Of a stretch of DNA of 64,000 nt, positions 1 through 64,000 are shown piece by piece (the first letter of the stretch is position 1; each line of letters opens with the position of its first letter). The stretch comes from Pseudomonadota bacterium. GTDB taxonomy: Bacteria; Pseudomonadota; Alphaproteobacteria; Rhodobacterales; Rhodobacteraceae. Below the pieces are notes generated by a model. It searched no databases and was not told where the DNA came from. It saw only the letters and a list, made by a program, of their open reading frames with translations. Location of the stretch: positions 1 through 64,000 of the forward strand of contig JAIUPD010000010.1 in NCBI GenBank assembly GCA_020161615.1, written 5' to 3'. Position numbers and translations under genes: made by a program.

Positions 1-876
1 CCGCCCGACGTTTCGCGCCCGCTCGTCCAGCAGCCGCCCCATCGTCAGGCTGGGGATCACGATCAGCAGGGCCCCCATCAGCAGCCAGAGTCGCAGGGTC
101 CAGAGGTTGGGCGGCGACAGGTTCCAGCCGCTGCGCGGAATGGCCGAGATCTGCCAGGTGCCGAAGGGCAGGGTGATCGGCATCTGCACCGGATTCTGTT
201 CCAGGATCGCCGGATCGCCGAAAAAGACCTGTCCACGCGGCCCGGTCGCGTTTGCGCCCCGCAGGGCTACCTGGATCGGCAGGGCGTCATCGACGAGGCC
301 CGTCGCGGCATAGAAGCGGTCGGCCTCGATCACCGCCGAGACCAGACCCCAGAACCGGCCGCCGTCGGTGCCGTCCGGGATGAATACCGGAAAGCGGCTG
401 ATGAATCCGACCCCGCCCTGCACCAGATTCACCGGACCCGCCAGCACCAGCTCGCCGCTGTCACGCGCCCGGGTGGCGGCCTCCCGTTGGGTTTCGTTCT
501 CCAGATAATTCAGACCGATGGCCGCCGCGTTTCCTTCCATCGGATAGACGTAGCGGATCACCATGTCCGGGGCGACGGCAAGGCTGCGGATCAGCGAATC
601 GCGATCGGCCAGTGCCGAGGCCAGTTCCTCGAAGCGCTCCGGGCTCATGTCAGGCTCGGTGGTGAGCGTCGCGATCAGACCGCGAATGAGCTGGATGTTC
701 GAGGTGAGCGTGCCTTCGATATGCGCGCGCAGCACACTGGTCGTGGCCAGGACTTCCTGCCGCATGGCCTGCTGATACACCGCCCGGTTCTGCGACTCGG
801 CAAAGATCCAGACCAGGCAGACGACAACGATCGAAATCGCGGCGGGCAGGTTGGTTATGCGGACGATGCGGCGCAT
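1..876 (-). CDS. CHASE-domain membrane sensor protein (3' part cut off by window edge)
   Basis: The reading frame is open on the minus strand from an ATG at 876 to the window edge (292 residues). It begins with a short basic leader and a hydrophobic segment (about residues 8-25, AAISIVVVCLVWIFA), followed by a periplasmic region. That region resembles a CHASE ligand-sensing domain (about 40-260), including RYVYPMEGNAAAIGL and GGVGFISRFPVFI. A second hydrophobic segment (LWLLMGALLIVIPSLTMG) follows near the cut end. CHASE proteins normally continue into a histidine kinase or GGDEF/EAL output domain, which lies outside the window. An in-frame TGA shortly upstream of the ATG supports this start. 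Ligand and output are unknown. The upstream neighbour is the replication module, with no obvious functional link. Confidence 0.75.
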   Translation of the reverse strand, partial: MRRIVRITNLPAAISIVVVCLVWIFAESQNRAVYQQAMRQEVLATTSVLRAHIEGTLTSNIQLIRGLIATLTTEPDMSPERFEELASALADRDSLIRSLAVAPDMVIRYVYPMEGNAAAIGLNYLENETQREAATRARDSGELVLAGPVNLVQGGVGFISRFPVFIPDGTDGGRFWGLVSAVIEADRFYAATGLVDDALPIQVALRGANATGPRGQVFFGDPAILEQNPVQMPITLPFGTWQISAIPRSGWNLSPPNLWTLRLWLLMGALLIVIPSLTMGRLLDERARNVGR

Positions 877-1010
877 CCCATGCTTCCAAGTTGGCAGTCA
901 CTTGATCTCATGAGGATCCTGCGCCCTGTTTCGTTCGAGGTTCTGGCGGTGTCGGCCCGTTCTGACGCTCATGAGCTTGGTTTACCACGTTCTGCCGGGC
1001 AATCCCACCA

Positions 1011-1053
1011 CCCTTGCCAGACTCCCTCGAGTCACTCGCTCGATGGCAAGGGG
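1011..1053. other. Long inverted repeat with an inner hairpin in the sensor/repC intergenic region
   Basis: CCCTTGCCA (1011-1019) is the exact reverse complement of TGGCAAGGG (1044-1052). Between them GACTC-CCTC-GAGTC (1020-1033) forms a second small hairpin, so the segment can fold into a branched structure. There is no T-run, so a simple intrinsic terminator is doubtful. It lies 60 bases from the parS-like palindrome in a 270-base non-coding stretch between repC and the sensor gene. A partition-region structural element or a factor-dependent terminator are both possible. Confidence 0.45.
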
Positions 1054-1112
1054 CTGCTCGGGTCTATGCGTTCTTCGGGACAACCAGCGCCGGGGACAAT
1101 GATCGCGCTGCG

Positions 1113-1130
1113 TGTTTACCCCGGTAAACA
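1113..1130. other. parS: parS-like palindrome downstream of repC
   Basis: TGTTTACC-CC-GGTAAACA is an inverted repeat with perfect 8-base arms. The inner 16 bases follow the GTT-N10-AAC layout of centromere sites recognised by RepB in repABC plasmids, though the centre is CC rather than GC. It lies 20 bases beyond the repC stop codon. Partition sites in some repABC plasmids lie downstream of repC. The assignment rests on layout and location only. Confidence 0.6.
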
Positions 1131-1147
1131 TGCAGGATGAACCGCCC

Positions 1148-1166
1148 CTGTTACCCGGGTATACAG
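1148..1166. other. parS: Second, imperfect parS-like palindrome overlapping the repC stop codon
   Basis: CTGTTACCC-GGGTATACAG is a near-palindrome (one extra T in the right arm). It resembles the 1113-1130 site in its TGTT-ACCC and ACA ends. It includes the repC stop codon (TAA on the minus strand, 1151-1153). Two neighbouring related sites would fit cooperative RepB loading. It could also be chance within a GC-rich palindromic context. Confidence 0.45.
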
Positions 1167-2260
1167 GCCCCGCCCCTGTGGCGGCGATCACTTGGGGGCT
1201 TCGCCAGGGATCGGAACATCCGGCAAAGGTTCAGGCCCCGATCCCGCGCGGTGTTGAGAAGTGCCCGCAGATAGGCGCCGGGATTGCGAATGCGGTTGAA
1301 GGCTTCGACCAGGCCGATGATGGCAAGGGCGCTGCCATGGGGTCCCAATCGCGCCTTGGCTTCCTGCAAGATCGGGCGATCAAGGCCGATGGCGGGGCCC
1401 AGCAGGGCGGATAGCTGGATCACCTCGTGCCAGCTTCGCGGTTCTTCGGTGGCCATGGCCCGGGCCGAGGGCGCCAGGTTCATGCATTCGGCGACGGTCA
1501 GGTCGTCGTGATCCTCTGCAGCTTTCTCAGCCTGCTTCTTATTCAAGGATTCTTTATCCGAACTCTGAATATGCCGGTCATTCTGGCCGTCGCTGGCGGT
1601 CAGAATCGGCGTTTCGGGACGGGTTGGAGAGGGCAGGGCAGGGGCTTCGGCGGTTTCAAGCAGGCGGTGAAGCAGCGCCTCCAGCCGTTCGCTGGTCAGG
1701 GTACGGCGCAGCGACAGGCGGCATTCTTCGACCAAGTCCGGCGGCGTGGCCGAGCCCGCGTGATAGAGCGCGTCGCGAAGCCGTGCCTTCAGCACGGCGA
1801 TGCGCTGCCCTTCGCGTGCGCAATCTTCGGCCAGCGCCTCGAGATGCGACTGGATTGCGAAGAGCGGTTCCAGGTCCAGCCCATAGGCCAGTTGCGTGAC
1901 ATTCTCCGCGTCGCGAACCCGGTATCGCTTGCCATTGGGGCTGTGGCGACGCGCCAGCAGACCTTTGCTTTCCAGATGGGCCAGTCGCCGCCGCAGGGTG
2001 CGTTCGTCGATCCCGTCGCAGCGGTCAATCAGTACCCGGTTTGAGGCAAAGACCATCCGTTGCGATGCCGAATCGGGCAGCAGTGACAGGAGTCCCCGCA
2101 ATACGGCGATGTCCCGGTCGCGCAGGGCCAGCCGGGGTCGGCAGCGGCGCACAAGGTCCAGAAGATGCCAGCGCAGGTCGCTGGCCGGTGTCGTCGTCGG
2201 GGTATGCGCCAAAGGGCGCCGGACGTGCCGGAGCACGGGCGTCGACAGGATTTGCTGCAT
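1151..2260 (-). CDS. repC: Replication initiation protein RepC
   Basis: This is the initiator of the repABC replicon. The N-terminal half (about residues 25-180) is the RepC winged-helix DNA-binding region, with RDIAVLRGLLSLLP, ERTLRRRLAHLESKGLLAR and NGKRYRVRD recognisable. A polar linker (about 225-260) separates it from a C-terminal helical part. Its 369 residues are close to the usual 390-440, slightly short at the N-terminus. In repABC plasmids the origin lies inside repC, so oriV is probably here. It is third in the operon, 248 bases after repB, and that gap holds the predicted counter-transcribed RNA that would control repC expression. The stop codon sits inside a parS-like palindrome. 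Confidence 0.93.
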   Translation of the reverse strand: MQQILSTPVLRHVRRPLAHTPTTTPASDLRWHLLDLVRRCRPRLALRDRDIAVLRGLLSLLPDSASQRMVFASNRVLIDRCDGIDERTLRRRLAHLESKGLLARRHSPNGKRYRVRDAENVTQLAYGLDLEPLFAIQSHLEALAEDCAREGQRIAVLKARLRDALYHAGSATPPDLVEECRLSLRRTLTSERLEALLHRLLETAEAPALPSPTRPETPILTASDGQNDRHIQSSDKESLNKKQAEKAAEDHDDLTVAECMNLAPSARAMATEEPRSWHEVIQLSALLGPAIGLDRPILQEAKARLGPHGSALAIIGLVEAFNRIRNPGAYLRALLNTARDRGLNLCRMFRSLAKPPSDRRHRGGACIPG

Positions 2261-2384
2261 AGCGTTTCAGGCGGATCCGACACAGGCCGTCCGACAGAGC
2301 CCTTTGGCGAGGGCCCGAGAGGTCGAAAGAGGGGAAATCAGCCCAGGAAGCAGGCACAAAAAATCCGGCCATCGCGATGCGATG

Positions 2385-2505
2385 TTGCGTGCGAATCGGG
2401 CCTGCGCTAGAATGCTCGTGCTAGAAGTTGAGCATGCTCAGGGTTGGCGCCCTGTGGTTTGCGCGGGCCTTCCGGGTGGTTTCCATTCGGGAGGCCTATC
2501 CTTTT
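2385..2505 (+). ncRNA. Predicted counter-transcribed RNA (incompatibility RNA) with promoter and hairpin
   Basis: In repABC plasmids a small antisense RNA between repB and repC represses repC. Here, antisense to the operon, TTGCGT (2385-2390), a 17-base spacer and TAGAAT (2408-2413) form a plausible sigma-70 promoter. Downstream, GGCCTTCCGGGTGG (2466-2479), loop TTT and CCATTCGGGAGGCC (2483-2496) make a 14-pair hairpin followed by TATCCTTTT. Three pairs are G-U wobbles on the plus-strand RNA, so the hairpin is stronger in that orientation. A 12-base palindrome, TGAGCATGCTCA (2429-2440), lies near the predicted 5' end. The RNA would be about 80-90 nt, longer than the 55-60 nt of studied examples, so the true 3' end may lie earlier. 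Confidence 0.55.
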
Positions 2506-2508
2506 CCG

Positions 2509-3507
2509 TCAATGCTCCTTTGTGGTTGCGGGTGAATCGTCGCTCTCGGTCCGGGCAAGAAAACCCTGATAGAGCTGCGCCAGCGCTTCGGTCGGATGGC
2601 GGGACAGCCAAGCGGCAAAGGCGCTATCGGGTGCGGCGGGCTGGAACGTCACGGCGCCCTTGCGCAGCGTGACGGTCCCGAGGGGCGACCCATCCGGCGC
2701 CGGCACTGTCAGCGGCTCAGCAGGCGTGCGGGGCTTCGATGGGCTTTGCAGTGCCTTCGCCCAAGCCTCGAATCGCTGGTCCGAGGACAGCTCCGCGGCG
2801 AACGGGGCTGGGTGGATGTCCCGCGCGTCGACCCCTTGCGCCAGAACGCGGGTGGCGAGGTCATACCAGCGCTTCCAGCCGACCGAAGGCGCGGCGCCGA
2901 TCCGTTCGATCACGTCGCGCGGAAAGGCCTCTCGAACCTTGCGCATATGCGAGGTGTGGCTGCGGTTCACGTTCAGCGCGTCCTGCACGACCTTGGCGGA
3001 ATAGCCCGCCTCCTCAAGATCGCCGGCAAAAAGCGCCTTCTCGATGAAGGACGGGTCCTTGCGGAGGTTGTTTTCCTGCCCCTGGGCGAGAACCGCCTCT
3101 TCATCGGACAGCGTGCGGATCAGCGCCTTGACCGGCTTGCCAAGCGATCGGAGCGCGGCGAGGCGGCGGCGGCCGTAGACAACCTGATACCGTCCGCTGA
3201 GCTGGGGATGGGGGCGCAGCAGGATCGGAACCTGCTGGCCGTGCCGGTCGATGCTGTCGCGCAGCGCCGCCAGATCCTCGTCCAGCGGCGCCAGGCGGTC
3301 CTTCAGTCCGGTGTCTTCGACCAGATCCGGGTTGATCTCTTGCACCGACCGGCTGCCCAGGGTGCGCAGATCGTTGCGGATCGCCGCGACCGGACCCGAG
3401 CTCTGGAACACCTCGGGCATGCTGGACGCGGCGCCGGGCACCGTCTTGGGCGTATCGGCCTCGCTGCGGGTGGGGGCGATCCCCTCGAACATGTTCTTGC
3501 GGGCCAT
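2509..3507 (-). CDS. repB: Plasmid partitioning protein RepB (ParB family)
   Basis: RepB is the centromere-binding component of the repABC partition system and works with RepA on parS sites. The 332-residue product has the ParB/Spo0J core at about residues 75-185: HGQQVPILLRPHP, then the arginine-rich VVYGRRRLAAL box, QGQENNLRKDPSFIEKA, and a helix-turn-helix around VVQDALNVNRSHTSHMRKV. The N-terminal MARKNMFEGI and linker are typical of repABC RepB proteins. It starts one base after the repA stop, indicating translational coupling. The presumed target palindromes lie after repC at 1113-1166. Confidence 0.94.
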   Translation of the reverse strand: MARKNMFEGIAPTRSEADTPKTVPGAASSMPEVFQSSGPVAAIRNDLRTLGSRSVQEINPDLVEDTGLKDRLAPLDEDLAALRDSIDRHGQQVPILLRPHPQLSGRYQVVYGRRRLAALRSLGKPVKALIRTLSDEEAVLAQGQENNLRKDPSFIEKALFAGDLEEAGYSAKVVQDALNVNRSHTSHMRKVREAFPRDVIERIGAAPSVGWKRWYDLATRVLAQGVDARDIHPAPFAAELSSDQRFEAWAKALQSPSKPRTPAEPLTVPAPDGSPLGTVTLRKGAVTFQPAAPDSAFAAWLSRHPTEALAQLYQGFLARTESDDSPATTKEH

Positions 3508-3508
3508 G

Positions 3509-4684
3509 TCAGGACCTCCCCCAGGCGGTGTGAACTTCCTGTTCCAATTCGCGCGCCACGGCGTTCACCGATTCCATCGCACGGTCATAGGTATTGCGGA
3601 TCATGCTGCCGCGGCCGACCTCGAACAGGGTTTGATGGGTCAGGCCGGCGTCGGAAATGGCGGTCGACTTCAGGAAGGCCTGGGTCATCACCCGTTTCCC
3701 GAAATTCGCCCTGAGCAGCCCGGCGACCTGGGCCTGTGGCCCGTCCGAGGGTTCGAACCGGGCGATGAGGTAGCGCAAAAACGCGTAATCGAGCGTCATC
3801 CCGGCATCCCGGATCGTGTCCAGCAGCGAGGCCGTCATGGTCAGGAACTGCGCCAGCGAGGCCACATCGATGAAATTCGGCACGACCGGAATGATGATCG
3901 AGGACGAGGCGACCAGCGCCGACAGCGTGAGGAACCCCAACTGCGGCGGGCAGTCGATGAACACCAGGTCGTAATTCGCCTCGACCGACAGGATCGCCTC
4001 GCGCAGGCGCAGGTAGAAGGGGGGTTCCGCCCCCCGGCGCAGCGCATAGGGCGTCTCGGTCTCGTATTCCGACAGGATCAGCCCGCCCGCCGCGATGTCC
4101 AGCCCGCGGAAATAGGTCTTGCGGATCACCTGCTCCATCGGCAGCGGATCCTCGTAGCGGATCGCGTCGTAGATCGTGCCCTGGCTGGAAAAGTCTATCT
4201 CGGGCCGCAGGCCGGTCATCGAGGACAGCGAGGCCTGCGGGTCCATGTCGATGACCAGCACCCGGTAACCGTGCAGCGCGAACCATTGGCTGAGATAGGC
4301 GGTGGTCGTCGTCTTGGCCGAGCCGCCCTTGAACGAGACGCAGGAAATGATCTGCAGCGGCTCCTGCCCGACCCGGCCGCGCAGATAGAGCGAGGGGTCG
4401 CGGGTCGCACGGGCGAGCGCCAGGCGGACATTCGCCAGATCCTCGGCCGTGTAGAGTTTGCGCCCGCGCTCATCGAGCGTCACGTCCGGGATCTTGTCTT
4501 CGGCATGCAGCTTGCGCAGATGGCCGGGGGCCAGCCCCAGGAATTCGGCAGCCTCGGTCGAGGAGAAGGCGCGCAGATGCTTGCGGGCATCCGGGGCGAA
4601 ATTGCGCTCCATATGCCGACGAATCGAATCGTGCAGCGTGGATGCGTCGCCTTGAAGCTCAGCGAAGACTCGCTCTGCCGTCAT
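3509..4684 (-). CDS. repA: Plasmid partitioning protein RepA (ParA-type ATPase)
   Basis: RepA is the Walker-type ATPase that segregates the replicon and, with RepB, autorepresses the operon. The product has an N-terminal DNA-binding part (SSTEAAEFLGLAPGHLRKLH, about residues 40-60) and a deviant Walker A box KGGSAKTT at 119-126. VLVIDMDPQASLSS and LVFIDCPPQLG follow as further ParA motifs. The ATG at 4684 is chosen because it has a GAGGG ribosome-binding sequence and gives 391 residues, near the family norm. An upstream ATG at 4705 and an in-frame extension to 4804 are possible but less typical. It is the first gene of the repABC operon. Confidence 0.94.
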   Translation of the reverse strand: MTAERVFAELQGDASTLHDSIRRHMERNFAPDARKHLRAFSSTEAAEFLGLAPGHLRKLHAEDKIPDVTLDERGRKLYTAEDLANVRLALARATRDPSLYLRGRVGQEPLQIISCVSFKGGSAKTTTTAYLSQWFALHGYRVLVIDMDPQASLSSMTGLRPEIDFSSQGTIYDAIRYEDPLPMEQVIRKTYFRGLDIAAGGLILSEYETETPYALRRGAEPPFYLRLREAILSVEANYDLVFIDCPPQLGFLTLSALVASSSIIIPVVPNFIDVASLAQFLTMTASLLDTIRDAGMTLDYAFLRYLIARFEPSDGPQAQVAGLLRANFGKRVMTQAFLKSTAISDAGLTHQTLFEVGRGSMIRNTYDRAMESVNAVARELEQEVHTAWGRS

Positions 4685-4750
4685 TCTGCCCTCATTCTTC
4701 CTCATGCAGACCCGGTTTTCCCGAGTTCTGCCCGGCTGCCCGGTTCGGTC

Positions 4751-4789
4751 GTAGCGCGAAAAGCCGAAATTCCCGGACAATCGCGCTAC
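4751..4789. promoter_or_regulatory. Inverted repeat in the repA upstream region (candidate RepA operator)
   Basis: GTAGCGCG (4751-4758) and its exact reverse complement CGCGCTAC (4782-4789) are separated by 23 bases and lie 67-105 bases upstream of the chosen repA ATG. A minus-strand TTGTCC lies just inside the upstream arm and could be a -35 element. Operators for RepA autoregulation in repABC plasmids are dyads near the repA promoter, so this is a reasonable candidate. No experimental promoter is known from the sequence. Confidence 0.4.
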
Positions 4790-4937
4790 AAAGAAATGCG
4801 CCAATCGGCCGATTCCTGCAAGGAAATTCTACAAATCGTGGTGAGCGACCTTCGAGGGGCGGGATAAGCCCTTGGATTCACGCCTGCCGTGGTCAGGCCC
4901 TGAACAAGATCTGGTAGGTCAGCGGCGATTCGACGGC

Positions 4938-6113
4938 TCAGCCCTGACCGCCCAGCAGCGCCAGGGCCGAGGCCAGGGGCAGCGCGCGCAGACCCTCCGC
5001 GAGTGGCACCTCCTGCGTTCCGGCATAGATCAGCAGGCGCCGCGTCGCGCCGATGTCCTCGGCGCCGATGTGGAACCCGCGCGAGACCTTGGGCGTCGTG
5101 GTCCGCTTGATCTCGATCGCCCAGACCGCGCCGCCCGGCAGGGTCAGCACGAGGTCCAGCTCGGCCCCTGCCGCGGTGCGATAGAAGGCGGCTTCGGTGC
5201 CCGGCGGCGCCGCGGCGATCAGGGATTCCAGGCAGAACCCCTCCCAGCTGCCGCCGACGACAGGATGAGCCAGCAGGCTTTCCAGCGTGCCCAGCCCCAG
5301 CAAGGCATGCACCAATCCGCTGTCGCGAACATAGACCTTGGGCGATTTCACCAGCCGCTTGCCCACATTCCTGTGCCAGGGTGGCAGGCGGCGCACCAGC
5401 ATCAGGTCGACCAGCAGGTCCAGATAGCGCCCGATGGTCTGGCCCGAAACGCCCAGCCCCTCGGCAAGCGCCGCCGCGTTCAGAAGGCCGCCTTGGGCAT
5501 GGGCCAGCATCGTCCAGAAGCGGCGCAGCGTCGTCGCCGGAACGCGCGGTCCCAGCGCGGGAATATCGCGCTCCAGATAGGTGCGCAGGAAATCCTCGCG
5601 CCAGTCGAGGCTGTCGCGATCGTTGTCCGCCTGAAAACTGTCGGGAAATCCGCCGCGCAGCCAGAGTTGCGTCAGATGGTCGGCGCCGACCTCGGTCAGT
5701 TGCAGGGGCGGCATTTCGATATACCGGACCCGCCCGGCGAGTGATTCCGCCGATTGCTGCAGCAGCACGTTCGAGGCCGAACCGAGCAGCAGGAACTGGC
5801 CGGTTCGGGCGCCCTCGCGCCGGCGCCGGTCGATCTGGCCGCGCAGCGTCTGGAACAGGCCGGGCAATTGCTGCACCTCGTCCAGGATCACCAGCTTGCC
5901 CGTCTGTTCGTCCAGGTAAAGATCGGGTTCGGTCAGGATCTGCCGATCCCCCTCGCGTTCGAGGTCCAGATAGACCGAGGGGCGTTGCGCGGCGATTTCC
6001 AGCGCCAGGGTGGTCTTGCCCACCTGCCGCGGCCCCAGCAGGACGGCGGCAGCCTGCACGTTCAACGCGGAAAGGACGGCCTTCAGGGTGTTTCGGGAGT
6101 ACATACCTTGCAT
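4938..6113 (-). CDS. AAA ATPase with C-terminal DUF4143 domain
   Basis: This 391-residue P-loop protein has Walker A GPRQVGKTT (27-35) and Walker B LVILDEVQ (about 73-80). A GSASNVLL sensor-like segment follows. The C-terminal region (about 190-350) has the DUF4143 pattern, including VYVRDSGLVHALL and the restriction-endonuclease-like ELDLVL/WAIEIKRT strand. Such proteins are widespread on plasmids and chromosomes, and their function is poorly defined. It lies between repA and the serine recombinase in the same orientation, with a 130-base gap to repA. A role in plasmid biology is only suggested by location. Confidence 0.85.
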   Translation of the reverse strand: MQGMYSRNTLKAVLSALNVQAAAVLLGPRQVGKTTLALEIAAQRPSVYLDLEREGDRQILTEPDLYLDEQTGKLVILDEVQQLPGLFQTLRGQIDRRRREGARTGQFLLLGSASNVLLQQSAESLAGRVRYIEMPPLQLTEVGADHLTQLWLRGGFPDSFQADNDRDSLDWREDFLRTYLERDIPALGPRVPATTLRRFWTMLAHAQGGLLNAAALAEGLGVSGQTIGRYLDLLVDLMLVRRLPPWHRNVGKRLVKSPKVYVRDSGLVHALLGLGTLESLLAHPVVGGSWEGFCLESLIAAAPPGTEAAFYRTAAGAELDLVLTLPGGAVWAIEIKRTTTPKVSRGFHIGAEDIGATRRLLIYAGTQEVPLAEGLRALPLASALALLGGQG

Positions 6114-6152
6114 TTATTCCATTTCGTGGAAGATTTGCAAGGATAAATGGCC

Positions 6153-7040
6153 TCAGCTCAACAATCCCAGTCTCTCGGCCCGTTCCAGCAGCATCTTCAC
6201 CGACGACGGCTGCCAGCTGGTCCGCCCGCGCGGCGTGCGCTCGCGCATCGCTTCCAGCCGGGCGCAGATCGCCTGCAGCGTGATGCCGGGATCCGCGCCC
6301 TTGATGGCGGCCACGATGGCGGGCAGGCGGTCGTCCGTTTCGCGGCGCCCGGCGCGGCCCAGCACGGTTTCGGGCAGGAAGCCGTGCCGGACGTAGGCGT
6401 TCACGGCGCGGAGCAGCCGGGTTTGCGTCCATTGACGCTCGCGGGGCAGGGGGCCGTTGATGATCCGCAGCACATCCTCCCAGGCCATGTCGGGTCGCAG
6501 GCGGCGGACATGGGGCACCCAATCCTGCGCTGCCCCGTTCAGGCGCTCCATGTAGCCGTCCTGCCGCGCCAGCCGCACCTTGCGCAACGCCGCCGGATCG
6601 CGGGCGCGCAAGCCCGGGTTGCCGCCGATCCGCCCCTTGCTGCGCGCCGAGGCCAGCCCCGCCTTGGTGCGTTCGCGGATCAGGGCACGCTCGAACTCGG
6701 CTGCGGCGCCCAGGACCTGCAGGGTGAACTTGCCCTGCGGCGAGGACGTGTCGATCGGATCGGTGAGCGAGCGGAAGAAGGCGCCCTGGGCCTCCAGCCG
6801 CTCGATCACCTCAAGGAGGTGCGAAAGTGATCGCGCCAACCGGTCGATGCGCACGACGACCAGCGTATCGCCCTTGGAGATGCGTTCCAACACGCGCGCC
6901 AGAACGGGCCGCGCACGGTTTCCGCCCGAGGCCTGCTCTTCATGGATCTCGGCACAGCCCGCGGATTTCAGGGCCTGCGACTGGGGCAGGGGGGTCTGAT
7001 CCTCGGTCGAGACGCGGGCATAGCCGATCAGGGGCATCAA
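6153..7040 (-). CDS. Serine recombinase (resolvase/invertase family) with extended C-terminus
   Basis: This is a site-specific DNA recombinase. The catalytic N-terminal domain carries GYARVSTEDQ with nucleophilic Ser11. VVVRIDRLARSLSHL (Arg64, Asp66, Arg67, Arg70) and LQVLGAAAEFERALIRERT follow, as expected for resolvases. After the usual E-helix the protein continues for about 130 residues that do not look like the standard 40-residue helix-turn-helix. The total is 295 residues, against about 185-200 for Tn3-type resolvases. The C-terminus (SSVKMLLERAERLGL) may be a recombinase-type DNA-binding part. It could resolve replicon multimers or be left from a mobile element. An inverted repeat lies upstream at 7240-7259. 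Confidence 0.85.
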   Translation of the reverse strand: MMPLIGYARVSTEDQTPLPQSQALKSAGCAEIHEEQASGGNRARPVLARVLERISKGDTLVVVRIDRLARSLSHLLEVIERLEAQGAFFRSLTDPIDTSSPQGKFTLQVLGAAAEFERALIRERTKAGLASARSKGRIGGNPGLRARDPAALRKVRLARQDGYMERLNGAAQDWVPHVRRLRPDMAWEDVLRIINGPLPRERQWTQTRLLRAVNAYVRHGFLPETVLGRAGRRETDDRLPAIVAAIKGADPGITLQAICARLEAMRERTPRGRTSWQPSSVKMLLERAERLGLLS

Positions 7041-7647
7041 AACGGGCCGTTTTCAGTGTCATATAGCGTGAGTAAACGACCGATTGAAAACCGATGCAAG
7101 GGCGCTCTCTGTGGTGCTGTTCGGCAGAAAACCCTTGGTTTCCATGGGCTGAACGAGATCACAGAGCCCTGCCGCAAAACGGTACCCGCGCTTTCTACAG
7201 ACGGGATCGGGGCATCAATCATTGGCTCCTGGGTAAGACGCAAAATAGCCAGATTTTGCAGATATGGAGCGTCAAGCTCAATATTTGACTGATGATTTTG
7301 ATTTCCCTCGACAGGTACGGAGAGAGCAACAGCCGTCCGGGGGATATCCGTGGTTCCCCAGTCCGATGGATGGTGAACCCCCGCCTCGCCTGCGGCGTGG
7401 CCCGGCAGGGTGGCGGCATAGCCACTTCCCGATCGCGGCGGCGGGGCTGAGCCGGGTCGTCGGTTGTGGGACGGAAGCGCAGGGCGCCTCGCCGCGGACA
7501 GCGCGCGACAGATCTCTGTCGTTCAACCGGAACTGGCGATCCGCGCCGATCGGCGACTTTGCCGCCGCCGTGTAAGGGTTACGGCGACCTCTGGCCCAGG
7601 CCAAAATATCTGATAAGATAGCAGAATGACTTATTGAGGAGATCCCG
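7041..7647. other. 600-base intergenic stretch with inverted repeats, no convincing gene
   Basis: Nothing here has coherent coding features on either strand. The first 270 bases are clearly lower in G+C than the surroundings. They contain GCAAAAT (7240-7246) paired with ATTTTGC (7253-7259) and a looser GTCAA...TTGAC pair at about 7273-7291. These could be the recombinase's recombination or operator site, since they sit 200 bases upstream of its start. The G+C-rich part (about 7380-7580) looks like remnant DNA with no recognisable product. The last 40 bases hold the promoter region of the alcohol dehydrogenase operon. Confidence 0.5.
7607..7620. promoter_or_regulatory. Candidate GntR operator 1 (before alcohol dehydrogenase)
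   Basis: TATCT-GATA-AGATA is a perfect 5-base inverted repeat ending 27 bases before the dehydrogenase ATG. It shares the GATAG/CTATC core with the other AT-rich sites of the cluster but fits the TAAAA-N6-TTTA pattern only weakly. It is the least certain of the six sites. Confidence 0.4.
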
Positions 7648-8748
7648 ATGCAGACCTTTGCCGCGGTGTTCCGTGATCCGACCGTCCCGGTCTCTGTCGA
7701 GCCGGTTACGCTGGATGATCCGGCGGGGGGCGAGGTCAGGGTCCGCCTTTCGGGCTGTGGCCTGTGCCATACCGATTTCCTCGCCGCCTCCGGCGCGCTG
7801 CCCTTCCCGCTGCCGGCGGTGCTGGGCCACGAGGGGGCGGGTGTGGTCGAAGCTGTCGGTCCCGGTGGCGATTCCGCGCTGATCGGCCGCTCGGTCATCC
7901 TGTCCTTCCGCAGTTGCGGTAGCTGCCCGCGATGCCGCGCCGCGCAATCGCCCTATTGCGACGACAAGCGCGCGCTGAACTTCTCGGGCCGCCGCCCGGA
8001 TGGTACGACCCCGTTTCGCGACCGCGAAGGGAAGCCGCTGGGTGCCTGCTTCTTTGGTCAGTCAAGCCTGGCGCGTCACGCCAATGTCTCGCTGCGAAAT
8101 CTCGTCGAGGTGCCGGCGCGCGACGACCTCTGGATGCTCGGCGCGCTGGGATGCGGGTTCCAGACCGGCGCGGGGGCGGTGCTGAACGTCCTGAAGCCCG
8201 AGGTCGGCGCTTCGGTTGTCATCATCGGTCTGGGTGCGGTGGGGATGGCGGCGCTGATGGCGGCCAAGGCCTCGGGCGCCGATCCGATCATCGCCGTCGA
8301 CCGCTCGCCCGAGAGGCTGGAGCTGGCGCGCGACTTCGGCGCCACCCATACCGTTCTGGCCGCGAGAGAGGATATCCCGGGCCAGATCCGCGCGATCACC
8401 GGCGGCGGCGCGGCCTATGCGGTGGAATGCGCGGGTAGCGCATCGACGGCGGCGCTGGCCCTGGACGCGCTGGCGATGCTGGGCAAGGCCGCGATCTGCG
8501 GCGCGGCCTCGGGGCAGGGGCCGCTGATGCTCGATCCGCACAAGCTGCTCTATGGCCGGAGCCTCCGCGGCGTGGTGCAGGGCGACAGCGAGCCTGCGGT
8601 GTTCATCCCGCATCTGTTGCGGCTGCAGGCGGCAGGGCAGTTTCCCTTCGAGCGGCTGGTGACCGGCTATGACTTCGACGACATCGGCGCGGCACTGGCC
8701 GCCGCCAAGGGAGGGCGCGCGGTGAAAGCCGTGGCGCGCATGACATGA
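7648..8748 (+). CDS. Zinc-dependent alcohol dehydrogenase (aryl-alcohol dehydrogenase type)
   Basis: This cytoplasmic medium-chain dehydrogenase (366 residues) would oxidise a primary alcohol to an aldehyde with NAD(P). Catalytic zinc ligands are Cys40, His61 and Cys169. Structural zinc ligands are Cys90, Cys93, Cys96 and Cys104. The Rossmann motif is GLGAVG (194-199), followed by an acidic Asp (VDRS) that favours NAD over NADP. It most resembles the benzyl/aryl-alcohol dehydrogenase branch, but the substrate is not fixed by sequence. The start has a GAGGAG ribosome-binding sequence. The stop overlaps the start of the next gene (ATGA), so the dehydrogenase and glutathione transferase are probably co-translated. 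Two aldehyde dehydrogenases further on could take its product. Confidence 0.88.
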   Translation: MQTFAAVFRDPTVPVSVEPVTLDDPAGGEVRVRLSGCGLCHTDFLAASGALPFPLPAVLGHEGAGVVEAVGPGGDSALIGRSVILSFRSCGSCPRCRAAQSPYCDDKRALNFSGRRPDGTTPFRDREGKPLGACFFGQSSLARHANVSLRNLVEVPARDDLWMLGALGCGFQTGAGAVLNVLKPEVGASVVIIGLGAVGMAALMAAKASGADPIIAVDRSPERLELARDFGATHTVLAAREDIPGQIRAITGGGAAYAVECAGSASTAALALDALAMLGKAAICGAASGQGPLMLDPHKLLYGRSLRGVVQGDSEPAVFIPHLLRLQAAGQFPFERLVTGYDFDDIGAALAAAKGGRAVKAVARMT

Positions 8749-9332
8749 TCCTCTACAGCCACCCGTTTTCCGGCAATGGCTGGAAGGTGCGCCTGTTCCT
8801 GTCGCTGATCGGGCAGGACTGCGAGATCCGCCCCGTGGACCTGCCGGGTGGCGAGAACCGTAGCACCGCCTTCCTCGACCTCAATCCGCGGGGTCAAGTG
8901 CCGGTGCTGGCGGTGCCTGAGGGTGTACTTTGGGACAGTCAGGCGATCCTTGTCTACCTCGCCGCGCGCCACGCGCCGGACTGGGGCGGGGACGATGCCT
9001 TTGAACGCGCCGCGGTGGCGCAATGGCTATCCTTCGCCGCCAAAGAGGTGGCGACCGGCCTGCAGGCGCTGCGCCTGCACCGGGTGATGGGCCGGCCGCT
9101 GGATGTGCCAGCCGCGACCCGGGTGGCGGAGGGAACGCTCACGCTGCTCGAAGGGCGGCTTGCCGCGCACGGCTGGCTGGTCGGAGAGCGTCCGACCATC
9201 GCCGAGGCGGCGGTCTATCCCTATGTCTCGATGGCGGGGGAAGCGGGGCTGTCGCTGGCTTCTTATCCTTCGATCCGCGGCTGGTGCGCGCGGATCGAGG
9301 CCTTGCCCGGTTTCCTGCCGATGGGCGCCTGA
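8745..9332 (+). CDS. Glutathione S-transferase family protein (first of two)
   Basis: This is a GST-fold protein of 195 residues. The N-terminal thioredoxin-like domain has MILYSHPFSGNGWKVRLFL, the cis-Pro region LNPRGQVPVL and the gamma-glutamyl-binding DSQAILVYLA. An all-helical C-terminal domain with the conserved Asp region ERPTIAEAAVYPYV follows. Ser or Asn residues near position 9-11 could activate glutathione. It overlaps the alcohol dehydrogenase by four bases, so the two act in one pathway. A second GST lies 2.5 kb on. Paired GSTs and a CoA-transferase suggest conjugation and later removal of glutathione during catabolism of an electrophile, but this is inference. Its 3' end overlaps the convergent hydrolase by 70 bases. 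Confidence 0.86.
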   Translation: MILYSHPFSGNGWKVRLFLSLIGQDCEIRPVDLPGGENRSTAFLDLNPRGQVPVLAVPEGVLWDSQAILVYLAARHAPDWGGDDAFERAAVAQWLSFAAKEVATGLQALRLHRVMGRPLDVPAATRVAEGTLTLLEGRLAAHGWLVGERPTIAEAAVYPYVSMAGEAGLSLASYPSIRGWCARIEALPGFLPMGA

Positions 9333-10126
9333 AGCAGCCCGATGCGCCGCGCCCAGTCGCCCATCGCCGCTGCCGCTTCGGCCGGGCGTTCGACCGGCAT
9401 GGCGTGGCTCGCGCCCTCGATGGCCATGGCGGTGACGCGCGGGCCGAGTTCCTCGGCGATCTCGGCCTCGGTCCCGGCCGGGCGGAACGGGTCCTGCGCG
9501 CCGCGCAGATCGAGGATCGGCGCGGTTCCGGCTGGGCGCCAATCCTCGGGCCGGGTTGCGGCGCGGGCCTTGCGCTGCATCTCCACCACCGCGGGATGCC
9601 AGCCCGCCAGCCACTCGGCCGGATCGTTACCCTCGGCGAAGAAGGCGAGTTTCAGCGCGGCCAGCCGGTCGGCTTCCGGCGTCATGGGGTCGTTGATCTC
9701 GGTAATCGCGCGGCTGAGTTCGGCAGGCCAGGCCTTCGCCCCGGCGGCGAGGAACACAACCCCGGATACCAGGTCGGCATGATCCTGCGCCAGGCAGCGC
9801 GCGATCCAGGCGCCATAGGCATGACCGGCGACGATGGCCCGGCCGCCCTCGGCCCGGATGATGTCCGCCAGATCGTCCGCGAGCTCGTGGAACGTCACCC
9901 CCTCCATCGGCCCCACCGAGGGCGCGATGCCGCGCGGCTCGGGCCGCAACACGCGGAAGCCCTGTTGCATCAGCCCGGCGGCGAGCGGCGCCATCTCGGC
10001 CCCGCAACGGCCGGTCGAGGCGATCAGCACAACCAGCGGCCCCGCGCCGTCGGCGCGATAGCCAAGCTGGCGCTCGCCCAGGTCCAGCACGACGGGTGTC
10101 TCGGTCACGGGCGGGATTTCTTGCAT
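9263..10126 (-). CDS. Alpha/beta hydrolase-fold protein with Ala at the nucleophile position
   Basis: This is a 287-residue alpha/beta hydrolase-fold protein. The nucleophile elbow reads VAGHAYGAW, so the usual Ser of G-x-S-x-G is Ala103 (codon GCC). The C-terminal GASHAMPVE keeps the catalytic-type His, and LRGAQDPFRP carries an Asp. Hydrolysis by the normal serine mechanism is therefore unlikely unless another residue acts. Cofactor-free lyase or non-enzymatic roles are possible. The ATG at 10126 is preferred. An ATG at 10174 would add 16 residues but lies against the operator at 10176-10194, leaving no room for a leader. It is divergent from the enoyl-CoA hydratase and shares that operator region. 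Confidence 0.75.
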   Translation of the reverse strand: MQEIPPVTETPVVLDLGERQLGYRADGAGPLVVLIASTGRCGAEMAPLAAGLMQQGFRVLRPEPRGIAPSVGPMEGVTFHELADDLADIIRAEGGRAIVAGHAYGAWIARCLAQDHADLVSGVVFLAAGAKAWPAELSRAITEINDPMTPEADRLAALKLAFFAEGNDPAEWLAGWHPAVVEMQRKARAATRPEDWRPAGTAPILDLRGAQDPFRPAGTEAEIAEELGPRVTAMAIEGASHAMPVERPAEAAAAMGDWARRIGLLQAPIGRKPGKASIRAHQPRIEG

Positions 10127-10149
10127 GGGCAGAGGGACTTCGCAGGTGG

Positions 10150-10194
10150 TTGACTCGGTTTCGGCTCCTAACATACATAAAACTATCTTTTATG
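10150..10194 (+). promoter_or_regulatory. Promoter with overlapping GntR-type operator 2 (best palindrome)
   Basis: TTGACT (10150-10155), an 18-base spacer and TACATA (10174-10179) form a promoter toward the enoyl-CoA hydratase. The perfect palindrome CATAAAA-CTATC-TTTTATG (10176-10194) overlaps the -10 element and extends downstream, a position expected for repression. Its 15-base core TAAAA-N6-TTTA (10178-10192) recurs before other genes of the cluster, including the GntR gene. Confidence 0.65.
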
Positions 10195-10231
10195 CAAATT
10201 GCCGCACCGAGGCGGCGATCCGGGGGAACGC

Positions 10232-10993
10232 ATGACCATCAATATCAGCCGCGCCGAGGGCATCGCCCGAATAGAGATCGACGTCCCGCCGGTCAACGCC
10301 ATCACCCTGCAGGATTACGCGGACATCCGCGATGCCTTTCGCGCCGCGCAGGATTGGCGCGATGTGAATGTCATCCTGTTCACTGCGACCGGCCGCAAGG
10401 CCTTCTGCGCCGGGCTCGACCTGAACGAATTCCTCGCGGCGACCATCGACCAGGACCCGGGCCGTGCCCGCATCGTCCGCGATTGCTTTGCTGCCGTCCG
10501 CCATGCCCCAGTGCCGGTGATCTGCGCGATCAGCGGCCCGGCTCTGGGGGCGGGGGCGGTGCTGGCCTCCTGCGCTGATATCCGCATCGCCGCCGATCAC
10601 GTCCGCTTCTCGACACCGGAAATCAATGTCGGTCGCTGCGGCGGGGCCTCGCATCTGATGCGCCACCTGCCCCAGGGTGTGCTGCGCCAGATGTATTTCA
10701 CCGCCCGCCCGCTGTCCGTGCAGGAGGCGGCAACCTATGGCTTCGTGCAGAAGATCGTCCCCTTCGAGGACCTCGATGCCGAGGCGATGGCGCTGGCGCG
10801 CGAGATCGCGGCCAAGGCGCCGATCGGGCTGCGCATGGCCAAGGAGGCGCTGAACAAGGTCGAGTTCATGCAGACCGAGGATGGCTATCAGCTGGAGCAG
10901 AGCTATTCGACCGCGCTGATGGCGACCGAGGACGCGCGCGAGGCGACCCGCGCCGTGGTCGAGAAACGGGCACCGGTCTGGAGGGGCCGCTGA
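10232..10993 (+). CDS. Enoyl-CoA hydratase/isomerase family protein
   Basis: This crotonase-fold protein (253 residues from the ATG at 10232, preceded by a GGGGGA ribosome-binding sequence) would hydrate or isomerise an enoyl-CoA. Recognisable blocks are AFCAGLDLNEF (oxyanion hole), ISGPALGAGAVLASCADIRIA and STPEINVGRCGG, whose Glu is the usual catalytic acid/base. A family C-terminus with AKEALNKVE follows. A TTG 33 bases upstream is a poor alternative start. It begins a two-gene unit with the serine alpha/beta hydrolase one base later. The promoter carries the strongest operator of the cluster. Confidence 0.88.
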   Translation: MTINISRAEGIARIEIDVPPVNAITLQDYADIRDAFRAAQDWRDVNVILFTATGRKAFCAGLDLNEFLAATIDQDPGRARIVRDCFAAVRHAPVPVICAISGPALGAGAVLASCADIRIAADHVRFSTPEINVGRCGGASHLMRHLPQGVLRQMYFTARPLSVQEAATYGFVQKIVPFEDLDAEAMALAREIAAKAPIGLRMAKEALNKVEFMQTEDGYQLEQSYSTALMATEDAREATRAVVEKRAPVWRGR

Positions 10994-10994
10994 C

Positions 10995-11756
10995 ATGCCG
11001 GTGCTGACGCTCCCGGACGGTCATGCGCTGGCCTATTCGGTCACCGGTCCCGAGGGCGCGCCCTGGCTGGTGCTCGGCAATTCGCTGATGACGACGCAGG
11101 CGATCTGGGCCGATCAGGTCGCCGCTTTCTCGGCCCGGTTCCGGGTGCTGACCTGGGACCAGCGCGGGCATGGCGCCTCGGCCGTGCCGGGCGGTCCCCT
11201 GGACATGCCCACACTCGGTGCGGATCTGGTCGCGCTTTGCGAGGCGCTCGAAGTGACCGAAGCGACCTATGTCGGCCTGTCGATGGGCGTGCCTACCGGG
11301 TTGGCGGCGCTGCCGGCGCTCGGCGGGCGGGTCACAGCGTTGGTGCTGGTCGACGGCCTCGCGGCCTCGTCCGGCGCCGCGTTCTGGGACGAGCGGATCG
11401 CTTTCGCGCGCGAAAACGGCATGGCGGCGCTGGCCGCGCAGACCGCCGAACGCTGGCTACCCTCGGACATGGGCAAGCGGCCGCAACTGGCGACGATGAT
11501 CGCTTCGGTCCCGCTGGAGGGCTTCGCCGCCTGCGCCCATGCCCTGCGCGGTTACGATGCCCGCGCGGCCTTCGAGGATTTCGCCGGGCCGGTCTTGCTG
11601 ATCGCAGGCGAGGCCGATGCGCGGATCGTGCCGGGGATGCAAGCCCTTGCGGACAGCAAGCCCGGCACCCGGCTGGCGCTGATCCCCGGCGCCGGGCATC
11701 TGCCCTGTTTCGAGGCGCCGGAGGCGTTCAACGCTCGGCTCGCCGAAACTCTATAA
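10995..11756 (+). CDS. Alpha/beta hydrolase, 3-oxoadipate enol-lactonase-like
   Basis: This is a serine alpha/beta hydrolase of 253 residues, close in pattern to PcaD-type enol-lactonases. The oxyanion/N-terminal block is LVLGNSLMTTQAIWADQV. VLTWDQRGHGAS and nucleophile elbow GLSMG with Ser96 follow, then an acid in LLIAGEADARIVPG and the catalytic His in IPGAGHLPCFE. Expected activity is hydrolysis of a lactone, ester or thioester. It follows the enoyl-CoA hydratase by one base and so is co-transcribed. A CMD-family protein 2 kb on recalls the pcaC/pcaD pairing, but no other protocatechuate genes are present. Confidence 0.84.
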   Translation: MPVLTLPDGHALAYSVTGPEGAPWLVLGNSLMTTQAIWADQVAAFSARFRVLTWDQRGHGASAVPGGPLDMPTLGADLVALCEALEVTEATYVGLSMGVPTGLAALPALGGRVTALVLVDGLAASSGAAFWDERIAFARENGMAALAAQTAERWLPSDMGKRPQLATMIASVPLEGFAACAHALRGYDARAAFEDFAGPVLLIAGEADARIVPGMQALADSKPGTRLALIPGAGHLPCFEAPEAFNARLAETL

Positions 11757-11757
11757 T

Positions 11758-11776
11758 CATAAAAGATAGTCTATTG
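11758..11776. promoter_or_regulatory. Candidate GntR operator 3 (before second glutathione transferase)
   Basis: CATAAAA-GATAG-TCTATTG has the same left half as the perfect palindrome at 10176 and an ATAG-T-CTAT dyad in its centre; the right half is degenerate. It starts two bases after the preceding hydrolase stop and lies 57-75 bases before the next start, so it marks a separate promoter. Confidence 0.5.
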
Positions 11777-11832
11777 ATTTATACGAAGGCGGCAGGCTAT
11801 GCTGACCCCGTTGCAAGAAAGGCCCCGCCGCG

Positions 11833-12489
11833 ATGATCCTGCTGTGGTCACCCAAATCCCCCTTCGTGCGCAAGGTGATGATCCTCGCGCATGAGTTGGG
11901 CATCGCCGAGGCGCTGGAACTGCGGCGCGAGGTTGCGGTGCCTCGCGGTCTGCCCAATCCCGCGATCATGGCGGTCAATCCGCTGGGCAAGATCCCGGCG
12001 TTGATCCGCAAGGAAGGTCCGGCGCTGATCGGCTCGGCCGAAATCCTCGACTATCTGTGCGAGATCACGCCGGGCGGCCGGGCGCTGCTGCCTGCCTCGG
12101 GCGAGGCGCGGGTGGTGCAGTTGCGCTGGCAGGCGCTGGCCGACCAGTTGACCGAGGTGCTGCTCGACTGGCGCATCGCCGCGACCGGCCCCCATGGCAT
12201 CGACGCCGCCCGTCGCGAAAGTTTCGAGGCCAAGGTGCGCGCCGGCATGGCCCTCTTCGAGGTAGAGGCTCCGCTGCTGCGCGAAGCGCCCTTCGGCCCC
12301 GGGCCGATCGCCCTGACCTGCGCGTTGGGGCAGCTCGATTTCCGCTTTCCCGCATGCGGCTGGCGCGCGGCCTTTCCCGCGCTCGCCCGCTTCGCCGCCG
12401 ACACGGCCGTCAGGCCCTCGGTCGCGGTGACGGCCATCGTCAACGATCAGGGCGTTTCCGGCCCCGACCTTCAGCTTACCTTCGAGTGA
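11833..12489 (+). CDS. Glutathione S-transferase family protein (second of two)
   Basis: This 218-residue GST-fold protein has an N-terminal thioredoxin domain with LWSPKSPFVRKVMI, where Ser9 is a likely glutathione-activating residue. LNPLGK-type cis-Pro segment VNPLGKIPALI and GSAEILDYLCE follow. The helical C-terminal domain is less typical, and it resembles the first cluster GST only in fold. It leads a three-gene unit with the CoA-transferase (three-base gap) and the CMD-family protein. Pairing of two unlike GSTs within one regulon suggests different steps, for example conjugation and thiol removal. The real substrate is unknown. Confidence 0.83.
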   Translation: MILLWSPKSPFVRKVMILAHELGIAEALELRREVAVPRGLPNPAIMAVNPLGKIPALIRKEGPALIGSAEILDYLCEITPGGRALLPASGEARVVQLRWQALADQLTEVLLDWRIAATGPHGIDAARRESFEAKVRAGMALFEVEAPLLREAPFGPGPIALTCALGQLDFRFPACGWRAAFPALARFAADTAVRPSVAVTAIVNDQGVSGPDLQLTFE

Positions 12490-12492
12490 CCC

Positions 12493-13671
12493 ATGCCCGG
12501 ACCTCTTTCCCATATCCGAGTCCTTGACCTGAGCCGCATCATGGCCGGCCCCTGGTGTACCCAGATGCTGGCCGACCTCGGCGCCGAGGTCATCAAGGTC
12601 GAGCGCGACGGCGTCGGCGACGACACCCGCCGCTGGGGTCCGCCCTGGCTCAAGGACGAATCCGGCGCCGATACCGACGAGAGCGGCTATTATCTTTCGG
12701 TTAACCGCGGCAAGCGGTCGGTTGCCGTCGATCTCGCCTCGGCCGAGGGGCAGGAGGTGGTCCGCCGCATCGCTGCCACCGCCGATATCATCGTCGAGAA
12801 TTTCCGCCCCGGTACGCTGGAACGCTATGGCCTCGGCTATGCGGACCTGAAGGCGGTGAAGCCCGACCTGATCTTCGCTTCGATCACCGGTTTCGGTGCA
12901 ACCGGTCCGCGGCGGAACGATTCCGCCTATGATTTCATGATCCAGGCCATGGGCGGGCTGATGAGCGTGACCGGCGAGGCCGATGGCCAGCCGGGCGGCG
13001 GGCCGCAGAAGGTCGGCGTGCCGATCGTCGACATCATGACCGGCATGTACACCTGCATCGCCTGCCTCGCCGCGCTCGCAAACCGCGAGAAGACCGGCCA
13101 AGGCGACCAGATCGACATTGCCATGCTCGATGTCTCGGTGGCGATGCTGGCCAATCAGGCGATGAATTACCTCGTCTCGGGCAAGGCGCCCACGCGCCGC
13201 GGCAACCGCCATCCGAACATCCAGCCGCAGGACGTTTTCCCGGTCGCCGATGGCTACATGGTCGTCGCCGTCGGCAATGACGAGCAATTCGAGCGGTTCG
13301 CCACTGTGCTGGGCATGCCCGGCTGGGCCGAGGATCCGCGTTACCGCACCAACGCCGCGCGGGTCGAGAATCTCTCGACGCTGCATCCGGCGATCTGCGC
13401 GCGGCTGCAGACCGCGCCGCTGGCCCATTGGCTGGAGCATCTGACCGCGGCCAAGGTGCCTTGCGGCCCCATCAACACCGTGCCGATGGTCTTCGACGAG
13501 CCGCAGGTGCGGGTCCGCGCGATGAAGCAGGAGCTGCCGCATCCGCTCGCTGGAGCCGTGCCGCAGGTGGTGAGCCCGATGCGCTTTGCCGCCGCGCCCC
13601 TGGTCTTCGACCGCGCCCCGCCGCTTCTGGGTGCCGATACCGAGGCGATCCTCGCCGAGCTTGGCCTGTGA
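12493..13671 (+). CDS. CaiB/BaiF family (class III) CoA-transferase
   Basis: This enzyme would activate an organic acid by transferring CoA from a donor thioester, or act as an alpha-methylacyl-CoA racemase-like protein. The 392-residue length is typical. N-terminal VLDLSRIMAGPWCTQMLAD and LGAEVIKVER are family signatures. AYDFMIQAMGGLMSVTG contains the expected catalytic Asp (about 147), and KVGVPIVDIMTGMY follows. It lies between the second GST and a CMD-family protein. In known isoprene clusters a family III CoA-transferase also accompanies paired GSTs, which makes the grouping notable. A second, distinct family III enzyme is in cluster 3 at 53537. Confidence 0.9.
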   Translation: MPGPLSHIRVLDLSRIMAGPWCTQMLADLGAEVIKVERDGVGDDTRRWGPPWLKDESGADTDESGYYLSVNRGKRSVAVDLASAEGQEVVRRIAATADIIVENFRPGTLERYGLGYADLKAVKPDLIFASITGFGATGPRRNDSAYDFMIQAMGGLMSVTGEADGQPGGGPQKVGVPIVDIMTGMYTCIACLAALANREKTGQGDQIDIAMLDVSVAMLANQAMNYLVSGKAPTRRGNRHPNIQPQDVFPVADGYMVVAVGNDEQFERFATVLGMPGWAEDPRYRTNAARVENLSTLHPAICARLQTAPLAHWLEHLTAAKVPCGPINTVPMVFDEPQVRVRAMKQELPHPLAGAVPQVVSPMRFAAAPLVFDRAPPLLGADTEAILAELGL

Positions 13672-13691
13672 CCATGGAAGGTGAGGCACCG

Positions 13692-14294
13692 ATGACTTCG
13701 CGCATTTCGCTCCCCGACCGCGACGGGATGGACGAGGCGCAGCGACGGGTCTTCGACATGATCGTCAGGGGTCGCCGCGGCGTGCTGGTGGGGCCGCTGC
13801 GCGCAGCCTTGCACAACCCGCAGCTGGCCGAGCGCTGGAGCCAACTGGGCGAGACCCTGCGTTTCGACACGCGGCTCGATCCCAAACATTCCGAGCTGGC
13901 GGTCCTGTTGACCGCGCGGCGCTGGAACAGCCAGCTGGAATGGGCGATCCACCGCCGCGATTCCGAACGCGCCGGGATCCGGGCCGAGGTGATCGAGGCG
14001 ATCCGCACCGGGCAGGTGCCGCCGCTGCAGGACCCGCACGAGATCGCAATCTACGATTACAGCGTCGAGCTTCTGTCGGGCGGTAATGTCGGGGACGCGA
14101 CCTATGCCGCCGTGGTTGCCCTCTGGGGGGAAGCGGGGGTTGTCGAGCTCACCGCGCTCATCGGCTATTACGCGCTGGTCGCGGCGACGCTCAATGTCCA
14201 TCGCATCCCGCTGCCCGACGGCGCCACCGCCGAGCTGGAGGTGGAGGATCTGCATCGCTTCACCGATCTGCCGCCCCGTCAGATCCCCGCTTGA
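13692..14294 (+). CDS. Carboxymuconolactone decarboxylase (CMD) family protein
   Basis: This helical protein of 200 residues resembles the CMD/AhpD superfamily. RMF-like start MDEAQRRVFD, LHNPQLAERWSQLGETLRF, ELAVLLTARRWNSQLEWAIH and EAIRTGQVPPL fit the family pattern. There is no CxxC peroxidatic motif, so an AhpD-type reductase role is unlikely. The ATG at 13692 is preferred because GGAAGGTGAGG lies at the right distance. An ATG at 13674 would add six residues. It follows the CoA-transferase in the same unit. A decarboxylase or lactone-handling role is plausible but not shown. Confidence 0.78.
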   Translation: MTSRISLPDRDGMDEAQRRVFDMIVRGRRGVLVGPLRAALHNPQLAERWSQLGETLRFDTRLDPKHSELAVLLTARRWNSQLEWAIHRRDSERAGIRAEVIEAIRTGQVPPLQDPHEIAIYDYSVELLSGGNVGDATYAAVVALWGEAGVVELTALIGYYALVAATLNVHRIPLPDGATAELEVEDLHRFTDLPPRQIPA

Positions 14295-14306
14295 TCCGTT
14301 CGATCA

Positions 14307-14321
14307 TAAAATCTAGCTTTA
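14307..14321. promoter_or_regulatory. Candidate GntR operator 4 (before the regulator gene itself)
   Basis: TAAAATCTAGCTTTA matches the TAAAA-N6-TTTA core exactly and has a CTAG centre. It lies 33-47 bases before the GntR ATG, which is the placement expected for autoregulation. Confidence 0.6.
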
Positions 14322-14354
14322 GGCTTCAAAGCGATTGCCAGCCTGGAGCCCGCC

Positions 14355-15086
14355 ATGAATGACGCCGCCAACACGCTGAAAAAAAGCGCGGTTTCCCGCT
14401 ATCTTCAGCTCTCCAGCCTGTTCCGCCGCCGCATCGACAGCGGCGAGTGGAAAACCGGTCAGCAGATTCCGACGGTCGAGGAACTGGCCAAGGAATGCGG
14501 CGTCGCCACGATGACCATCCGGCAGTCGCTGAACATTCTTGAGCAGGAAGGTCTGATCGAGCGTTTTCGGGCCAAGGGCACCTTCGTCAAGGAGCGCCCG
14601 AAACAGGATCTGTGGTGCCAGGTGCAGACCGATTTCTCGGGCCTGCTGATCGGTCGCGACGGCGCGAAGATCGAGGTCTTGTCGGTCGAATCCGGCGCCT
14701 CGCTGCCGATGCGTCACAGCGACATCGGCCGCAGCGCCGAGAGCTATCGCCACCTGCGCCGCCGCCATACCCGTGACGGCAAGGCTTTCCTTCTTGCCGA
14801 TGTCTATATCTCGGAACGGATCATGCCCCTGATTGCCGAGGCCGATTTCTCGCGCAAGACAGCGCTGCGACTGGTGGCGGATGTGGCGCAGCTGACCATC
14901 GCCCAAGCGCATCAGACCCTGACCATCGGCATGCCCGACATGGTCGTGGCCGAAATGCTGAACATCAGCCTGACCGATCCCATTGCCCGGGTGGAACGCT
15001 CGGCCGTCGATGAAACCGGCGAGCTGGTGCTGTTCGCCGATGGCTTCTATCGCGGCGACCAGGTTCGCATCGACTTCAAGCTCTAG
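14355..15086 (+). CDS. GntR-family (HutC/UTRA type) transcriptional regulator
   Basis: This 243-residue regulator has an N-terminal winged helix at about residues 14-80 (SRYLQLSSLFRRRIDSGEW, then VEELAKECGVATMTIRQSLN and FRAKGTFV). The C-terminal effector domain is of the UTRA type, seen in HutC and FarR proteins, ending ARVERSAVDETGELVLFADGFYRGDQV. Such regulators release DNA on binding a pathway metabolite. It sits alone between two catabolic units and is preceded by an operator like those before its neighbours. It is the obvious candidate for control of the whole 7.6-23.9 kb cluster. Confidence 0.9.
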   Translation: MNDAANTLKKSAVSRYLQLSSLFRRRIDSGEWKTGQQIPTVEELAKECGVATMTIRQSLNILEQEGLIERFRAKGTFVKERPKQDLWCQVQTDFSGLLIGRDGAKIEVLSVESGASLPMRHSDIGRSAESYRHLRRRHTRDGKAFLLADVYISERIMPLIAEADFSRKTALRLVADVAQLTIAQAHQTLTIGMPDMVVAEMLNISLTDPIARVERSAVDETGELVLFADGFYRGDQVRIDFKL

Positions 15087-15087
15087 T

Positions 15088-15139
15088 CAAAAAACTATTA
15101 AAGCATAATATTGACATTTATCCGCGCGGCTGGCAGGTT
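15088..15139 (+). promoter_or_regulatory. Promoter for the reductase/dehydrogenase/TRAP operon with operator 5
   Basis: A CAAAAAACTATT half-site (15088-15099) resembles the left half of the perfect operator. Directly downstream, TTGACA (15111-15116) is a consensus -35. A 17-base spacer is followed by a poor -10 (CAGGTT, 15134-15139). GTCAA (15086-15090) and TTGAC (15111-15115) also form an inverted repeat across the region. The half-site lies upstream of -35, unlike the 10176 site. Confidence 0.5.
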
Positions 15140-15165
15140 CGTCGCGCGTGATCGAGGAGCATGGC

Positions 15166-16134
15166 ATGAAATCTGTATCGCTGGGCGGCACCGGTCTGAA
15201 GGTGTCCGAACTGTGCTTCGGCACCATGTCCTTCGGTTCGTACAGTGACGCCTCGACGGCAAAGGCGATGATGGCGGCCTGCCTCGATGTGGGCATCAAC
15301 TTCTTCGATTGCGCCAATTCCTATGCTGGCCAGGGCAAGGCCGAGGCCATTCTCGGCGAGTGTCTGTCCGATCTGGACCGCCAGAAGCTTGTGATCACCA
15401 CCAAGGTCTGCCGGCCGATGTCGCCGGACATGAACGGCTCGGGCCTGTCGCGACGGCACATCATGCTGGAGGTCGAAAACAGCCTGCGCCGCCTGCGCAC
15501 CGATTACATCGACGTCTATTTCGCCCATCACTACGACCCGGCCACCCGCCCCGAGGAGACGCTGCGCGCCTTCGAGGATCTGCGCCGTCAGGGCAAGATC
15601 GTCTATGCCGGCGTTTCGAACTGGGCCGCCTGGCGGGTCGCGGACGCCCTGGGGATCTCGGCGCGCGAGGGGATCGTCGGTTTCGACGTGCTGCAGCCGA
15701 TGTACAACCTTGTGAAGCGTCAGGCCGAGGATGAGCTCTTCCCGCTGGCCGAGGCGAAGAAGCTGGGCGTCATGGTCTTCTCGCCCCTGGCGAGCGGCCT
15801 TCTGACCCGCGCCAATGCCGACCCGGACGGCCCCCGGCAGGGCCGTCTGGCCGAGGCGCGGTACCTCAAGCGCTACGAGGACCGCCACAATTTCGAGGTG
15901 GCGCGCGACTTCTGCGTCATCGCCGACGAGATGGGCGTCGACCCGGCTGCGCTGGCCGTCGCCTGGTGCGCGAGCCATCCCGCCGTCACCACCCCCATCA
16001 TCGGCGCCGAGACGGTCGAACAGATCGCCGGCTACGTCGCCGCCACCGAGATCTCGCTCACGCCCGAGCAGCGGGCGCGGATTTCCGCCCTCACCGAGCG
16101 GCCGGATTACGAGATCGAACGCAAGATCGACTGA
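15166..16134 (+). CDS. Aldo/keto reductase
   Basis: This NADPH-dependent oxidoreductase has a TIM-barrel fold and 322 residues from the ATG at 15166, which is preceded by GAGGAGC. A GTG 18 bases earlier is less likely. The catalytic tetrad is visible: Asp48 and Tyr53 in FFDCANSYAGQGKAE, Lys in KLVITTKVC and His in DVYFAHHYDP. KVSELCFGTMSFG and GVSNWAAWRV are family blocks, close to the AKR11/12-like group. It probably reduces an aldehyde or ketone, or oxidises the alcohol in reverse. It is the first gene of a six-gene unit ending with the TRAP permeases. Confidence 0.88.
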   Translation: MKSVSLGGTGLKVSELCFGTMSFGSYSDASTAKAMMAACLDVGINFFDCANSYAGQGKAEAILGECLSDLDRQKLVITTKVCRPMSPDMNGSGLSRRHIMLEVENSLRRLRTDYIDVYFAHHYDPATRPEETLRAFEDLRRQGKIVYAGVSNWAAWRVADALGISAREGIVGFDVLQPMYNLVKRQAEDELFPLAEAKKLGVMVFSPLASGLLTRANADPDGPRQGRLAEARYLKRYEDRHNFEVARDFCVIADEMGVDPAALAVAWCASHPAVTTPIIGAETVEQIAGYVAATEISLTPEQRARISALTERPDYEIERKID

Positions 16135-16147
16135 CAGGACCAAGATC

Positions 16148-17596
16148 ATGGCATCCGAACCGATCCTCCTCGATCATCTGATCGACAATGCCGCAGCCGA
16201 GGGCGGGCCGCGTATCGAGCTGCGCGATCCCGGCAATCTCGACGAAGTGGTGGCGCTGGTTGCGCAAGCCGACACCGCGACCGTGGACCGCGCCGTGCGC
16301 TCGGCCCATGCCGCCTTTCCCCTCTGGCGCGATACGCCGCTGGCCGAACGCTGCGCGCGCCTGCGCGCCGCGGCGGATACGCTGGTTGCCGCCGCCGATG
16401 AGGTCATTGCCGTCATGGCGCGGGAATCGGGCATGCTGCCCGGCACCAACAAGGCCGAGATCGGCATGGCCGCCGCCATCGTGCGCGACAATGCCGATCA
16501 CGCCGAGACGAGCCTTGCCCCCGCCTGTTTCGAAGATGCCGACAGCACGGTCGAGGTTGAAAAGGTTGCGGTCGGTGTGATCGCCGCCATTGTACCATGG
16601 AATGCGCCGGTGATCCTGGCCATGCGCAAGGTCTCGCCGGCGCTGGCGGTGGGTAACACTGTCGTCGTCAAGACCGCGCCCACCGCGCCCATCGGGCTGA
16701 CCCGCCTGCTGCAGGCCTTTGCCGCGCATTTCCCCGCCGGCGTTATCAACGTGGTGCAGGGCGGCGGCGAGACCGGCTCGGCGCTTGTCGCGCATCCGCT
16801 TGTCGCGCGGGTTTCCTTCACCGGCGGCCTCAAGGTCGCGCAGATCATCATGAAACAGGCCGCCGCCGATCTGAAGCGCGTGAGCTTCGAGCTCGGCGGC
16901 AACGATCCGGCGATCCTGTTGCCGGACGCCGATCTCGACAAGGCGGTGCCGCGCATCATGGGCGGCGCCTTCCGCCGCGCCGGGCAGTTCTGCTTCGCGG
17001 TGAAGCGCGTCTATGTCCCCCGCGCGCTGGCGCCCGAGCTGATCGCGCGGATGAAGGCCGATCTCGACACATTCGTCGTCGGCCATCCGCTGACCGCTGG
17101 CGTCACCGTCGGGCCGATCAACAACAAGGGCCAGTTCGACTATCTGCTGGGCCTGCGCGAGCGGGTCCGCGCCTCGGGCGTGACCTATCTCGAGGGCGGG
17201 ACGCAAGCCGATCCGCAGCTCTGGGACAAGGGCTATTACATGATGCCCGCGCTTGTCACCGACATCGACCCCGAGCACGAGCTGGTCACCACCGAGCAAT
17301 TCGGCCCGATCCTGCCGATCGTCGTCTATGACGATCTCGACGCGGTGATCGACAGCATCAACGCGGGCGAGCTGGGCCTCGGCTCCTCGGTCTGGGGCGA
17401 GGATCTGGACGCGGCGCTGGACGTGGCGCGGCGGATCGAGGCCGGGATGACCTTCATCAACAACGCGGGCACCTCGCGGCTGGGACAACGCTACATGCCG
17501 TTTGGCGGCGTCAAGCGCAGCGGCATCGGGCGCGAAAGCTCACCGGTCGGTCTGGGCGAACACTTCGCCCTGCACGCGATGAACTATCACAAGTGA
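16148..17596 (+). CDS. NAD(P)-dependent aldehyde dehydrogenase (first of a tandem pair)
   Basis: This enzyme oxidises an aldehyde to a carboxylic acid. The ATG at 16148, 13 bases after the reductase stop, gives 482 residues, normal for the family. Conserved points are IVPWNAP (149-155), SFTGG (223-227), the general-base Glu248 in ELGGNDPAIL and nucleophilic Cys282 in GQFCFAVKR. The C-terminus has the usual PFGGVKRSGIGRE. It is followed after seven bases by a second, clearly related dehydrogenase. It may take the aldehyde from the alcohol dehydrogenase at 7648 or another step of the pathway. Confidence 0.92.
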   Translation: MASEPILLDHLIDNAAAEGGPRIELRDPGNLDEVVALVAQADTATVDRAVRSAHAAFPLWRDTPLAERCARLRAAADTLVAAADEVIAVMARESGMLPGTNKAEIGMAAAIVRDNADHAETSLAPACFEDADSTVEVEKVAVGVIAAIVPWNAPVILAMRKVSPALAVGNTVVVKTAPTAPIGLTRLLQAFAAHFPAGVINVVQGGGETGSALVAHPLVARVSFTGGLKVAQIIMKQAAADLKRVSFELGGNDPAILLPDADLDKAVPRIMGGAFRRAGQFCFAVKRVYVPRALAPELIARMKADLDTFVVGHPLTAGVTVGPINNKGQFDYLLGLRERVRASGVTYLEGGTQADPQLWDKGYYMMPALVTDIDPEHELVTTEQFGPILPIVVYDDLDAVIDSINAGELGLGSSVWGEDLDAALDVARRIEAGMTFINNAGTSRLGQRYMPFGGVKRSGIGRESSPVGLGEHFALHAMNYHK

Positions 17597-17603
17597 GACG
17601 GCC

Positions 17604-19064
17604 ATGAGCGACATTCCCACCCTCCGCAATTTCGTCGCCGGGCAATGGCTGGGCGAGGCCGCGCCGTTCGAGGTCCGCGACCCCGGCCACCGCGACACGA
17701 TCCTCGCCCATGTGGTGCCCGCCGATGCGGCCCTGGTCGATCAGGCGGTGAGTGCTGCCGTCAAGGCACAGAAGCTCTGGGCCTGCGTGCCGGTGGCCGA
17801 GCGTGCCGCCGCGGTGCTGGCCGCCGCCGACCGGATCGAGGCCGAGGCCGACAAGGGGCTCGATGGCCTCGTGCGCGAGGTCGTGCTGGAGACCGGCATG
17901 CTGCCCGGCGAGATCACTCTGGAATTCCGCGGCGCCGCCTTTGCCGCGCGCGACAATGTCGAAGCCGCGCAGGTGGCGCTGGAGCCCGAGGTGATCGAGG
18001 ACGAAAGCTCCATCGTGCGCATCGAGCGTCGGCCCATCGGCGTGGTCGCGGCCATCGTCCCGTGGAACGCGCCGATCGTGCTGATGATCCGCAAATTCGC
18101 CCCGGCGCTGGTGGCCGGTTGCGCGCTGGTGGTGAAGACCCCGCCGACCGCGCCCATCGGCATCACCAAATTGCTGGCCGGGCTGGCCGAGCTGTTCCCG
18201 GCCGGGGTCATCAATGTCGTGCACGGCTTCGGCGAGGTCGGGGCGGCGTTGTCCGCGCATCCGCTGGTCCGGCTCGTCAGCTTCACCGGCGGCGGTGTCG
18301 CGGCGCGGGCGATCATGGCGACGGCGGCCGACACGATGAAGAATGTGCAGTTCGAGCTGGGCGGCAATGACGCGGCCATCGTGCTGGACGATTTCGACAT
18401 CGAGACGCAGATCCCGATGCTGATGGCCGGGGCCTTCCACCGCTCGGGGCAGTTCTGCTTTGCCATCAAGCGGCTTTATGTGCCGGACGCGATCTATGAC
18501 CGCGTGTTCGATGCGATGGCGGCCTACCTGGATGCGCAGAAGATCGGCCATCCGCTGGATCCGGCAACGACCTTCGGGCCGATCAACAACAAGGCCCAGT
18601 TCGATTTCCTGCAAGGGCTGATCGCCCGCAGCCGCGCCGCGGGGGCGGAGCTGATCGAACTGGGCACGCCGGTCGATCCCGCGCAATGGGAGACGGGCAA
18701 TTACATGAAGCCGGTTCTGGTGCGCGATGCCGCGCCGGGGTTGGAAGCGGTGACCTGCGAGCAGTTCGGGCCTGTTCTGCCCGTGCTGCGCTACCACGAC
18801 CTCGATGCTGTCGTGGCGCAGGCGAACCGGACGGAATACGGGTTGGGCTCGTCGATCTGGACCAGAGACGAGGGACGCGGCAAGGCTCTGGCACGCCGGC
18901 TCGAGGCCGGTATGACCTTCATCAACAAGAACGCGCAATCGCGGCTGGGCCGGCGGCACATGCCTTTCGGCGGGATCAAGCAGAGCGGCATCGGCACCGA
19001 GAATGCCGAATATGGCCTGTATGAATTCACCGAGATCCACGCGATCAACATTCACAAGGCCTGA
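17604..19064 (+). CDS. NAD(P)-dependent aldehyde dehydrogenase (second of a tandem pair)
   Basis: This is a paralogue of the preceding gene, 486 residues, with IVPWNAP (152-158), SFTGG (226-230), Glu251 in ELGGNDAAIV and Cys285 in GQFCFAIKR. Long stretches match the first copy almost residue for residue (for example VVKT-PTAPIG and GPINNK-QFD). The pair probably arose by tandem duplication with later divergence. Retention of both suggests two different aldehydes or a dialdehyde handled in succession. The stop is immediately followed by the SDR start. Confidence 0.92.
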   Translation: MSDIPTLRNFVAGQWLGEAAPFEVRDPGHRDTILAHVVPADAALVDQAVSAAVKAQKLWACVPVAERAAAVLAAADRIEAEADKGLDGLVREVVLETGMLPGEITLEFRGAAFAARDNVEAAQVALEPEVIEDESSIVRIERRPIGVVAAIVPWNAPIVLMIRKFAPALVAGCALVVKTPPTAPIGITKLLAGLAELFPAGVINVVHGFGEVGAALSAHPLVRLVSFTGGGVAARAIMATAADTMKNVQFELGGNDAAIVLDDFDIETQIPMLMAGAFHRSGQFCFAIKRLYVPDAIYDRVFDAMAAYLDAQKIGHPLDPATTFGPINNKAQFDFLQGLIARSRAAGAELIELGTPVDPAQWETGNYMKPVLVRDAAPGLEAVTCEQFGPVLPVLRYHDLDAVVAQANRTEYGLGSSIWTRDEGRGKALARRLEAGMTFINKNAQSRLGRRHMPFGGIKQSGIGTENAEYGLYEFTEIHAINIHKA

Positions 19065-19823
19065 ATGATGCAGGATCTGGAACAGCAGGGGCTGCTTGCG
19101 GGGAAAGTGGCGCTGGTCACGGGCGGGCTGTCGGGCATCGGCCGCGCCATCGCGCGGAGCTTCGCTCAGGCCGGGGCGACGGTGATCGTCGCCGATCTTT
19201 CGGTCGCGCCCGGGACGTTCGCCCGCTGCGAGACCGGCGATGCCCACCGCTGCGACGTCGCGGACGAGGCCTCGGTCAAGGCGCTGGCCGAGGCCCTCGC
19301 CGCGCGGCACGAGGGGCTCGACATCCTGGTCAATTGCGCGGGGATGCCGCAGAAGCCGGTGGCGCTGGCCGAGGCGAGCCTGGCGGAATGGGACCGGCTG
19401 TTCGCGGTCAACGCGCGCTCGATCTTCGTGATGACCAAGCATTTCCTGCCCGCGCTGGCGCGGCGCAAGGGCAATGTCATCAACATCTGCTCGACCGTCG
19501 GCGCCCAGGCCAAGCCGGGCCTTGCGGCCTATGGCGCCTCGAAGGCTGCGGCGATCTCGACCACCAAGGCACTGGCGCTGGAACTGGCGGAGCAGGGGAT
19601 CCGGGTCAACGGCATCAGCCCCGGCGCGGTAGAAACGCCGATGCTGACGGGCTTCGCCGATGGCGACCCGGCCGAGATCAAGGCGGCCTTCGCCCGTCTG
19701 GTCCCGCTGGGCGAGATCGTCCAGCCCGACGATGTGGCCGGTGCGGCGCTTTACCTCGGTTCGTCCCTCGGGCGACTGGTCACGGGGGTCATCATCACCG
19801 TCGACGGGGGACGCACCGCCTGA
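19065..19823 (+). CDS. Short-chain dehydrogenase/reductase (classical SDR)
   Basis: This is a 252-residue classical SDR. The cofactor site is TGGLSGIGRAIA, with VADLS after beta-2 suggesting NAD. NCAG is present as NCAGMP, the catalytic Ser lies in ICSTVGAQ and the Tyr/Lys dyad in YGASKAAA. The C-terminal GVIITVDGG is typical. It starts at the base after the preceding stop, so is coupled to the aldehyde dehydrogenases. Probable role is oxidation of a secondary alcohol or 3-hydroxyacyl intermediate. In other GST-based pathways an SDR oxidises the glutathione adduct, so it could act with the GSTs. Confidence 0.9.
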   Translation: MMQDLEQQGLLAGKVALVTGGLSGIGRAIARSFAQAGATVIVADLSVAPGTFARCETGDAHRCDVADEASVKALAEALAARHEGLDILVNCAGMPQKPVALAEASLAEWDRLFAVNARSIFVMTKHFLPALARRKGNVINICSTVGAQAKPGLAAYGASKAAAISTTKALALELAEQGIRVNGISPGAVETPMLTGFADGDPAEIKAAFARLVPLGEIVQPDDVAGAALYLGSSLGRLVTGVIITVDGGRTA

Positions 19824-19850
19824 GAGGGCGGGCGAGGGGAGGGGCCACCT

Positions 19851-20372
19851 ATGAAACAGTTGCTTGCCGCTGCGATCCTGCCGTCACGGCTGTCGACCAC
19901 GCTGGGCGCCGTCGCGACTGCCGCGATGGCGCTGCACATCTCGGCCGAGGTGCTGTCGCGGCTGGTCTGGGGTCAGAGCCTGTTCGGCACGATCGAGATC
20001 ATTTCGTATTATTACATGGTCGCCGCGTCCTTCCTGCCGCTCGCCAGCGCGCAATTGCAGGGGCAGATGATCACCACCGATGTCTTCGCCAAGATCGTTC
20101 CGGCGCGGATCCGGCCGGTTACGGATTTCCTCGGCCGGCTGGTGTCGCTGGCAACCTGCGGGATGCTGATCTGGGCGGGCTGGGTACAGGCGCTGGCCAA
20201 GACCCGTGTGAATGAAGCGATTTCCGGTCTGGGCGCGCCGGTGCTGGTCTGGCCGTCACGCTGGATGCTGGTCATCGGGTTGGCGGCGCTGTTCCTGGCG
20301 CAACTGGTCCAGTTGCCGCGCGGCGTCGCCTCGGACGAGGACACGCCGCCCGGAGCCGGAGCGCGCGGATGA
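19851..20372 (+). CDS. dctQ: TRAP transporter small permease (DctQ family)
   Basis: This small membrane subunit of a tripartite ATP-independent periplasmic transporter has 173 residues with about four hydrophobic segments (around 15-33, 50-70, 92-112 and 132-150). A strong GAGGGGAGGGG ribosome-binding sequence precedes the ATG. It lies 27 bases after the SDR and 45 bases before the large permease. The transporter uses an ion gradient to import an organic acid captured by the DctP protein at 21860. Confidence 0.87.
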   Translation: MKQLLAAAILPSRLSTTLGAVATAAMALHISAEVLSRLVWGQSLFGTIEIISYYYMVAASFLPLASAQLQGQMITTDVFAKIVPARIRPVTDFLGRLVSLATCGMLIWAGWVQALAKTRVNEAISGLGAPVLVWPSRWMLVIGLAALFLAQLVQLPRGVASDEDTPPGAGARG

Positions 20373-20417
20373 CCATGCCCTTCGTTTCGCGGCCCGGCCG
20401 CAGGGGAGCTTTAGCCG

Positions 20418-21725
20418 ATGAATCCTGACCTCGGTTTCTATTCGCTCGGCGCCTTGATGGTGCTGCTGGTGCTGCGCGTCCCGATCGGTCTGGCGCTGAC
20501 CGCGGTTGCCTTTGTCGGCCTTTACCTGTTGCGCGGCTTCAATCCCGCCTTCGGGGTGCTGAAGGCCACGCCCTTCGAGTTCGTGGCCCACTGGACGCTC
20601 TCGGCGGTGCCCATGTTCGTGCTGATCGGCGCCATCGCCTCGCATTCGGGGATGGTGGGGCGGATTTTCCGGGCGCTGAAGCTCTGGCTGGGCTGGTTGC
20701 CCGGCGGCCTCGCCATCGCCACCAGCTTCGCCGGGGCCGGTTTCGCGGCCATGTCGGGCTCGAGCCTGGCGACGACGGCCGCGATGGGCCGCATCGCCGT
20801 GCCCGAGATGTTGAAGGAAGGCTACCAGCCCGCCCTCGCCACCGGCGTTGCCACCGCCGTAGGCACGATTGGCGCGCTGATCCCGCCCTCGATCATCATG
20901 GTCATCTATGCCACTTTTGCCGAGGTGTCCGCCTCGAAGATGCTTATCGCGGGGGTCATTCCCGGCATCCTGACCGCCATCGCCTATGCCAGCCTTGTGG
21001 CGATCCGCTGCCTGATCAACCCCGAGCTCGCACCGGTCATCGCCCGCCGGCAGGCCGAGCGGCGCGAGCATCTGCGTGGCTTCCTCGATGTCCTGCCGGT
21101 GCTGATCCTGGGCCTGGGCATCACGGGTTCGATCTATGCCGGGATTGCCACCTCGACCGAAGCGGCCGGCTTCGGCGTCCTGCTGACGCTGATCATCGTC
21201 ATGGCGCAACGGGTGTTGAGCTGGCGTGGCCTCAGGGACTCGATCTACGAGACGACCGTAACGACTGCCTCGATCTTCCTGATCGCCATCGGCGCGGCGA
21301 TGATGACTCAGTTCCTGGCCTTCACCGGAATGCCCCGGGTGCTGTCGGGCGCCATCATGGGGATCACAGCGGATCCCGTCGGCATCATGCTGATCTGCTG
21401 TCTGCTCTACCTGATCCTGGGCTGCTTCCTCGATCCGATGGGGGTCATGCTGCTGACCCTGCCGATCATCCTGCCGATCATCGACAATGCCGGGATCGAC
21501 CCGATCTGGGCCGGCGTGATCCTGGTCAAGATGCTGGAGGTGGGACTGCTGACGCCGCCGGTGGGGCTGAATTGCTTTGTCATGAAAAGCACGCTGGGCG
21601 GGCAGGTCTCGTTGGGGACGATCATCAAGGGCACCAGCTGGTTCCTGACGGTCGAGGCGGTGGTCGTCGCCCTGATGCTGGCTTTCCCGTCGATCATCCT
21701 GTTCCTGCCTTCGCTGATGGATTGA
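20418..21725 (+). CDS. dctM: TRAP transporter large permease (DctM family)
   Basis: This is the main translocation subunit, 435 residues with about 12 hydrophobic segments. DctM landmarks are SAVPMFVLIGAIASHSG, FAAMSGSSLATTAAMGRIAVPEM, IGALIPPSIIMVIYA and LGCFLDPMGVMLLTLPIILPI. It follows the DctQ gene and ends in a strong intrinsic terminator at 21735, so the reductase-to-TRAP operon stops here. The binding protein has its own promoter. Confidence 0.93.
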   Translation: MNPDLGFYSLGALMVLLVLRVPIGLALTAVAFVGLYLLRGFNPAFGVLKATPFEFVAHWTLSAVPMFVLIGAIASHSGMVGRIFRALKLWLGWLPGGLAIATSFAGAGFAAMSGSSLATTAAMGRIAVPEMLKEGYQPALATGVATAVGTIGALIPPSIIMVIYATFAEVSASKMLIAGVIPGILTAIAYASLVAIRCLINPELAPVIARRQAERREHLRGFLDVLPVLILGLGITGSIYAGIATSTEAAGFGVLLTLIIVMAQRVLSWRGLRDSIYETTVTTASIFLIAIGAAMMTQFLAFTGMPRVLSGAIMGITADPVGIMLICCLLYLILGCFLDPMGVMLLTLPIILPIIDNAGIDPIWAGVILVKMLEVGLLTPPVGLNCFVMKSTLGGQVSLGTIIKGTSWFLTVEAVVVALMLAFPSIILFLPSLMD

Positions 21726-21734
21726 CCTGTCGAG

Positions 21735-21760
21735 ACGGCGCGCGATGGCGCGCCGTTTTC
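21735..21760 (+). terminator. Intrinsic terminator after dctM
   Basis: ACGGCGCGC (21735-21743), loop GATG, GCGCGCCGT (21748-21756), then TTTC. The nine-pair GC-rich stem with a short T-run lies nine bases after the dctM stop codon. Confidence 0.8.
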
Positions 21761-21789
21761 GTACCCGCAGGGGTGAATCAGCAATAGAC

Positions 21790-21804
21790 TAAAAGCTATG
21801 TTTA
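21790..21804. promoter_or_regulatory. Candidate GntR operator 6 (before the TRAP binding protein)
   Basis: TAAAAGCTATGTTTA fits the TAAAA-N6-TTTA core exactly. An AT-rich TATATATTATAG segment follows directly and probably contains the -10 element of the dctP promoter. The site is 56-70 bases before the dctP ATG. Confidence 0.6.
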
Positions 21805-21859
21805 TATATTATAGGGATCGAGACACGAATCGCTTCGATCACTTTTGGGAGGAATGTGA

Positions 21860-22969
21860 ATGAAATCCGCACTCATCACGCGCGTGGCGAGCGCCTCGGC
21901 CGTGGCGCTGCTCGCTGTCGGCGCGGTGCCGGCCCTTGCACAGACGAGCTATGTCTATGGCGACTTCGCCAGCCCCTCCGAGCCTCGGACCGAAGGCTCG
22001 GTGAAGCCCTGGTTGCAGGCGCTCGAGGAAGCCTCGAACGGCACGATCACGACCGACTATATCGGCGCGGGCGCGGTGGTGACGGCCCGCAACACGCTGC
22101 AAAGCCTCACCGACGGCCTGGTCGATGGCGCGCTGGTTGCGGCGATCTACCAGCCCTCGGAACTGCCGGTCTCGTCGCTGTTGGTCAACATCGGGGCGCA
22201 GATGACCGATACGCTCGCCTCGACCGGCGCGCTGACCGAAGCGCTGATGCTGGGTTGCCCGGAATGCCGCGCCGAACTGGAAGCCTACAACGTCCAGACG
22301 CTCGGCTCCTGGGCGATGCCGTCCTATTCGCTCCTCTGCCGCGAGCCGGTGCAAAGCCTCGCCGATGCGCAGGGGCTGCGGATCCGTTCCTCGGGGCATA
22401 TGGTGACGCTGGCGCAGGCAATCGGCGCGACCCCGATCAACCTGACCATCACCGAGACCTTCGAGGCCCTGCAGCGGAACCAGGCTGATTGCACCTTCGG
22501 CTCGATCGTCTGGCTCGACAGCCTTTCGCTGGGCGACGTGGTGCGCAACATCGTCCGCGTCGATGCCGGCGCCGTGGTGACGACCTCGATGTTCAATGTC
22601 CGTCGCGACCTCTGGCAAGAGATGGACGAGGCCACCCGTCAAGTCTTCCTCGATACCGTACCGACCGCCGTGGCCAACAACGCCTTCGCCTATATCGAGG
22701 CCGATGAGCGCGTGCTGGCCGAGGGCTATAACGTGGTGACCCCGGATGCCGATCTGGCCGAGGCGATCCGTGCCCAGGCCGAGCGGGACATCGCCAGCGC
22801 TGTTGCCGTGGCGCAGGCCGCAGGCGTCGCCAATGCGCAGGAAATCGTCGACAACTTCCTGCCGCTCTACCAGCGCTGGCACGACCTGACGCGCGGCGTC
22901 GAGACGGCCGAGGCCTTCGAGGAATTGCTCCGTACCGAAGTCTACGCGCATATTCCGGCGGACTTCTGA
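21860..22969 (+). CDS. dctP: TRAP transporter substrate-binding protein (DctP family)
   Basis: This periplasmic solute receptor of the TRAP system has 369 residues. A Sec signal peptide is clear (MKSALITRVASASAVALLAV... ending PALAQ, cleavage near residue 28). The mature part has DctP features: SVKPWLQALEEASNG, LTDGLVDGALVAAIYQPSEL and QGLRIRSSGHMVTLAQAIGA, whose Arg usually contacts the ligand carboxylate. This implies an organic-acid ligand. It has its own promoter with a copy of the cluster operator, and a terminator follows, so it can be expressed above the permease level. Confidence 0.92.
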   Translation: MKSALITRVASASAVALLAVGAVPALAQTSYVYGDFASPSEPRTEGSVKPWLQALEEASNGTITTDYIGAGAVVTARNTLQSLTDGLVDGALVAAIYQPSELPVSSLLVNIGAQMTDTLASTGALTEALMLGCPECRAELEAYNVQTLGSWAMPSYSLLCREPVQSLADAQGLRIRSSGHMVTLAQAIGATPINLTITETFEALQRNQADCTFGSIVWLDSLSLGDVVRNIVRVDAGAVVTTSMFNVRRDLWQEMDEATRQVFLDTVPTAVANNAFAYIEADERVLAEGYNVVTPDADLAEAIRAQAERDIASAVAVAQAAGVANAQEIVDNFLPLYQRWHDLTRGVETAEAFEELLRTEVYAHIPADF

Positions 22970-22990
22970 TCGCGCTGATTGCCTGACCGG

Positions 22991-23014
22991 GCCCCGCCAA
23001 GGCGGGGCCTTCTT
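22991..23014 (+). terminator. Intrinsic terminator after dctP
   Basis: GCCCCGCC (22991-22998), loop AA, GGCGGGGC (23001-23008), then CTTCTT. It lies 22 bases after dctP and just before the metallo-hydrolase start, so some read-through may still feed that gene. Confidence 0.75.
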
Positions 23015-23031
23015 GCATCGTGGAGCCAGAG

Positions 23032-23850
23032 ATGAATCCCGAAGACCTCGTGGCCGAACGCCGCCAGATCGGCGCGGCCGAGCTGATCTGCCTGCGCGAT
23101 GGCGCGGTAAGTTTCGGCGCGGATCTGTTCCCGGCGCTGACCTCGGCCGAGTTGCAGGCGGCCCTTCCCTCGGACGAGGCCGAGTGGCGGATTACCCTGC
23201 CGGTCAACGTCTTTCTCTGGCGGGACCGGGGAAGGACCGTGCTATTCGACACCGGCTGCGGTTCTGCCATGGGCGCGTCGGGAGGATTGCTTCCCCGCGC
23301 TCTGGCGCAACTCGGCGTGCGGCCCGAAGCGGTTGATGACGTGGTGCTGACGCATATGCATCCCGACCATTCCAGCGGCCTGACCGACCGCACCACGGGC
23401 CGACCGCTGTTTCCCGCCGCAACCCTGCATGTCGCCCGGTCCGAACTGTCCTATTGGTTCGACGATGAGGCGATGGCGGGCGCCGCCCCGCGTGAGCAGG
23501 CGCTCTACTTCCAGGAATCGCGGGCGCAGGTGGCCCCCTATCTGTCGACCGCGCACCGGTTCCAGCCGGGGGCCGAGGTGTTGCCCGGCCTGCAGGCGCT
23601 TGGCGCGCCCGGGCACACGCCGGGTCATACGGCGTTCCGCCTTGGCGATGTCCTGATCACCGGCGACCTGTTCCATGCCCCGGCGCTGCAACTGGCGCGC
23701 CCCGAGGCCTGGGTCCGGTTCGATGTCGATGGCCCGATCGGCATCGATTCGCGCCGACGCCTGCTGGCCTTGGCCCGGCGCGACGGCCTCACGTTGGCGG
23801 GCATGCATATGGAGGGCGGCTTTCAAGATCCGCCATCCGACGCTGCGTGA
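23032..23850 (+). CDS. MBL-fold metallo-hydrolase (lactonase-like), copy 1
   Basis: This is a cytoplasmic metallo-beta-lactamase-fold hydrolase, 272 residues from the ATG at 23032 (GGAG ribosome-binding sequence). A GTG 12 bases upstream is also in frame. The metal site THMHPDH has His108, His110, Asp112 and His113. Later ligands lie in APGHTPGHTAF, ITGDLFH and AGMHME. The pattern is that of the family including N-acyl-homoserine lactonases, but many members act on other lactones or esters. It lies at the end of cluster 1, just past the dctP terminator, suggesting hydrolysis of a pathway lactone. It converges on the DoxX gene. Confidence 0.86.
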   Translation: MNPEDLVAERRQIGAAELICLRDGAVSFGADLFPALTSAELQAALPSDEAEWRITLPVNVFLWRDRGRTVLFDTGCGSAMGASGGLLPRALAQLGVRPEAVDDVVLTHMHPDHSSGLTDRTTGRPLFPAATLHVARSELSYWFDDEAMAGAAPREQALYFQESRAQVAPYLSTAHRFQPGAEVLPGLQALGAPGHTPGHTAFRLGDVLITGDLFHAPALQLARPEAWVRFDVDGPIGIDSRRRLLALARRDGLTLAGMHMEGGFQDPPSDAA

Positions 23851-23871
23851 AGGTCTCCTGCGGCGGTTTTA

Positions 23872-23924
23872 CCCTGCGGACAGTGATCGGTCGCAGGGCG
23901 AGGGGATCACCGTCTCGCCCTGCG
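23872..23924. other. Three-armed alternative hairpin region between convergent genes
   Basis: CCCTGCG (23872-23878) can pair with CGCAGGG (23892-23898). That arm, extended to CGCAGGGCGAG (23892-23902), pairs perfectly with CTCGCCCTGCG (23914-23924). The two hairpins are mutually exclusive, as in attenuators, but no T-run or leader peptide is seen. The location between convergent genes favours a bidirectional transcription-end structure. Confidence 0.5.
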
Positions 23925-23950
23925 GATCATCCCAGAGGATCTGCTCGGTT

Positions 23951-23975
23951 CCGGTCCGGTCCGGTCCGGTCCGGT
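23951..23975. repeat. Pentanucleotide tandem repeat (CCGGT)5
   Basis: Five perfect copies of CCGGT, with a partial copy upstream. The last base is part of the DoxX stop codon (minus strand), so the tract forms the start of that gene's 3' untranslated region. Slippage here would not alter the reading frame, but would change transcript-end structure. Confidence 0.9.
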
Positions 23976-24430
23976 CAAAGGTTGCGGGGCAGCAATATCC
24001 GGTCAAGCGATATCCGCCCGCCACCGACCGCGACGAAATACAGCGTGATCGCCGACCAGATCAGCGACAGTTCGGCGCCGCCATATCCCTGACCCAACTG
24101 AACCCAGTGAAAATAGACCGTCACCAGCAGGATGATCGTGCAGCCTGCCGCCGCGAACCGGGTCAAAAGACCCAGTACCAGCAGCAGTCCCCCGCCGAAT
24201 TCCGTCACCGCCAGGGCCACCGACCAGAAGGCAGCGGGCTGGAAGCCGATGCCGGCAACCATGTCGGCGGCCCCCAGCGGGTTGGTGATCTTGGGCCAGC
24301 CATGCACCATCAGCGCAAGGCCGCACATCACGCGCAGCCAGGTGAAGGCCAACGGCGCGAGCCAGGTGTAAAGGGTTTCGAGGGCGGGGAAGACCAGCGG
24401 CCGGCCGGTCGTGAGGTGCTTGGTGTCCAT
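23975..24430 (-). CDS. DoxX family membrane protein
   Basis: This 151-residue inner-membrane protein has four hydrophobic segments and the DoxX pattern: FTWLRVMCGLALMVHGWPKI, FGGGLLLVLGLLTRFAAAGC and VTVYFHWVQLGQGYGGAE. The ATG at 24430 is chosen because it gives the normal family length; the frame upstream lacks membrane-protein character. Family members form membrane oxidoreductase complexes or take part in thiosulfate or oxidative-stress chemistry, though many are uncharacterised. It follows a small exported protein by 79 bases in the same direction, so the two may form a unit. Confidence 0.85.
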   Translation of the reverse strand: MDTKHLTTGRPLVFPALETLYTWLAPLAFTWLRVMCGLALMVHGWPKITNPLGAADMVAGIGFQPAAFWSVALAVTEFGGGLLLVLGLLTRFAAAGCTIILLVTVYFHWVQLGQGYGGAELSLIWSAITLYFVAVGGGRISLDRILLPRNL

Positions 24431-24509
24431 GTCATGTCTCCTGTGGCGCGCAGACAGATTGCCGCGCCGAATGCGGTTCTGAGGCCGAAGCCTTCGGTAA
24501 GTCTCGGGG

Positions 24510-24851
24510 TCAGGAGATCGGGCGGGGTGGCCGACGGGGTGGCCCTTCGGCGCGCGTCGTCGCCAGCCGGGCGGTTTCGGCAAAGGTGAGCGCGCCCTCC
24601 CCGGGGTCGAAATCCGGCAGCGCGGTCGCCCCGGGCAGGACGCAGGTGGCACAGGGCGCGGTGAAGCGCTCCGCCGGGTTCGCTCGGGCGGGATCGACGC
24701 CCGGGATCGGGCAATGATCCAGCGCCGCGATGGCTCCCCCGCAGCCGGAATCGGCCGCCGTCGGCGCGACCGGCGTCGCCAGATTGGCAACCAGCAACAG
24801 CATGGCAAGGGCAAGGGTCAGGAAACGCATCGGAATCCGGTTCTGTTTCAT
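24510..24851 (-). CDS. Small exported cysteine-containing protein, function unknown
   Basis: This 113-residue product starts at the ATG at 24851 with a basic then hydrophobic leader (MKQNRIPMRFLTLALAMLLL), ending near VANLATPVAPTAADS, which fits a Sec signal peptide. The mature part has Cys residues spaced CGG, HCP and CATC, recalling small secreted metal- or copper-associated proteins such as DUF2946. I cannot assign it with confidence. The proline- and arginine-rich tail is probably disordered. It precedes the DoxX gene in the same orientation. Confidence 0.6.
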   Translation of the reverse strand: MKQNRIPMRFLTLALAMLLLVANLATPVAPTAADSGCGGAIAALDHCPIPGVDPARANPAERFTAPCATCVLPGATALPDFDPGEGALTFAETARLATTRAEGPPRRPPRPIS

Positions 24852-25008
24852 GGCCAAAATCCTGATCCGGCGACCGGGTACAACCGGAAAGTCGCCGGCT
24901 CACAGACTTGTCAGCGTCGCTTTCCGTCAGGCGTCAGGCGCGGCTCGCGCATTCCCGAACGGCTTGGCCGATGCGGACCCGATCCCCTGGGGCGCCTGCC
25001 CGCCTGTC

Positions 25009-26709
25009 TCAATCCATCATCGCGAAATAGGCGGCGCCGCGGTCGACCAGATCCTGATGGCGGCCGCTTTCGACGATGCGCCCTTCGTCCAGCACGACGA
25101 TCCGGTCCGCGTGGCGGATGGTCTGCAGGCGATGGGCGATCACCAGCGTGGTGCGGCCTTCGGACAGCGCGTCGAGTGCGGCCTGCACCTTGCGCTCGGT
25201 GCCCCGGTCCAGGGCCGAGGTCGCCTCGTCCAGGAGCAGGATCGGCGGGTTGCGCAGGAAGACGCGGGCGATCGCCACACGCTGCTTCTGCCCGCCCGAG
25301 AGCATGACGCCGCGCTCGCCGACCATCGTGTCCAGCCCCTGGGGCAGGCGCGCGACCATGTCGCCCAGTTGTGCCCTTTCGACCGCGTGCAGAATCTCGG
25401 CCTCGGTGGCGTCGAGCCGGCCATAGGCGATGTTCTCGCGCAGGGTGCCGCCGAACAGGAACACGTCCTGCGACACCAGGCCCACCTGCCGGCGCAGGCT
25501 GTCCAGCGTCATCCGCGCCACCGAAATCCCGTCGATCCGCACCTCGCCGCCGGTGGGCGCATAGAATCGCGGCAGCAGGGCCATCAGCGTGCTCTTGCCC
25601 GCGCCCGAAGGACCGACCAGAGCCACCGTCTCGCCCGGCTCGACCGTCAGCGAGACTCCGTGCAGCACGCCCCGCGCGCCGTCATAGGCGAATTCCACGG
25701 CGTCGAACTCGATCCTGCCGCGGAACACCGGGGCGAGGCGGGCATCCGGCGCGTCGGCGATGCCGGGCTCCTCGGCCAGCAATGCCTGGAAACGCTGGAA
25801 CCCGGCGATGCCGCGGGGATAGGTCTCGACCACCGCCGCGATCTTTTCCAGCGGCCGGAAGAAGACGCCGACCAGCAGCAGGAAGGCCACGAAGCTGCCC
25901 GTCGACAGCGACCCGGCAAAGACGAAGGCGGCACCCGCCACCATCACCACCACCTGCACCAGCCGGAGCCCCATGTAATGCAGCGTCGTCGCCGCCGCCA
26001 TGATGCGATAGGCGTCGAGCTTGGTCTCACGGTAGCCCTGGTTCGCCCGGGCAAAGAGCGCGTTCTCATGCGCCTCGTTGGTGAAGGCCTGAACGACACG
26101 GATCCCGCCCAGCGTCTCTTCCAGCCGGACGTTGAACTGCCCGACCCGGCCATAGATCGCCTGCCAGGCATGGGTCATCCGCCCGCCATAGACCGCCAGC
26201 AGCAGCACCATCACCGGCACGATAACCGCCGTCATCAGCGCCAGCGGCACATGCAGCCACAACATCAGCGCGAAGGCGCCCGCGAAGGTCATGATGGCGA
26301 TGAACAGATCCTCGGGGCCGTGATGCGCGACCTCGCCGATTTCTTCCAGGTCGCGGGTCACACGGGCGACCAGCTTGCCGGTTTCGGCCTTGTCGAACCA
26401 GCCCCAGTTGAGTCGGGTCAGATGCTCGAAAGCCCGGGCGCGCATCTCGGTCTCGATGTTGATCCCCAGCTTGTGGCCCCAGTAGATGACCACGGCCATC
26501 AGTCCCGCATTCACCAGATAGACCACGACCAGCGCCACGGCGGCCCAGATCGTCAGGCCGAATTCCCCGCGCGGCAGCAGGTGGTCGATGAAGCCCGCGA
26601 TGGCCAGCGGAAAGGCCAGTTCCAGCAGCCCCGACAGGACGGCGCAGCCGAAATCCAGCCAGAACAGGCGCATGTGCGGGCGGTAATACGAGAAGAATTC
26701 GGCGAGCAT
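25009..26709 (-). CDS. ABC transporter, fused permease and ATP-binding protein (exporter type)
   Basis: This half-transporter has 566 residues from the ATG at 26709. Six membrane segments (about residues 15-300) precede a nucleotide-binding domain with Walker A GPSGAGKST, signature LSGGQKQRVAIA, Walker B ILLLDEATSALD and a switch His in VIAHRLQTI. It would work as a homodimer or with a partner not in the window. It is divergent from the siderophore-interacting protein, and its position next to the iron locus suggests siderophore-related transport. Some exporter-type ABC proteins import siderophores (YbtPQ, IrtAB), so direction is open. An in-frame extension upstream to 26790 has no membrane-protein character. 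Confidence 0.9.
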   Translation of the reverse strand: MLAEFFSYYRPHMRLFWLDFGCAVLSGLLELAFPLAIAGFIDHLLPRGEFGLTIWAAVALVVVYLVNAGLMAVVIYWGHKLGINIETEMRARAFEHLTRLNWGWFDKAETGKLVARVTRDLEEIGEVAHHGPEDLFIAIMTFAGAFALMLWLHVPLALMTAVIVPVMVLLLAVYGGRMTHAWQAIYGRVGQFNVRLEETLGGIRVVQAFTNEAHENALFARANQGYRETKLDAYRIMAAATTLHYMGLRLVQVVVMVAGAAFVFAGSLSTGSFVAFLLLVGVFFRPLEKIAAVVETYPRGIAGFQRFQALLAEEPGIADAPDARLAPVFRGRIEFDAVEFAYDGARGVLHGVSLTVEPGETVALVGPSGAGKSTLMALLPRFYAPTGGEVRIDGISVARMTLDSLRRQVGLVSQDVFLFGGTLRENIAYGRLDATEAEILHAVERAQLGDMVARLPQGLDTMVGERGVMLSGGQKQRVAIARVFLRNPPILLLDEATSALDRGTERKVQAALDALSEGRTTLVIAHRLQTIRHADRIVVLDEGRIVESGRHQDLVDRGAAYFAMMD

Positions 26710-26893
26710 CGGGTCCTCTTCGACAATGCGTGTAGCTGGCCGAGGGCTGGCTCCGGTCCGGTTTGTGCGCCCAATTGCGCCCGTTCGCAAGGCAAGGGCG
26801 TTTGACCGCGCGCCCGCTGGGCGTTACACCCGACCTGCCAGCCGCGAGCCCGCCGTCCCGCACCGACTCCAATCACGGACAGGAGGCTCGCCC

Positions 26894-27928
26894 ATGCCCA
26901 CCGCTATCGGAATGCTGCCCTTCGGGGCTGACCACGTGCTGCCGCCTCTGGCCGCGCAGGCCCGCAGCCTCGACGCCCGGGTCGAAGAGCGCAACGGCGC
27001 GCTGACCATCCAGGCCAGCGCCGCCCAGGTTACCGCGACCGCCCATCCGCGCGGCGTGCAGATCACCATTACCGCCGCCGAACCCGGGCTGGTGGGCGAG
27101 CTGATCGACCTGCTGAACGGCTTCTGCACCGCCCGTTTCCAGGCCGCGCCGCAGTGGAATGGTCTTGAGCCGCCGAAAATGACCATGACCGAGCTGGTCT
27201 CGATCACGCCGCTCTCACCGAATTTCCGGCGGGTGCGGTTGAAGGGGGATTTCTCGGCCTTCCTGGACGGGAAGGGTCTTCATTTCCGCTTCGTCATCGG
27301 CCCCGAGGGCGCCGATTGGCCGCGCATGGGCGAGAATGGCGTGGAATGGCCGGGGGGCGTCGATGCCTGGCACCGTCCGCCCTACACGATCTCGGCGCTG
27401 GATCCGCGGGGCCGCTGGCTGGAGACCGATGTCTTCCTGCACGAGGGCGGACGCGTTACCGACTGGACCGAGACCGCGCGGCCCGGCGAGGCGATGATGA
27501 TCGCGGGTCCGGGCGGAAAGGCGGTGCGCCAGGCGCCCTGGCTGGGGTTGGTGGGCGACGAGACGGCGCTGCCGGTGATCCTGCGGACGTTGCAGGCCGC
27601 CGAGCCCGGCACCAGCGGGCAGGCCTTCATCCTGGTCCCCGACCTTGCCGATGCGCAGCCCCTTGCCTGCCCTGAAGGAGTGGAAGTGACCTGGGTGGAA
27701 CGCGGCGCGGGACAGGACCTGCTGGCGCTGCTGCGGCGGCTGTCGCTGCCCGAGGGGCCGCGCTCGGTCTTCCTTGCCGGCGAACGGGCCGAGGCCATGG
27801 CCGCGCGCGAGATCGCGGCCGGCATGGGCCTCGGCCCCGACGAATTCCGCGCTGCCAGCTACTGGACGCAGGGTTGGGTGCCGCCCGAGAGCCAGCGCAA
27901 GCCCCGGCCCCGCCCTCAGGCCCGCTGA
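26894..27928 (+). CDS. Siderophore-interacting protein with N-terminal DUF2218 domain
   Basis: This flavin- and NAD(P)H-dependent ferric-siderophore reductase would free iron in the cytoplasm. It has 344 residues. The N-terminal 95 residues form a DUF2218-like domain (ATAHPRGVQITI), followed by a FAD-binding domain with RRVRLKGDF and WHRPPYTISALDP (R-x-Y-T-like). The C-terminal SIP domain has LVGDETALPVILRTL and FLAGERAEAMAAREIA, and ends with RAASYWTQGW. The ATG at 26894 has an AGGAGG ribosome-binding sequence. It is convergent with the importer operon, with a hairpin between. Confidence 0.9.
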   Translation: MPTAIGMLPFGADHVLPPLAAQARSLDARVEERNGALTIQASAAQVTATAHPRGVQITITAAEPGLVGELIDLLNGFCTARFQAAPQWNGLEPPKMTMTELVSITPLSPNFRRVRLKGDFSAFLDGKGLHFRFVIGPEGADWPRMGENGVEWPGGVDAWHRPPYTISALDPRGRWLETDVFLHEGGRVTDWTETARPGEAMMIAGPGGKAVRQAPWLGLVGDETALPVILRTLQAAEPGTSGQAFILVPDLADAQPLACPEGVEVTWVERGAGQDLLALLRRLSLPEGPRSVFLAGERAEAMAAREIAAGMGLGPDEFRAASYWTQGWVPPESQRKPRPRPQAR

Positions 27929-27954
27929 GCGGCGGCGCTTTTCACACCCGCCGC
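27929..27954. terminator. GC-rich hairpin between convergent genes
   Basis: GCGGCGG (27929-27935) pairs with CCGCCGC (27948-27954), with a 12-base loop that contains the stop codon of the importer ATPase gene. A short TTTT lies in the loop and no clear T-run follows, so this is a weak bidirectional terminator candidate. Confidence 0.35.
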
Positions 27955-28733
27955 CGGGGGATCGGCAGCGGGCGCCCGGTCTCGGGGTCGTCGAGGATGC
28001 GCACCGGCAGGCCGAAGACGTCCTCGACCCGCGCGGCGGTCAGCACCTCGGCCGGCGTGCCCTCGGCCTTGAGCCGCCCTTCGTGCAGCAGGATCAACCG
28101 GTCGGCGTAGCGGGCGGCAAGGTGCAGGTCGTGCAGAACGGCAAGCACGGTGCGTCCCTGCCGGGTCATCGCCTGCAGCGTCTCCAGCACCTCGATCTGA
28201 TGGGCGAGGTCCAGATAGGTCGTCGGCTCGTCCAGCAGCAGGGTCGGTGTCTCCTGCGCCAGGCTCATCGCGATCCATGCCCGCTGTCGCTGCCCGCCCG
28301 AGAGCGCGTCGAGCGGTGCCGCGGACAGCCCTGACATGCCGGTCGCCGCCAGCGCCCGGTCGCAGGCAACGCGGTCGGCCGCGCTCCAGGCCGAGAGCGG
28401 ACCGCGGTGCGGATGCCGCCCCAGCCGCACCAGGGCCGAGACCGTGATGCCCTCGGGCGCCAGCGGGGCCTGCGGCAGGAAGCCAACCTGCCGGGCAAGC
28501 GCCCGGGCACCGGTATGGCGCAAGGGTCGCCCGGCCAACAGGACGGCGCCCGCGTCAGGGCGGATCTGCCCGGCAAAAGCCCGCAGCAGGGTCGATTTCC
28601 CACAGCCGTTCGGGCCGAGGATGATGGTGAGGCGCCCGGGCTCGACCGCTAACGAGACATCCTCGATCACCCGCCGCCTGCCGTAGCTCAGCATCAGCTG
28701 GCGGGCTTGCAAGCCTTCACAGTCATCCGTCAT
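27942..28733 (-). CDS. Iron-siderophore ABC transporter ATP-binding protein (FecE-like)
   Basis: This is the 263-residue ATPase of a class II importer. Walker A is GPNGCGKST, followed by Q-loop region GFLPQAPLAPEGIT, signature LSGGQRQRAWIAM and Walker B TLLLDEPTTYLDLAHQ, then the switch His in VLHDLHLAARYAD. The DLAHQIE sequence is typical of FecE/FepC/BtuD relatives. It is the last gene of a run comprising receptor, binding protein, two permeases and ATPase, and overlaps the preceding permease by 11 bases. Confidence 0.93.
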   Translation of the reverse strand: MTDDCEGLQARQLMLSYGRRRVIEDVSLAVEPGRLTIILGPNGCGKSTLLRAFAGQIRPDAGAVLLAGRPLRHTGARALARQVGFLPQAPLAPEGITVSALVRLGRHPHRGPLSAWSAADRVACDRALAATGMSGLSAAPLDALSGGQRQRAWIAMSLAQETPTLLLDEPTTYLDLAHQIEVLETLQAMTRQGRTVLAVLHDLHLAARYADRLILLHEGRLKAEGTPAEVLTAARVEDVFGLPVRILDDPETGRPLPIPRRRV

Positions 28734-29703
28734 GGCGACCTTTCCACATCAGCCAGGCAAAGAAGGGGGCGCCCATCAGCGCCGCCATGATCCCCGCGGG
28801 GATCGCGTTCGGGGCGATCACATTCTGGCCGGCCACATCGGCCAGCAGCAGCAACAGCGCCCCGGCCAGCGCCGCCGCCGGGATCAGCGCGGCGTGGGTG
28901 GGGCCGGTGATCCGGCGGGCGAGATGCGGCGCCATCAGGCCGATGAAGCCGACCGGCCCGGCCGCCGCGACGCTGGCGCCGCAAAGCAGCGCGCCGATCG
29001 CCACCATCGCCGCCCGCGCCGCCTGCACCCGCAGCCCCAGCCCCCGTGCCACGGCCTCATCCATTGCCAGCAGGTCCAGTACCCGGGCAAAGATCCAGGC
29101 CAGCGCCAGCAGTGGCGCCAGGGTCAAAGCCACGCCAAGAACCGCGCGCCAGCCGCTGCCGCTGAACGAACCCGAGAGCCAGAGCATCGCCCGCTGCACC
29201 GCCGTCACCTCGCCAAAGGCCGACAGGAAGCTGGTCCCCGCCCCCATGAACGCGCCGCAACCGAGGCCGATGAGGATCACCCGCTGCGGGCCGATGCCGC
29301 CGCGCCAAGACAGCGCATAGATCGCGGTTGCAGCGGCCAGCGCGCCCGCAAGCGCCGCCGCCGGGACCAGCGTTGCACTGGTGCCGGGCAGCCAGAGCAT
29401 GATCGCCAACGCGGCCAGCGCGGCGCCGCCGTTGATGCCCAGCAGCCCCGGCTCGGCCAGCGGGTTGCGCATTACCGCCTGGGTGATGGTCCCGGCGACG
29501 CCCAGGGCCGCCCCCACCAGCGCGGCCAGCACGGCCCGCGGCAGGCGCAGGGTGTGGACGATGAACACATGCTGCACCGGCGCCTCATCGGGGTAAAGAA
29601 GCGCCGCCATCACCGCCCGGGGCGGAATCGGTTGCTCGCCCAGGGCGATGGCCAGGAAGAGCGCGACCGCGAGGCAGGCAAGGCCGGTCAAAAGGCGCTT
29701 CAT
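28723..29703 (-). CDS. Iron-siderophore ABC transporter permease (FecCD family), second copy
   Basis: This membrane permease has 326 residues from the ATG at 29703, which overlaps the stop of the preceding permease by four bases. About nine hydrophobic segments are present. FecCD landmarks are LRLPRAVLAALVGAALGVAG, RNPLAEPGLLGINGGAA, GPVGFIGLMAPHLARRITG and the C-terminal IPAGIMAALMGAPFFAWLM. It would pair with the other permease to form the heterodimeric channel. Confidence 0.92.
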   Translation of the reverse strand: MKRLLTGLACLAVALFLAIALGEQPIPPRAVMAALLYPDEAPVQHVFIVHTLRLPRAVLAALVGAALGVAGTITQAVMRNPLAEPGLLGINGGAALAALAIMLWLPGTSATLVPAAALAGALAAATAIYALSWRGGIGPQRVILIGLGCGAFMGAGTSFLSAFGEVTAVQRAMLWLSGSFSGSGWRAVLGVALTLAPLLALAWIFARVLDLLAMDEAVARGLGLRVQAARAAMVAIGALLCGASVAAAGPVGFIGLMAPHLARRITGPTHAALIPAAALAGALLLLLADVAGQNVIAPNAIPAGIMAALMGAPFFAWLMWKGRHDG

Positions 29704-30692
29704 CCCGGCACACCCTGGCGCCGGGCGAGCCACAGGAAGATCGGGGCGCCGATCAGGGCAAGGGTGATGCCGACGGGGATATCGGTCCCGGCCAAGGCGC
29801 GGGGCAGGGTGTCGGCGGCCAGGGTCAGCGCGGCGCCACCCAGGGCGCAGAGCGGCAGCAGCGCGCGGAATCCTGCGCCGCTCGCCAGGCGAATGGCATG
29901 GGGCACGATCAGGCCGAGGAAGGCGAGCGGCCCGGCCAGCGCCACCGCGCCGCCGGTCAGCAGCACGACGATGGCCGCCGCGATCAGACGCCAGCGGGCC
30001 GGGTCGATGCCGAGGCCGCGGGCCGCGTCATCCTCGAGCCCCATGATCTCGAGCCCTGGCAGTGCCGCCAGCGCCGCCAGCAGTCCGGCAGCGATCCAGG
30101 GCAGGACGCTGGCCAGTTCCTGCGGCTGGATGCCTGCCAGCGATCCGGCGGTCCAGAGCCGGGTGCCGTCCAGCGCCGCCAGGTTGAAGATCAACAGCGC
30201 CTGGGTCAGCGAGACGAGGAAGCTGGCGACGATCACCCCCGCCAGCACCAGCCTGAGCGGCGTGGCCCCGCGCCGTCCGGCCGATCCCAGCGCCCAGACC
30301 AGGACCGAGGCGGCTGCCGCGCCCGCCATGGCGGCGGGGATCAGCGTGCCCCGGGGCGCGGTGCCGGTCAGCACGGCGGTGAGAACCATCGCGAACGCGG
30401 CGCCGGCGTTGATGCCCAAAAGCCCGGGCTCGGCCAACGGGTTGCGCAGGATCCGCTGCATGATTGCCCCTGCGCTGGCCAGCGCCGCCCCCACGGCCAG
30501 AGCGGCCATGACGCGCGGCGCGCGCACGGTGGTGATGACCAGCGCCTCGCGGCTGGGCGTCTCGGCAACCAGCGCGGCCCAGACGCGGGCGGGTGACAGC
30601 GACAGGCTGCCAACCCCCAGCGACCAGAGCGCCAGCAGCAGGCAGGCCGCCGCCAGTCCGGCAAGCCAGAGCGCCAGTCGCGGCGGGCTCAT
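29700..30692 (-). CDS. Iron-siderophore ABC transporter permease (FecCD family), first copy
   Basis: This is the partner permease of 330 residues from the ATG at 30692, overlapping the binding-protein stop by four bases. It has multiple membrane segments and the motifs RAPRVMAALAVGAALASAG, RNPLAEPGLLGINAGAA and GPLAFLGLIVPHAIRLASG. GITLALIGAPIFLWL lies at the end. The two permeases are paralogues, as in FecC/FecD. Frame upstream of 30692 overlaps the binding protein and has no membrane character, which supports this start. Confidence 0.92.
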   Translation of the reverse strand: MSPPRLALWLAGLAAACLLLALWSLGVGSLSLSPARVWAALVAETPSREALVITTVRAPRVMAALAVGAALASAGAIMQRILRNPLAEPGLLGINAGAAFAMVLTAVLTGTAPRGTLIPAAMAGAAAASVLVWALGSAGRRGATPLRLVLAGVIVASFLVSLTQALLIFNLAALDGTRLWTAGSLAGIQPQELASVLPWIAAGLLAALAALPGLEIMGLEDDAARGLGIDPARWRLIAAAIVVLLTGGAVALAGPLAFLGLIVPHAIRLASGAGFRALLPLCALGGAALTLAADTLPRALAGTDIPVGITLALIGAPIFLWLARRQGVPG

Positions 30693-31615
30693 GGCGCGCC
30701 GATGATCAGCCGCTCGACATCGTCGAGGACGCGATGCGCCGAGCCGATGCCGCTGAACTCCATCCAGACAGCCGACTGGATCGGATAGACCCGTCCGGCG
30801 GCGACAGCGGGCAGCAATTGCCAGAGCGGGTTGCCAGTGACCTCTTCCCAGCGCCCGTCGGTGGCCGAGGCATTGGTGCCGCCGATGATGTAGAGCAGGA
30901 TCTCGCCGTCGAGCTGGCCGAGATCCTCCCAATCCGGACGCCGCATGCCCATCGGATCCGGCCCCGTCTCGTAGGGCGGGCGCCGCACGCCCAGCTCATG
31001 GAGCAGCGCAAAGGGCGCATAGGCGTCGGGCTGGTCCAGATAGACCTGGAAATCCCATGACGTGATGCGGAGGATCGAGACCGGCGTATCGGGCACCCGG
31101 GCGGCGACCTCGGCCAGACGCGTTTCGAAGGGGGCCATCAGCGCATCAAGCCGCGCCTCTGTGCCGGTCAGCCTGGCGACGGCATGGAAATAAGCCCGCC
31201 AGTCGGTCGGCACGATCAGCGCGGTCGGCGCGATCTGGGACAGGAGGGGCAGATAGGTTTCGGCGCGGAAGGCCGCGCCGAGGATCAGGTCGGGCCGGGC
31301 GGCGACCAGCGCCTCCAGACTGGGGTCCAGCATTGAGCCGAGGTTCTGCACGCCCGCCGCTTCGGCCGCCTCGTGCAGGATGGTGTCGCTCATCCCGGTC
31401 AGGGGTGCCGCGACCACCGGCAGGCCCAGTTCAAGCGCCATGCCCAGCGACACCGCCGGGTCGAGGACGGCAATGCGCTGGATCCGGTCGGGCAGGCAAA
31501 GCGGTGCGGCCAGCACATCCGCCGCCTCGTAAAGGCGGCCTTCGCAGGCCAGGGCGGGCTGGGTCAGCAGCGCGAGGACGAGCGCCAGCAGGCGCGCGGC
31601 TCGGCGTTGGATCAT
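30689..31615 (-). CDS. Periplasmic iron-siderophore binding protein (FecB/FhuD type)
   Basis: This is the solute-binding protein for the two permeases. The ATG at 31615 has TGAGG upstream at suitable spacing and gives 308 residues; an ATG nine bases earlier abuts that sequence. The signal peptide runs to about residue 24 (LLALVLALLTQPALACEG). The mature part has the TroA/FhuD fold pattern: RIQRIAVLDPAVSLGMALELGLP, ARPDLILGAAF, and a long connecting helix region. It sits two to eleven bases after the TonB-dependent receptor, so ligand passes from receptor to this protein to the permease. Confidence 0.89.
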   Translation of the reverse strand: MIQRRAARLLALVLALLTQPALACEGRLYEAADVLAAPLCLPDRIQRIAVLDPAVSLGMALELGLPVVAAPLTGMSDTILHEAAEAAGVQNLGSMLDPSLEALVAARPDLILGAAFRAETYLPLLSQIAPTALIVPTDWRAYFHAVARLTGTEARLDALMAPFETRLAEVAARVPDTPVSILRITSWDFQVYLDQPDAYAPFALLHELGVRRPPYETGPDPMGMRRPDWEDLGQLDGEILLYIIGGTNASATDGRWEEVTGNPLWQLLPAVAAGRVYPIQSAVWMEFSGIGSAHRVLDDVERLIIGAP

Positions 31616-31626
31616 GGTGCGCATCC

Positions 31627-34074
31627 TCAGAACCGGTAATCCAGCCTCAGTCCCACCTCGCGGCGCGCGCCCAGTGTCGCCAGCACGCCGGGGCCGGCCT
31701 CGTAGGTGAAAAACTCGGTGTCGAAGAGATTGGTCGCATAGGCGGTCAATGTCGGCCCATCGCGGAAGGTATAGCCGATCTCGGCATCGACGGTGGTATA
31801 GCCGTCCAAGGTCACCGGAATCGGGACACCCTGCTCCAGCCGGGACATTGAGGAAGAGGCGTGGTTGATCGCCCCCGCCGCATGCCAGCCGGAGTCGCCT
31901 TGCCAGCGGAAGCCCAGCGACAGGGTTCGTTCGGGGGCGTTGGGGAAGGGCAGGCCGGAGTAATCAATGCTCCAGGTGCCCAGGACGAAATCGTCGAAGC
32001 GCGTGTGCAGCAGGCCCAGCGAGCCGACCAGATCCAGGCTGTCGTTGACCGCCCAGGCCATTTCCAGCTCGGCGCCGTAGCTGGTCGAGCGCCCGGCGTT
32101 GACGATGATCGAGGTCGAGCGCGGCACTGGATGGGTCGGATCGGTCACTACCTCGACTTGCTGATTGCGCCAATCCTGGTGGAACAGGCTGGCGCCGATC
32201 CGCAGCCGGTCATTGAGCAGGCGTCCGCGCCAGGTGAATTCGAGGTTATGCGCGGTCTCCTGGTCATAGGTGAACTGGAACCCGTCGGACGAGCGCACGC
32301 CAGAGCCACCGGGCCGGTAGCCCTGCTGATAGCCGAACGAGATCGTGTGGTCGGGCGAAACCTCGTACTGCAGCGCCAGCGAGGGCAGGAACACCGCATC
32401 CGCGTAAGAGGAGGTGGAGGTCGTCGTCGCCACGCCGTTGACCGCGTAATGCGACGTCTCCGATTGCCGGATCCAGTCGAAGCGTCCTCCGGCAATGATC
32501 GTCCAGGCGAGAGCGAAGCGATAGCCGATCTCGCCGAAGAGGGCGTAATTCTCCAGATCCATGGCGGTTTCGCTCTGGTCGAAGCTCAACAGCATCGACT
32601 CGCGCCAGGATTCGTTGTGCAGCCGCGACGCATAGAGCCCCGCCACCCATCGCAGATCGCCATCGTCGTAATTGAGGCGGAACTCCTGCGAGCCGGTGAC
32701 ATAGGTGAATTGTCCGTCCGTGTAGAGGAAGGCACCCGGCGTCCCCAGGTTGATCGAGCCGCGGTCGGTCACCGACCGCGACAACCCGGTCATCGAGGTG
32801 AAGCGCAGAGTATCGGTGATGTCATGCGTGATCTCGACGCCGAAGTTGAACACCTCGCCTTCGCGCAATTCCTGAAAAGCGGGCAACTCGGTCAGGCCGA
32901 GGCCGCGGTAATAATCGGGCAGAATCGCGCCCCAGATATCGCCCCGCCGCGCGTCATAGCCGGGTGCCGTGCTGGACCAGCCGGGCCCGGCAATGTCGTT
33001 CGAGGTCGGGCTGTCCGTCGAGCGCGACAGCGTGACCAGCACCTCGGTGCCCTCATTGTCAAAGGGTTGCCACAGCACCTGGCTGCGAACAGTGCTGTAA
33101 TCGCCGGTGACGAAATCGTCGTAGCGCGCCAGATGCTGGTATGAGCTGAAATCCAGGTCGCTCTGGACCTCGGAATATTCGGCGCTGATGCGATAGGCGA
33201 GGCTCTCGCTCAGCCGGTCGCCGAAGGCAACGCCGATCTGGCGGCGTCCGTTCGTCCCCACCGTCACCTGCACGGCGCCCGAGCGGGTGAAATCGGGCCG
33301 CACGCTGCGCATGTAGAGCGCGCCCGCCAGCGCCGCGCGGCCCGACATGGTGGATTGCGGCCCGCGGTAGACTTCCACCTGCTCGACATCGAACATCCCG
33401 CGCTGGCCCAGCCGCGTCCCCTCGGTGGTCTGCTGCACCCCGTCGAGGTAGAACGAGGCCAGCGGCGCCCCGGCACCGCCCGGCACGAACCCCTCGGAAT
33501 TGACGCCGCGGATGACGAAGCCCGAGGTTGTCCAGTCCCCCGCCTGCACATTGGCCATGCGGGTGAAGCTCTGGGTCCGGGTTTGCACCGGCGGGGCGTC
33601 GACCGGCTGGCCCGAGACGATCGCGACGCTGGCGCGGCTGTCTTCCAGTGTCGCCGCGCTGCGGTCGCCGTAGATCACCACCGAGCCCAGGTAGAGGCCG
33701 CCCGTCGCTGCCGCGATCTCCTCGCCGAGGGGCGCCGTGACCACGATGACGTTGTTGGGGCCGATCTGATAGCTGAGCCCGGTTCCGGCCAGGATCGCGG
33801 CCAGCGCGGATTCGACCGATGCCGTGCCCGAGAAGCCCGCGGTCATGCGGCCCGCCGTCGTCGTCGGGGCGAAGGAAAGCTGCACACCCGCCTGGCGCCC
33901 GAGCGAGGTCAGCGCCGGGCCGAGGGGGCCGGCAGGGATCTGGATGCTGCGGGCCTGGCTCTGCGCTTGGGCGATGCCCGGCAGCGCCCCCAGGGGCACC
34001 AGCGCTGTGCTTCCAAGGCCGAGGGCCACGAGGGCGGCCCTCGCCGAGGGCGCAGGGAAGGGGATAAGGCTCAT
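31627..34074 (-). CDS. TonB-dependent siderophore receptor with N-terminal signalling (STN) domain
   Basis: This outer-membrane receptor has 815 residues. A signal peptide (to about GIAQAQS) is followed by the STN/secretin domain (about 45-120: IQIPAGPLGPALTSLGRQAGV and LAAILAGTGLSYQI). That domain in FecA-type transducers contacts a FecR protein. The plug domain (about 150-280) includes NVQAGDWTTSGFVIRGVN, and a long beta-barrel ends in Phe (VGLRLDYRF). The STN domain and the adjacent fecR and fecI genes indicate surface signalling, in which the cognate siderophore induces its own uptake genes. The ATG at 34074 is chosen for the signal peptide; the upstream in-frame stretch covers the promoter. 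Confidence 0.93.
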   Translation of the reverse strand: MSLIPFPAPSARAALVALGLGSTALVPLGALPGIAQAQSQARSIQIPAGPLGPALTSLGRQAGVQLSFAPTTTAGRMTAGFSGTASVESALAAILAGTGLSYQIGPNNVIVVTAPLGEEIAAATGGLYLGSVVIYGDRSAATLEDSRASVAIVSGQPVDAPPVQTRTQSFTRMANVQAGDWTTSGFVIRGVNSEGFVPGGAGAPLASFYLDGVQQTTEGTRLGQRGMFDVEQVEVYRGPQSTMSGRAALAGALYMRSVRPDFTRSGAVQVTVGTNGRRQIGVAFGDRLSESLAYRISAEYSEVQSDLDFSSYQHLARYDDFVTGDYSTVRSQVLWQPFDNEGTEVLVTLSRSTDSPTSNDIAGPGWSSTAPGYDARRGDIWGAILPDYYRGLGLTELPAFQELREGEVFNFGVEITHDITDTLRFTSMTGLSRSVTDRGSINLGTPGAFLYTDGQFTYVTGSQEFRLNYDDGDLRWVAGLYASRLHNESWRESMLLSFDQSETAMDLENYALFGEIGYRFALAWTIIAGGRFDWIRQSETSHYAVNGVATTTSTSSYADAVFLPSLALQYEVSPDHTISFGYQQGYRPGGSGVRSSDGFQFTYDQETAHNLEFTWRGRLLNDRLRIGASLFHQDWRNQQVEVVTDPTHPVPRSTSIIVNAGRSTSYGAELEMAWAVNDSLDLVGSLGLLHTRFDDFVLGTWSIDYSGLPFPNAPERTLSLGFRWQGDSGWHAAGAINHASSSMSRLEQGVPIPVTLDGYTTVDAEIGYTFRDGPTLTAYATNLFDTEFFTYEAGPGVLATLGARREVGLRLDYRF

Positions 34075-34160
34075 GATCGCGTGTCTCCGATGTCCGGTCT
34101 GGAGGATGGCTGCGGCCTTCTGGCCGTCTTCTGCGCGCACGCTTGGCTGTCCCTGCGGGG

Positions 34161-34188
34161 TATACGAATGGGCGACGCGGATTTTCAC
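34161..34188 (-). promoter_or_regulatory. Candidate ECF sigma-factor promoter before the receptor gene
   Basis: On the minus strand GTGAAAAT (34188-34181) is followed after 14 bases by CGTATA (34166-34161). CGT-type -10 elements are typical of ECF sigma factors, and the site lies in the 130-base gap between fecR and the receptor. The leader would be about 80 bases. The assignment to the FecI at 35145 is inference. Confidence 0.4.
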
Positions 34189-34206
34189 CCGCCCGGCGAA
34201 CTTTTT

Positions 34207-35148
34207 TCAGAAGCGGGTGACGAGCGTCAGATAGGGGGCGATTTCCCGCACATGGCCCCCGTGCGGCAGGACCGCCGCGCTGACTGCCGAAAGCGGGCGG
34301 GCAAGGTCGAAGACACCGCCGACCCGTGCCGATCCCAGCCAGGGATCGGCCAGGATCACCTGCCCCGGGATCCAGCGCGCGATCTCCGAGACGACGGCCG
34401 CCACCGCCTCGTCATCCACCACCAGGCGCTGCTCGCGCCAGGCGATGCCCTCTCCTGCCTCCAGCGCGGCGCGGCGCAGCTCGATGCCGTCGCCGCCGTC
34501 GCGGAGCAGATCCCCGGCGCCCAGCATCCGACCGCCAGGGTCCCGCGGCGTCTCGACCCGGCCCGCCTCGACCGTCAGCCGCGCGACACCGCCCGAGAGG
34601 CTGCACCCCAGAACGGCCGGGCCGCGGGCGGTCACGTCGAGGGTCCCGGCCCGCAGGCGGAACGGGGCGTCCTCGCTGCCGCTCACGGTGCAGATGGCCA
34701 GCCCGTCCAGCAGCCGGATCCCCGGCAAGCCCGGGTCGTCGTCGACGGCCACGGCGCTTTTCGGGCCGAGGGTCAGGCCTGCCCCCTGCGGCAGGGTGAA
34801 ATCGGCGATCTGCCCGGTGCCGGTGCGGTGATCGGCTCGCGCCATCCGCACCAGGCCAGGCCCAAGCCCCGCGACGGCCGCCCCACCAAGCGCCAGCCCC
34901 CCGACCATGAACCCCCGGCGCGAGGTGCCGCCGCGCCGGGGGTCGAGGGCGCGGCCCGACATGCCGTGAATCTCGGCCGCCTCGCACCAGGCCACGTCAT
35001 GCAGCGGGTCGGCCTCGCGCCAGGCAGACAGCGCCGCCAGCAGATCGGGGTCCAGCGGATCGGCCTGAAGACGGATGATAAAGCCAATGGCCTGGTCGAA
35101 GGCGCGGTCGGCAGGGTGGCCGTGGTCGGGGGGTGCAGGCATCGTCAT
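34207..35148 (-). CDS. fecR: FecR-family anti-sigma regulator
   Basis: This inner-membrane signal transducer has 313 residues. The N-terminal cytoplasmic part (DUF4880-like, about 12-50) includes AFDQAIGFIIRLQADPLD, LAALSAWREADPLHDVAWCEA. One hydrophobic segment follows at about 83-105 (RRGFMVGGLALGGAAVAGLG). The periplasmic FecR domain includes TLPQGAGLTLGPKSAVAVD, GLAICTV and GRVETPRDPGG. The RRGF-start segment resembles a twin-arginine region, as seen in some FecR proteins. It overlaps the sigma gene by four bases and passes the signal from the receptor STN domain. Confidence 0.9.
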   Translation of the reverse strand: MTMPAPPDHGHPADRAFDQAIGFIIRLQADPLDPDLLAALSAWREADPLHDVAWCEAAEIHGMSGRALDPRRGGTSRRGFMVGGLALGGAAVAGLGPGLVRMARADHRTGTGQIADFTLPQGAGLTLGPKSAVAVDDDPGLPGIRLLDGLAICTVSGSEDAPFRLRAGTLDVTARGPAVLGCSLSGGVARLTVEAGRVETPRDPGGRMLGAGDLLRDGGDGIELRRAALEAGEGIAWREQRLVVDDEAVAAVVSEIARWIPGQVILADPWLGSARVGGVFDLARPLSAVSAAVLPHGGHVREIAPYLTLVTRF

Positions 35149-35648
35149 CCCTCGTGCAGGCAGGCGCGCAGATGGCGGTAGGCCTCGTGGATCAACCCCC
35201 AGGCCCGGCTGGTCGATATTCCCATCTCTGCCGCCACCTCGGCCATCGTCGCCCCGTGCAGTCGGTGCAGCGCAAAGGCGTGCCGGGTCCGTTCGGGCAT
35301 CTCGGCCAGCGCGGCGGCGATGCGGTCCAGACGCTCCTGCTGATAGAGTGCGGCCTCGGGATTGGGTGCCATGTCCGGCAGTTGCCCTAGGTCGGTCAGG
35401 TCGAGCCCGATCACCGGCAGACGCCCCTCGCGCCGCACCCGGTCGATCAGCAGGTTGCGGGCGATGCGGAACAGATAGCCGCGCGGATTGTCGCGCCCCT
35501 CGGCCCGGCGCGGCGGGGCGCTGAGAAGGCGCAGGAACGCGTCCTGCATCAGGTCTTCGGCCAGGTCGCGGCTGGCGCCGCGCAGGCGCAGCGCTCCGGT
35601 GATCTCGCGCGCGTGCAGACGAAAGAGGCGGTTGAGATCCCAGCTCAT
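35145..35648 (-). CDS. fecI: ECF RNA polymerase sigma factor, FecI type
   Basis: This 167-residue ECF sigma factor has region 2 at about residues 8-70 (DLAEDLMQDAFLRLLSAPP and GYLFRIARNLLIDRVRREG). Region 4 lies at about 105-160 (LAEMPERTRHAFALHRLHG, ATMAEVAAEMGISTSRAWGLIHEAYRHL). It is the first gene of the fecI-fecR pair. Its probable target is the receptor-importer operon promoter at 34161. Iron-dependent control of this gene would be expected, but no convincing Fur box is visible upstream. Confidence 0.92.
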   Translation of the reverse strand: MSWDLNRLFRLHAREITGALRLRGASRDLAEDLMQDAFLRLLSAPPRRAEGRDNPRGYLFRIARNLLIDRVRREGRLPVIGLDLTDLGQLPDMAPNPEAALYQQERLDRIAAALAEMPERTRHAFALHRLHGATMAEVAAEMGISTSRAWGLIHEAYRHLRACLHEG

Positions 35649-36141
35649 GCCCTGCCTCCCGCTTCCCGGCGGCGCCCGTCTCCGCGGCGACGAGGCGAGG
35701 GGCAGGGATCAGGCGCTGAGGGCAGGGCGAAGGCCTGAACCACCGTATCAGACCCGGGCCAGCGGGATCGACGCTGCAGCCTGGTCGCCGCCGGCGAGGA
35801 TGTCCGGTTCGAAAGCATTCATCGTGGGAAGAAGCATCGGGGCAAATCCGGCAACGGGTTGTGTGTCGCTGGTTTCCACTGGCTGTCCCGAGTCATAGGC
35901 CGGAGCCGGCCGAGGTCAATCCTGAAATCCGTCCGCGCGAGCTGTGCAGCGGCAGAAAAGGAGCATTCCGCGCAGAAGGGCGCAGGACGGCCACGCATGC
36001 GGCGCCTGAGCGGGCAAGGCCGGGATCGCGGCCGCCGCGCGGGCCGGTCGGGGGCCATGGTGCCGTGAAGATCGCAGGCGGTGGTCTGGGGACGGCTTCC
36101 ATTGTGCTTGACACCACCGCCCGCGCATCGGATCGTTGCGC
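35649..36141. other. Intergenic stretch of about 490 bases, no convincing gene
   Basis: Only short open frames of low-complexity Arg/Pro composition occur here, with no ribosome-binding sequences. The region separates the divergent fecI gene and acyl-CoA synthetase gene. It should hold the fecI promoter, but nothing clear was found. The AT-rich end beyond 36140 holds the synthetase promoter. Confidence 0.5.
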
Positions 36142-36173
36142 TTGAGGATATAGTGTTCTGAAATATAGAACAC
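36142..36173 (+). promoter_or_regulatory. Promoter and IclR-type operator before the acyl-CoA synthetase
   Basis: TTGAGG (36142-36147), a 16-base spacer and TATAGA (36164-36169) form a promoter. It overlaps the palindrome GTGTTCT-GAAATAT-AGAACAC (36153-36173). The core GTTCT-N7-AGAAC has the same geometry as the site at 39794, upstream of the IclR genes. An AGGAGGAG ribosome-binding sequence follows at 36177. Confidence 0.65.
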
Positions 36174-36190
36174 ATGAGGAGGAGAGCCCC

Positions 36191-38302
36191 TTGGTACAGC
36201 GTCAGCACCCCATTCCCGTAAGCCGGATCATCGAGCCGCAGTCGATCGCGTTGATCGGGGCCACCGAGGATTATGCGAAATTCGGGGGGCGGATCCTTCA
36301 CCATCTGGTCGATCACGGCTATGCTGGCCGCATCTTCCCGATCAATCCCAAGCGGGCCGAGGTCCTGGGCCATCCCTGCTTCAAGTCGATCGCGGATGTG
36401 CCCGAAGCGCCGGACATCGCCATCGTTGCCCTGCCGGCCTCCTCGCTCGAGGCCGCGATCCGTTCCTGCGGCGAGGCCGGCGTCGGTGCCTGCATCGTGG
36501 TCACCGCCCAACTCGGCGAGTTCAGCGAGGAAGGAGCGGCGCTTGAGCGTCGGATCGTCGAGATCGCGCAGGCCCACAGCATGCGGATCGTGGGACCGAA
36601 CTGCATGGGCATGATCGTCCCGGCGGCGAAGATGGCGCTGTCGTCGACGCCGACGCTTCGCTATGCCAAGGCGCTGCCGCAGGGCCGCGTCGCCTTCGTC
36701 AGCCAGAGCGGCGCGATGATGGGATCGCTTTTCCTTCAGGCCCATGACCACGGCGTCGGCCTCTCGGGCATGGTCAGCATCGGCAATCAGGCGGATCTGG
36801 AATTGTGCGACTTCCTCGAAGCCTTTGTCGCCCATGAGGGCACCGAGGTTATCTGTCTCTATATCGAGGGGCTGAAATCGCCGCAGCGGTTCCGGGCGCT
36901 GTGCCTGCGGGCGCGGCGGGCGGGCAAGCGGGTGCTGGCGGTCAAGGCCGGGCGCACGGATGCGGGGACGGCGATGGCCAAGTCCCATACCTCCAGCCTG
37001 GCCGGTTCCTACTCGGCCTTCGAGGCGCTGTGCCGCGAGGCGGGCGTTCTGTTGCTGGACGATCCCGACCAGATGATCCTTTGCGCGGGAATCCTCGACC
37101 GCAATCCCCGCGCCAGGGGGTCCGAAGTGGGAATCGTCTGCGCTTCGGGTGGCGGTGGCGCGATCCTTGCCGACCATCTGGCGCTGAGCGGCATCGCTGC
37201 CGTCGCCTATGCGCCCGACACCCGTGCGAAGCTGGCGCAGGACTATCTGCCGTCGCACCAGAACAACCCGCTGGACCTTGGCGGGCATACCGGGGGGCTG
37301 GAATTCGGCATCTTCGAACGGGCCATCGACGCGGTGCATGACGATCCGGGCGCGGGCGTCTTTGTCTATGTGATGACGCCGCAGCCGATGATGCCCGAGA
37401 CACTGGCGCATGTGATCCATACCTGGAAGCGGGGGGAAAAGCCCGTGGTTCTGGTGCTGAATACCTCGCGTTTCGCCGACGACTTGCGGCAGGCAGCGCT
37501 TCAGGCGGGGATCCCCTTCGTCCAGCGCCTGCAGGATCTGATCGTCGCGCTTCAGGTCCTGGGCGCCGATCACGCCGCCGAGACGGCGTTGAGGGCGGAC
37601 GAGGCGCATCGGCCTGCGCATTTGCCGCAGGTCCATGTCGCGGCCAAAGGCTTCCTGACCGAGCCTGAAGCCAAGCGCATCTTGGCCGATTATGGCCTTT
37701 CCGTACCCGCGGCGCAGCTTTGCGGCACACTGGACGAGGCGCTGAGCGCGGCCGGATCGATCGGCTATCCGGTGGTGTTGAAAGGCGTCGTCGCGGATGT
37801 TGTTCACAAGAGCGACCTTGGACTGGTCCGCGTCGGCATCGGCGATGACGAGGCCCTGCGCGCGGTCTTTGCCGAGATGGCGCAGGCAATCGACAAGGCC
37901 GCACCCGGCGCGCCTTTGCGGATCGACGTGCAGCAGATGATCGGCCCGGGGGTCGAACTGATCGTCGGGCTGTCCAACGATCCGGCCTTTGGGCCACAGG
38001 TCATTGTCGGCGCCGGCGGCATCCATGTCGAGCTGATGAAGGACGTGGCCCAGATGCGGGCGCCCGTCACGGCCGAGGAGGTCGGGCAGATGCTGCGCCG
38101 GCTGCGGATCTGGCCGCTGCTCGACGGGGCGCGCGGGCAGGGGCGCATGGATGTCGCGGCGGCTTGCGAGGCCATCGCCCGCTTGTCCTGGCTGGGACCG
38201 GACCTTGGCGCGCGGCTCGTGGACCTTGAGGTGAATCCGTTCCGCGTGACGGCCGAAGGCGCCTATGCGCTGGACGGACGCGGCACGCTTGCCACCGGCT
38301 GA
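36191..38302 (+). CDS. NDP-forming acyl-CoA synthetase (acetate-CoA ligase, ADP-forming, fused subunits)
   Basis: This 703-residue enzyme would link an organic acid to CoA with ATP, giving ADP and phosphate. Domains in order are CoA-binding (about 10-130, IIEPQSIALIGATEDYAKFGGRIL), ligase-CoA flavodoxin-like parts (about 150-450) and a C-terminal ATP-grasp domain (about 480-700; GYPVVLKGVVADVVHKSDLGLV). The phosphorylated His is expected in AKSHTSSLAGS (about residue 265). It starts at TTG with a strong upstream AGGAGGAG. Divergent from the iron locus, it carries its own IclR-type operator. Its last 40 bases overlap the convergent regulator gene. The acid substrate is probably the one imported by TctCBA. 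Confidence 0.9.
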   Translation: MVQRQHPIPVSRIIEPQSIALIGATEDYAKFGGRILHHLVDHGYAGRIFPINPKRAEVLGHPCFKSIADVPEAPDIAIVALPASSLEAAIRSCGEAGVGACIVVTAQLGEFSEEGAALERRIVEIAQAHSMRIVGPNCMGMIVPAAKMALSSTPTLRYAKALPQGRVAFVSQSGAMMGSLFLQAHDHGVGLSGMVSIGNQADLELCDFLEAFVAHEGTEVICLYIEGLKSPQRFRALCLRARRAGKRVLAVKAGRTDAGTAMAKSHTSSLAGSYSAFEALCREAGVLLLDDPDQMILCAGILDRNPRARGSEVGIVCASGGGGAILADHLALSGIAAVAYAPDTRAKLAQDYLPSHQNNPLDLGGHTGGLEFGIFERAIDAVHDDPGAGVFVYVMTPQPMMPETLAHVIHTWKRGEKPVVLVLNTSRFADDLRQAALQAGIPFVQRLQDLIVALQVLGADHAAETALRADEAHRPAHLPQVHVAAKGFLTEPEAKRILADYGLSVPAAQLCGTLDEALSAAGSIGYPVVLKGVVADVVHKSDLGLVRVGIGDDEALRAVFAEMAQAIDKAAPGAPLRIDVQQMIGPGVELIVGLSNDPAFGPQVIVGAGGIHVELMKDVAQMRAPVTAEEVGQMLRRLRIWPLLDGARGQGRMDVAAACEAIARLSWLGPDLGARLVDLEVNPFRVTAEGAYALDGRGTLATG

Positions 38303-39048
38303 CGCCAGCCCTCGACCCATGCCTCCTCGATCATGGCGGCGTGGGTCTTCAGGTGCCGGACGTATTCCTCGACCAGATCGGGGCCGTAGCCCGGCATCGG
38401 TCCCGAGATGCTGATCGCCGCCGCCACCCGGCCAAAGCGCGACCGGATCGGCACTGCCACGCCGCGGGCCGCGTCGTTGACTTCGTGGTAGGCGGTGGCA
38501 TAGCCGCGGTCCCGGATCTGGGCGAGTTCTTCGCGCAAGCGCGCGGGATCGGTGATCGTCCGCTCCGTGAACCGGGTGAGGGTCTTTTCGGCCTCGGCGA
38601 TGACCTCATCGCTTTCGAAGGCGAGGATGCACTTGCCGCCGGATACCGCGTGGAGGGGTGCCCGCGCGCCGAGATAGGCGAAGGTGCGGACGAAGGCACG
38701 GCTTTCGATCCGGTCCACCACGACAGAGGTCATGCCTTCTCGCATGCTCAGCATCACGTTTTCGGGCACCAGGCCGGACAGCCGTTGCAACACCGGATGG
38801 GCGACCTGGACCAGCGTGTCCGATGCCCGCCGCCGAGCGCCGATCTCGAACAGGCGCAGCGTCAGACTGTACTGCGCGCCGTCCTCGGTCTGATCGACAT
38901 AGCCAAGCTCGCGCAGGGTCTGGAGCATCCGGAAGGCGTTGGTACGGGTCATGTCGGTGGCCGCGGCCACGTCGCGCAGCCGCATGGGGCCGTTGCCCTG
39001 CGACAGCGCCTCGAGCACACGCATCGCCTTCTCGACGGACTTGATCAT
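38263..39048 (-). CDS. IclR-family transcriptional regulator (distal of pair)
   Basis: This 261-residue IclR regulator has an N-terminal winged helix (about 5-65: VEKAMRVLEALSQGNGPMRLRDVA and MTRTNAFRMLQTLRELGYVDQ). The C-terminal effector domain includes RDRGYATAYHEVNDAARGVAVPI and AAISISGP. It overlaps the stop of the other IclR gene by four bases, so both are made from one transcript beginning near 39790. Its 3' end overlaps the acyl-CoA synthetase gene tail to tail. Two different IclR proteins in one operon could form heteromeric control or divide the two operators. Confidence 0.9.
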   Translation of the reverse strand: MIKSVEKAMRVLEALSQGNGPMRLRDVAAATDMTRTNAFRMLQTLRELGYVDQTEDGAQYSLTLRLFEIGARRRASDTLVQVAHPVLQRLSGLVPENVMLSMREGMTSVVVDRIESRAFVRTFAYLGARAPLHAVSGGKCILAFESDEVIAEAEKTLTRFTERTITDPARLREELAQIRDRGYATAYHEVNDAARGVAVPIRSRFGRVAAAISISGPMPGYGPDLVEEYVRHLKTHAAMIEEAWVEGWRQPVASVPRPSSA

Positions 39049-39776
39049 TCCGCTTCCTGCATCGCCCCGCCCCGTCCGCGACGGCGCGCCGTTTCCATGA
39101 ATAATTCGGAGGCCAGTGTTCGCACGACCTCGGTATGGCGCACAAGGCGGGCCTCGTCCAATCGTTCGGCGGGACCGGTGATGCCGATGGCGCCGATCAC
39201 GGCGCCCCAGTTGCTGTGGACCGGCGCCGCGATTTCAAAGATCGACCGCGATCCATGGGCGCGAAGGGCGGCGACACCCCCGTCGAGCAGTTCGGTGCCC
39301 GGCGGGAAGGCCGAGTCCGGCATGGCGTCCGCCTCGTTTCCGGCGCGGCGCAACGCCACGCCGAAGGCCGAATCGTTCCAGGCCAGCGCGAGGTTGTCGG
39401 GGATGACCGACGCGATGGTCGCACGCGGCAATGTCCCGGACAGGAAGACGACGCTCTCTCCCTCGAGCACGACGAAATGCGCGCTTTCGCCGGTCAGGTC
39501 GCTCAGTCGGCGCAGATGGGGCAGCATCGCGGTCCGGAAGGGGAAGGTGGCTGTCACCCGCTGGCCCATATGCGCCAGCTTGAGCGACGGGTAATAGTGC
39601 CGATCCTCGGGGTCATACAGCAGATAACCGGCAGAAAGCAGCGTGTTGAGCGTCCTGTGAATATTGCTTTTCGGCAGTCCGAGTTCTTGCGCCAGGGCGG
39701 AGACGCCCAGGGGAGCGCCCGCCGCGACCATCCGTTCCAGCAGGTCCAGCCCTTTCAGCAGCGTCGTGTCCATCAT
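39045..39776 (-). CDS. IclR-family transcriptional regulator (proximal of pair)
   Basis: This 243-residue regulator has a winged helix (LLKGLDLLERMVAAGAPLG, LAQELGLPKSNIHRTLNTLLSAGYL) and an IclR effector domain ending GAIGITGPAERLD and ELFMETARRR. It differs clearly from the distal IclR. Divergent from the tctC gene, it is separated by a region with two palindromes, the probable operators for autoregulation and transporter control. Confidence 0.9.
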   Translation of the reverse strand: MMDTTLLKGLDLLERMVAAGAPLGVSALAQELGLPKSNIHRTLNTLLSAGYLLYDPEDRHYYPSLKLAHMGQRVTATFPFRTAMLPHLRRLSDLTGESAHFVVLEGESVVFLSGTLPRATIASVIPDNLALAWNDSAFGVALRRAGNEADAMPDSAFPPGTELLDGGVAALRAHGSRSIFEIAAPVHSNWGAVIGAIGITGPAERLDEARLVRHTEVVRTLASELFMETARRRGRGGAMQEAE

Positions 39777-39793
39777 CCATCCCCCTGATTTCT

Positions 39794-39850
39794 GTTCTAT
39801 ATAATAGAACGCAATGATTCATTGCGCAACAAATTCCTCCATGCTAGCGT
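39794..39850. promoter_or_regulatory. Divergent control region: two palindromes and tctC promoter
   Basis: GTTCT-ATATAAT-AGAAC (39794-39810) repeats the geometry of the site at 36155. Directly beside it, CGCAAT-GATTC-ATTGCG (39810-39826) is a second perfect palindrome with six-base arms. TTGCGC (39822-39827), a 17-base spacer and TAGCGT (39845-39850) form a promoter toward tctC that overlaps the second palindrome. Two different IclR regulators next door could each own one palindrome. Confidence 0.6.
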
Positions 39851-39907
39851 CTCCCTGTCTTGGAGGAGGCCGCATCGAAGCCCCGGTGCACGACAGGGAG
39901 GAACCCC

Positions 39908-40861
39908 ATGAACATCAAGAAGACCGTCTTGATCGCGTTTGGCCTGGCCGCGTCCGTAACTGGCGCCCAGGCTCAGGACTGGCCGTCGAGGCCGATCACG
40001 ATGATCGTTCCCTACAACCCGGGCGGTACGACCGACATCCTTGCCCGCCTCGCCGCTGAAGCGATCGCGCAGGCCGTGGGCCAGCCTGTCATTGTCGAGA
40101 ACAAGCCGGGGGCGGGTGGGGTGGTGGGTGCCAGCCTTGCCGCGCAGGCGCCGAATGACGGCTACACGATCTTCTTCGGCAACAATGCGACCAACGTCGT
40201 CCAGCCGCTGATCAATCCCGCCGTCCAATACGATCCGGCGGCCGATTTCGACGGAATCGCCACGACGGCCGATGCCGCGTCGTTCATCGGCGTGAATGCC
40301 GACCTCGGGATCGAAACGCTGGACGAATTCATCGCCTGGCTTGGTGCCAACCGGGCGATGTACGGCACGGCCGGCGTCGGCTCGATGGGTCAGTTCACCG
40401 CCGAGCTGTTCCTGATGGAGACGGGCACCGAGGCCACGCATATTCCTTATCCGGGCAGCAACGATGCCATAGCGGCGGTGATGTCGGGCGAGATCGCCTT
40501 CATGATGGACCCGGTCGTGGCCCAGCAGGCAGGCTCTGGCAGGATCAACGTGATTGCCGCCCTGACGCCCGAGCGGCATCCGAACGTGCCCGACGTTCCC
40601 ACGGCAACCGAACTCGGCCACGATGTCGTCATCTCGGGCTGGTTCGGGGTCTTTGCGCCCGACGGCACCGATCCCGCCCTGATCGCGGCGATGAGCGCGC
40701 CGTTGCAGGAACTGGTCGCCTCGGACAGCTACCGCGCACAGGTCTTGTCGATGGGCCTGTTGCCCAATTACCGCGACCCTGCCGCCGTCGATGCTGTGGT
40801 CGAGCAGGATCTGGAGACGTTCGGCCGCATCCGCGATGCCGCCGCGATCTCCATCAACTGA
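39908..40861 (+). CDS. tctC: Tripartite tricarboxylate transporter substrate-binding protein (TctC/Bug family)
   Basis: This is a periplasmic solute receptor of 317 residues. The signal peptide is MNIKKTVLIAFGLAASVTGA with cleavage after AQA near residue 23. Bug-family features are WPSRPITMIVPYNPGGTTDILAR, IVENKPGAGGVVGASLAAQ and the ligand-loop region THIPYPGSNDAIAAVMSGEI. These proteins usually bind carboxylates through a pair of water-mediated contacts. The GGAGGAGG region upstream and the ATG at 39908 fit the start. The permease subunits follow after an enoyl-CoA hydratase gene. Confidence 0.92.
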   Translation: MNIKKTVLIAFGLAASVTGAQAQDWPSRPITMIVPYNPGGTTDILARLAAEAIAQAVGQPVIVENKPGAGGVVGASLAAQAPNDGYTIFFGNNATNVVQPLINPAVQYDPAADFDGIATTADAASFIGVNADLGIETLDEFIAWLGANRAMYGTAGVGSMGQFTAELFLMETGTEATHIPYPGSNDAIAAVMSGEIAFMMDPVVAQQAGSGRINVIAALTPERHPNVPDVPTATELGHDVVISGWFGVFAPDGTDPALIAAMSAPLQELVASDSYRAQVLSMGLLPNYRDPAAVDAVVEQDLETFGRIRDAAAISIN

Positions 40862-40916
40862 TGTTCCGGGGGTCGTCCGCCCCGGCTGCGGCGGCCCCAT
40901 GACCCTGCAGGTTCCC

Positions 40917-41660
40917 ATGATCAGCGACCACATCCAGTACAGTGAGGCAGACGGCATCGCCGAGATCACCATCTGCCGCCCCGAACGGCGCAATGCGCTG
41001 AACGGCGCGATGTTCGAGGCTTTGCGCGCCTGCTTCGACCGCTTCGCAGAGGGCGAGGCAAAGGTGGCGATCCTGGCCTCGGGCGACGATACGATCTTCA
41101 GCGCCGGTGCCGACCTGACCGATCCGCCCGAGCATTTCTGGCGGGCGGTGCCTGAGTTCGGCTTCACCACCGACAAGCCGATCATCGCCGCCATCGGCGG
41201 AAAAGCCATCGGCGCGGGCCTGGTTCTGGCCCTGATGTGCGATTTCGTCGTCGTTGGCGAGGATGCCGAGCTGATCTATCCCGAGGCGAAGGTGGGCGTC
41301 GCCAAGGGCGCGGTCACGGCCCTTGTCAAGCGGGCGCCCCTGCGCGTCGCGCTGGAGATGATGCTGACCGGAGAGCCGGTTGCCGCTCGCCGCGCCTTTG
41401 ATACCGGGATGGTCAACCGCATCGTTCCCGCCGGTCAGCACCGGGCGGAAGCCCGCCGGATGGCCGGAACCTTGGCCGCGAATGCGCCGCTGGTCCTGCA
41501 GATGCTGAAGCGGATGAGTCTGGACGCCATCGGCGGGACGCCGATCCAGTCGTTCTATGACACCAACGCGCGGGTTGATCGCGTGATGAACAGCCAGGAT
41601 GCGCGCGACGCGCTCGAGGCGTTCCGCGAGAAGCGCAAGCCCGTTTTCCACGGCCGCTAG
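40917..41660 (+). CDS. Enoyl-CoA hydratase/isomerase family protein
   Basis: This crotonase-fold enzyme has 247 residues from the ATG at 40917; an ATG at 40899 adds six. Blocks are RPERRNALNGAMFEAL, TIFSAGADLTDPPE (oxyanion hole), AIGGKAIGAGLVLALMCDFVVV and YPEAKVGVAKGAVTALV. The position of the usual second Glu in the family holds Lys/Gly here, so hydration with two Glu residues is doubtful and isomerase or hydrolase activity may be more likely. It lies inside the TctCBA transporter operon, and acyl-CoA substrates would come from the synthetase at 36191. Confidence 0.85.
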   Translation: MISDHIQYSEADGIAEITICRPERRNALNGAMFEALRACFDRFAEGEAKVAILASGDDTIFSAGADLTDPPEHFWRAVPEFGFTTDKPIIAAIGGKAIGAGLVLALMCDFVVVGEDAELIYPEAKVGVAKGAVTALVKRAPLRVALEMMLTGEPVAARRAFDTGMVNRIVPAGQHRAEARRMAGTLAANAPLVLQMLKRMSLDAIGGTPIQSFYDTNARVDRVMNSQDARDALEAFREKRKPVFHGR

Positions 41661-41699
41661 GCCGCGGATCGTCGCCCAGGTCGAATCCAGGAGGTTCGG

Positions 41700-42185
41700 A
41701 TGCAACGCGTGACAGGCACCCGCCGTCTTGTGGCCGCCCTGACGTCACAGGCCGGGCTCGGGGCGATCCTGATGTTCGTCGCGGCGGCCATCGTTTTCTC
41801 CGAGGCCTCGGGCCTGCGTCTGGGCACCGCGGCGGCCATGGGGCCGGGATACTTCCCGGTCATCCTGGCCACGCTGTTCTGTCTGTTCGGCGTCCTGCTG
41901 CTGGTCGAGGCCTGGCGCCGTCCCCGCCGACGCATCGATCCCGGGCCGCTGGGGCCGCTGGCCGTCGCCCTGGGCAGCATCGTGGTCTTCGCGCTGCTGC
42001 TGCGGATCGCGGGCGGCGCGATCGCCATTGCCGCGCTCGTCGCGGTTGCCGCGATGGCAGAACGGGGCCGCAGCCTGCGCGAGATCGCGACGCTGATCGT
42101 CGTGATCGTCGCCCTGATCTGGCTGGTCTTCGTCGTCGCCCTGGACCTGCAACTTGCCATGCTGCCGCCGGTATTCCTGCCATGA
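41700..42185 (+). CDS. tctB: Tripartite tricarboxylate transporter small membrane subunit (TctB family)
   Basis: This 161-residue membrane protein has four hydrophobic segments (about 14-32, 50-68, 85-125 and 133-155). The N-terminal block ALTSQAGLGAILMFVAAAIVF and GLRLGTAAAMGPGYFPVILA fit TctB, in which GPGxFP is the hallmark. GGAGG lies just upstream of the ATG. It overlaps TctA by four bases. Confidence 0.88.
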   Translation: MQRVTGTRRLVAALTSQAGLGAILMFVAAAIVFSEASGLRLGTAAAMGPGYFPVILATLFCLFGVLLLVEAWRRPRRRIDPGPLGPLAVALGSIVVFALLLRIAGGAIAIAALVAVAAMAERGRSLREIATLIVVIVALIWLVFVVALDLQLAMLPPVFLP

Positions 42186-43693
42186 TCGACAACCTGATAC
42201 TCGGCTTCGACACGGCCTTGACCGCCTCGACGCTGTTCTACTGCTTCATCGGGGTCAGCATCGGCATGTTCATCGGCGTGCTGCCCGGGGTGGGGCCGCT
42301 GGCCGCGATCTCGATGCTGCTGCCGATGACCTATTACATCGGTGCCACCGACGCGCTGGTGATGCTGGCCGGCATCTATTACGGCGCGCAATACGGCGGA
42401 TCGGTCGCGTCGATCCTGTTGCGCCTGCCGGGCACGGCGTCATCAGCCGTGGTTTGCCTCGACGGCTACGAGATGACGAAGAACGGCCGCGCCGGGGCCG
42501 CGCTGTTCCTCTCGGCCGCGGCTTCGTTCATCGGCGGCAGCATCGGCATCCTTTTGATGGCGGCGCTGGCCGCACCGCTGGCCGACTTTGCGCTGCGCTT
42601 CGGCAGTCAGGAATATTTCATGCTGATGGCCCTGGGGCTTGTCGCAGCCTCGACCCTGTCCGAGGGGTCGGCGGTGCGCGGACTGGCGATGGTGGTGCTT
42701 GGCGTGGCGCTCGGCCTCGTCGGGCTCGACCTCACCTCGGGCACGATGCGCTTCGTCTATGGCCAGTTCGAGCTGATGGACGGCGTCAGCCTCGTCGCCT
42801 CGGCGATGGGCCTGTTCGGCCTGTCCGAGATCCTCGCCAACATCGGCCGAAGCGAGCGCGGCGCACCCACCGCGCGCATCACCCTGCGCGCGATGATGCC
42901 GACGCGGCGGGACATCCGCGACTCGCTCCCGGCCGTGCTGCGCGGATCGGCCATCGGCTCGTTCTTCGGCGCGCTGCCCGGCACCGGTTCGACCATCGCC
43001 AGTTTCTTTTCCTACGCGTCCGAGAAGAAGTTGGCGCGCAACCGGGCGCAGATGGGCCAAGGCGCGGTCGAGGGCGTGTCCGGCCCCGAGGCGGCGAATA
43101 ACGCCGCGGCCCAGACCGCCTTCATCCCGACCCTGACCCTCGGCGTGCCCGGAGATGCGGTGATGGCACTGCTGCTGGGGGCGATGATCGTCCACGGGGT
43201 GACGCCGGGGCCGCAGATGCTGACCAACACGCCCGAAATCTTCTGGGGCCTGGTTGCCAGCTTCTGGCTGGGCAACCTGATCCTGCTGGTCTTCAATATC
43301 CCGATGATCGGCCTGTGGGTAGCGATGCTGCGTATCCCCTATCGCTGGCTTTATCCCGCCATCCTGGTTCTGATCGTCATCGGCACGTATTCGGTCCGCT
43401 ATTCGCTGTTCGACGTCTGGCAGCTGCTGGCCTTTGGCCTGCTGGGCTACGTGCTGCGCATCCTCCATTTCCCGACCGCGCCGCTGGTGCTGGGCCTCGT
43501 CCTCGGTCCGCTGATGGAAGAGAATTTCCGCCGCTCGCTGATGTTGTCCGATGGCAGCTTCACCACCTTCGTCGAGCGCCCGATCAGTGCTGTCATGGTC
43601 GTGATCGTCATCGCGATCCTGCTGGCGCAGATCGTGCTGCCGCTGGTCCGCGTTCTGCGGCGCGACCCTGCAAAGCCCGCCGAAGAAAGCTGA
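42182..43693 (+). CDS. tctA: Tripartite tricarboxylate transporter large permease (TctA family)
   Basis: This main permease has 503 residues with about 11-12 hydrophobic segments. Family signatures are MFIGVLPGVGPLAAISMLLP, AGIYYGAQYGGSVASILLRLPGTASS and the repeat GALPGTGSTIASFFSY. GPEAANNAAAQTAFIPTLTLGVPGD follows, as in other TctA proteins. Together with TctB and TctC it would import a carboxylate using a proton or sodium gradient. The dehydrogenase gene begins two bases after its stop. Confidence 0.94.
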   Translation: MIDNLILGFDTALTASTLFYCFIGVSIGMFIGVLPGVGPLAAISMLLPMTYYIGATDALVMLAGIYYGAQYGGSVASILLRLPGTASSAVVCLDGYEMTKNGRAGAALFLSAAASFIGGSIGILLMAALAAPLADFALRFGSQEYFMLMALGLVAASTLSEGSAVRGLAMVVLGVALGLVGLDLTSGTMRFVYGQFELMDGVSLVASAMGLFGLSEILANIGRSERGAPTARITLRAMMPTRRDIRDSLPAVLRGSAIGSFFGALPGTGSTIASFFSYASEKKLARNRAQMGQGAVEGVSGPEAANNAAAQTAFIPTLTLGVPGDAVMALLLGAMIVHGVTPGPQMLTNTPEIFWGLVASFWLGNLILLVFNIPMIGLWVAMLRIPYRWLYPAILVLIVIGTYSVRYSLFDVWQLLAFGLLGYVLRILHFPTAPLVLGLVLGPLMEENFRRSLMLSDGSFTTFVERPISAVMVVIVIAILLAQIVLPLVRVLRRDPAKPAEES

Positions 43694-43694
43694 C

Positions 43695-45086
43695 ATGTCC
43701 CTGCCCGATACCCTGACCGCCGACCTGCGGTCGCTGCTCGGCGGCCGTTTCTCGGACCGCGCCGCCGACCGCGACCACCATGCCGGGACCGAGGCGCATC
43801 ACATGCCCGCCCCGCCCGATGCCGTCGCCTGGCCGATCACCACCGAGGATGTCGTGGCGATCCTGCGGTTGTGCCATGCCGCGCGCGTGCCGGTGGTGGC
43901 CCATGGCGCCGGCTCGTCGCTGGAGGGCAATGTCAGCGCCGTTCAAGGCGGCCTGTCGCTGGATCTGACGCGGATGGACCGCATCCTGCGTGTTTCAGCG
44001 GAGGATCTGGATTGCACGGTCGAGGCCGGTGTCACGCGTGAGGCGCTGAACGCGGGCCTGCGCGACAGCGGATTGTTCTTCCCCATCGACCCCGGCGCCA
44101 ATGCCACGCTGGGCGGCATGGCGGCCACACGGGCCTCGGGCACCAACGCCGTCCGCTACGGCACGATGCGCGAGAACGTCCTGAGCCTGACCGTGGTCAC
44201 CGCCGATGGCCGGGTGATCCGCACCGGCGGCAGGGCGCGCAAATCCTCGGCCGGTTACGATCTGACGCGGGTCTTCGTCGGTTCGGAAGGCACGCTGGGC
44301 ATCATCACCGAGGTGACGCTGCGCCCGCATGGCCGTCCCGACACCATCCGCGCCGCGGTCTGCACATTCCCCGACGCCGCGTCAGCCACCCGGACGGCGA
44401 TCGAGGCCATCCAGATCGGCCTGCCGCTGGCGCGCCTCGAATACCTCGATCCCGGCTGTATCCGCGCGGTCAACGCCTTCTCGCACCTGGCCGAGGCCGA
44501 AGCGGACACGCTGTTCGTCGAGTTTCACGGCACCCAGGCGGGCGTCGCTGAACAGGTAGAGATCTTCGCCGATCTTGCCGGAGGGAACGGTGGCACGGCC
44601 TTTCGCTGGGCCGAGCGGGAGGAGGAGCGCTCGCGCCTCTGGGCGGCGCGGCACAGCGCCTACAACGCCACCGTCAACCAGCGCCCCGGCGCGCGCGGCT
44701 GGGCCACCGATGTCTGCGTGCCGGTTTCTGCCCTTCCCGGATGCATCGACGAGGCGAAGGCCCTGCTGGCCGGGACCCGCATCCCGGCTTCGATCATGGG
44801 TCATGTGGGTGACGGCAATTTCCACGTCGTGTTCTCGGTCGATCCGGCCTCGTCCGGGGACCTGGCCGAGGCCGCCCGCATCAACGACCGGCTGGTCAGG
44901 ACCGCGCTGAGCGTCGATGGTACCTGCACGGGCGAGCATGGCGTGGGCCTGGGCAAGCGCAAGTACATGCAGGCGGAGCATGGCGAGGCGCTGTTGCTGA
45001 TGCGCAGCCTGAAGGACGCTTTCGACCCGCTGGGTCTGCTGAACCCTGGCAAGATCTTCCCCGATCCGACCGAGGCCGCCGAATGA
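43695..45086 (+). CDS. FAD-linked D-2-hydroxyacid dehydrogenase (GlcD/D-lactate dehydrogenase-like)
   Basis: This flavoprotein of 463 residues is of the VAO/PCMH fold. The FAD-binding domain has VVAHGAGSSLEGNVSAVQGG, LGGMAATRASGTNAVRYGTM and FVGSEGTLGIITEVTL. The C-terminal FAD-oxidase domain has the metal/substrate His in SIMGHVGDGNFHVVF and CTGEHGVGLGKRKYM. No Fe-S cluster motif is present. The reaction expected is oxidation of a D-2-hydroxyacid to a 2-oxoacid. It overlaps the sulfurtransferase gene by four bases, so the 2-oxoacid could be 3-mercaptopyruvate made from mercaptolactate; this is inference. Confidence 0.9.
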   Translation: MSLPDTLTADLRSLLGGRFSDRAADRDHHAGTEAHHMPAPPDAVAWPITTEDVVAILRLCHAARVPVVAHGAGSSLEGNVSAVQGGLSLDLTRMDRILRVSAEDLDCTVEAGVTREALNAGLRDSGLFFPIDPGANATLGGMAATRASGTNAVRYGTMRENVLSLTVVTADGRVIRTGGRARKSSAGYDLTRVFVGSEGTLGIITEVTLRPHGRPDTIRAAVCTFPDAASATRTAIEAIQIGLPLARLEYLDPGCIRAVNAFSHLAEAEADTLFVEFHGTQAGVAEQVEIFADLAGGNGGTAFRWAEREEERSRLWAARHSAYNATVNQRPGARGWATDVCVPVSALPGCIDEAKALLAGTRIPASIMGHVGDGNFHVVFSVDPASSGDLAEAARINDRLVRTALSVDGTCTGEHGVGLGKRKYMQAEHGEALLLMRSLKDAFDPLGLLNPGKIFPDPTEAAE

Positions 45087-45922
45087 CACAGTCCCGCCCC
45101 GTCGATCCCCTGGTGACGCCCGAGGAGCTGTCCGGCCTTCTGGATGAGGTCGCGATCCTGGACGCGACCTATGTCATGCCGGCCGACCCCCTGCGCTGCG
45201 AAAGCGACTTCAGGGCGGCCCATCTTCCTGGCGCCCGGCTGTTCCGGATCGACGAGATCGCGGACCCCGTCGCATCGCTGCCGCACATGTTGCCCGAGGC
45301 GGCGGTGCTGGCACAGGCCCTCGCGGCGCTGGGGATCGACGGCACGCGGCCGGTCATCGTCTACGACCGCAGCCCCAACCATTTCAGCGCCCCCCGCGTC
45401 TGGTTCACGCTGCGCCTGTTCGGGCTGGAGGACGTGCGCGTCCTCGACGGCGGGCTGCTGCGTTGGCTGGGCGAGGGCCGGCCGGTGGAAAGCGGCCCGG
45501 CGGACGAAGCGCCGACCGCGGCGCCCGGTCTGCTGTTCGATTCCCTGCGTGTCGTCGACGGCAGAGAGATGGCACGGATCGTTGCCGCGGGCGGCCGCAC
45601 CATCCTTGACGCCCGCGCGCGCGACCGCTTCGAGGGGCGCGCGCCCGAACCGCGGCCGGGCCTGAAATCCGGCCACATGCCGGGCGCGATCTGCCGCCCC
45701 TTCAGCGCCCTGACCGGCGCGGACGGTCGCTTCCTGGGTCCCGATGCGCTGTGCGATCATTTCGGTCCGGTCGGTGCCCGGCCCGTCGTCACCTGCGGAT
45801 CGGGCATGACGGCCTGCGTCCTTGCCCTGGGGCTCGAGCGGATAGGCGTCCAGGCGGCGCTTTACGATGGCTCCTGGGCAGAATGGGGGCAGGGCGCCCT
45901 CGGGCCGATCCACGGGGGCTGA
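45083..45922 (+). CDS. Sulfurtransferase, 3-mercaptopyruvate-sulfurtransferase type
   Basis: This tandem rhodanese-domain protein of 279 residues has its inactive N-terminal domain at about 8-135 and its catalytic domain at about 155-275. The active-site loop is CGSGMTA with Cys238, close to the CGSGVTA loop that marks mercaptopyruvate sulfurtransferases rather than thiosulfate enzymes (CRKGVTA). The substrate-binding segment DARARDRFEGRAPEPRPGLKSGHMPGA is also conserved. That segment is longer than a short motif; its key residues are the Arg pair around 181-192. It is translationally coupled to the 2-hydroxyacid dehydrogenase and ends cluster 2. Confidence 0.88.
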   Translation: MTQSRPVDPLVTPEELSGLLDEVAILDATYVMPADPLRCESDFRAAHLPGARLFRIDEIADPVASLPHMLPEAAVLAQALAALGIDGTRPVIVYDRSPNHFSAPRVWFTLRLFGLEDVRVLDGGLLRWLGEGRPVESGPADEAPTAAPGLLFDSLRVVDGREMARIVAAGGRTILDARARDRFEGRAPEPRPGLKSGHMPGAICRPFSALTGADGRFLGPDALCDHFGPVGARPVVTCGSGMTACVLALGLERIGVQAALYDGSWAEWGQGALGPIHGG

Positions 45923-45923
45923 A

Positions 45924-45953
45924 ACCCGGGTCGCGTTGGTGCGCGCCCCGGGT
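45924..45953. terminator. Bidirectional hairpin terminator candidate
   Basis: ACCCGGG-T-CGCG (45924-45935), loop TTGGTG, CGCG-C-CCCGGGT (45942-45953): 11 of 12 pairs match. It lies one base after the sulfurtransferase stop and 20 bases before the convergent metallo-hydrolase stop. There is no T-run on either strand. Confidence 0.55.
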
Positions 45954-45974
45954 CCGCCTGCTGGGGTTCGCGGC

Positions 45975-46934
45975 CTAGGTGGCCGGCTCGAAACGGAACC
46001 GTTCGCCGCGGCGAGAAAGGTAGCCGACCCCGGGAAACGGCAAATGCATCCCGGCCACGAGGATAGTGTCGGTGGCGGTTTCATCGAAGATACGCCGGCG
46101 CGAGGCGATGGACGATGCGGCGTCGGCGTCGAAGGTGCTGGCCCATTCGGGATGGTCGAACTGTACCTGCGGGGAAACGACGCAATCGCCCCAGATGATC
46201 ATCTGTTCGCTCCCCGCAGAGAGGCGATACCCGGTATGCCCGATCGAATGGCCGGGCAACGAGATCGACGACAATCCGGACAGAACCTCGTCCCCTGCGC
46301 CGAACACCCGCACCTTCCCGGCATAGGCGGCCGCGGCCGCGCGGGCACCGGTGAAAGAGAATCTGAACCCGTCGGAGGCATTCGTGTAGACCTCCTCGCT
46401 CGTCCAGAAATCCCATTCGGCGGCGGGAACGATCAACTCGGCATTGGTGAAGACGGCCGATCCTGTCGCACTGGTCAGCCCGCCGGTGTGGTCGTTGTGC
46501 ATATGGGTGAGCACGACCTTGTCGATTTGTTCGGCCGAGACGCCGATTGCTGCCAGTTGGTCGGGCAGCCTGCCCAGCGTCGGGCCGTAAAGATCCCGTG
46601 TGCCGGTGTCGATCAGCAGTTTTTGCGTTCCGATTTCAAGAAGATAGGCATTGACGTCCAGGTTGATCTTCCCCTGGGGTTGGTGGGTCTCCTCCATCAG
46701 CCTGGCAAGGGCCTCGGGCTCGGCCGTGTCAAAGATCGCGGCATCGACCTGGACGATACCGTCAAACAGCGCGGTGCATCGGATGTCACCGATCATCCAG
46801 GTCTTGCTGTCGTTCATGGAGAGTGTCCGGCCGGGGGATTGGGCACGCCCCATTTTCGGGACGCCGGTGATCAGCGCCGTGCCGGACAGGGCGGCGCCCG
46901 ATCCCTGAAGAAAGGTGCGTCGATTGAAGGTCAT
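45975..46934 (-). CDS. MBL-fold metallo-hydrolase with twin-arginine signal, copy 2
   Basis: This exported hydrolase has 319 residues. The leader NRRTFLQGSGAALSGTALIT is a twin-arginine signal, cleaved near GRAQS, so the protein is expected in the periplasm with its metals loaded before export. The metal site LTHMHNDHTGG has His144, His146, Asp148 and His149. Later ligands are in SLPGHSIGHTGY, IWGDCV and AGMHLPFPG. The ATG at 46934 has GGGAGA upstream; an ATG 21 bases earlier would give a poor leader. It is divergent from the LysR gene, which probably controls it. It is related to the two cytoplasmic MBL proteins of clusters 1 and 3 but differs in compartment. Confidence 0.88.
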   Translation of the reverse strand: MTFNRRTFLQGSGAALSGTALITGVPKMGRAQSPGRTLSMNDSKTWMIGDIRCTALFDGIVQVDAAIFDTAEPEALARLMEETHQPQGKINLDVNAYLLEIGTQKLLIDTGTRDLYGPTLGRLPDQLAAIGVSAEQIDKVVLTHMHNDHTGGLTSATGSAVFTNAELIVPAAEWDFWTSEEVYTNASDGFRFSFTGARAAAAAYAGKVRVFGAGDEVLSGLSSISLPGHSIGHTGYRLSAGSEQMIIWGDCVVSPQVQFDHPEWASTFDADAASSIASRRRIFDETATDTILVAGMHLPFPGVGYLSRRGERFRFEPAT

Positions 46935-47017
46935 CGAGAAGATCTCCCATGTCATGAGTTCGCTTCCCGTATGCGCCACCCAAGGGCTGCAATAAAGTTT
47001 GTAAATGACAGATTTAA

Positions 47018-47033
47018 GCTGCATAATTGCAGC
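47018..47033. promoter_or_regulatory. Palindromic operator candidate at the LysR gene start
   Basis: GCTGCA-TAAT-TGCAGC is a perfect inverted repeat ending at the base before the LysR ATG. A further half-site GCTGCAAT lies at about 46987. The 100-base divergent region between the LysR gene and the exported hydrolase is AT-rich (TAAAGTTTGTAAATGACAG) and probably holds both promoters. Confidence 0.55.
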
Positions 47034-47900
47034 ATGGAAGACTGGGATGACTATCGGTATTTTTTGGCCGTCGTACGCGAAGGCAGCATTGCCGCCGCCG
47101 CTCAGCTGCTGCGCGTGAATGATACAACGGTATCGCGCCGTATCTCGGCGCTTGAAGCTGCGCTGGATACGAGGCTTTTTGACCGGCGCCGGACGGGTTT
47201 CGTTCCGACCGCCGAGGCAGCCTCGCTGATTCCGGCTGCCGAAGAGATAGAAGCCGGCGCGAAGCGGATCGCGCGCTTGACCCTGGCTCAGGACCGGCGC
47301 CTGGAGGGTCCGTTGCGCGTCACCGCCCCGCTGGTCCTGCTGCGCTACGTCCTGATGCCCATCGCGGCGCAGTTCGCCGCGCGCTACCCCGGCATCACCT
47401 TGCATCTTCAGGGTGCTGACGAAATCTCCAACCTGATCAACCGCGAGGCCGATGTCGCCATCAGGGTGACGGCTGCGCCGATGGACACGCTGCACGGCTA
47501 CAGGATCTGCGATGCGGTATCCGGGCTCTATGCCGCGCCTGCGCTGCTGGCGCGTCGCGGGCTTGATGCTGCCAGCGCCCTTTCGGCGCAGGATCTGGAA
47601 TGGATCGCGCAGGAGGACGATGGGGCGCGCGGAACCTGGCAGGGCCGGTTCTTTCCCGCCGGAAGGCAGGTTTGTCATTGCGACAACAAGGTCACCGCGA
47701 TCGGGGCCGCGCTGCAGGGCATGGGCGTGGTGGAACTGCCGGTGCTCATCGGCGATGCAGAACCGGGGCTTGAGCGGCTCCCGGGTTTCACGGCCGCGTC
47801 GGACAAGGGTATCTGGGTGCTTTACCACCGCGATCTGCGCAACACCGCCCGCGTCCGCGCCTTCGTGGACATGGTGCGATCCGCCCCGACGCTGGGGTGA
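47034..47900 (+). CDS. LysR-family transcriptional regulator
   Basis: This 288-residue LysR regulator has an N-terminal helix-turn-helix at about 4-63 (YRYFLAVVREGSIAAAAQLL and NDTTVSRRISALEAALDTRLFDR) and a periplasmic-binding-protein-like effector domain. That domain includes GPLRVTAPLVLLRYVL, INREADVAIRVTA and GAALQGMGVVELPVLIGD. It is divergent from the exported metallo-hydrolase, the usual target arrangement. It converges on the aldehyde dehydrogenase with nine bases between stops. Control of the long operon beyond is not excluded. Confidence 0.92.
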   Translation: MEDWDDYRYFLAVVREGSIAAAAQLLRVNDTTVSRRISALEAALDTRLFDRRRTGFVPTAEAASLIPAAEEIEAGAKRIARLTLAQDRRLEGPLRVTAPLVLLRYVLMPIAAQFAARYPGITLHLQGADEISNLINREADVAIRVTAAPMDTLHGYRICDAVSGLYAAPALLARRGLDAASALSAQDLEWIAQEDDGARGTWQGRFFPAGRQVCHCDNKVTAIGAALQGMGVVELPVLIGDAEPGLERLPGFTAASDKGIWVLYHRDLRNTARVRAFVDMVRSAPTLG

Positions 47901-47909
47901 GGACCTGTT

Positions 47910-49340
47910 CTAGGCCACGAATTGCGACACGTATTTCGTGGTCATGTAGCCTGCGACACCCTCGCTGCCGCCTTCCGAGCCATTGCCGCTTTGCCCGACG
48001 CCGCCGAAGGGCGTTTCGGGCAAGGAAATCTGTGGCGTGTTGATGCCGATCATGCCCGCCCGCAAACCGTTGGCGACGCGATGCTGGGTGCGGATCGACT
48101 GGGTATAGCAATAGGCGGCAAGCCCGTAGGGCAGGGCGTTGGCCTGGGTGATCGCCGCGTCCAGATCGTCGAAGCGGATCAGCGCGGCGATCGGTCCGAA
48201 GGGTTCGTCGTTCAGGATCGCCGCATCCGCGGGCAACTGGTCAACCACGGTCGGGGCAAAGAAGTTCCCGGGACCTTTCGGTGCCACGCCGCCGGTCAGC
48301 ACCCGTCCCCCCCGGGCGCGCGCATCCTCGGCCATGGCCGCGACGCGCCGAAGCTGGCGGGCCGAGGCCAGGGGGCCCATCTGGGTCTCGGCCGCCAATC
48401 CGTGACCGAGCCGCAACGCGGCCGCCCGCTGGCTGAAGGCCGAGGCGAAGCGGTCGTAGATATCGGCATGCACGAAAATGCGGGTCGGCGAATTGCAGAC
48501 CTGACCGCAGTTGCGGAACTTGCTGGCTGTAAGCGTGGCCGCGGTGGCCTCGATATCGACATCGCGGTCGATGATCGTCGGCGCGTGCCCGCCAAGCTCC
48601 AAGGTCGTCTTTACCACCTTGTCCGCGGCAATTCGGGACAGCTGCCTGCCCACTTCGGTGCTGCCGGTGAACGACAGCTTGGCAATGCGCCCGGATTCCA
48701 GAAAAGCGGTGCTGAGCAGGGCATTCGAGCCGAAAACCAGGTTGGCCACCCCCGGCGGCAAACCGGCTTCGGCCAAGGCCGTGACCACCGCCGTCGCGGC
48801 CGAAGGAACCTGCTTGCTGCCGATCAGCACCGCCGAGCAGCCCGCCGCGAGGGCCTCGCTGAACTTGCGGGCGACGAACATCAGGGGCACGTTCCAGGAC
48901 GGGATCAGCAGGCAGATTCCGACCGGCTCGCGCTGCACATATTGATGAAACCTCGGATCGCGCGGGGGGATCAGCCGCCCGTATTGCCGCTGCCCCTCGG
49001 CCGCGGACCATTCCATCATCTCGGCCGAGACCGACACCTCCAGGCGGGCCTCGGCCAGCGGTTTGCCCTGCTCGCAGACGATGGCGTGGGCATGGGCCTC
49101 GGCATCGCGCCGCAAGATCGTCGCGGCGCGGCGCAGGATTTCGCCACGCTCGGCAGGCGAGACCTGCCGCCAACGGGCGAAACCCCTTTCAGCGCAGTCC
49201 AGGATGCCGGCGACGCCTTCCGGCGGGGTAAGGGCGATCGAGCCGAGCTCTTCGCCGGTGGCCGGATCGACGAAAGCCACCCATTCCGCAAGCCCGGCCT
49301 GCCATTCCCCGTTCACGAACCCGACATGACGCTTCACCAT
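47910..49340 (-). CDS. Aldehyde dehydrogenase (succinate-semialdehyde dehydrogenase-like)
   Basis: This NAD(P)-dependent dehydrogenase has 476 residues. Key blocks are LLIPSWNVPLMFVARKFSEAL, SFTGSTEVGR, Glu of TTLELGGHAPTII and nucleophilic Cys in FRNCGQVCNSPTRIFVH (the second Cys, about 283). The C-terminus has PFGGVGQSGNGSEGG. The overall pattern resembles GabD-type semialdehyde dehydrogenases. It differs strongly from the tandem pair in cluster 1. Last gene of the long acyl-CoA operon, it could oxidise an aldehyde released by a retro-aldol step. Confidence 0.9.
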   Translation of the reverse strand: MVKRHVGFVNGEWQAGLAEWVAFVDPATGEELGSIALTPPEGVAGILDCAERGFARWRQVSPAERGEILRRAATILRRDAEAHAHAIVCEQGKPLAEARLEVSVSAEMMEWSAAEGQRQYGRLIPPRDPRFHQYVQREPVGICLLIPSWNVPLMFVARKFSEALAAGCSAVLIGSKQVPSAATAVVTALAEAGLPPGVANLVFGSNALLSTAFLESGRIAKLSFTGSTEVGRQLSRIAADKVVKTTLELGGHAPTIIDRDVDIEATAATLTASKFRNCGQVCNSPTRIFVHADIYDRFASAFSQRAAALRLGHGLAAETQMGPLASARQLRRVAAMAEDARARGGRVLTGGVAPKGPGNFFAPTVVDQLPADAAILNDEPFGPIAALIRFDDLDAAITQANALPYGLAAYCYTQSIRTQHRVANGLRAGMIGINTPQISLPETPFGGVGQSGNGSEGGSEGVAGYMTTKYVSQFVA

Positions 49341-49356
49341 GGTTCCGAACCCTTGC

Positions 49357-50229
49357 TTATTGCCAATGGGCGGGCGGCAGGCCCGCTACAGGCGCCTGAA
49401 AAGTCGCCAGACGGGTCTGACCCAGCCCGCCGACATGCACGGTCCGCAGATCCGGCCCGCAGAACGTCAGGCTCGAGGGATGGTCGAGAATGGCGCCGTC
49501 CGGGTCTTCGAACACCAGATGTGCGGTTCCGTCCGGGGCGATTGCATAGAGACGATTGCGCGTGATCTCGGTCACCCAGAGGTTTCCGGCGGCATCGAAG
49601 CGGATCCCGTCGATCAGGGCACCGTCGAAGATCGGATCCGGCCCGAAAACCTCGCGCGGGCCCAGGCTGCCGTCGGGGCGCAGTCGCGCGCGCGACACCC
49701 TGCCTCCCCGGGTTTCCGCGATGTAGAGCCAGTTCATCGCGGCATCCAGACGCACCTCGTTGGTGAAAAGCAGCCCGTCCGTGACGATCCGCGGCCCCTT
49801 GTGATCCATCAGGATGACGTAGCCATCGGGGACGTCGCTCTCCAAAGCCAACAGATGATTGGAGAGCCTCGACGAAACCGAAAGCCAGAGCCGCCCCGCC
49901 GGATCCCGCTCGACGAAATTGGCCGCACCCACGGGAGCGCCCTCGACCCTGTCGAGGAAAACCTGTTCCGAGCCGTCCCGACCGACCTTGTAGAAGCGGC
50001 GCAGCGCGATATTCGCCATGAGGAAGCTGCCATCTTCTGCCATCGTCATGCCGTTGGGTTTGCCACCCATCCGACCGATCAGCCGCTGCTGGCCATCCGC
50101 GGCGATGAAGGTGATGGCGCCCCGGTTGTCCGACACCCAGAGCGAGCCGTCCCGTTCGGCGACGATGCATTCGGGGCGGCTCAACTCGTTGCCGGTAAAG
50201 GTGAAATCCGATGCGCTCAGTTCGAACAT
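49357..50229 (-). CDS. SMP-30/gluconolactonase family protein
   Basis: This six-bladed beta-propeller has 290 residues. The metal-binding Glu is expected in RPECIVAERDGSLWVSDN, and later ligands in SNHLLALE, NEVRLDAAMNWLYIAET and IDGIRFDAAGNLWVTEITRN (Asn and Asp positions). Related enzymes hydrolyse sugar and other lactones with calcium or zinc. It lies between the aldehyde dehydrogenase and the SDR with gaps of 15-16 bases, so it is in the same operon. A lactone intermediate, as also suggested by the MBL hydrolases, would be its substrate. Confidence 0.88.
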   Translation of the reverse strand: MFELSASDFTFTGNELSRPECIVAERDGSLWVSDNRGAITFIAADGQQRLIGRMGGKPNGMTMAEDGSFLMANIALRRFYKVGRDGSEQVFLDRVEGAPVGAANFVERDPAGRLWLSVSSRLSNHLLALESDVPDGYVILMDHKGPRIVTDGLLFTNEVRLDAAMNWLYIAETRGGRVSRARLRPDGSLGPREVFGPDPIFDGALIDGIRFDAAGNLWVTEITRNRLYAIAPDGTAHLVFEDPDGAILDHPSSLTFCGPDLRTVHVGGLGQTRLATFQAPVAGLPPAHWQ

Positions 50230-50244
50230 GACAGCTGCTTTCCC

Positions 50245-51027
50245 TTACAGGCCCTTGGTCATGCCGCCGTCGATATCGATCGCGGCACCATGGATGAAGC
50301 TGCCCGCCTCGGAGAGCAGAAAGGCGATCAGGCCGGCGACATCGCCGGGCTGACCAAAGCGGGTGATCCTCAGATCCGCGATCATCTCACGCCCTGCGCG
50401 GTCCAGGTCACCGTGTCCGGCGTCGCGGGCCCGCTGTTGCAGCAGGCTGTCCAGACGCCCGGTGTCGATCCAGCCCGGGTTGATCGCGTTGACCCGCACC
50501 CCATCGCGGCGGCCGGTTTCGGCCAGCCCCTTGTTGAAGTTCAGCAGGGCGGCGCAGATCGTCCCGCCGATCAACGAGCTTTCCGAAGGGGAATGCGCCA
50601 GCGCGCCGGCAATGGTGATGACCGCCCCTTTCGCTTCCGCGAGGTGAGGCCAGGCAGCGCGCGTCAGGGCGATGGTGCCGAAGAACTTGACGGCGAAGCC
50701 GTGCTGCCAGTCGGCATCGGCCAAGTCCAGCAGGGTGCCGCGGCGGGTCGCCCCGGCGCAGTTGATCAGGGCATCGAGGCGCCCGAACCGCGCGACGACC
50801 TGCCCGACCAGATCGGGCGCGGCAGCGGCGTCGGCCAGATCGGCGGGAAGCGCCAGCACATCGGTCAGCGTCGCCAGCTCGGCCACGGCGTCGGACAGAT
50901 GCGGCGTATCCAGCGCGGCCACGGCCAGGGCATAGCCGCGGGCGGCCAGGGTTCTGGCGGTCTCGCGGCCGATCCCCTGGCTGCCGCCCGTGATCATCGC
51001 GACGGGCTTTTGCGACAGGTTGGTCAT
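50245..51027 (-). CDS. SDR-fold protein lacking the catalytic Tyr-Lys pair
   Basis: This 260-residue Rossmann-fold protein of the short-chain dehydrogenase superfamily has an intact cofactor motif (ITGGSQGIGRETA), NCAG (INCAGATRRG) and VNAINPGWIDTGRL. The catalytic stretch aligned to YxxxK reads GGTICAALLNF, so Tyr and Lys are replaced by Gly and Cys. The neighbouring Ser region is ITIAGALAHS. Standard hydride transfer using Tyr/Lys is therefore unlikely. Other clades with such changes exist, and a non-redox or altered mechanism is possible. It overlaps the BKACE gene by four bases. Confidence 0.82.
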   Translation of the reverse strand: MTNLSQKPVAMITGGSQGIGRETARTLAARGYALAVAALDTPHLSDAVAELATLTDVLALPADLADAAAAPDLVGQVVARFGRLDALINCAGATRRGTLLDLADADWQHGFAVKFFGTIALTRAAWPHLAEAKGAVITIAGALAHSPSESSLIGGTICAALLNFNKGLAETGRRDGVRVNAINPGWIDTGRLDSLLQQRARDAGHGDLDRAGREMIADLRITRFGQPGDVAGLIAFLLSEAGSFIHGAAIDIDGGMTKGL

Positions 51028-51977
51028 GCCATCCTCCTCGTGGCTGAAAAGCGGGTGTTCTCGCGGCCCTTGAGCCCCAGGATCTCGCGTGTCTCGTCGG
51101 GCGTGGCGACGGAGAGACCCATCCCTTCGACCAGGGCGCGCGCCGTTTCGACCTGCGCCCGGTTCGAGACGGAGAGGCGCCCCTTGCCCGCCCAGAGATT
51201 GTCTTCAAGCCCGACGCGGATGTTTCCGCCCAGGGCCAGGCCCGATGCGGCCACGCGCATCTGGTGTCGGCCCGCGCCCAGGACGGACCAGCGGTAATCC
51301 TCGCCGAACAGGCGGTCGGCGGTCCGGCGCATATGGGCGATGTCTTCCGGGTGATTGCCGATGCCGCCCAGCAGGCCAAAGACGCTTTGAACGAAGAACG
51401 GCGGTGTCACCAGGCCACGACCGACGAAATGGGCCAAGGTGTAAAGATGGCCGATGTCATAGCATTCGAACTCGAACCGGGTTCCCCCCGCGCCGCAGGC
51501 CTTCATCGCTTGCTCTATGTCCGCAAGCGAATTGCGAAAGATGTTCGCGCGGCTTCCTTCGAGATAGTCGCGCTCCCAGTCGTGCCGGAACTCGGTGTAG
51601 CGGTCGAGCATCGGGTAAAGCCCGAAATTCATGCTGCCCATGTTCATCGAGGCCAATTCCGGCTCGAACATGATCACCGGTTTGATCCTTTCGGCGACGC
51701 TCATCGTCGGCGCGCCGCCGGTCGTCAGGTTCAGCACGGCATCGGTTCGGTCCGACAGCGCCTGCAGGATCGGGGCGAAGGCCTCGGCGCTCTGATCGGG
51801 GCGGCCGGTCCGGGGATCGCGCGCATGCAGGTGCAGCACCGACGCCCCCGCCTCGGCGGCGCCGAGGGCCGAGGCGACGATTTCCTCGGGCGTGATGGGG
51901 AGATGGGGCGACATGGACGGCGTGTGAATCGAGCCCGTTATCGCACAGGTGATGATGATCTTGTCGCTCGTGCTCAT
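51024..51977 (-). CDS. Beta-keto acid cleavage enzyme (BKACE, DUF849 family)
   Basis: This is a zinc TIM-barrel enzyme of 317 residues. BKACE proteins convert a beta-keto acid and acetyl-CoA to acetoacetate and a new acyl-CoA; 3-keto-5-aminohexanoate cleavage enzyme is the founding member. Zinc ligands are expected in SVLHLHARDP (His49, His51). MNMGSMNFGLYP, ECYDIGHLYTL and GGNIRVGLEDNLW are family blocks. The specificity residues cannot be read by eye. It overlaps genes on both sides by four bases, so is tightly coupled to the DUF35 protein and the SDR. Confidence 0.92.
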   Translation of the reverse strand: MSTSDKIIITCAITGSIHTPSMSPHLPITPEEIVASALGAAEAGASVLHLHARDPRTGRPDQSAEAFAPILQALSDRTDAVLNLTTGGAPTMSVAERIKPVIMFEPELASMNMGSMNFGLYPMLDRYTEFRHDWERDYLEGSRANIFRNSLADIEQAMKACGAGGTRFEFECYDIGHLYTLAHFVGRGLVTPPFFVQSVFGLLGGIGNHPEDIAHMRRTADRLFGEDYRWSVLGAGRHQMRVAASGLALGGNIRVGLEDNLWAGKGRLSVSNRAQVETARALVEGMGLSVATPDETREILGLKGRENTRFSATRRMA

Positions 51978-52399
51978 TCGGGGGCCCTCAGGAAAGCCGG
52001 GATCGCCACACCCTGTTCATGGCGGATCGCCAGCCTCAGCGGCTGGTCGAGGCGCAATTGCGCACCGATTTCTTGCTCGGGATCGAGTCCCACCACGTTC
52101 GAGATCAGCCGCGGCCCCTCGTCCAGTTCGACCACGGCGACGTTGTAGGGCACCCGGTCCTCAAAAGCCGGATTGAAGGCGCGGTGATAGACCACCCAGC
52201 TGATCAGTCTGGCGCCCCCCGAGGCCGGAACCCAGCGGATATCGGGGCCGAGGCAGCCGGGGCACTGGCTGCGGGCCGGCAGCCAGGCCGTCCCGCAGGA
52301 TTCGCAGCGCTGATAGAGCAGATGGCCCTTGCCGAGCGCCTCCCAATAGGGTGCACTCAGGGCATCGATGTCGGGGCGGGGAAACGCGGCCGCGCTCAT
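51974..52399 (-). CDS. OB-fold zinc-ribbon protein (DUF35), thiolase partner
   Basis: This small protein of 141 residues has a rubredoxin-like zinc ribbon (Cys32, Cys35, Cys46, Cys49) and a C-terminal OB-fold (about 55-130, LISWVVYHRAFNPAF and NVAVVELDEGPRLISNVVG). DUF35 proteins bind acyl-CoA and form complexes with thiolase-fold enzymes, for example in the steroid retro-aldolase Ltp2. It follows the thiolase-fold gene by 13 bases, which supports a complex of the two. The BKACE gene overlaps its stop by four bases. Confidence 0.9.
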   Translation of the reverse strand: MSAAAFPRPDIDALSAPYWEALGKGHLLYQRCESCGTAWLPARSQCPGCLGPDIRWVPASGGARLISWVVYHRAFNPAFEDRVPYNVAVVELDEGPRLISNVVGLDPEQEIGAQLRLDQPLRLAIRHEQGVAIPAFLRAPE

Positions 52400-52412
52400 C
52401 CTGCAGGCTCCT

Positions 52413-53537
52413 TCATTGTCCGAGGATCAGGGTCGAATGGGTATGCATCACCCCGCCCTGGTTCGAGATGGCGCAGGTCCGCGCGCCTGAAATCTGGTTG
52501 GCGGCCGTACCGCGCATCTGGCGAACCCCTTCGAGGATCAGCTGCAGCCCCGGCATCCCCGTCTCGGACAAGAGCCCGCCTGCGGTGTTGATCGGCAGAT
52601 CGCCGTCCAGCGCGATCGCGCCCGAGGCGCAGAAGGCACCCCCCTGCCCGCGCGGGCAAAAGCCGTAATCCTCCAGCGACATCAGCGCCGTGATCGTGAA
52701 GCAGTCATAGATCTGGGCCACGTCGATCTCGCGCGGGGTCAGGCCTGCCATGGCAAAGGCCGTCTGCGCCGAGGCCTTCGCCGCCGTGGTCGTCAGATCG
52801 GGGCGCAGCGCGACTTCCCACGATGTCTGCCCCTGGCCGAACCCGAGAATGGGAACGGGTGCCGAAATCCCCTCGCGCCGGGCGAAGTCGGCGCTGGTCA
52901 GCACCACCGCCGCACCGCCGTCCGAGACCAGGCAGCAATCGTCGCGGCGCAGGGGCTCCACGACCATGGGACTGTCCATATAGGCGTCCAAAGTCAGCGG
53001 CTTGCGCAGCTGCGCGCGCGGATTGGTGGCGCCATTCGCCCGACAGGCGACCGAGATCGCCCCCAATTGTTCCGGGGTCGTGCCGAACTGGCCCATGTGG
53101 CGCTGCGCGATCATCGCATAGCCGGCGGGGATGCCGAACCAGCCGAAGATCTCTTCATTGCCCCAGGCCTTGTCATAGGCCTGCCGCGTGCCGGATTTCG
53201 GATTGTCGGCAAAGGTCACCACCGCAACCTCGCATTGCCCGGCGGCAATGGCCATCGCCGCATAGCCGACCAGCGAGGCATTGGCGGCCCCGCCCTGATC
53301 CCAGACCCCGCCGATGCGCGGCACGATTCCCAGATGCTCGGCCAGTTTCTGACCGTACATGAATTCGAAGCGCGAGGTCGGGAACTTGACGAACAAGCCG
53401 TCAACCCGGTCCTTGGCGATGCCGGCATCGGCCAGCGCATGCCGCACCGCCTCGGCGTTCAGGGAATAGGTCGAGCGACCCGGCAGCTTGCCGAAAGCGG
53501 TCTGTCCGATTCCCGCGATGACAACTTCGCCGCGCAT
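52413..53537 (-). CDS. Thiolase-fold protein lacking classical catalytic residues (retro-aldolase-like?)
   Basis: This 374-residue protein is of the SCP2/acetyl-CoA acetyltransferase superfamily. N-terminal EVVIAGIGQTAFGKL and the conserved INTAGGLLSETGMPG region show the fold. The nucleophilic Cys region reads GGAANASLVG (82-91) without Cys, the GHP His motif reads GMP, and the C-terminal Cys motif reads SNQGGVMHTHS. A Claisen thiolase reaction is therefore unlikely. With the DUF35 partner it may be a retro-aldolase like Ltp2, releasing an aldehyde or ketone from a 3-hydroxyacyl-CoA. The aldehyde dehydrogenase of this operon could take the product. Confidence 0.85.
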   Translation of the reverse strand: MRGEVVIAGIGQTAFGKLPGRSTYSLNAEAVRHALADAGIAKDRVDGLFVKFPTSRFEFMYGQKLAEHLGIVPRIGGVWDQGGAANASLVGYAAMAIAAGQCEVAVVTFADNPKSGTRQAYDKAWGNEEIFGWFGIPAGYAMIAQRHMGQFGTTPEQLGAISVACRANGATNPRAQLRKPLTLDAYMDSPMVVEPLRRDDCCLVSDGGAAVVLTSADFARREGISAPVPILGFGQGQTSWEVALRPDLTTTAAKASAQTAFAMAGLTPREIDVAQIYDCFTITALMSLEDYGFCPRGQGGAFCASGAIALDGDLPINTAGGLLSETGMPGLQLILEGVRQMRGTAANQISGARTCAISNQGGVMHTHSTLILGQ

Positions 53538-54730
53538 CAGATCACGCCCTCATCGCGCATTCGGGCATAGGTCTCGGGTGAGAGGCCCAGCCAGTCCTGG
53601 AACACCGCCGCGTTGTCGCGGCCCAGTTCCCCGGACGGACGCAGGTCCACAGTGTCCTGCCCATGAAACCGAAGGGCGGATCGGGGCAGGGCGACGCGGC
53701 CATACATCGGGTGGTCGACCCACTCCAGGGCGCCGCGCGCGTGCAGATGCTCGTCGTTGATCACCTCGTCCAGCGTCCGCACCGGCGCGCAGGGCACCCG
53801 GTGCTCGGAGAGGAGGTCGAACAGCGGCTGCTTGGCGTGCTGGCGGGTGAAGTCCGCGACCATCGCATCGACGTCATCCATCCGCTCCACCCGCTGCTTC
53901 AGGGTCGCCAGCGTCGGATCTTCGCCCAGGTCGGGCCTCTGCATCGCCTCGGTCAGCTGGATCCAGTGCTGGTCGGAAACGCAGATGATGGCGATATGGC
54001 CGTCGCTGGTCGGATAGACGTTATAGGGCGCTTCGGCGAGGCCGGCATGGCGGTTGCCCGTCCGGGGCGGGATGTCGCCATGACTGCCGTAATAGAGCCC
54101 CAGGGACGAGCTGAGCGAGGGATAGAGCGCCTCCATCATCGCCACTTCGACCAGGCGACCGCGGCCTGTCACCGCCCGGTCATAGAGCGCCGTCACGAGG
54201 CCGGCGTAAAGATGGACGCCGCCGAAGAAGTCGGCAATGGCGGGCCCGGCCTTGACCGGCGGCCGGTCGGGGAAGCCCGTCGTGCTCATCACCGCCGTCA
54301 TGGCCTGCACGGTCAGGTCCATCGCGGGGTATTTCGCCTTGGGGCCGGAACGGCCATAGCCCGATCCGGCGGCATAGACGAGGTCGGGCTTGATCGCCTT
54401 CAGATCCTCATAGCCCACGCCAAGCTTGTCCATCGTGCCCGGCGCGTAGTTCTCGACCACCGCATCGGCGCGCTTCACCATCGCGCGGAAAAGGTCGCGG
54501 CCCTGTTCGGTCTTCAGGTTCAGCGAGACCATGTCCTTGTTTGAATTGAGCATCGCGAAGGGCAGGGCGGCGCCGCCGACCACGGTACGCCGCCGCAGCG
54601 GATCGCCGCGCGGGGGTTCGATCTTGATCACCCGCGCCCCCGCCATCGCCAGCAGGAAGGTGCAATAGGGTCCGTTATAGATCTGGCCGACGTCGATGAT
54701 CGTCACGCCATGCAAGGGTCCGGTGTTCAT
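53537..54730 (-). CDS. CaiB/BaiF family (class III) CoA-transferase
   Basis: This enzyme has 397 residues and the family pattern: VTIIDVGQIYNGPYCTFLLAM, GARVIKIEPPRGDPLR and DAVVENYAPGTMDKLGVGYEDL. AMDLTVQAMTAVMSTTG holds the likely catalytic Asp138. It would place CoA on the acid entering this pathway. It overlaps the thiolase-fold gene by one base (TGATG) and is two bases from the enoyl-CoA hydratase, so the genes are coupled. It differs from the cluster 1 enzyme in the N-terminal region. Confidence 0.92.
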   Translation of the reverse strand: MNTGPLHGVTIIDVGQIYNGPYCTFLLAMAGARVIKIEPPRGDPLRRRTVVGGAALPFAMLNSNKDMVSLNLKTEQGRDLFRAMVKRADAVVENYAPGTMDKLGVGYEDLKAIKPDLVYAAGSGYGRSGPKAKYPAMDLTVQAMTAVMSTTGFPDRPPVKAGPAIADFFGGVHLYAGLVTALYDRAVTGRGRLVEVAMMEALYPSLSSSLGLYYGSHGDIPPRTGNRHAGLAEAPYNVYPTSDGHIAIICVSDQHWIQLTEAMQRPDLGEDPTLATLKQRVERMDDVDAMVADFTRQHAKQPLFDLLSEHRVPCAPVRTLDEVINDEHLHARGALEWVDHPMYGRVALPRSALRFHGQDTVDLRPSGELGRDNAAVFQDWLGLSPETYARMRDEGVI

Positions 54731-54732
54731 CC

Positions 54733-55506
54733 CTATCTTCCTTCAAATCTGGGGGCGCGCTTCTGGGCGAAGGCGCGGGCGCCTTCCTCGACGTCGCCGG
54801 TCGTCTGCAAGAGCCTGTTTGCCATCTGCTCGGCGCGGAGTCCGGCCTGGAGGTCCATGTCATAACTGCGCAGCGCCAGCTCCTTCGAGGCGCGGACAGC
54901 CAGCGGCGCGTTGTCTGCAAGTTCCTGGGCCAGGGCCAGCGCGGCGGCCTCCAGCCGATCGCGGGGCACGATCCGATTGATCAACCCCCAGCGCAAAGCC
55001 TCCTCGGCCTCCATGCGGCGCCCGGTGAGCAGCAGCTCCATGCCGATGGCATGGGGCAATTGCTTGAGGATCCGCTGGGTCCCGCCGTTGGCCGCGATCA
55101 CGCCCCGCCGCACCTCGGTCACCGCAAAGCTCGCCTCGGTCGAGGCCAGCCGGATGTCGGTTGCCATCATCAGGGTCATGCCCCCGCCCAGGCAATAGCC
55201 GTTGATCGCCGCCACGACCGGCTTGTAAAGCTCGATTCCCCGGTTCAGCAGCATGCCGTTCTGCGGGTTCCAGAGGTCCGACAAAGGGGGGCCGGCGGTG
55301 ACGAAATCCCGCAGGTCCGCGCCGGCGCAGAAGGCCCGGTCCCCCGCGCCGGCGATCACCACGGCCCTTACCGCATCGTCATCGCGAACGGCGGTCCAGG
55401 CCTCGGTCAGCGCTGCGTAATGCGCCGCATCCAGCGCGTTCATCTTCTCGGGGCGGTTGATGGTGATCCGGGCCACCGGGCCATCGCGGACGAGGTCGAT
55501 CGACAT
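54733..55506 (-). CDS. Enoyl-CoA hydratase
   Basis: This crotonase has 257 residues from the ATG at 55506, which shares a base with the acyl-CoA dehydrogenase stop. The blocks ITINRPEKMNALDAAHYAAL, RAFCAGADLRDF, AINGYCLGGGMTLMMATDIRLA and AVTEVRRGVIAANGGTQRIL are visible. The family's second Glu position falls in the segment AVTEVRRG. It would act after the acyl-CoA dehydrogenase, giving a 3-hydroxyacyl-CoA, which fits cleavage by a retro-aldolase rather than oxidation and thiolysis, since no 3-hydroxyacyl-CoA dehydrogenase with intact residues is in the operon. Confidence 0.9.
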   Translation of the reverse strand: MSIDLVRDGPVARITINRPEKMNALDAAHYAALTEAWTAVRDDDAVRAVVIAGAGDRAFCAGADLRDFVTAGPPLSDLWNPQNGMLLNRGIELYKPVVAAINGYCLGGGMTLMMATDIRLASTEASFAVTEVRRGVIAANGGTQRILKQLPHAIGMELLLTGRRMEAEEALRWGLINRIVPRDRLEAAALALAQELADNAPLAVRASKELALRSYDMDLQAGLRAEQMANRLLQTTGDVEEGARAFAQKRAPRFEGR

Positions 55507-56705
55507 CAATCGACCTCGCGGCTGCCGTTGCGGATCAGATCGCGGGCGATCACCATGCGGTGCACCTCGGAGGGGCCTTCGCCGATCCGCTTGATCCGCG
55601 TCTCGCGGAACCAGCGTTCCAGCGGGAGTTCCTTGGCCACGCCCATCCCGCCCAGGATCTGCACGCAGCGATCCACGACCCGGTTTGCTGCTTCGCTGGC
55701 GAAAAGCTTGGCGACCGATGCCTCCAGCTTGATGTTCGCGCCCCGCTCGGCGCGCCAGGCGGCCTGGTAGACCAGCAGCCGCGCGGCCCTGAGATCGACC
55801 TCGCTGTCGGCCAGCATCCATTGGATCGCCTGATGTTCGGCCAGCTTCTTGCCGAAGGTCTCGCGATCACGCGCCCAGTCGAGCGCGATGTCCAGCGCTG
55901 CCTGCGCGGTTCCGATGCACGTTGCGGCATAGGGCACGCGCTGGTGTACCAGCCAATCCTCGGCCAGCGCGAAACCTTGGCCTTCCTCGCCCAGCCGGTT
56001 CGCCACCGGAATCCGGCAGTCTTCAAAGGTCAGCTGGTAGGGGGAATAGGAACGGATCACATCGATGGGCTCTAGCGTCAGGCCCGGCGTGCCGATGTCG
56101 ACGATGAAGCTCGTGATCCCGCCGCGCGCCTGCGGATCGCCCGTTCGGGCAAACACGACACCCCAGGTCGCCTGGCCCGCACCGGTGATCCAGACCTTCG
56201 TGCCGTTGAGCACATAATGGTCGCCATCGCGGACCGCGCGCGTGCGGATCGCCCGGGCCGGATCCGACCCGCCACTGGGTTCCGAGATCGCCACGAAGGT
56301 CTTGTCGCCGTTGGCGATGCAGGGGACCGCATAGCGCGCGATCTGGTCCGCGTTCCCCTTGAAGATCACGTTGGGCGGATCGAAGCCGAAGGCGCCGCCG
56401 GCCGGGACATAGGCACCCATGCGGCATTTGGCGGCCTCTTCGGCGACGACGACCTGGCCCAGCAGGCTGAGCCCCGCGCCGCCATGGTCCACGGGCGATT
56501 GCACGCACCAGATCCCCAAGTCCCGCGCCTGCTTGCGCAGCCCCTCGAGGACATCCTTCGGGAACTCATAGGAATCGCTCGGCAGCGCCTCTTCAGCCGG
56601 GCGCACCTGGCCGGTCATGAACTTGCGCAGCATGTCGCGCATCGCGCGCAGCTCTTCCGGCATCTGCCAACCCAGCAGCCCGATTTCCTCGCCATCGTAG
56701 GACAC
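55506..56705 (-). CDS. Acyl-CoA dehydrogenase
   Basis: This FAD enzyme of 399 residues desaturates an acyl-CoA. It starts at a GTG at 56705, preceded by GGGAGG. The three-part fold is evident: N-terminal helices with WCVQSPVDHGGAGLSLLGQVVVAEE, and beta domain with AISEPSGGSDPARAIRTRA and VLNGTKVWITGAGQATWGVVF. The C-terminal domain contains ILGGMGVAKELPLERWFRETR and IGEGPSEVHRMVIAR, whose Glu is the probable base. First gene of the minus-strand operon, its promoter region contains the 19-base motif at 56782. Confidence 0.93.
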   Translation of the reverse strand: MSYDGEEIGLLGWQMPEELRAMRDMLRKFMTGQVRPAEEALPSDSYEFPKDVLEGLRKQARDLGIWCVQSPVDHGGAGLSLLGQVVVAEEAAKCRMGAYVPAGGAFGFDPPNVIFKGNADQIARYAVPCIANGDKTFVAISEPSGGSDPARAIRTRAVRDGDHYVLNGTKVWITGAGQATWGVVFARTGDPQARGGITSFIVDIGTPGLTLEPIDVIRSYSPYQLTFEDCRIPVANRLGEEGQGFALAEDWLVHQRVPYAATCIGTAQAALDIALDWARDRETFGKKLAEHQAIQWMLADSEVDLRAARLLVYQAAWRAERGANIKLEASVAKLFASEAANRVVDRCVQILGGMGVAKELPLERWFRETRIKRIGEGPSEVHRMVIARDLIRNGSREVD

Positions 56706-56781
56706 GTCGTTTCCCTCCCTTGCCGTCGCCGGATTACTGCTCGCGACTCGGCGCGCAGACGCAGTAGACATCAGCAGCATC

Positions 56782-56800
56782 AAAACATCAAACCTTTTAT
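56782..56800. promoter_or_regulatory. Cluster 3 regulatory motif, copy 1
   Basis: AAAACATCAAACCTTTTAT differs at two positions from the copy at 61351. It lies between the divergent acyl-CoA dehydrogenase and metallo-hydrolase genes, 77 bases before the first and 94 before the second. On the minus strand TTGATG, a 17-base spacer and TCTACT overlap the motif and could be the acyl-CoA operon promoter. Confidence 0.55.
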
Positions 56801-56829
56801 TGAATAGATCGAGATTTTCCTCAATGCCC

Positions 56830-56858
56830 TTGTCATGACCTTGGTAATGCCTCTATAA
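56830..56858 (+). promoter_or_regulatory. Promoter for the metallo-hydrolase at 56894
   Basis: TTGTCA (56830-56835), a 17-base spacer and CTATAA (56853-56858) form a good sigma-70-like promoter ending 35 bases before the ATG. The 19-base cluster 3 motif lies 30 bases further upstream. Confidence 0.55.
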
Positions 56859-56893
56859 ACACAGGGAAAGCATCAAGGTTGGGAGGGAAACAA

Positions 56894-57775
56894 ATGGTCG
56901 ATAATTTATTGACGCTGCGACAGACACCCGCGATCTATCGCCGACGCATCGGCAGCTTCATGGTTACGATCCTCTCGGACGGCCATCTTGAGGCCGATCC
57001 GGCGTTCTTTTCCGGCGGGGCGGCGCTGTTGGGACAGCTGACGGACGCAGCCTTCCTGCCCCGGGGACCCTTCCGCATGGGAACGGTGGTCTATGTCGTC
57101 GATGACGGGAAACGCCGGGTGATGGTCGATGCCGGATGCGGACCGCTGTTCGGGCCAACGTCGGGCTTCCTACTGTTCAACCTGAAACAGGCGGGGATCG
57201 AGCTCGAGTCGATCGACGCCATCCTCATCACCCATATGCATGCCGACCACATCGGCGGGTTGCTTGACGAGGGCGGCGCGGTGTTTCCGAACGCCGAGAT
57301 CGTCCTGCATCAGGCCGAGTTGGACTATTTCATGGGCGATCTGGCGATGCAGCGCAGCACTGACCGCAACCGTCCCTGGCTTCTGCGCGCGCGCACCGTG
57401 CCCCAGCATTACCCCCGGCTGCGGTGCTTCGACCGCGAAGGACCGGTGCTGCCGGGCATCACCGCGGTCCCGCTGCCCGGCCATACGCCGGGCCATTCGG
57501 GATTCATGATCGAATCCGGCAACGAGCAGCTCTTTCTGGCTGCGGATCTGGTCTATTCGCCGGTCTACAGCTTTCACCTGCTGGATCAGAACTTCGCCTT
57601 CGATGTCGATCCCGAAGGTGCGATTGCCTCCCGCAAGCGGGGTCTCGACATGATTGCCACCGAGAAATGGCTCATGTCGGCCACGCATCTGCCGTTTCCC
57701 GCCCTGGGCCATGTCGGTCGCCGCGCCGGCGGAGGCTTCGACTATGTGCCGGAAGACTGGCGGTTCGATCCCTGA
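56894..57775 (+). CDS. MBL-fold metallo-hydrolase (lactonase-like), copy 3
   Basis: This cytoplasmic metallo-hydrolase has 293 residues from the ATG at 56894 (GGGAGGG upstream). The metal site LITHMHADHIGG has His114, His116, Asp118 and His119. Further ligands are in PLPGHTPGHSGF, LAADLVYSP and SATHLPFPALGHVG. It is close in plan to copy 2 but has no export signal. Alone on the plus strand between two minus-strand operons, it shares its control region with the acyl-CoA operon, so co-regulation is likely. A lactone or thioester intermediate is the probable substrate class. Confidence 0.88.
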   Translation: MVDNLLTLRQTPAIYRRRIGSFMVTILSDGHLEADPAFFSGGAALLGQLTDAAFLPRGPFRMGTVVYVVDDGKRRVMVDAGCGPLFGPTSGFLLFNLKQAGIELESIDAILITHMHADHIGGLLDEGGAVFPNAEIVLHQAELDYFMGDLAMQRSTDRNRPWLLRARTVPQHYPRLRCFDREGPVLPGITAVPLPGHTPGHSGFMIESGNEQLFLAADLVYSPVYSFHLLDQNFAFDVDPEGAIASRKRGLDMIATEKWLMSATHLPFPALGHVGRRAGGGFDYVPEDWRFDP

Positions 57776-57797
57776 ACACGGGGACGCGGGCCGGGCG

Positions 57798-57832
57798 GGG
57801 CAGCGGAAGGCCTGGTTAACCGGCCGCTGCCC
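57798..57832. terminator. Hairpin at the convergent ends of the metallo-hydrolase and GMC genes
   Basis: GGGCAGCGG (57798-57806) pairs perfectly with CCGCTGCCC (57824-57832) around a 17-base loop that holds the GMC gene stop codon. No T-run follows, so termination strength is uncertain. Confidence 0.45.
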
Positions 57833-59399
57833 TGATCAGCGCCGCCCCCTTTTCGGCGACAGCCAGCACGGCGGCGTGAATGTTCCCCGAAATCGGCAGG
57901 GGCATCACCGAGGCGTCGACAACGCGCAAGCCCCGCACGCCGTGCACCGACAGGTCCTGATCCACCACGGCGCCCATGGCGCAGGTGCCGCCGGGATGAA
58001 AGATCGTATCGCCCGACGCGCGCACGAATTGCGCCCATTGCTCGGGCGTCTGAATACCGGGGCCGGGCGCCAGCTCGTCCTTGGTCCAGCCGGTCAGCCC
58101 CGGGCCGCTCATGGTGCGTCGCAGCCCTTGGCAGGTAGCGACCATCCGCGCCATGTCCGAGCCCTGACTCAGGATGCCGGTCAGGATTTCGGGCGCACGG
58201 CGGATGTCGGACGAGAGGGCGCGCACATGCCCCCGGCTTTCGGGTTGGACGAGGCAAACGACCATGCCCCAGCGATCGGTTGCCGGCGCCCGCATCAGCC
58301 AGGGCTGCAAACTCGGATCGAACAGCCGCAAAAGCACCTGAAAGTCCGGAGCGCGTCGGCCGGGCGCTGAGCACAGGAACAGATGCGCGGCCGCCAGGGG
58401 CCAGGTCGCGGGACCCGAGCGTAGCATCAGCGCCTGAGCGAAGCGCAGCGCCAGCCGGTCCCAGCGCAGCAGCCGGTGCATGTAGGACGGGGGGCGGCGG
58501 TATTCGAGGGTGACCCGGGGATGATCCCACAGGTTCCGGCCGACTGCCTCCATCGGGACGATGGGCGGGATCCCGGCGGCTTGCAGCACCGCGCCGGGAC
58601 CGATGCCCGAGACCTGAAGCAGATGCGGCGAGCCGAAGGCGCCGGCGGCGAGGATGATCTCGCACCGCGCCGCGATGCGACGCACCCCGCCCTTGTGGCG
58701 CGCGACGACATGGCGGGCCCGGCCCTCGCTGATCGAGAGAGAGTCGACCAGGTGGTCGCTCAGCACGGTCAGGTTGCGACGATCCAGAACCGGATCCAGA
58801 TAGGCGGCGCGCGGATCGCTGCGTCGCCCGTGCGCGATGTTGAATTGGGCGCGGCCGATCCCCGGCCCAAGCGCGGCATTGTAGTCGGGAAGACGAGGGT
58901 GACCCTGCGCTTCGAGCGCGGCGCTCCAGTCGTCGATCAGGGCATCCTGAACCGGCGTTTCGGTCACGCCCATCGGGCCGGAGCGTCCCCGCGCCTCGCC
59001 GGCCAGGGCCGGTTCGACCCGTTCAACGGCCCGAAAGGCTTCGGCCATGTCCTGCGCGGACCAGCCCTGCAGCCCCAGGGCGTGCCAGGCGTCGAAATCG
59101 GCGGCGGCGCCCCGCACGAAATTCATGGCGTTGACCGCGCCGCTGCCCCCCAGCAAACGGCCCCGAGGCAAGGTCAGCCGCCGTCCGTCAAGCCCGGGCT
59201 CGGGGGCCGAGCGGAAATCCCAGCCATAGCGCGGATCGTTCCACAACCGCCCGACCCCCAGCGGGACACGGGCCATCAGGGGGCGGCGTCCGGGACCGGC
59301 CTCGATGAGGACCACGGAATACCGCCCGCCTTCGGACAATCGGTTCGCCAGAACGCAGCCCGCACTGCCGCCGCCCACGATCACGAAGTCAGCCTGCAT
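57816..59399 (-). CDS. GMC-family FAD oxidoreductase (choline dehydrogenase-like)
   Basis: This alcohol-oxidising flavoenzyme has 527 residues from the ATG at 59399. The dinucleotide motif is DFVIVGGGSAGCVLANRLSE, and GRLLGGSGAVNAMNFVRG and GAFGSPHLLQVSGIGPG are the GMC signatures. The catalytic His is expected in FHPGGTCAMG and its partner in SGNIHAAV. It lies in an operon with flavin reductase and serine hydrolase. It probably oxidises an alcohol to an aldehyde or ketone before the acyl-CoA steps; substrate unknown. The in-frame stretch upstream of 59399 overlaps the flavin reductase and is not used. Confidence 0.92.
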   Translation of the reverse strand: MQADFVIVGGGSAGCVLANRLSEGGRYSVVLIEAGPGRRPLMARVPLGVGRLWNDPRYGWDFRSAPEPGLDGRRLTLPRGRLLGGSGAVNAMNFVRGAAADFDAWHALGLQGWSAQDMAEAFRAVERVEPALAGEARGRSGPMGVTETPVQDALIDDWSAALEAQGHPRLPDYNAALGPGIGRAQFNIAHGRRSDPRAAYLDPVLDRRNLTVLSDHLVDSLSISEGRARHVVARHKGGVRRIAARCEIILAAGAFGSPHLLQVSGIGPGAVLQAAGIPPIVPMEAVGRNLWDHPRVTLEYRRPPSYMHRLLRWDRLALRFAQALMLRSGPATWPLAAAHLFLCSAPGRRAPDFQVLLRLFDPSLQPWLMRAPATDRWGMVVCLVQPESRGHVRALSSDIRRAPEILTGILSQGSDMARMVATCQGLRRTMSGPGLTGWTKDELAPGPGIQTPEQWAQFVRASGDTIFHPGGTCAMGAVVDQDLSVHGVRGLRVVDASVMPLPISGNIHAAVLAVAEKGAALIRAAAG

Positions 59400-59406
59400 G
59401 GCCGGA

Positions 59407-60024
59407 TCAGAGCCCGCTGGCGTCCAACGCTGCCTGAGGCATGCGGACCACCGGTCCCAACCCGGCATAATTCGGCCCGCCCAGTCGGGCGACAGGATCC
59501 AGTGCGACGGTTTCGATCTTGCCGTTGTTGATCAGCTCGTCGCGCACGTGAAAGCGCAGCACCTCGCCGATGATCAGCATGTTGCGCTCTTCACCCAGCG
59601 GGATCGCCAGATGCAGTCGGCATTCCAGGCTTGCCGGTGCCGCGGCGATTCGCGGCGGCGCGATGGTGACGCTGGGCAATTGCTGCAGGTTCAGGGCCTC
59701 GGCCTCGCTGACATCCGGGGGCACGACCGCAGAACTGTGGTGCATCGCCGACAGCGCTGCGCTGTTGACGATGTTCACCACGAACTCGCCGGTGCGCAGG
59801 ATGTTGTGCCCGCTGTCTTTCAGCACCGATCCGGCCTTGCGGCCGATCGACACCGCCACCATCGGCGGCTTGTGCGAGCAGAAGGTGAAGGCCGAAAACG
59901 GCGACAGATTGGTCGCTCCGGCTTCGTTCAGCGTGCTGATCCAGGCGATAGGGCGCGGAACGACCAGGCCGGTCATGATCTTGTAGTTTTCCGCCATCGT
60001 GTTGGTGCTGGGATCGATCTCCAT
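59407..60024 (-). CDS. Flavin reductase-like domain protein
   Basis: This FMN-binding split-barrel protein has 205 residues from the ATG at 60024, which shares a base with the preceding gene's stop (TGATG). Family blocks are MTGLVVPRPIAWISTLNEAG, NLSPFSAFTFCSHKPPMVAVSIG and DSGHNILRTGEFVVNIV. Members reduce flavin for a partner monooxygenase or act alone as FMN enzymes. No monooxygenase partner is in the window, so a direct role in the pathway is possible. Start choice follows coupling; upstream frame has no family similarity. Confidence 0.87.
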   Translation of the reverse strand: MEIDPSTNTMAENYKIMTGLVVPRPIAWISTLNEAGATNLSPFSAFTFCSHKPPMVAVSIGRKAGSVLKDSGHNILRTGEFVVNIVNSAALSAMHHSSAVVPPDVSEAEALNLQQLPSVTIAPPRIAAAPASLECRLHLAIPLGEERNMLIIGEVLRFHVRDELINNGKIETVALDPVARLGGPNYAGLGPVVRMPQAALDASGL

Positions 60025-61193
60025 CACGGGGCCTCCCCGACCGCGCCGCTTGGCGAGAGCGCCGCATGCACCATGTCCGAAAGCCGCTGAAAGCGCAGGT
60101 GGCTGTCCACCTGATCCATCAGCCCGGACGACAGAAAGACCGCCGACAGCCGGCGTTTCGGATCGCACCAGAAGACCATCGACCCGGCCCCGATGCAGCC
60201 GAAGGTGGCGGCCGAGGCGAGATGGCCGAAAGGCATCGGGAACAGCCCTTCTCCGCGCAGGAAGAAGCCCAGCCCCAGATAGGCGGGATAGGGCGCCAGG
60301 CCGCGCATTTCCCGCTGCGCCGCAAGGGTGTTGTTGGGCCTGAGCCCGGTGTGGTTTGTCGTCGCCAGGGCCAGCGCCGCGGGCGAGACCACATGCGTCC
60401 CGTCCAGGGTGCCGCCGGCCTCCAGCATGGCCACGAAACGCAGCATGTCGTCGAGCGAGGCATAACCGCCGCCGCCGGGCAATTCGCTGGCCTCGGTCAT
60501 GGCAGCGTCGCGGGCCATCAGCCCCAGGTTCATCGGCGTCTCGTTCCGGGCGACGATGGGCACGCGCAACGAGGCAAGGCCCGGCGCGGCGCCGATGGCG
60601 CTGTTGGCCATGCCGAGGGGCTGGAAAATGTCCTCGGCAATGATCTGACGATAGGGCCGCCCCTGCGGATCAAGCACTTCGATTACCCGCCCCAGCACGT
60701 CGTAGGAGACTTGCGCGCTGTAGGAGACAACCTCGCCCGGCGGGTTGACCGGGGCGATCTGGCAGGCCAGCTCGACGGTCGCCCGCAGGTTGCCCTGCTG
60801 CTCGGCCGACAGCCCGGGCAGGGTGAAGGGCATCCCGCCGGTATGGGCCAGAAGCTGTGCAATCGTCACCTTCTGCTTCCCGTTGGTGCCGAACCCGGGC
60901 AGGATCTCGGCGACCCGGGTGCCAAGCGAGAGGGCGCCGCGCTCGATGGCCTGAAAGATACCGAGCGCCGTGAAGGCCTTGGTGAAGGACAGGACCGCGA
61001 ACACGTCCGACGTGCCCAGCCTGCGCCCACTGCGCCGGTCGGCAAAGCCGTAGCTGGCCTGAAAGACCGTGCGCCCCGCCACCCGGATCCCGACCGCCAT
61101 CCCGTCATAGAGCGCTTCGTCGATATCTCGGGTGATCGAAGCGCCAAGCCGCTCCAACTGCGCGGCGCGCAGGGTGGTACCGAAACCGGTCAT
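60024..61193 (-). CDS. Serine hydrolase of the beta-lactamase/EstB (class C) family
   Basis: This 389-residue hydrolase has the S-x-x-K motif SFTK (69-72) and a Y-S-A motif at 158-160, followed by the C-terminal pattern FGHLASAATFGCIGAGSMVFW of the family. Such proteins are esterases or transesterases acting on small esters and lactones; penicillinase activity is not implied. The ATG at 61193 has GGAGGG upstream. No signal peptide is seen, so it acts in the cytoplasm. First gene of the operon with flavin reductase and GMC enzyme. Confidence 0.9.
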   Translation of the reverse strand: MTGFGTTLRAAQLERLGASITRDIDEALYDGMAVGIRVAGRTVFQASYGFADRRSGRRLGTSDVFAVLSFTKAFTALGIFQAIERGALSLGTRVAEILPGFGTNGKQKVTIAQLLAHTGGMPFTLPGLSAEQQGNLRATVELACQIAPVNPPGEVVSYSAQVSYDVLGRVIEVLDPQGRPYRQIIAEDIFQPLGMANSAIGAAPGLASLRVPIVARNETPMNLGLMARDAAMTEASELPGGGGYASLDDMLRFVAMLEAGGTLDGTHVVSPAALALATTNHTGLRPNNTLAAQREMRGLAPYPAYLGLGFFLRGEGLFPMPFGHLASAATFGCIGAGSMVFWCDPKRRLSAVFLSSGLMDQVDSHLRFQRLSDMVHAALSPSGAVGEAP

Positions 61194-61350
61194 GGCGTGA
61201 CCCTCCATCACGGAAATTAGGTTGATGTTATGTTGACAGCAACGGTGTTTGAGATCAATGGGCAAATTTTCCGTGCTGATATTAAGATAATTAGTCATTT
61301 AATAACAGATAGATAAGTCATCATCAACGCTCTGGAGGCAGCAAAATACA
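61194..61350. other. AT-rich divergent control region (part)
   Basis: This part of a 307-base gap has no gene. It is distinctly AT-rich and must hold the serine hydrolase promoter. TAGGTTGATGTTATG at about 61218-61232 partly resembles the reverse complement of the cluster 3 motif. A purely regulatory role is likely. Confidence 0.5.
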
Positions 61351-61399
61351 AAAACATTAGACCTTTTATATTGACCGCATCGCTGACGCCATGTTTACT
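61351..61399 (+). promoter_or_regulatory. Cluster 3 regulatory motif, copy 2, with ABC-importer promoter
   Basis: AAAACATTAGACCTTTTAT (61351-61369) is followed after one base by TTGACC (61371-61376), a 17-base spacer and TTTACT (61394-61399). The motif thus abuts the -35 element, a position suited to an activator. The first gene of the importer starts 100 bases downstream. Confidence 0.6.
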
Positions 61400-61500
61400 G
61401 GAATCGAGCCATGGACCGCGCGGGGTAACCTGCGTGCCTGCGGTCAGGGGGGCATCCGTGCAGGACGCGGATGGGTTGCGGCAAGGACGGGGAGCGAGCG

Positions 61501-62607
61501 ATGCTGGAACTGGAAAACTTGAACAAGACATACCCACCCACGTCAGGGCGGGCGCAGGGGGCCGTGCCCGAACCGGCGTTGACCGATTTCTCGCTCAGCA
61601 TCAAAGAGGGGGAGTTCTTCACCCTGCTCGGCCCGTCGGGATGCGGCAAGACGACCACGCTGCAAAGCATCGCCGGGCTCGAACATCCGACCAGGGGTCG
61701 GATCACCATGGCCGGGCGCACGGTGTTCTGCAGCGCGACGAATACCATCGTGCCGTCGAACAAGCGCAAGCTCGGCATGGTATTCCAGTCCTATGCGATC
61801 TGGCCGCACATGACGGTCTTCGAGAACGTGGCGTTTCCGCTGGTCCACGGGCATGGCGGCTGCCCCCGAAGCGAAGTGCGGCAGAAGGTGATGGGCGCCC
61901 TCGAACGGGTGGGCCTTCATGACTTTGCCGACCGGCCGGCGCCGTATCTCTCGGGCGGGCAGCAGCAGCGGGTCGCATTGGCGCGCTCGCTGGTGAACGA
62001 GCCGTCGATCATGCTTCTTGACGAGCCGCTCTCGAATCTGGATGCCAAGCTGCGCGACGCGATGCGGGTGGAACTGCGCGACCTGGTCAAATCCATCGGT
62101 ACGACGACGATCTATGTGACCCACGACCAGACCGAGGCGCTGTCGATGTCGGATCGCATCGCGCTTCTGAACAAGGGCCGTCTGGAGCAGCTCGGCACGC
62201 CGGACCAGATCTATAACACGCCGCGCACGACGTTTGCCGCCGAATTCGTCGGCAGTTCGAACATACTCAAGGGTCAGGTCGTCGATGTCTCGGGGCAGCG
62301 CTGCACCGTCCAGCTTGCCTTTGGCATGGTGACCTGCCCGGTGACGGGCTCGGTCGAAAAGGGGCAATCGGTCGGGGTGATGGTCCGCCCGCATGGAATC
62401 GCGATCAATCCGGCCGAGCCGGACGGGGCCAATTGCTTTGCCGGCACGATACGGCAGATCAGCTTCATCGGCGAGTTTCTGGACATGCAGGTGGCGGTCG
62501 GCGGCGAAATCCTGAGGGTCTTCGTCAATTCCTACAAGACCCACCGCACGGGCGAGGATGTGACGGTGCAACTGCCCGTCGATCTTTGCGTCGTCCTGCA
62601 GGGATAG
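61501..62607 (+). CDS. ABC importer ATP-binding protein (FbpC/PotA-like)
   Basis: This 368-residue ATPase of a binding-protein-dependent importer has Walker A GPSGCGKTT (about 46-54), Q-loop VFQSYAIWPHMTVFENV, signature LSGGQQQRVALARSL, Walker B IMLLDEPLSNLDAKL and switch His in VTHDQTEALS. A TOBE domain follows (about 250-365). Such ATPases pair with fused permeases importing iron, polyamines or organic acids. A binding-protein gene is not visible between here and the permease; it may lie beyond the window edge. A ribosome-binding GGGGAGCGAG precedes the ATG. Confidence 0.92.
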   Translation: MLELENLNKTYPPTSGRAQGAVPEPALTDFSLSIKEGEFFTLLGPSGCGKTTTLQSIAGLEHPTRGRITMAGRTVFCSATNTIVPSNKRKLGMVFQSYAIWPHMTVFENVAFPLVHGHGGCPRSEVRQKVMGALERVGLHDFADRPAPYLSGGQQQRVALARSLVNEPSIMLLDEPLSNLDAKLRDAMRVELRDLVKSIGTTTIYVTHDQTEALSMSDRIALLNKGRLEQLGTPDQIYNTPRTTFAAEFVGSSNILKGQVVDVSGQRCTVQLAFGMVTCPVTGSVEKGQSVGVMVRPHGIAINPAEPDGANCFAGTIRQISFIGEFLDMQVAVGGEILRVFVNSYKTHRTGEDVTVQLPVDLCVVLQG

Positions 62608-62616
62608 GAGCCAGAG

Positions 62617-64000
62617 ATGAGAAACCCTGTGAGTCAGCCCGCCGGCATGCTGCAGCGGATCCGCGCGGTTCCGGTCGTGACGATCGTTTCGATCCTGTTG
62701 CTGGCGCTGCTGCTTGTTCTGGTGGTCGCGCCCCTGGTCCTGCTGTTTCGGACCAGCCTGGCGCCGCCCGGAGAGCTTCCGTTCAACACGGATGTCTATA
62801 CGCTGGAGAATTATCGCAGCGCGCTGAACAACGCGCGCCTTCCCACGCTGATCGCGAATACGCTGAAATACGCGGCCGGCACGGTCTGCATCGGGGTCGG
62901 CGTGGCCTTCACAATCGCCTGGCTGGTCGAGCGGACGGATCTGCCGTTCAAGGCACTGATCCGCACCATGATGTTTTCCTGGATGGCGGTGCCGCCGGTG
63001 GTCATGGCCTTCGGATGGATCCTGCTGGGCAATCCTGGCAACGGTATCTTCAATGTCCTGCTGCGCTGGCTGTTCGACGTCAGGGGGGCGGTGATCACGG
63101 TCTATTCGATGAAGGCGATGATCATCATCACCGGGCTGGCCATCGTGCCGACCGCCTTCACCATGATTGCCGGCTTGCTGCGCAACATGGACCCCCATCT
63201 GGAAAGCGCCGGCTCGGTGCATGGGGCAAGCGGCTTCGGCGTCTTCCGAACGGTGACCCTGCCGCTTCTGGTTCCTGGCCTGCTGTCCGTGGGTATCCTG
63301 CTGTTCATGGCGATGGTTCAGGCCTTCGATCTGCCGCTGGTGATCGGCCTGACCGCCCGGGCGCCGGTCTTGTCGACGCAGATCTTCCTGCTGGCCAATT
63401 CCGACATTTCGCGGCCCGATTATTCGCTGACCGCCACCTTCGGCACCTTCTTTCTGCTGTTGGCGGCCGTCCTGATGCTGGTCTACTTCCGGACCGTGCG
63501 CATGAGCGAACGGTTCCGCGTGGTCTCGGGCAAGGCTTTCCGGCCGTCCAAACGCCCGCTCGGCGGATGGCGCCTGCCTGCCATCGGGTTCGTGGCCGTC
63601 TATTTCCTCATCATGATGCTGCCCTTCCTGGTGCTGCTCTGGACCAGCTTCCAGCCCTTCTACGCCGTGCCCTCGGCCGAGGCTTTCGGGCGGATGACCC
63701 TGCAGAACTATGCCGATGTGTTCGGGCAGTCCTTCATCATCCGCGCCCTGGTGAACACGATCATCCTGGTGCTGTTCTCGGCTACCATCGTCATGGTTCT
63801 TTCGGTGATGATCGCCTGGATCTCCGTCCGGTCCAAGGGGCGGCTGGGCAAGGCGCTCGAGGTCATCTCGTTCCTGCCGATTGCCATCCCGCCGGTGGTC
63901 CTGGCCATCGCCGTCCTGCTGATCTACCTGCGGACGCCGCTTTACGGCACGGTCTGGATCATCGTGCTCGCGCATGTGACCGCCTATATCGCCTTTGGCA
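62617..64000 (+). CDS. ABC importer permease, fused two-domain type (cut off by window edge)
   Basis: This is a binding-protein-dependent permease of the FbpB/ThiP type with two six-segment halves. The ATG at 62617 has GGAGCCAGAG upstream, nine bases after the ATPase stop. The first half carries the EAA loop at ESAGSVHGASGFGVFRTVTL, which would contact the ATPase. The second half begins at LPAIGFVAVYFLIMMLPFLV and runs off the end, and its EAA loop is not reached. About 461 residues are visible of perhaps 560. Together with the ATPase it would import the substrate of cluster 3 or iron; the shared motif favours the former. Confidence 0.88.
   Translation, partial: MRNPVSQPAGMLQRIRAVPVVTIVSILLLALLLVLVVAPLVLLFRTSLAPPGELPFNTDVYTLENYRSALNNARLPTLIANTLKYAAGTVCIGVGVAFTIAWLVERTDLPFKALIRTMMFSWMAVPPVVMAFGWILLGNPGNGIFNVLLRWLFDVRGAVITVYSMKAMIIITGLAIVPTAFTMIAGLLRNMDPHLESAGSVHGASGFGVFRTVTLPLLVPGLLSVGILLFMAMVQAFDLPLVIGLTARAPVLSTQIFLLANSDISRPDYSLTATFGTFFLLLAAVLMLVYFRTVRMSERFRVVSGKAFRPSKRPLGGWRLPAIGFVAVYFLIMMLPFLVLLWTSFQPFYAVPSAEAFGRMTLQNYADVFGQSFIIRALVNTIILVLFSATIVMVLSVMIAWISVRSKGRLGKALEVISFLPIAIPPVVLAIAVLLIYLRTPLYGTVWIIVLAHVTAYIAFG

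Follow-up and report, generated by a model that had tools for sequence, protein, structure and literature searches.

Four predicted operators of a GntR/HutC-like regulator in a Rhodobacteraceae gene cluster, and a possible shift in operator recognition

The gene cluster under study lies in a stretch of 64,000 nucleotides (the window) from a genome of 4.87 Mb in 26 contigs; among named relatives, the nearest found was Pararhodobacter aggregans D1-19. The cluster contains a gene for a GntR-type regulator (gntR) amid genes for enzymes and a TRAP transporter (Table 1). The regulator, 96% identical to its P. aggregans counterpart, carries an N-terminal GntR domain (Pfam, E=7e-18) and a C-terminal UTRA domain (E=3.8e-18), both above cut-off, and by this domain composition is a member of the HutC (UTRA) subfamily of the GntR family. 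Its best NCBIfam model is that of the histidine utilisation repressor HutC (TIGR02018); the score of 103.3 bits, however, stays below the curated cut-off of 220 for an equivalog, and no histidine-pathway enzyme occurs among the 19 proteins scanned with Pfam. The genes for the glutathione S-transferase, the class III CoA-transferase, the carboxymuconolactone decarboxylase-like protein, the regulator and an alpha/beta hydrolase form a recurrent set, which reappears in the four loci of relatives that were read gene by gene (L032, L033 and two plasmids, L062 and L063). As to the function of the cluster, we can only guess at a CoA-dependent pathway that acts on a dicarboxylic acid or an acid derived from aromatics.

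Table 1. Genes and predicted operators of the gntR cluster, with positions in the window.
Feature	Position	Strand	Basis and remarks
Alpha/beta hydrolase, divergent; shares the operator region at 10177 with the enoyl-CoA hydratase gene	9263..10174	-	Pfam
Predicted operator ATAAAACTATCTTTTA	10177..10192		Matrix rank 2; intergenic, between the divergent alpha/beta hydrolase and enoyl-CoA hydratase genes; kept in P. aggregans
Enoyl-CoA hydratase/isomerase, start 10199 or 10232	10232..10993	+	Pfam ECH_1
Alpha/beta hydrolase, resembles 3-oxoadipate enol-lactonase PcaD, below PcaD cut-off	10995..11756	+	Pfam, NCBIfam
Predicted operator TAAAAGATAGTCTATT before the glutathione S-transferase gene (11833), one side partly degenerate	11760..11775		Matrix rank 4 with global, 5 with local background
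Glutathione S-transferase; adjoins gntR in all 4 relatives' loci read	11833..12489	+	Pfam, neighbourhoods
Class III CoA-transferase; best NCBIfam match succinate--glutarate CoA-transferase, below cut-off	12493..13671	+	Pfam, NCBIfam, neighbourhoods
Carboxymuconolactone decarboxylase-like protein; Pfam CMD 22.1 against a cut-off of 23	13665..14294	+	Pfam, neighbourhoods
Predicted operator TAAAATCTAGCTTTAG before gntR	14307..14322		Matrix rank 1 in the window; P. aggregans keeps the site
gntR, GntR-family HTH and UTRA regulator, 243 aa; Glu42, Thr52	14355..15086	+	Pfam, NagR/YvoA alignment, relatives' residues
Aldo/keto reductase, two aldehyde dehydrogenases, SDR, DctQ, DctM; without a validated operator of its own	15148..21725	+	Pfam, matrix scan
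Predicted operator TAAAAGCTATGTTTAT before dctP (21860)	21790..21805		Matrix rank 3; kept in P. aggregans
TRAP transporter binding protein DctP	21860..22969	+	Pfam

A preliminary description of this DNA proposed that up to six copies of an AT-rich operator, TAAAA-N6-TTTA in its exact form, are spread over the cluster. Within the window the exact form indeed has just three matches, at 10178, 14307 and 21790, against a mean of 0.00 over 100 shuffles, and the source genome contains one further place (C15:11420). That at least three of four genome places fall within 14.2 kb has a chance of about 1e-7, for a stretch whose ends were drawn at the sites. Forward and reversed patterns each give 6 strand hits genome-wide; hence rarity by itself proves nothing, and it is the clustering that counts. 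The register of the pattern, on the other hand, proved to be wrong: the operator is centred on CTAG or CTAT, and the three exact sites differ in their register to this core. TAAAA-N6-TTTA was rejected as the true motif: the first two of the more distant loci tried with it, L032 and L033, lack it and have CTAG-centred sites instead. The perfect 19-base palindrome described at 10176-10194 is likewise imperfect, with only seven of nine pairs matching and an unpaired centre CTATC.

For an independent motif model we turned to relatives of the regulator that are 53-61% identical to it; a clear gap divides them from the other loci, none of which exceeds 36%. The 200 bases on either side of gntR in ten of these loci, with regulators 54-61% identical, were searched for a palindromic motif against a local background, the window and P. 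aggregans being kept apart from training; the search starts were random, while the CTAG sites of L032 and L033 had already been spotted by eye. The motif learned de novo is AAAAAGCTAGCTTTTT; 9 of the 20 sequences contain a strong site, and the objective is 47.0 against 21.7-27.6 in 15 local-shuffle controls. An EM analysis of 78 intergenic segments with uniform background picked up nothing beyond AT-richness and was abandoned.

When the window is scanned with this matrix and a global background, the sites at 14307, 10177, 21790 and 11760 score 24.0, 23.8, 22.1 and 18.9, and the next score is 14.9. With a local background they take ranks 1, 2, 3 and 5, fourth being a palindrome at 7243. Two further sites of the preliminary description fall far behind: 15088 (best 15099) ranks 12 globally and 98 locally, 7607 (best 7612) 44 and 102. 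At the P. aggregans equivalent of 7607, GATAAGATAG is conserved and the opposite arm is not. Because of these low ranks and the lost arm, we count four operators rather than six, and the unsupported site at 7607 leaves no evidence for control of the dehydrogenase gene at 7648. All four supported sites are intergenic and AT-rich, and all four, including 11760, are conserved in P. aggregans. Matches scoring at least 18.8 are absent from 61 simulated 64 kb sequences and occur once, in L011, in control loci of 152,867 bp, some of them overlapping. By this comparative evidence the four sites are real as predicted operators. A place at C15:11419 scores 18.2 with the matrix but has no CTA core, and was rejected.

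The regulators of the clade are set apart in the phylogenetic tree as well, where the 20 clade members lie on one side of a branch with support 100/99 and the comparison groups each fall together; within the clade, lines with Thr, Asn, Gly or Arg at residue 52 have no settled order. The matrix was applied to five further loci with seven gntR copies, all held out from training. All four Thr52 members among them have a site before gntR that ranks first of about 19,500-19,900 positions; the best upstream site of the Asn52 member scores 12.6 and ranks fourth, three stronger ones lying elsewhere in the same locus, and the two second gntR copies with Gly52 have no site before gntR. Taken over the clade, each of 12 Thr52 members (six of them from the training set) has a site before gntR that scores 19.5 or higher; the Asn52 members reach 18.8 and 12.6, and those with Gly52 (n=5) or Arg52 (n=1) have no good site before their own gntR. 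Some of the siteless copies may lie inside operons, and in one of the Gly52 loci (L061) a good site (22.3) is situated directly downstream of gntR. Among 38 distinct GntR rows outside the clade, scores in the 250 upstream bases reach 16.6 at most; a Thr52 regulator outside the clade (L042) reaches only 7.6 and has no such site. As the relatives share ancestry, their conserved sites are not independent events. One could suppose that the matches are ordinary AT-rich promoter sequence of a GC-rich genome, given their AT-rich intergenic positions and the outcome of the uniform-background EM. Yet the CTAG palindrome persists under a local background, in which the sites keep their high ranks; the Thr52 members exceed the best non-clade score throughout; and the signal persists in the held-out relatives. 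We consider this explanation very improbable.

Whole genomes were searched by pattern matching with up to 3 mismatches. The concern that the motif might be common outside the cluster is not borne out in the source genome, where the pattern AAANCTAKNTTT has three places, all in the cluster. In-cluster places make up three of three in P. aggregans, two of two in a Silicimonas MAG and two of nine in Primorskyibacter; the seven outside the Primorskyibacter cluster were counted against the proposal. In 16 other genomes of the same genus (the set besides the source genome and P. aggregans), some of them incomplete, AAANCTAKNTTT has 0-3 scattered places each, and these genomes contain no regulator relative better than E=1e-26 and 29% identity. 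The pattern TAAAANCTAKNTTTTA matches 14 distinct places in the source genome with up to 3 mismatches, and only three, all in the cluster, with up to 2. Of 16 genomes or records, 5 contain the strict form AAANCTAGNTTT, at nine distinct places in total, seven of which lie in the gntR cluster; the other 11 have none. Reversed controls gave 3 against 4 strand hits for AAANCTAKNTTT and 40 against 18 for TAAAANCTAKNTTTTA, both in the source genome, and 12 against 9 places for AAANCTAGNTTT, summed over all records. Since reversed patterns are as frequent or more so, the number of sites is unremarkable, and the argument rests on location and conservation. A family-wide search predicts clade members, judged from scores, in 6 of 393 other genomes, while 18 other genomes reach E<=1e-30; at E<=1e-60 relatives appear in 0 of 384 other genomes class-wide and in 6 of 389 order-wide.

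Thus the same putative operator stands before gntR and before several promoters of the cluster and is rare elsewhere, the pattern by which an autoregulated local regulon would be recognised. The assignment to the GntR protein rests on co-occurrence, and another regulator of the same cluster, e.g. of the LysR or IclR type, could own the sites. Foreign AT-rich palindromes can look alike, as is illustrated by a pair at C1:435036/435054 (16.8 and 13.6) between rbcL and a LysR-type gene; we rejected this pair as further targets, because the setting favours a CbbR-type site. Against such an owner, the motif adjoins gntR in several genera despite partly different neighbours, one of the site-bearing promoters is that of the regulator gene itself, and the 16 same-genus genomes without a close regulator hold only the scattered places mentioned above. 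We consider another owner improbable and the assignment to the GntR protein well supported.

The computation yields the sites, shows that they are conserved beside the regulator and reveals the residue changes described below; the following mechanism is what we infer. A dimer of the GntR/UTRA protein would bind the four CTAG- or CTAT-centred palindromes through the half-site AAAAGCTA and, when bound, would control gntR itself as well as enzyme and TRAP-uptake genes of the cluster; repression would probably be lifted by an acid or CoA-ester of the pathway, bound in the UTRA domain. We assign a probability of roughly 0.85 to the reading that an autoregulated, GntR/HutC-like local regulator acts on these four sites, on its own gene and on the enzyme and uptake genes. 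Of the single regulon of about 14 kb proposed in the preliminary description, the local regulon and the autoregulation are supported, but the dehydrogenase gene and the reductase operon lack validated sites; the latter (15148..21725) may be transcribed by read-through from gntR.

The direction of control is less certain. The promoter layout was compared for 12 relatives' sites, ten before gntR and two before alpha/beta hydrolase genes (further sites, those of L061, L062 and L076 and another two from L032, stand outside this set). A -35 element of the TTGA/TTGT type starts 19 bases after the start of the site in 11 of the 12 and 18 bases after it in one, followed by a 17-base spacer and a TA-type -10 element; for L074 an alternative pair scores one point higher. 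A position directly upstream of -35 is also used by activators, and an activator, or a regulator with a dual role, is the main rival to a simple repressor. In the window the layout varies: weak consensus matches place the -35 element at -27 relative to the site for 10177, at -5 for 21790 and at -32 (best) or +14 (second) for 11760, while consensus matching gave no convincing promoter elements at 14307. The sites overlap or adjoin the likely promoter elements at varied positions, as with repressors, and NagR, the best solved relative, blocks transcription according to PMC4333415. Activation seems rather unlikely to us, and within the favoured explanation repression with release by an effector is the likely mode.

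The operator recalls those of known GntR/HutC repressors and departs from them at defined bases. NagR (YvoA) of Bacillus subtilis and DasR of Streptomyces share with the window regulator the GntR HTH and UTRA domains, a palindromic operator and the same fold; they act on dre sites, and their pathway genes differ from those of the window cluster. The dre consensus of NagR and DasR has a CTAG centre. In NagR, Arg38 contacts G-5 and Arg48 contacts G-4, as stated in PMC4333415. An alignment with NagR/YvoA over residues 6-237 places Glu42 and Thr52 of the window regulator at these two arginines, and the guanines at -5 and -4 are adenines in the clade operator. Among clade members, E, K, D, I, V or M occupies position 42 and T, N or G position 52, where R is found in L063 only. 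A predicted structure of the regulator, of low confidence (mean pLDDT 62.5), puts residue 42 in the first turn of helix 41-48 and residue 52 in that of helix 52-64. For the HutC subfamily, PMC4494728 gives the operator consensus NyGTMTAKACNy; GTNTANAC is absent from the 250 bases upstream of gntR in all 13 clade rows.

Regulators that retain both arginines allow a direct comparison. For six loci with R42/R52 the motif is AAAGGTCTAGACCTTT (objective 49.7 against 18.0-23.7 in 12 controls), and each of the six sites shows GG at -5/-4 in one half or both. It shares the CTAG centre and the AAA/TTT edges with the clade motif, whereas the guanines occur only in AAAGGTCTAGACCTTT; the difference between the two is confined to positions 3-5 from the centre. 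The earlier statement that the sites are unlike GT-N-TA-N-AC holds in that they depart from the consensus, but the departure is narrower than supposed, the TA centre being kept. A third group (S/T42, K52; five loci) yields the motif ATTCTATATATAGAAT. We propose, at about even odds, that in this clade the HutC operator has been recoded naturally: with the loss of the two arginines, GGTCTAGACC became AAGCTAGCTT, and the CTAG centre as well as the A/T edges were retained; the operator would then depart from GGT-C-TA-G-ACC at positions 3-5 because the arginines that read G were replaced by Glu42 and Thr52. The match between residues and bases is a correlation across deep branches and not proof of a causal link, and, at only 28-31% identity, the R42/R52 group differs in many more than two residues.

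AT-rich palindromes off the usual consensus have precedents among GntR-family regulators in BioR (TTATMKATAA) and SdhR, whose motifs differ from that of the window; both are given as consensus exceptions, with BioR in the FadR subfamily, in PMC4494728, the main text of which has no word starting with CTAG. We found no description of the clade operator or of the cluster in the open literature, supplements aside. As a kind of system the regulon is ordinary; it is the change of bases and residues that would constitute a new specificity within a known family. Because GntR operators are usually sought with the GT/AC consensus, such a clade would be overlooked. A conserved operator together with named residue changes permits a direct test of the residue-to-base reading: if the recoding is true, nature has supplied in the two groups a test of the GntR recognition code, and restoring the arginines should shift binding towards the usual operator. 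The matrix can also be used to find the same regulon in other Rhodobacterales. On a plasmid of Paracoccus marcusii, sites scoring 17.3-20.6 precede genes for a protocatechuate dioxygenase, an alpha/beta hydrolase, gntR and an enoyl-CoA hydratase. The same plasmid has one site of 17.3 before an unrelated gene for a penicillin-binding protein.

Three of the loci compared from other genomes or contigs (L056, L072 and L074) hold two diverged copies of the regulator within a single cluster, one with Thr52 and one with Gly52; a duplication of the regulator with a change of specificity is suggested. In the clusters of relatives, a longer palindrome, AGCTATA-NN-TATAGCT, is present at L072:6928, L074:13808 and L075:5821, and two of these three loci possess the second, Gly52 copy. 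The related AGGTTAT-N4-ATAACCT is found at L063:12756. The genes of five related Lys52 GntR proteins (L043, L044, L045, L047, L048) are preceded by the very regular palindrome CTATATATAG, which is another predicted operator without the GT/AC consensus.

The tandem sites near rbcL probably belong to the LysR-type regulator encoded alongside. The palindrome near the resolvase gene, with a counterpart at L031:2969, is possibly a resolvase site. The replication and partition genes resemble a repABC unit, and the contig is therefore likely to be a plasmid or a chromid.

Coordinates of the additional sites and genes
Feature	Position	Remark
Two tandem CTAT-type sites	L064:2537-2570 = G000:C1:435036-435069 (contig C1, same genome as the window)	between rbcL and divergent LysR-type gene
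Palindrome GCAAAATAGCCAGATTTTGC	7243-7258	~200 bases upstream of resolvase gene
Resolvase gene	6153-7040 (-)	
Putative replication and partition genes, repABC-like unit	1151-4804	assigned by reading
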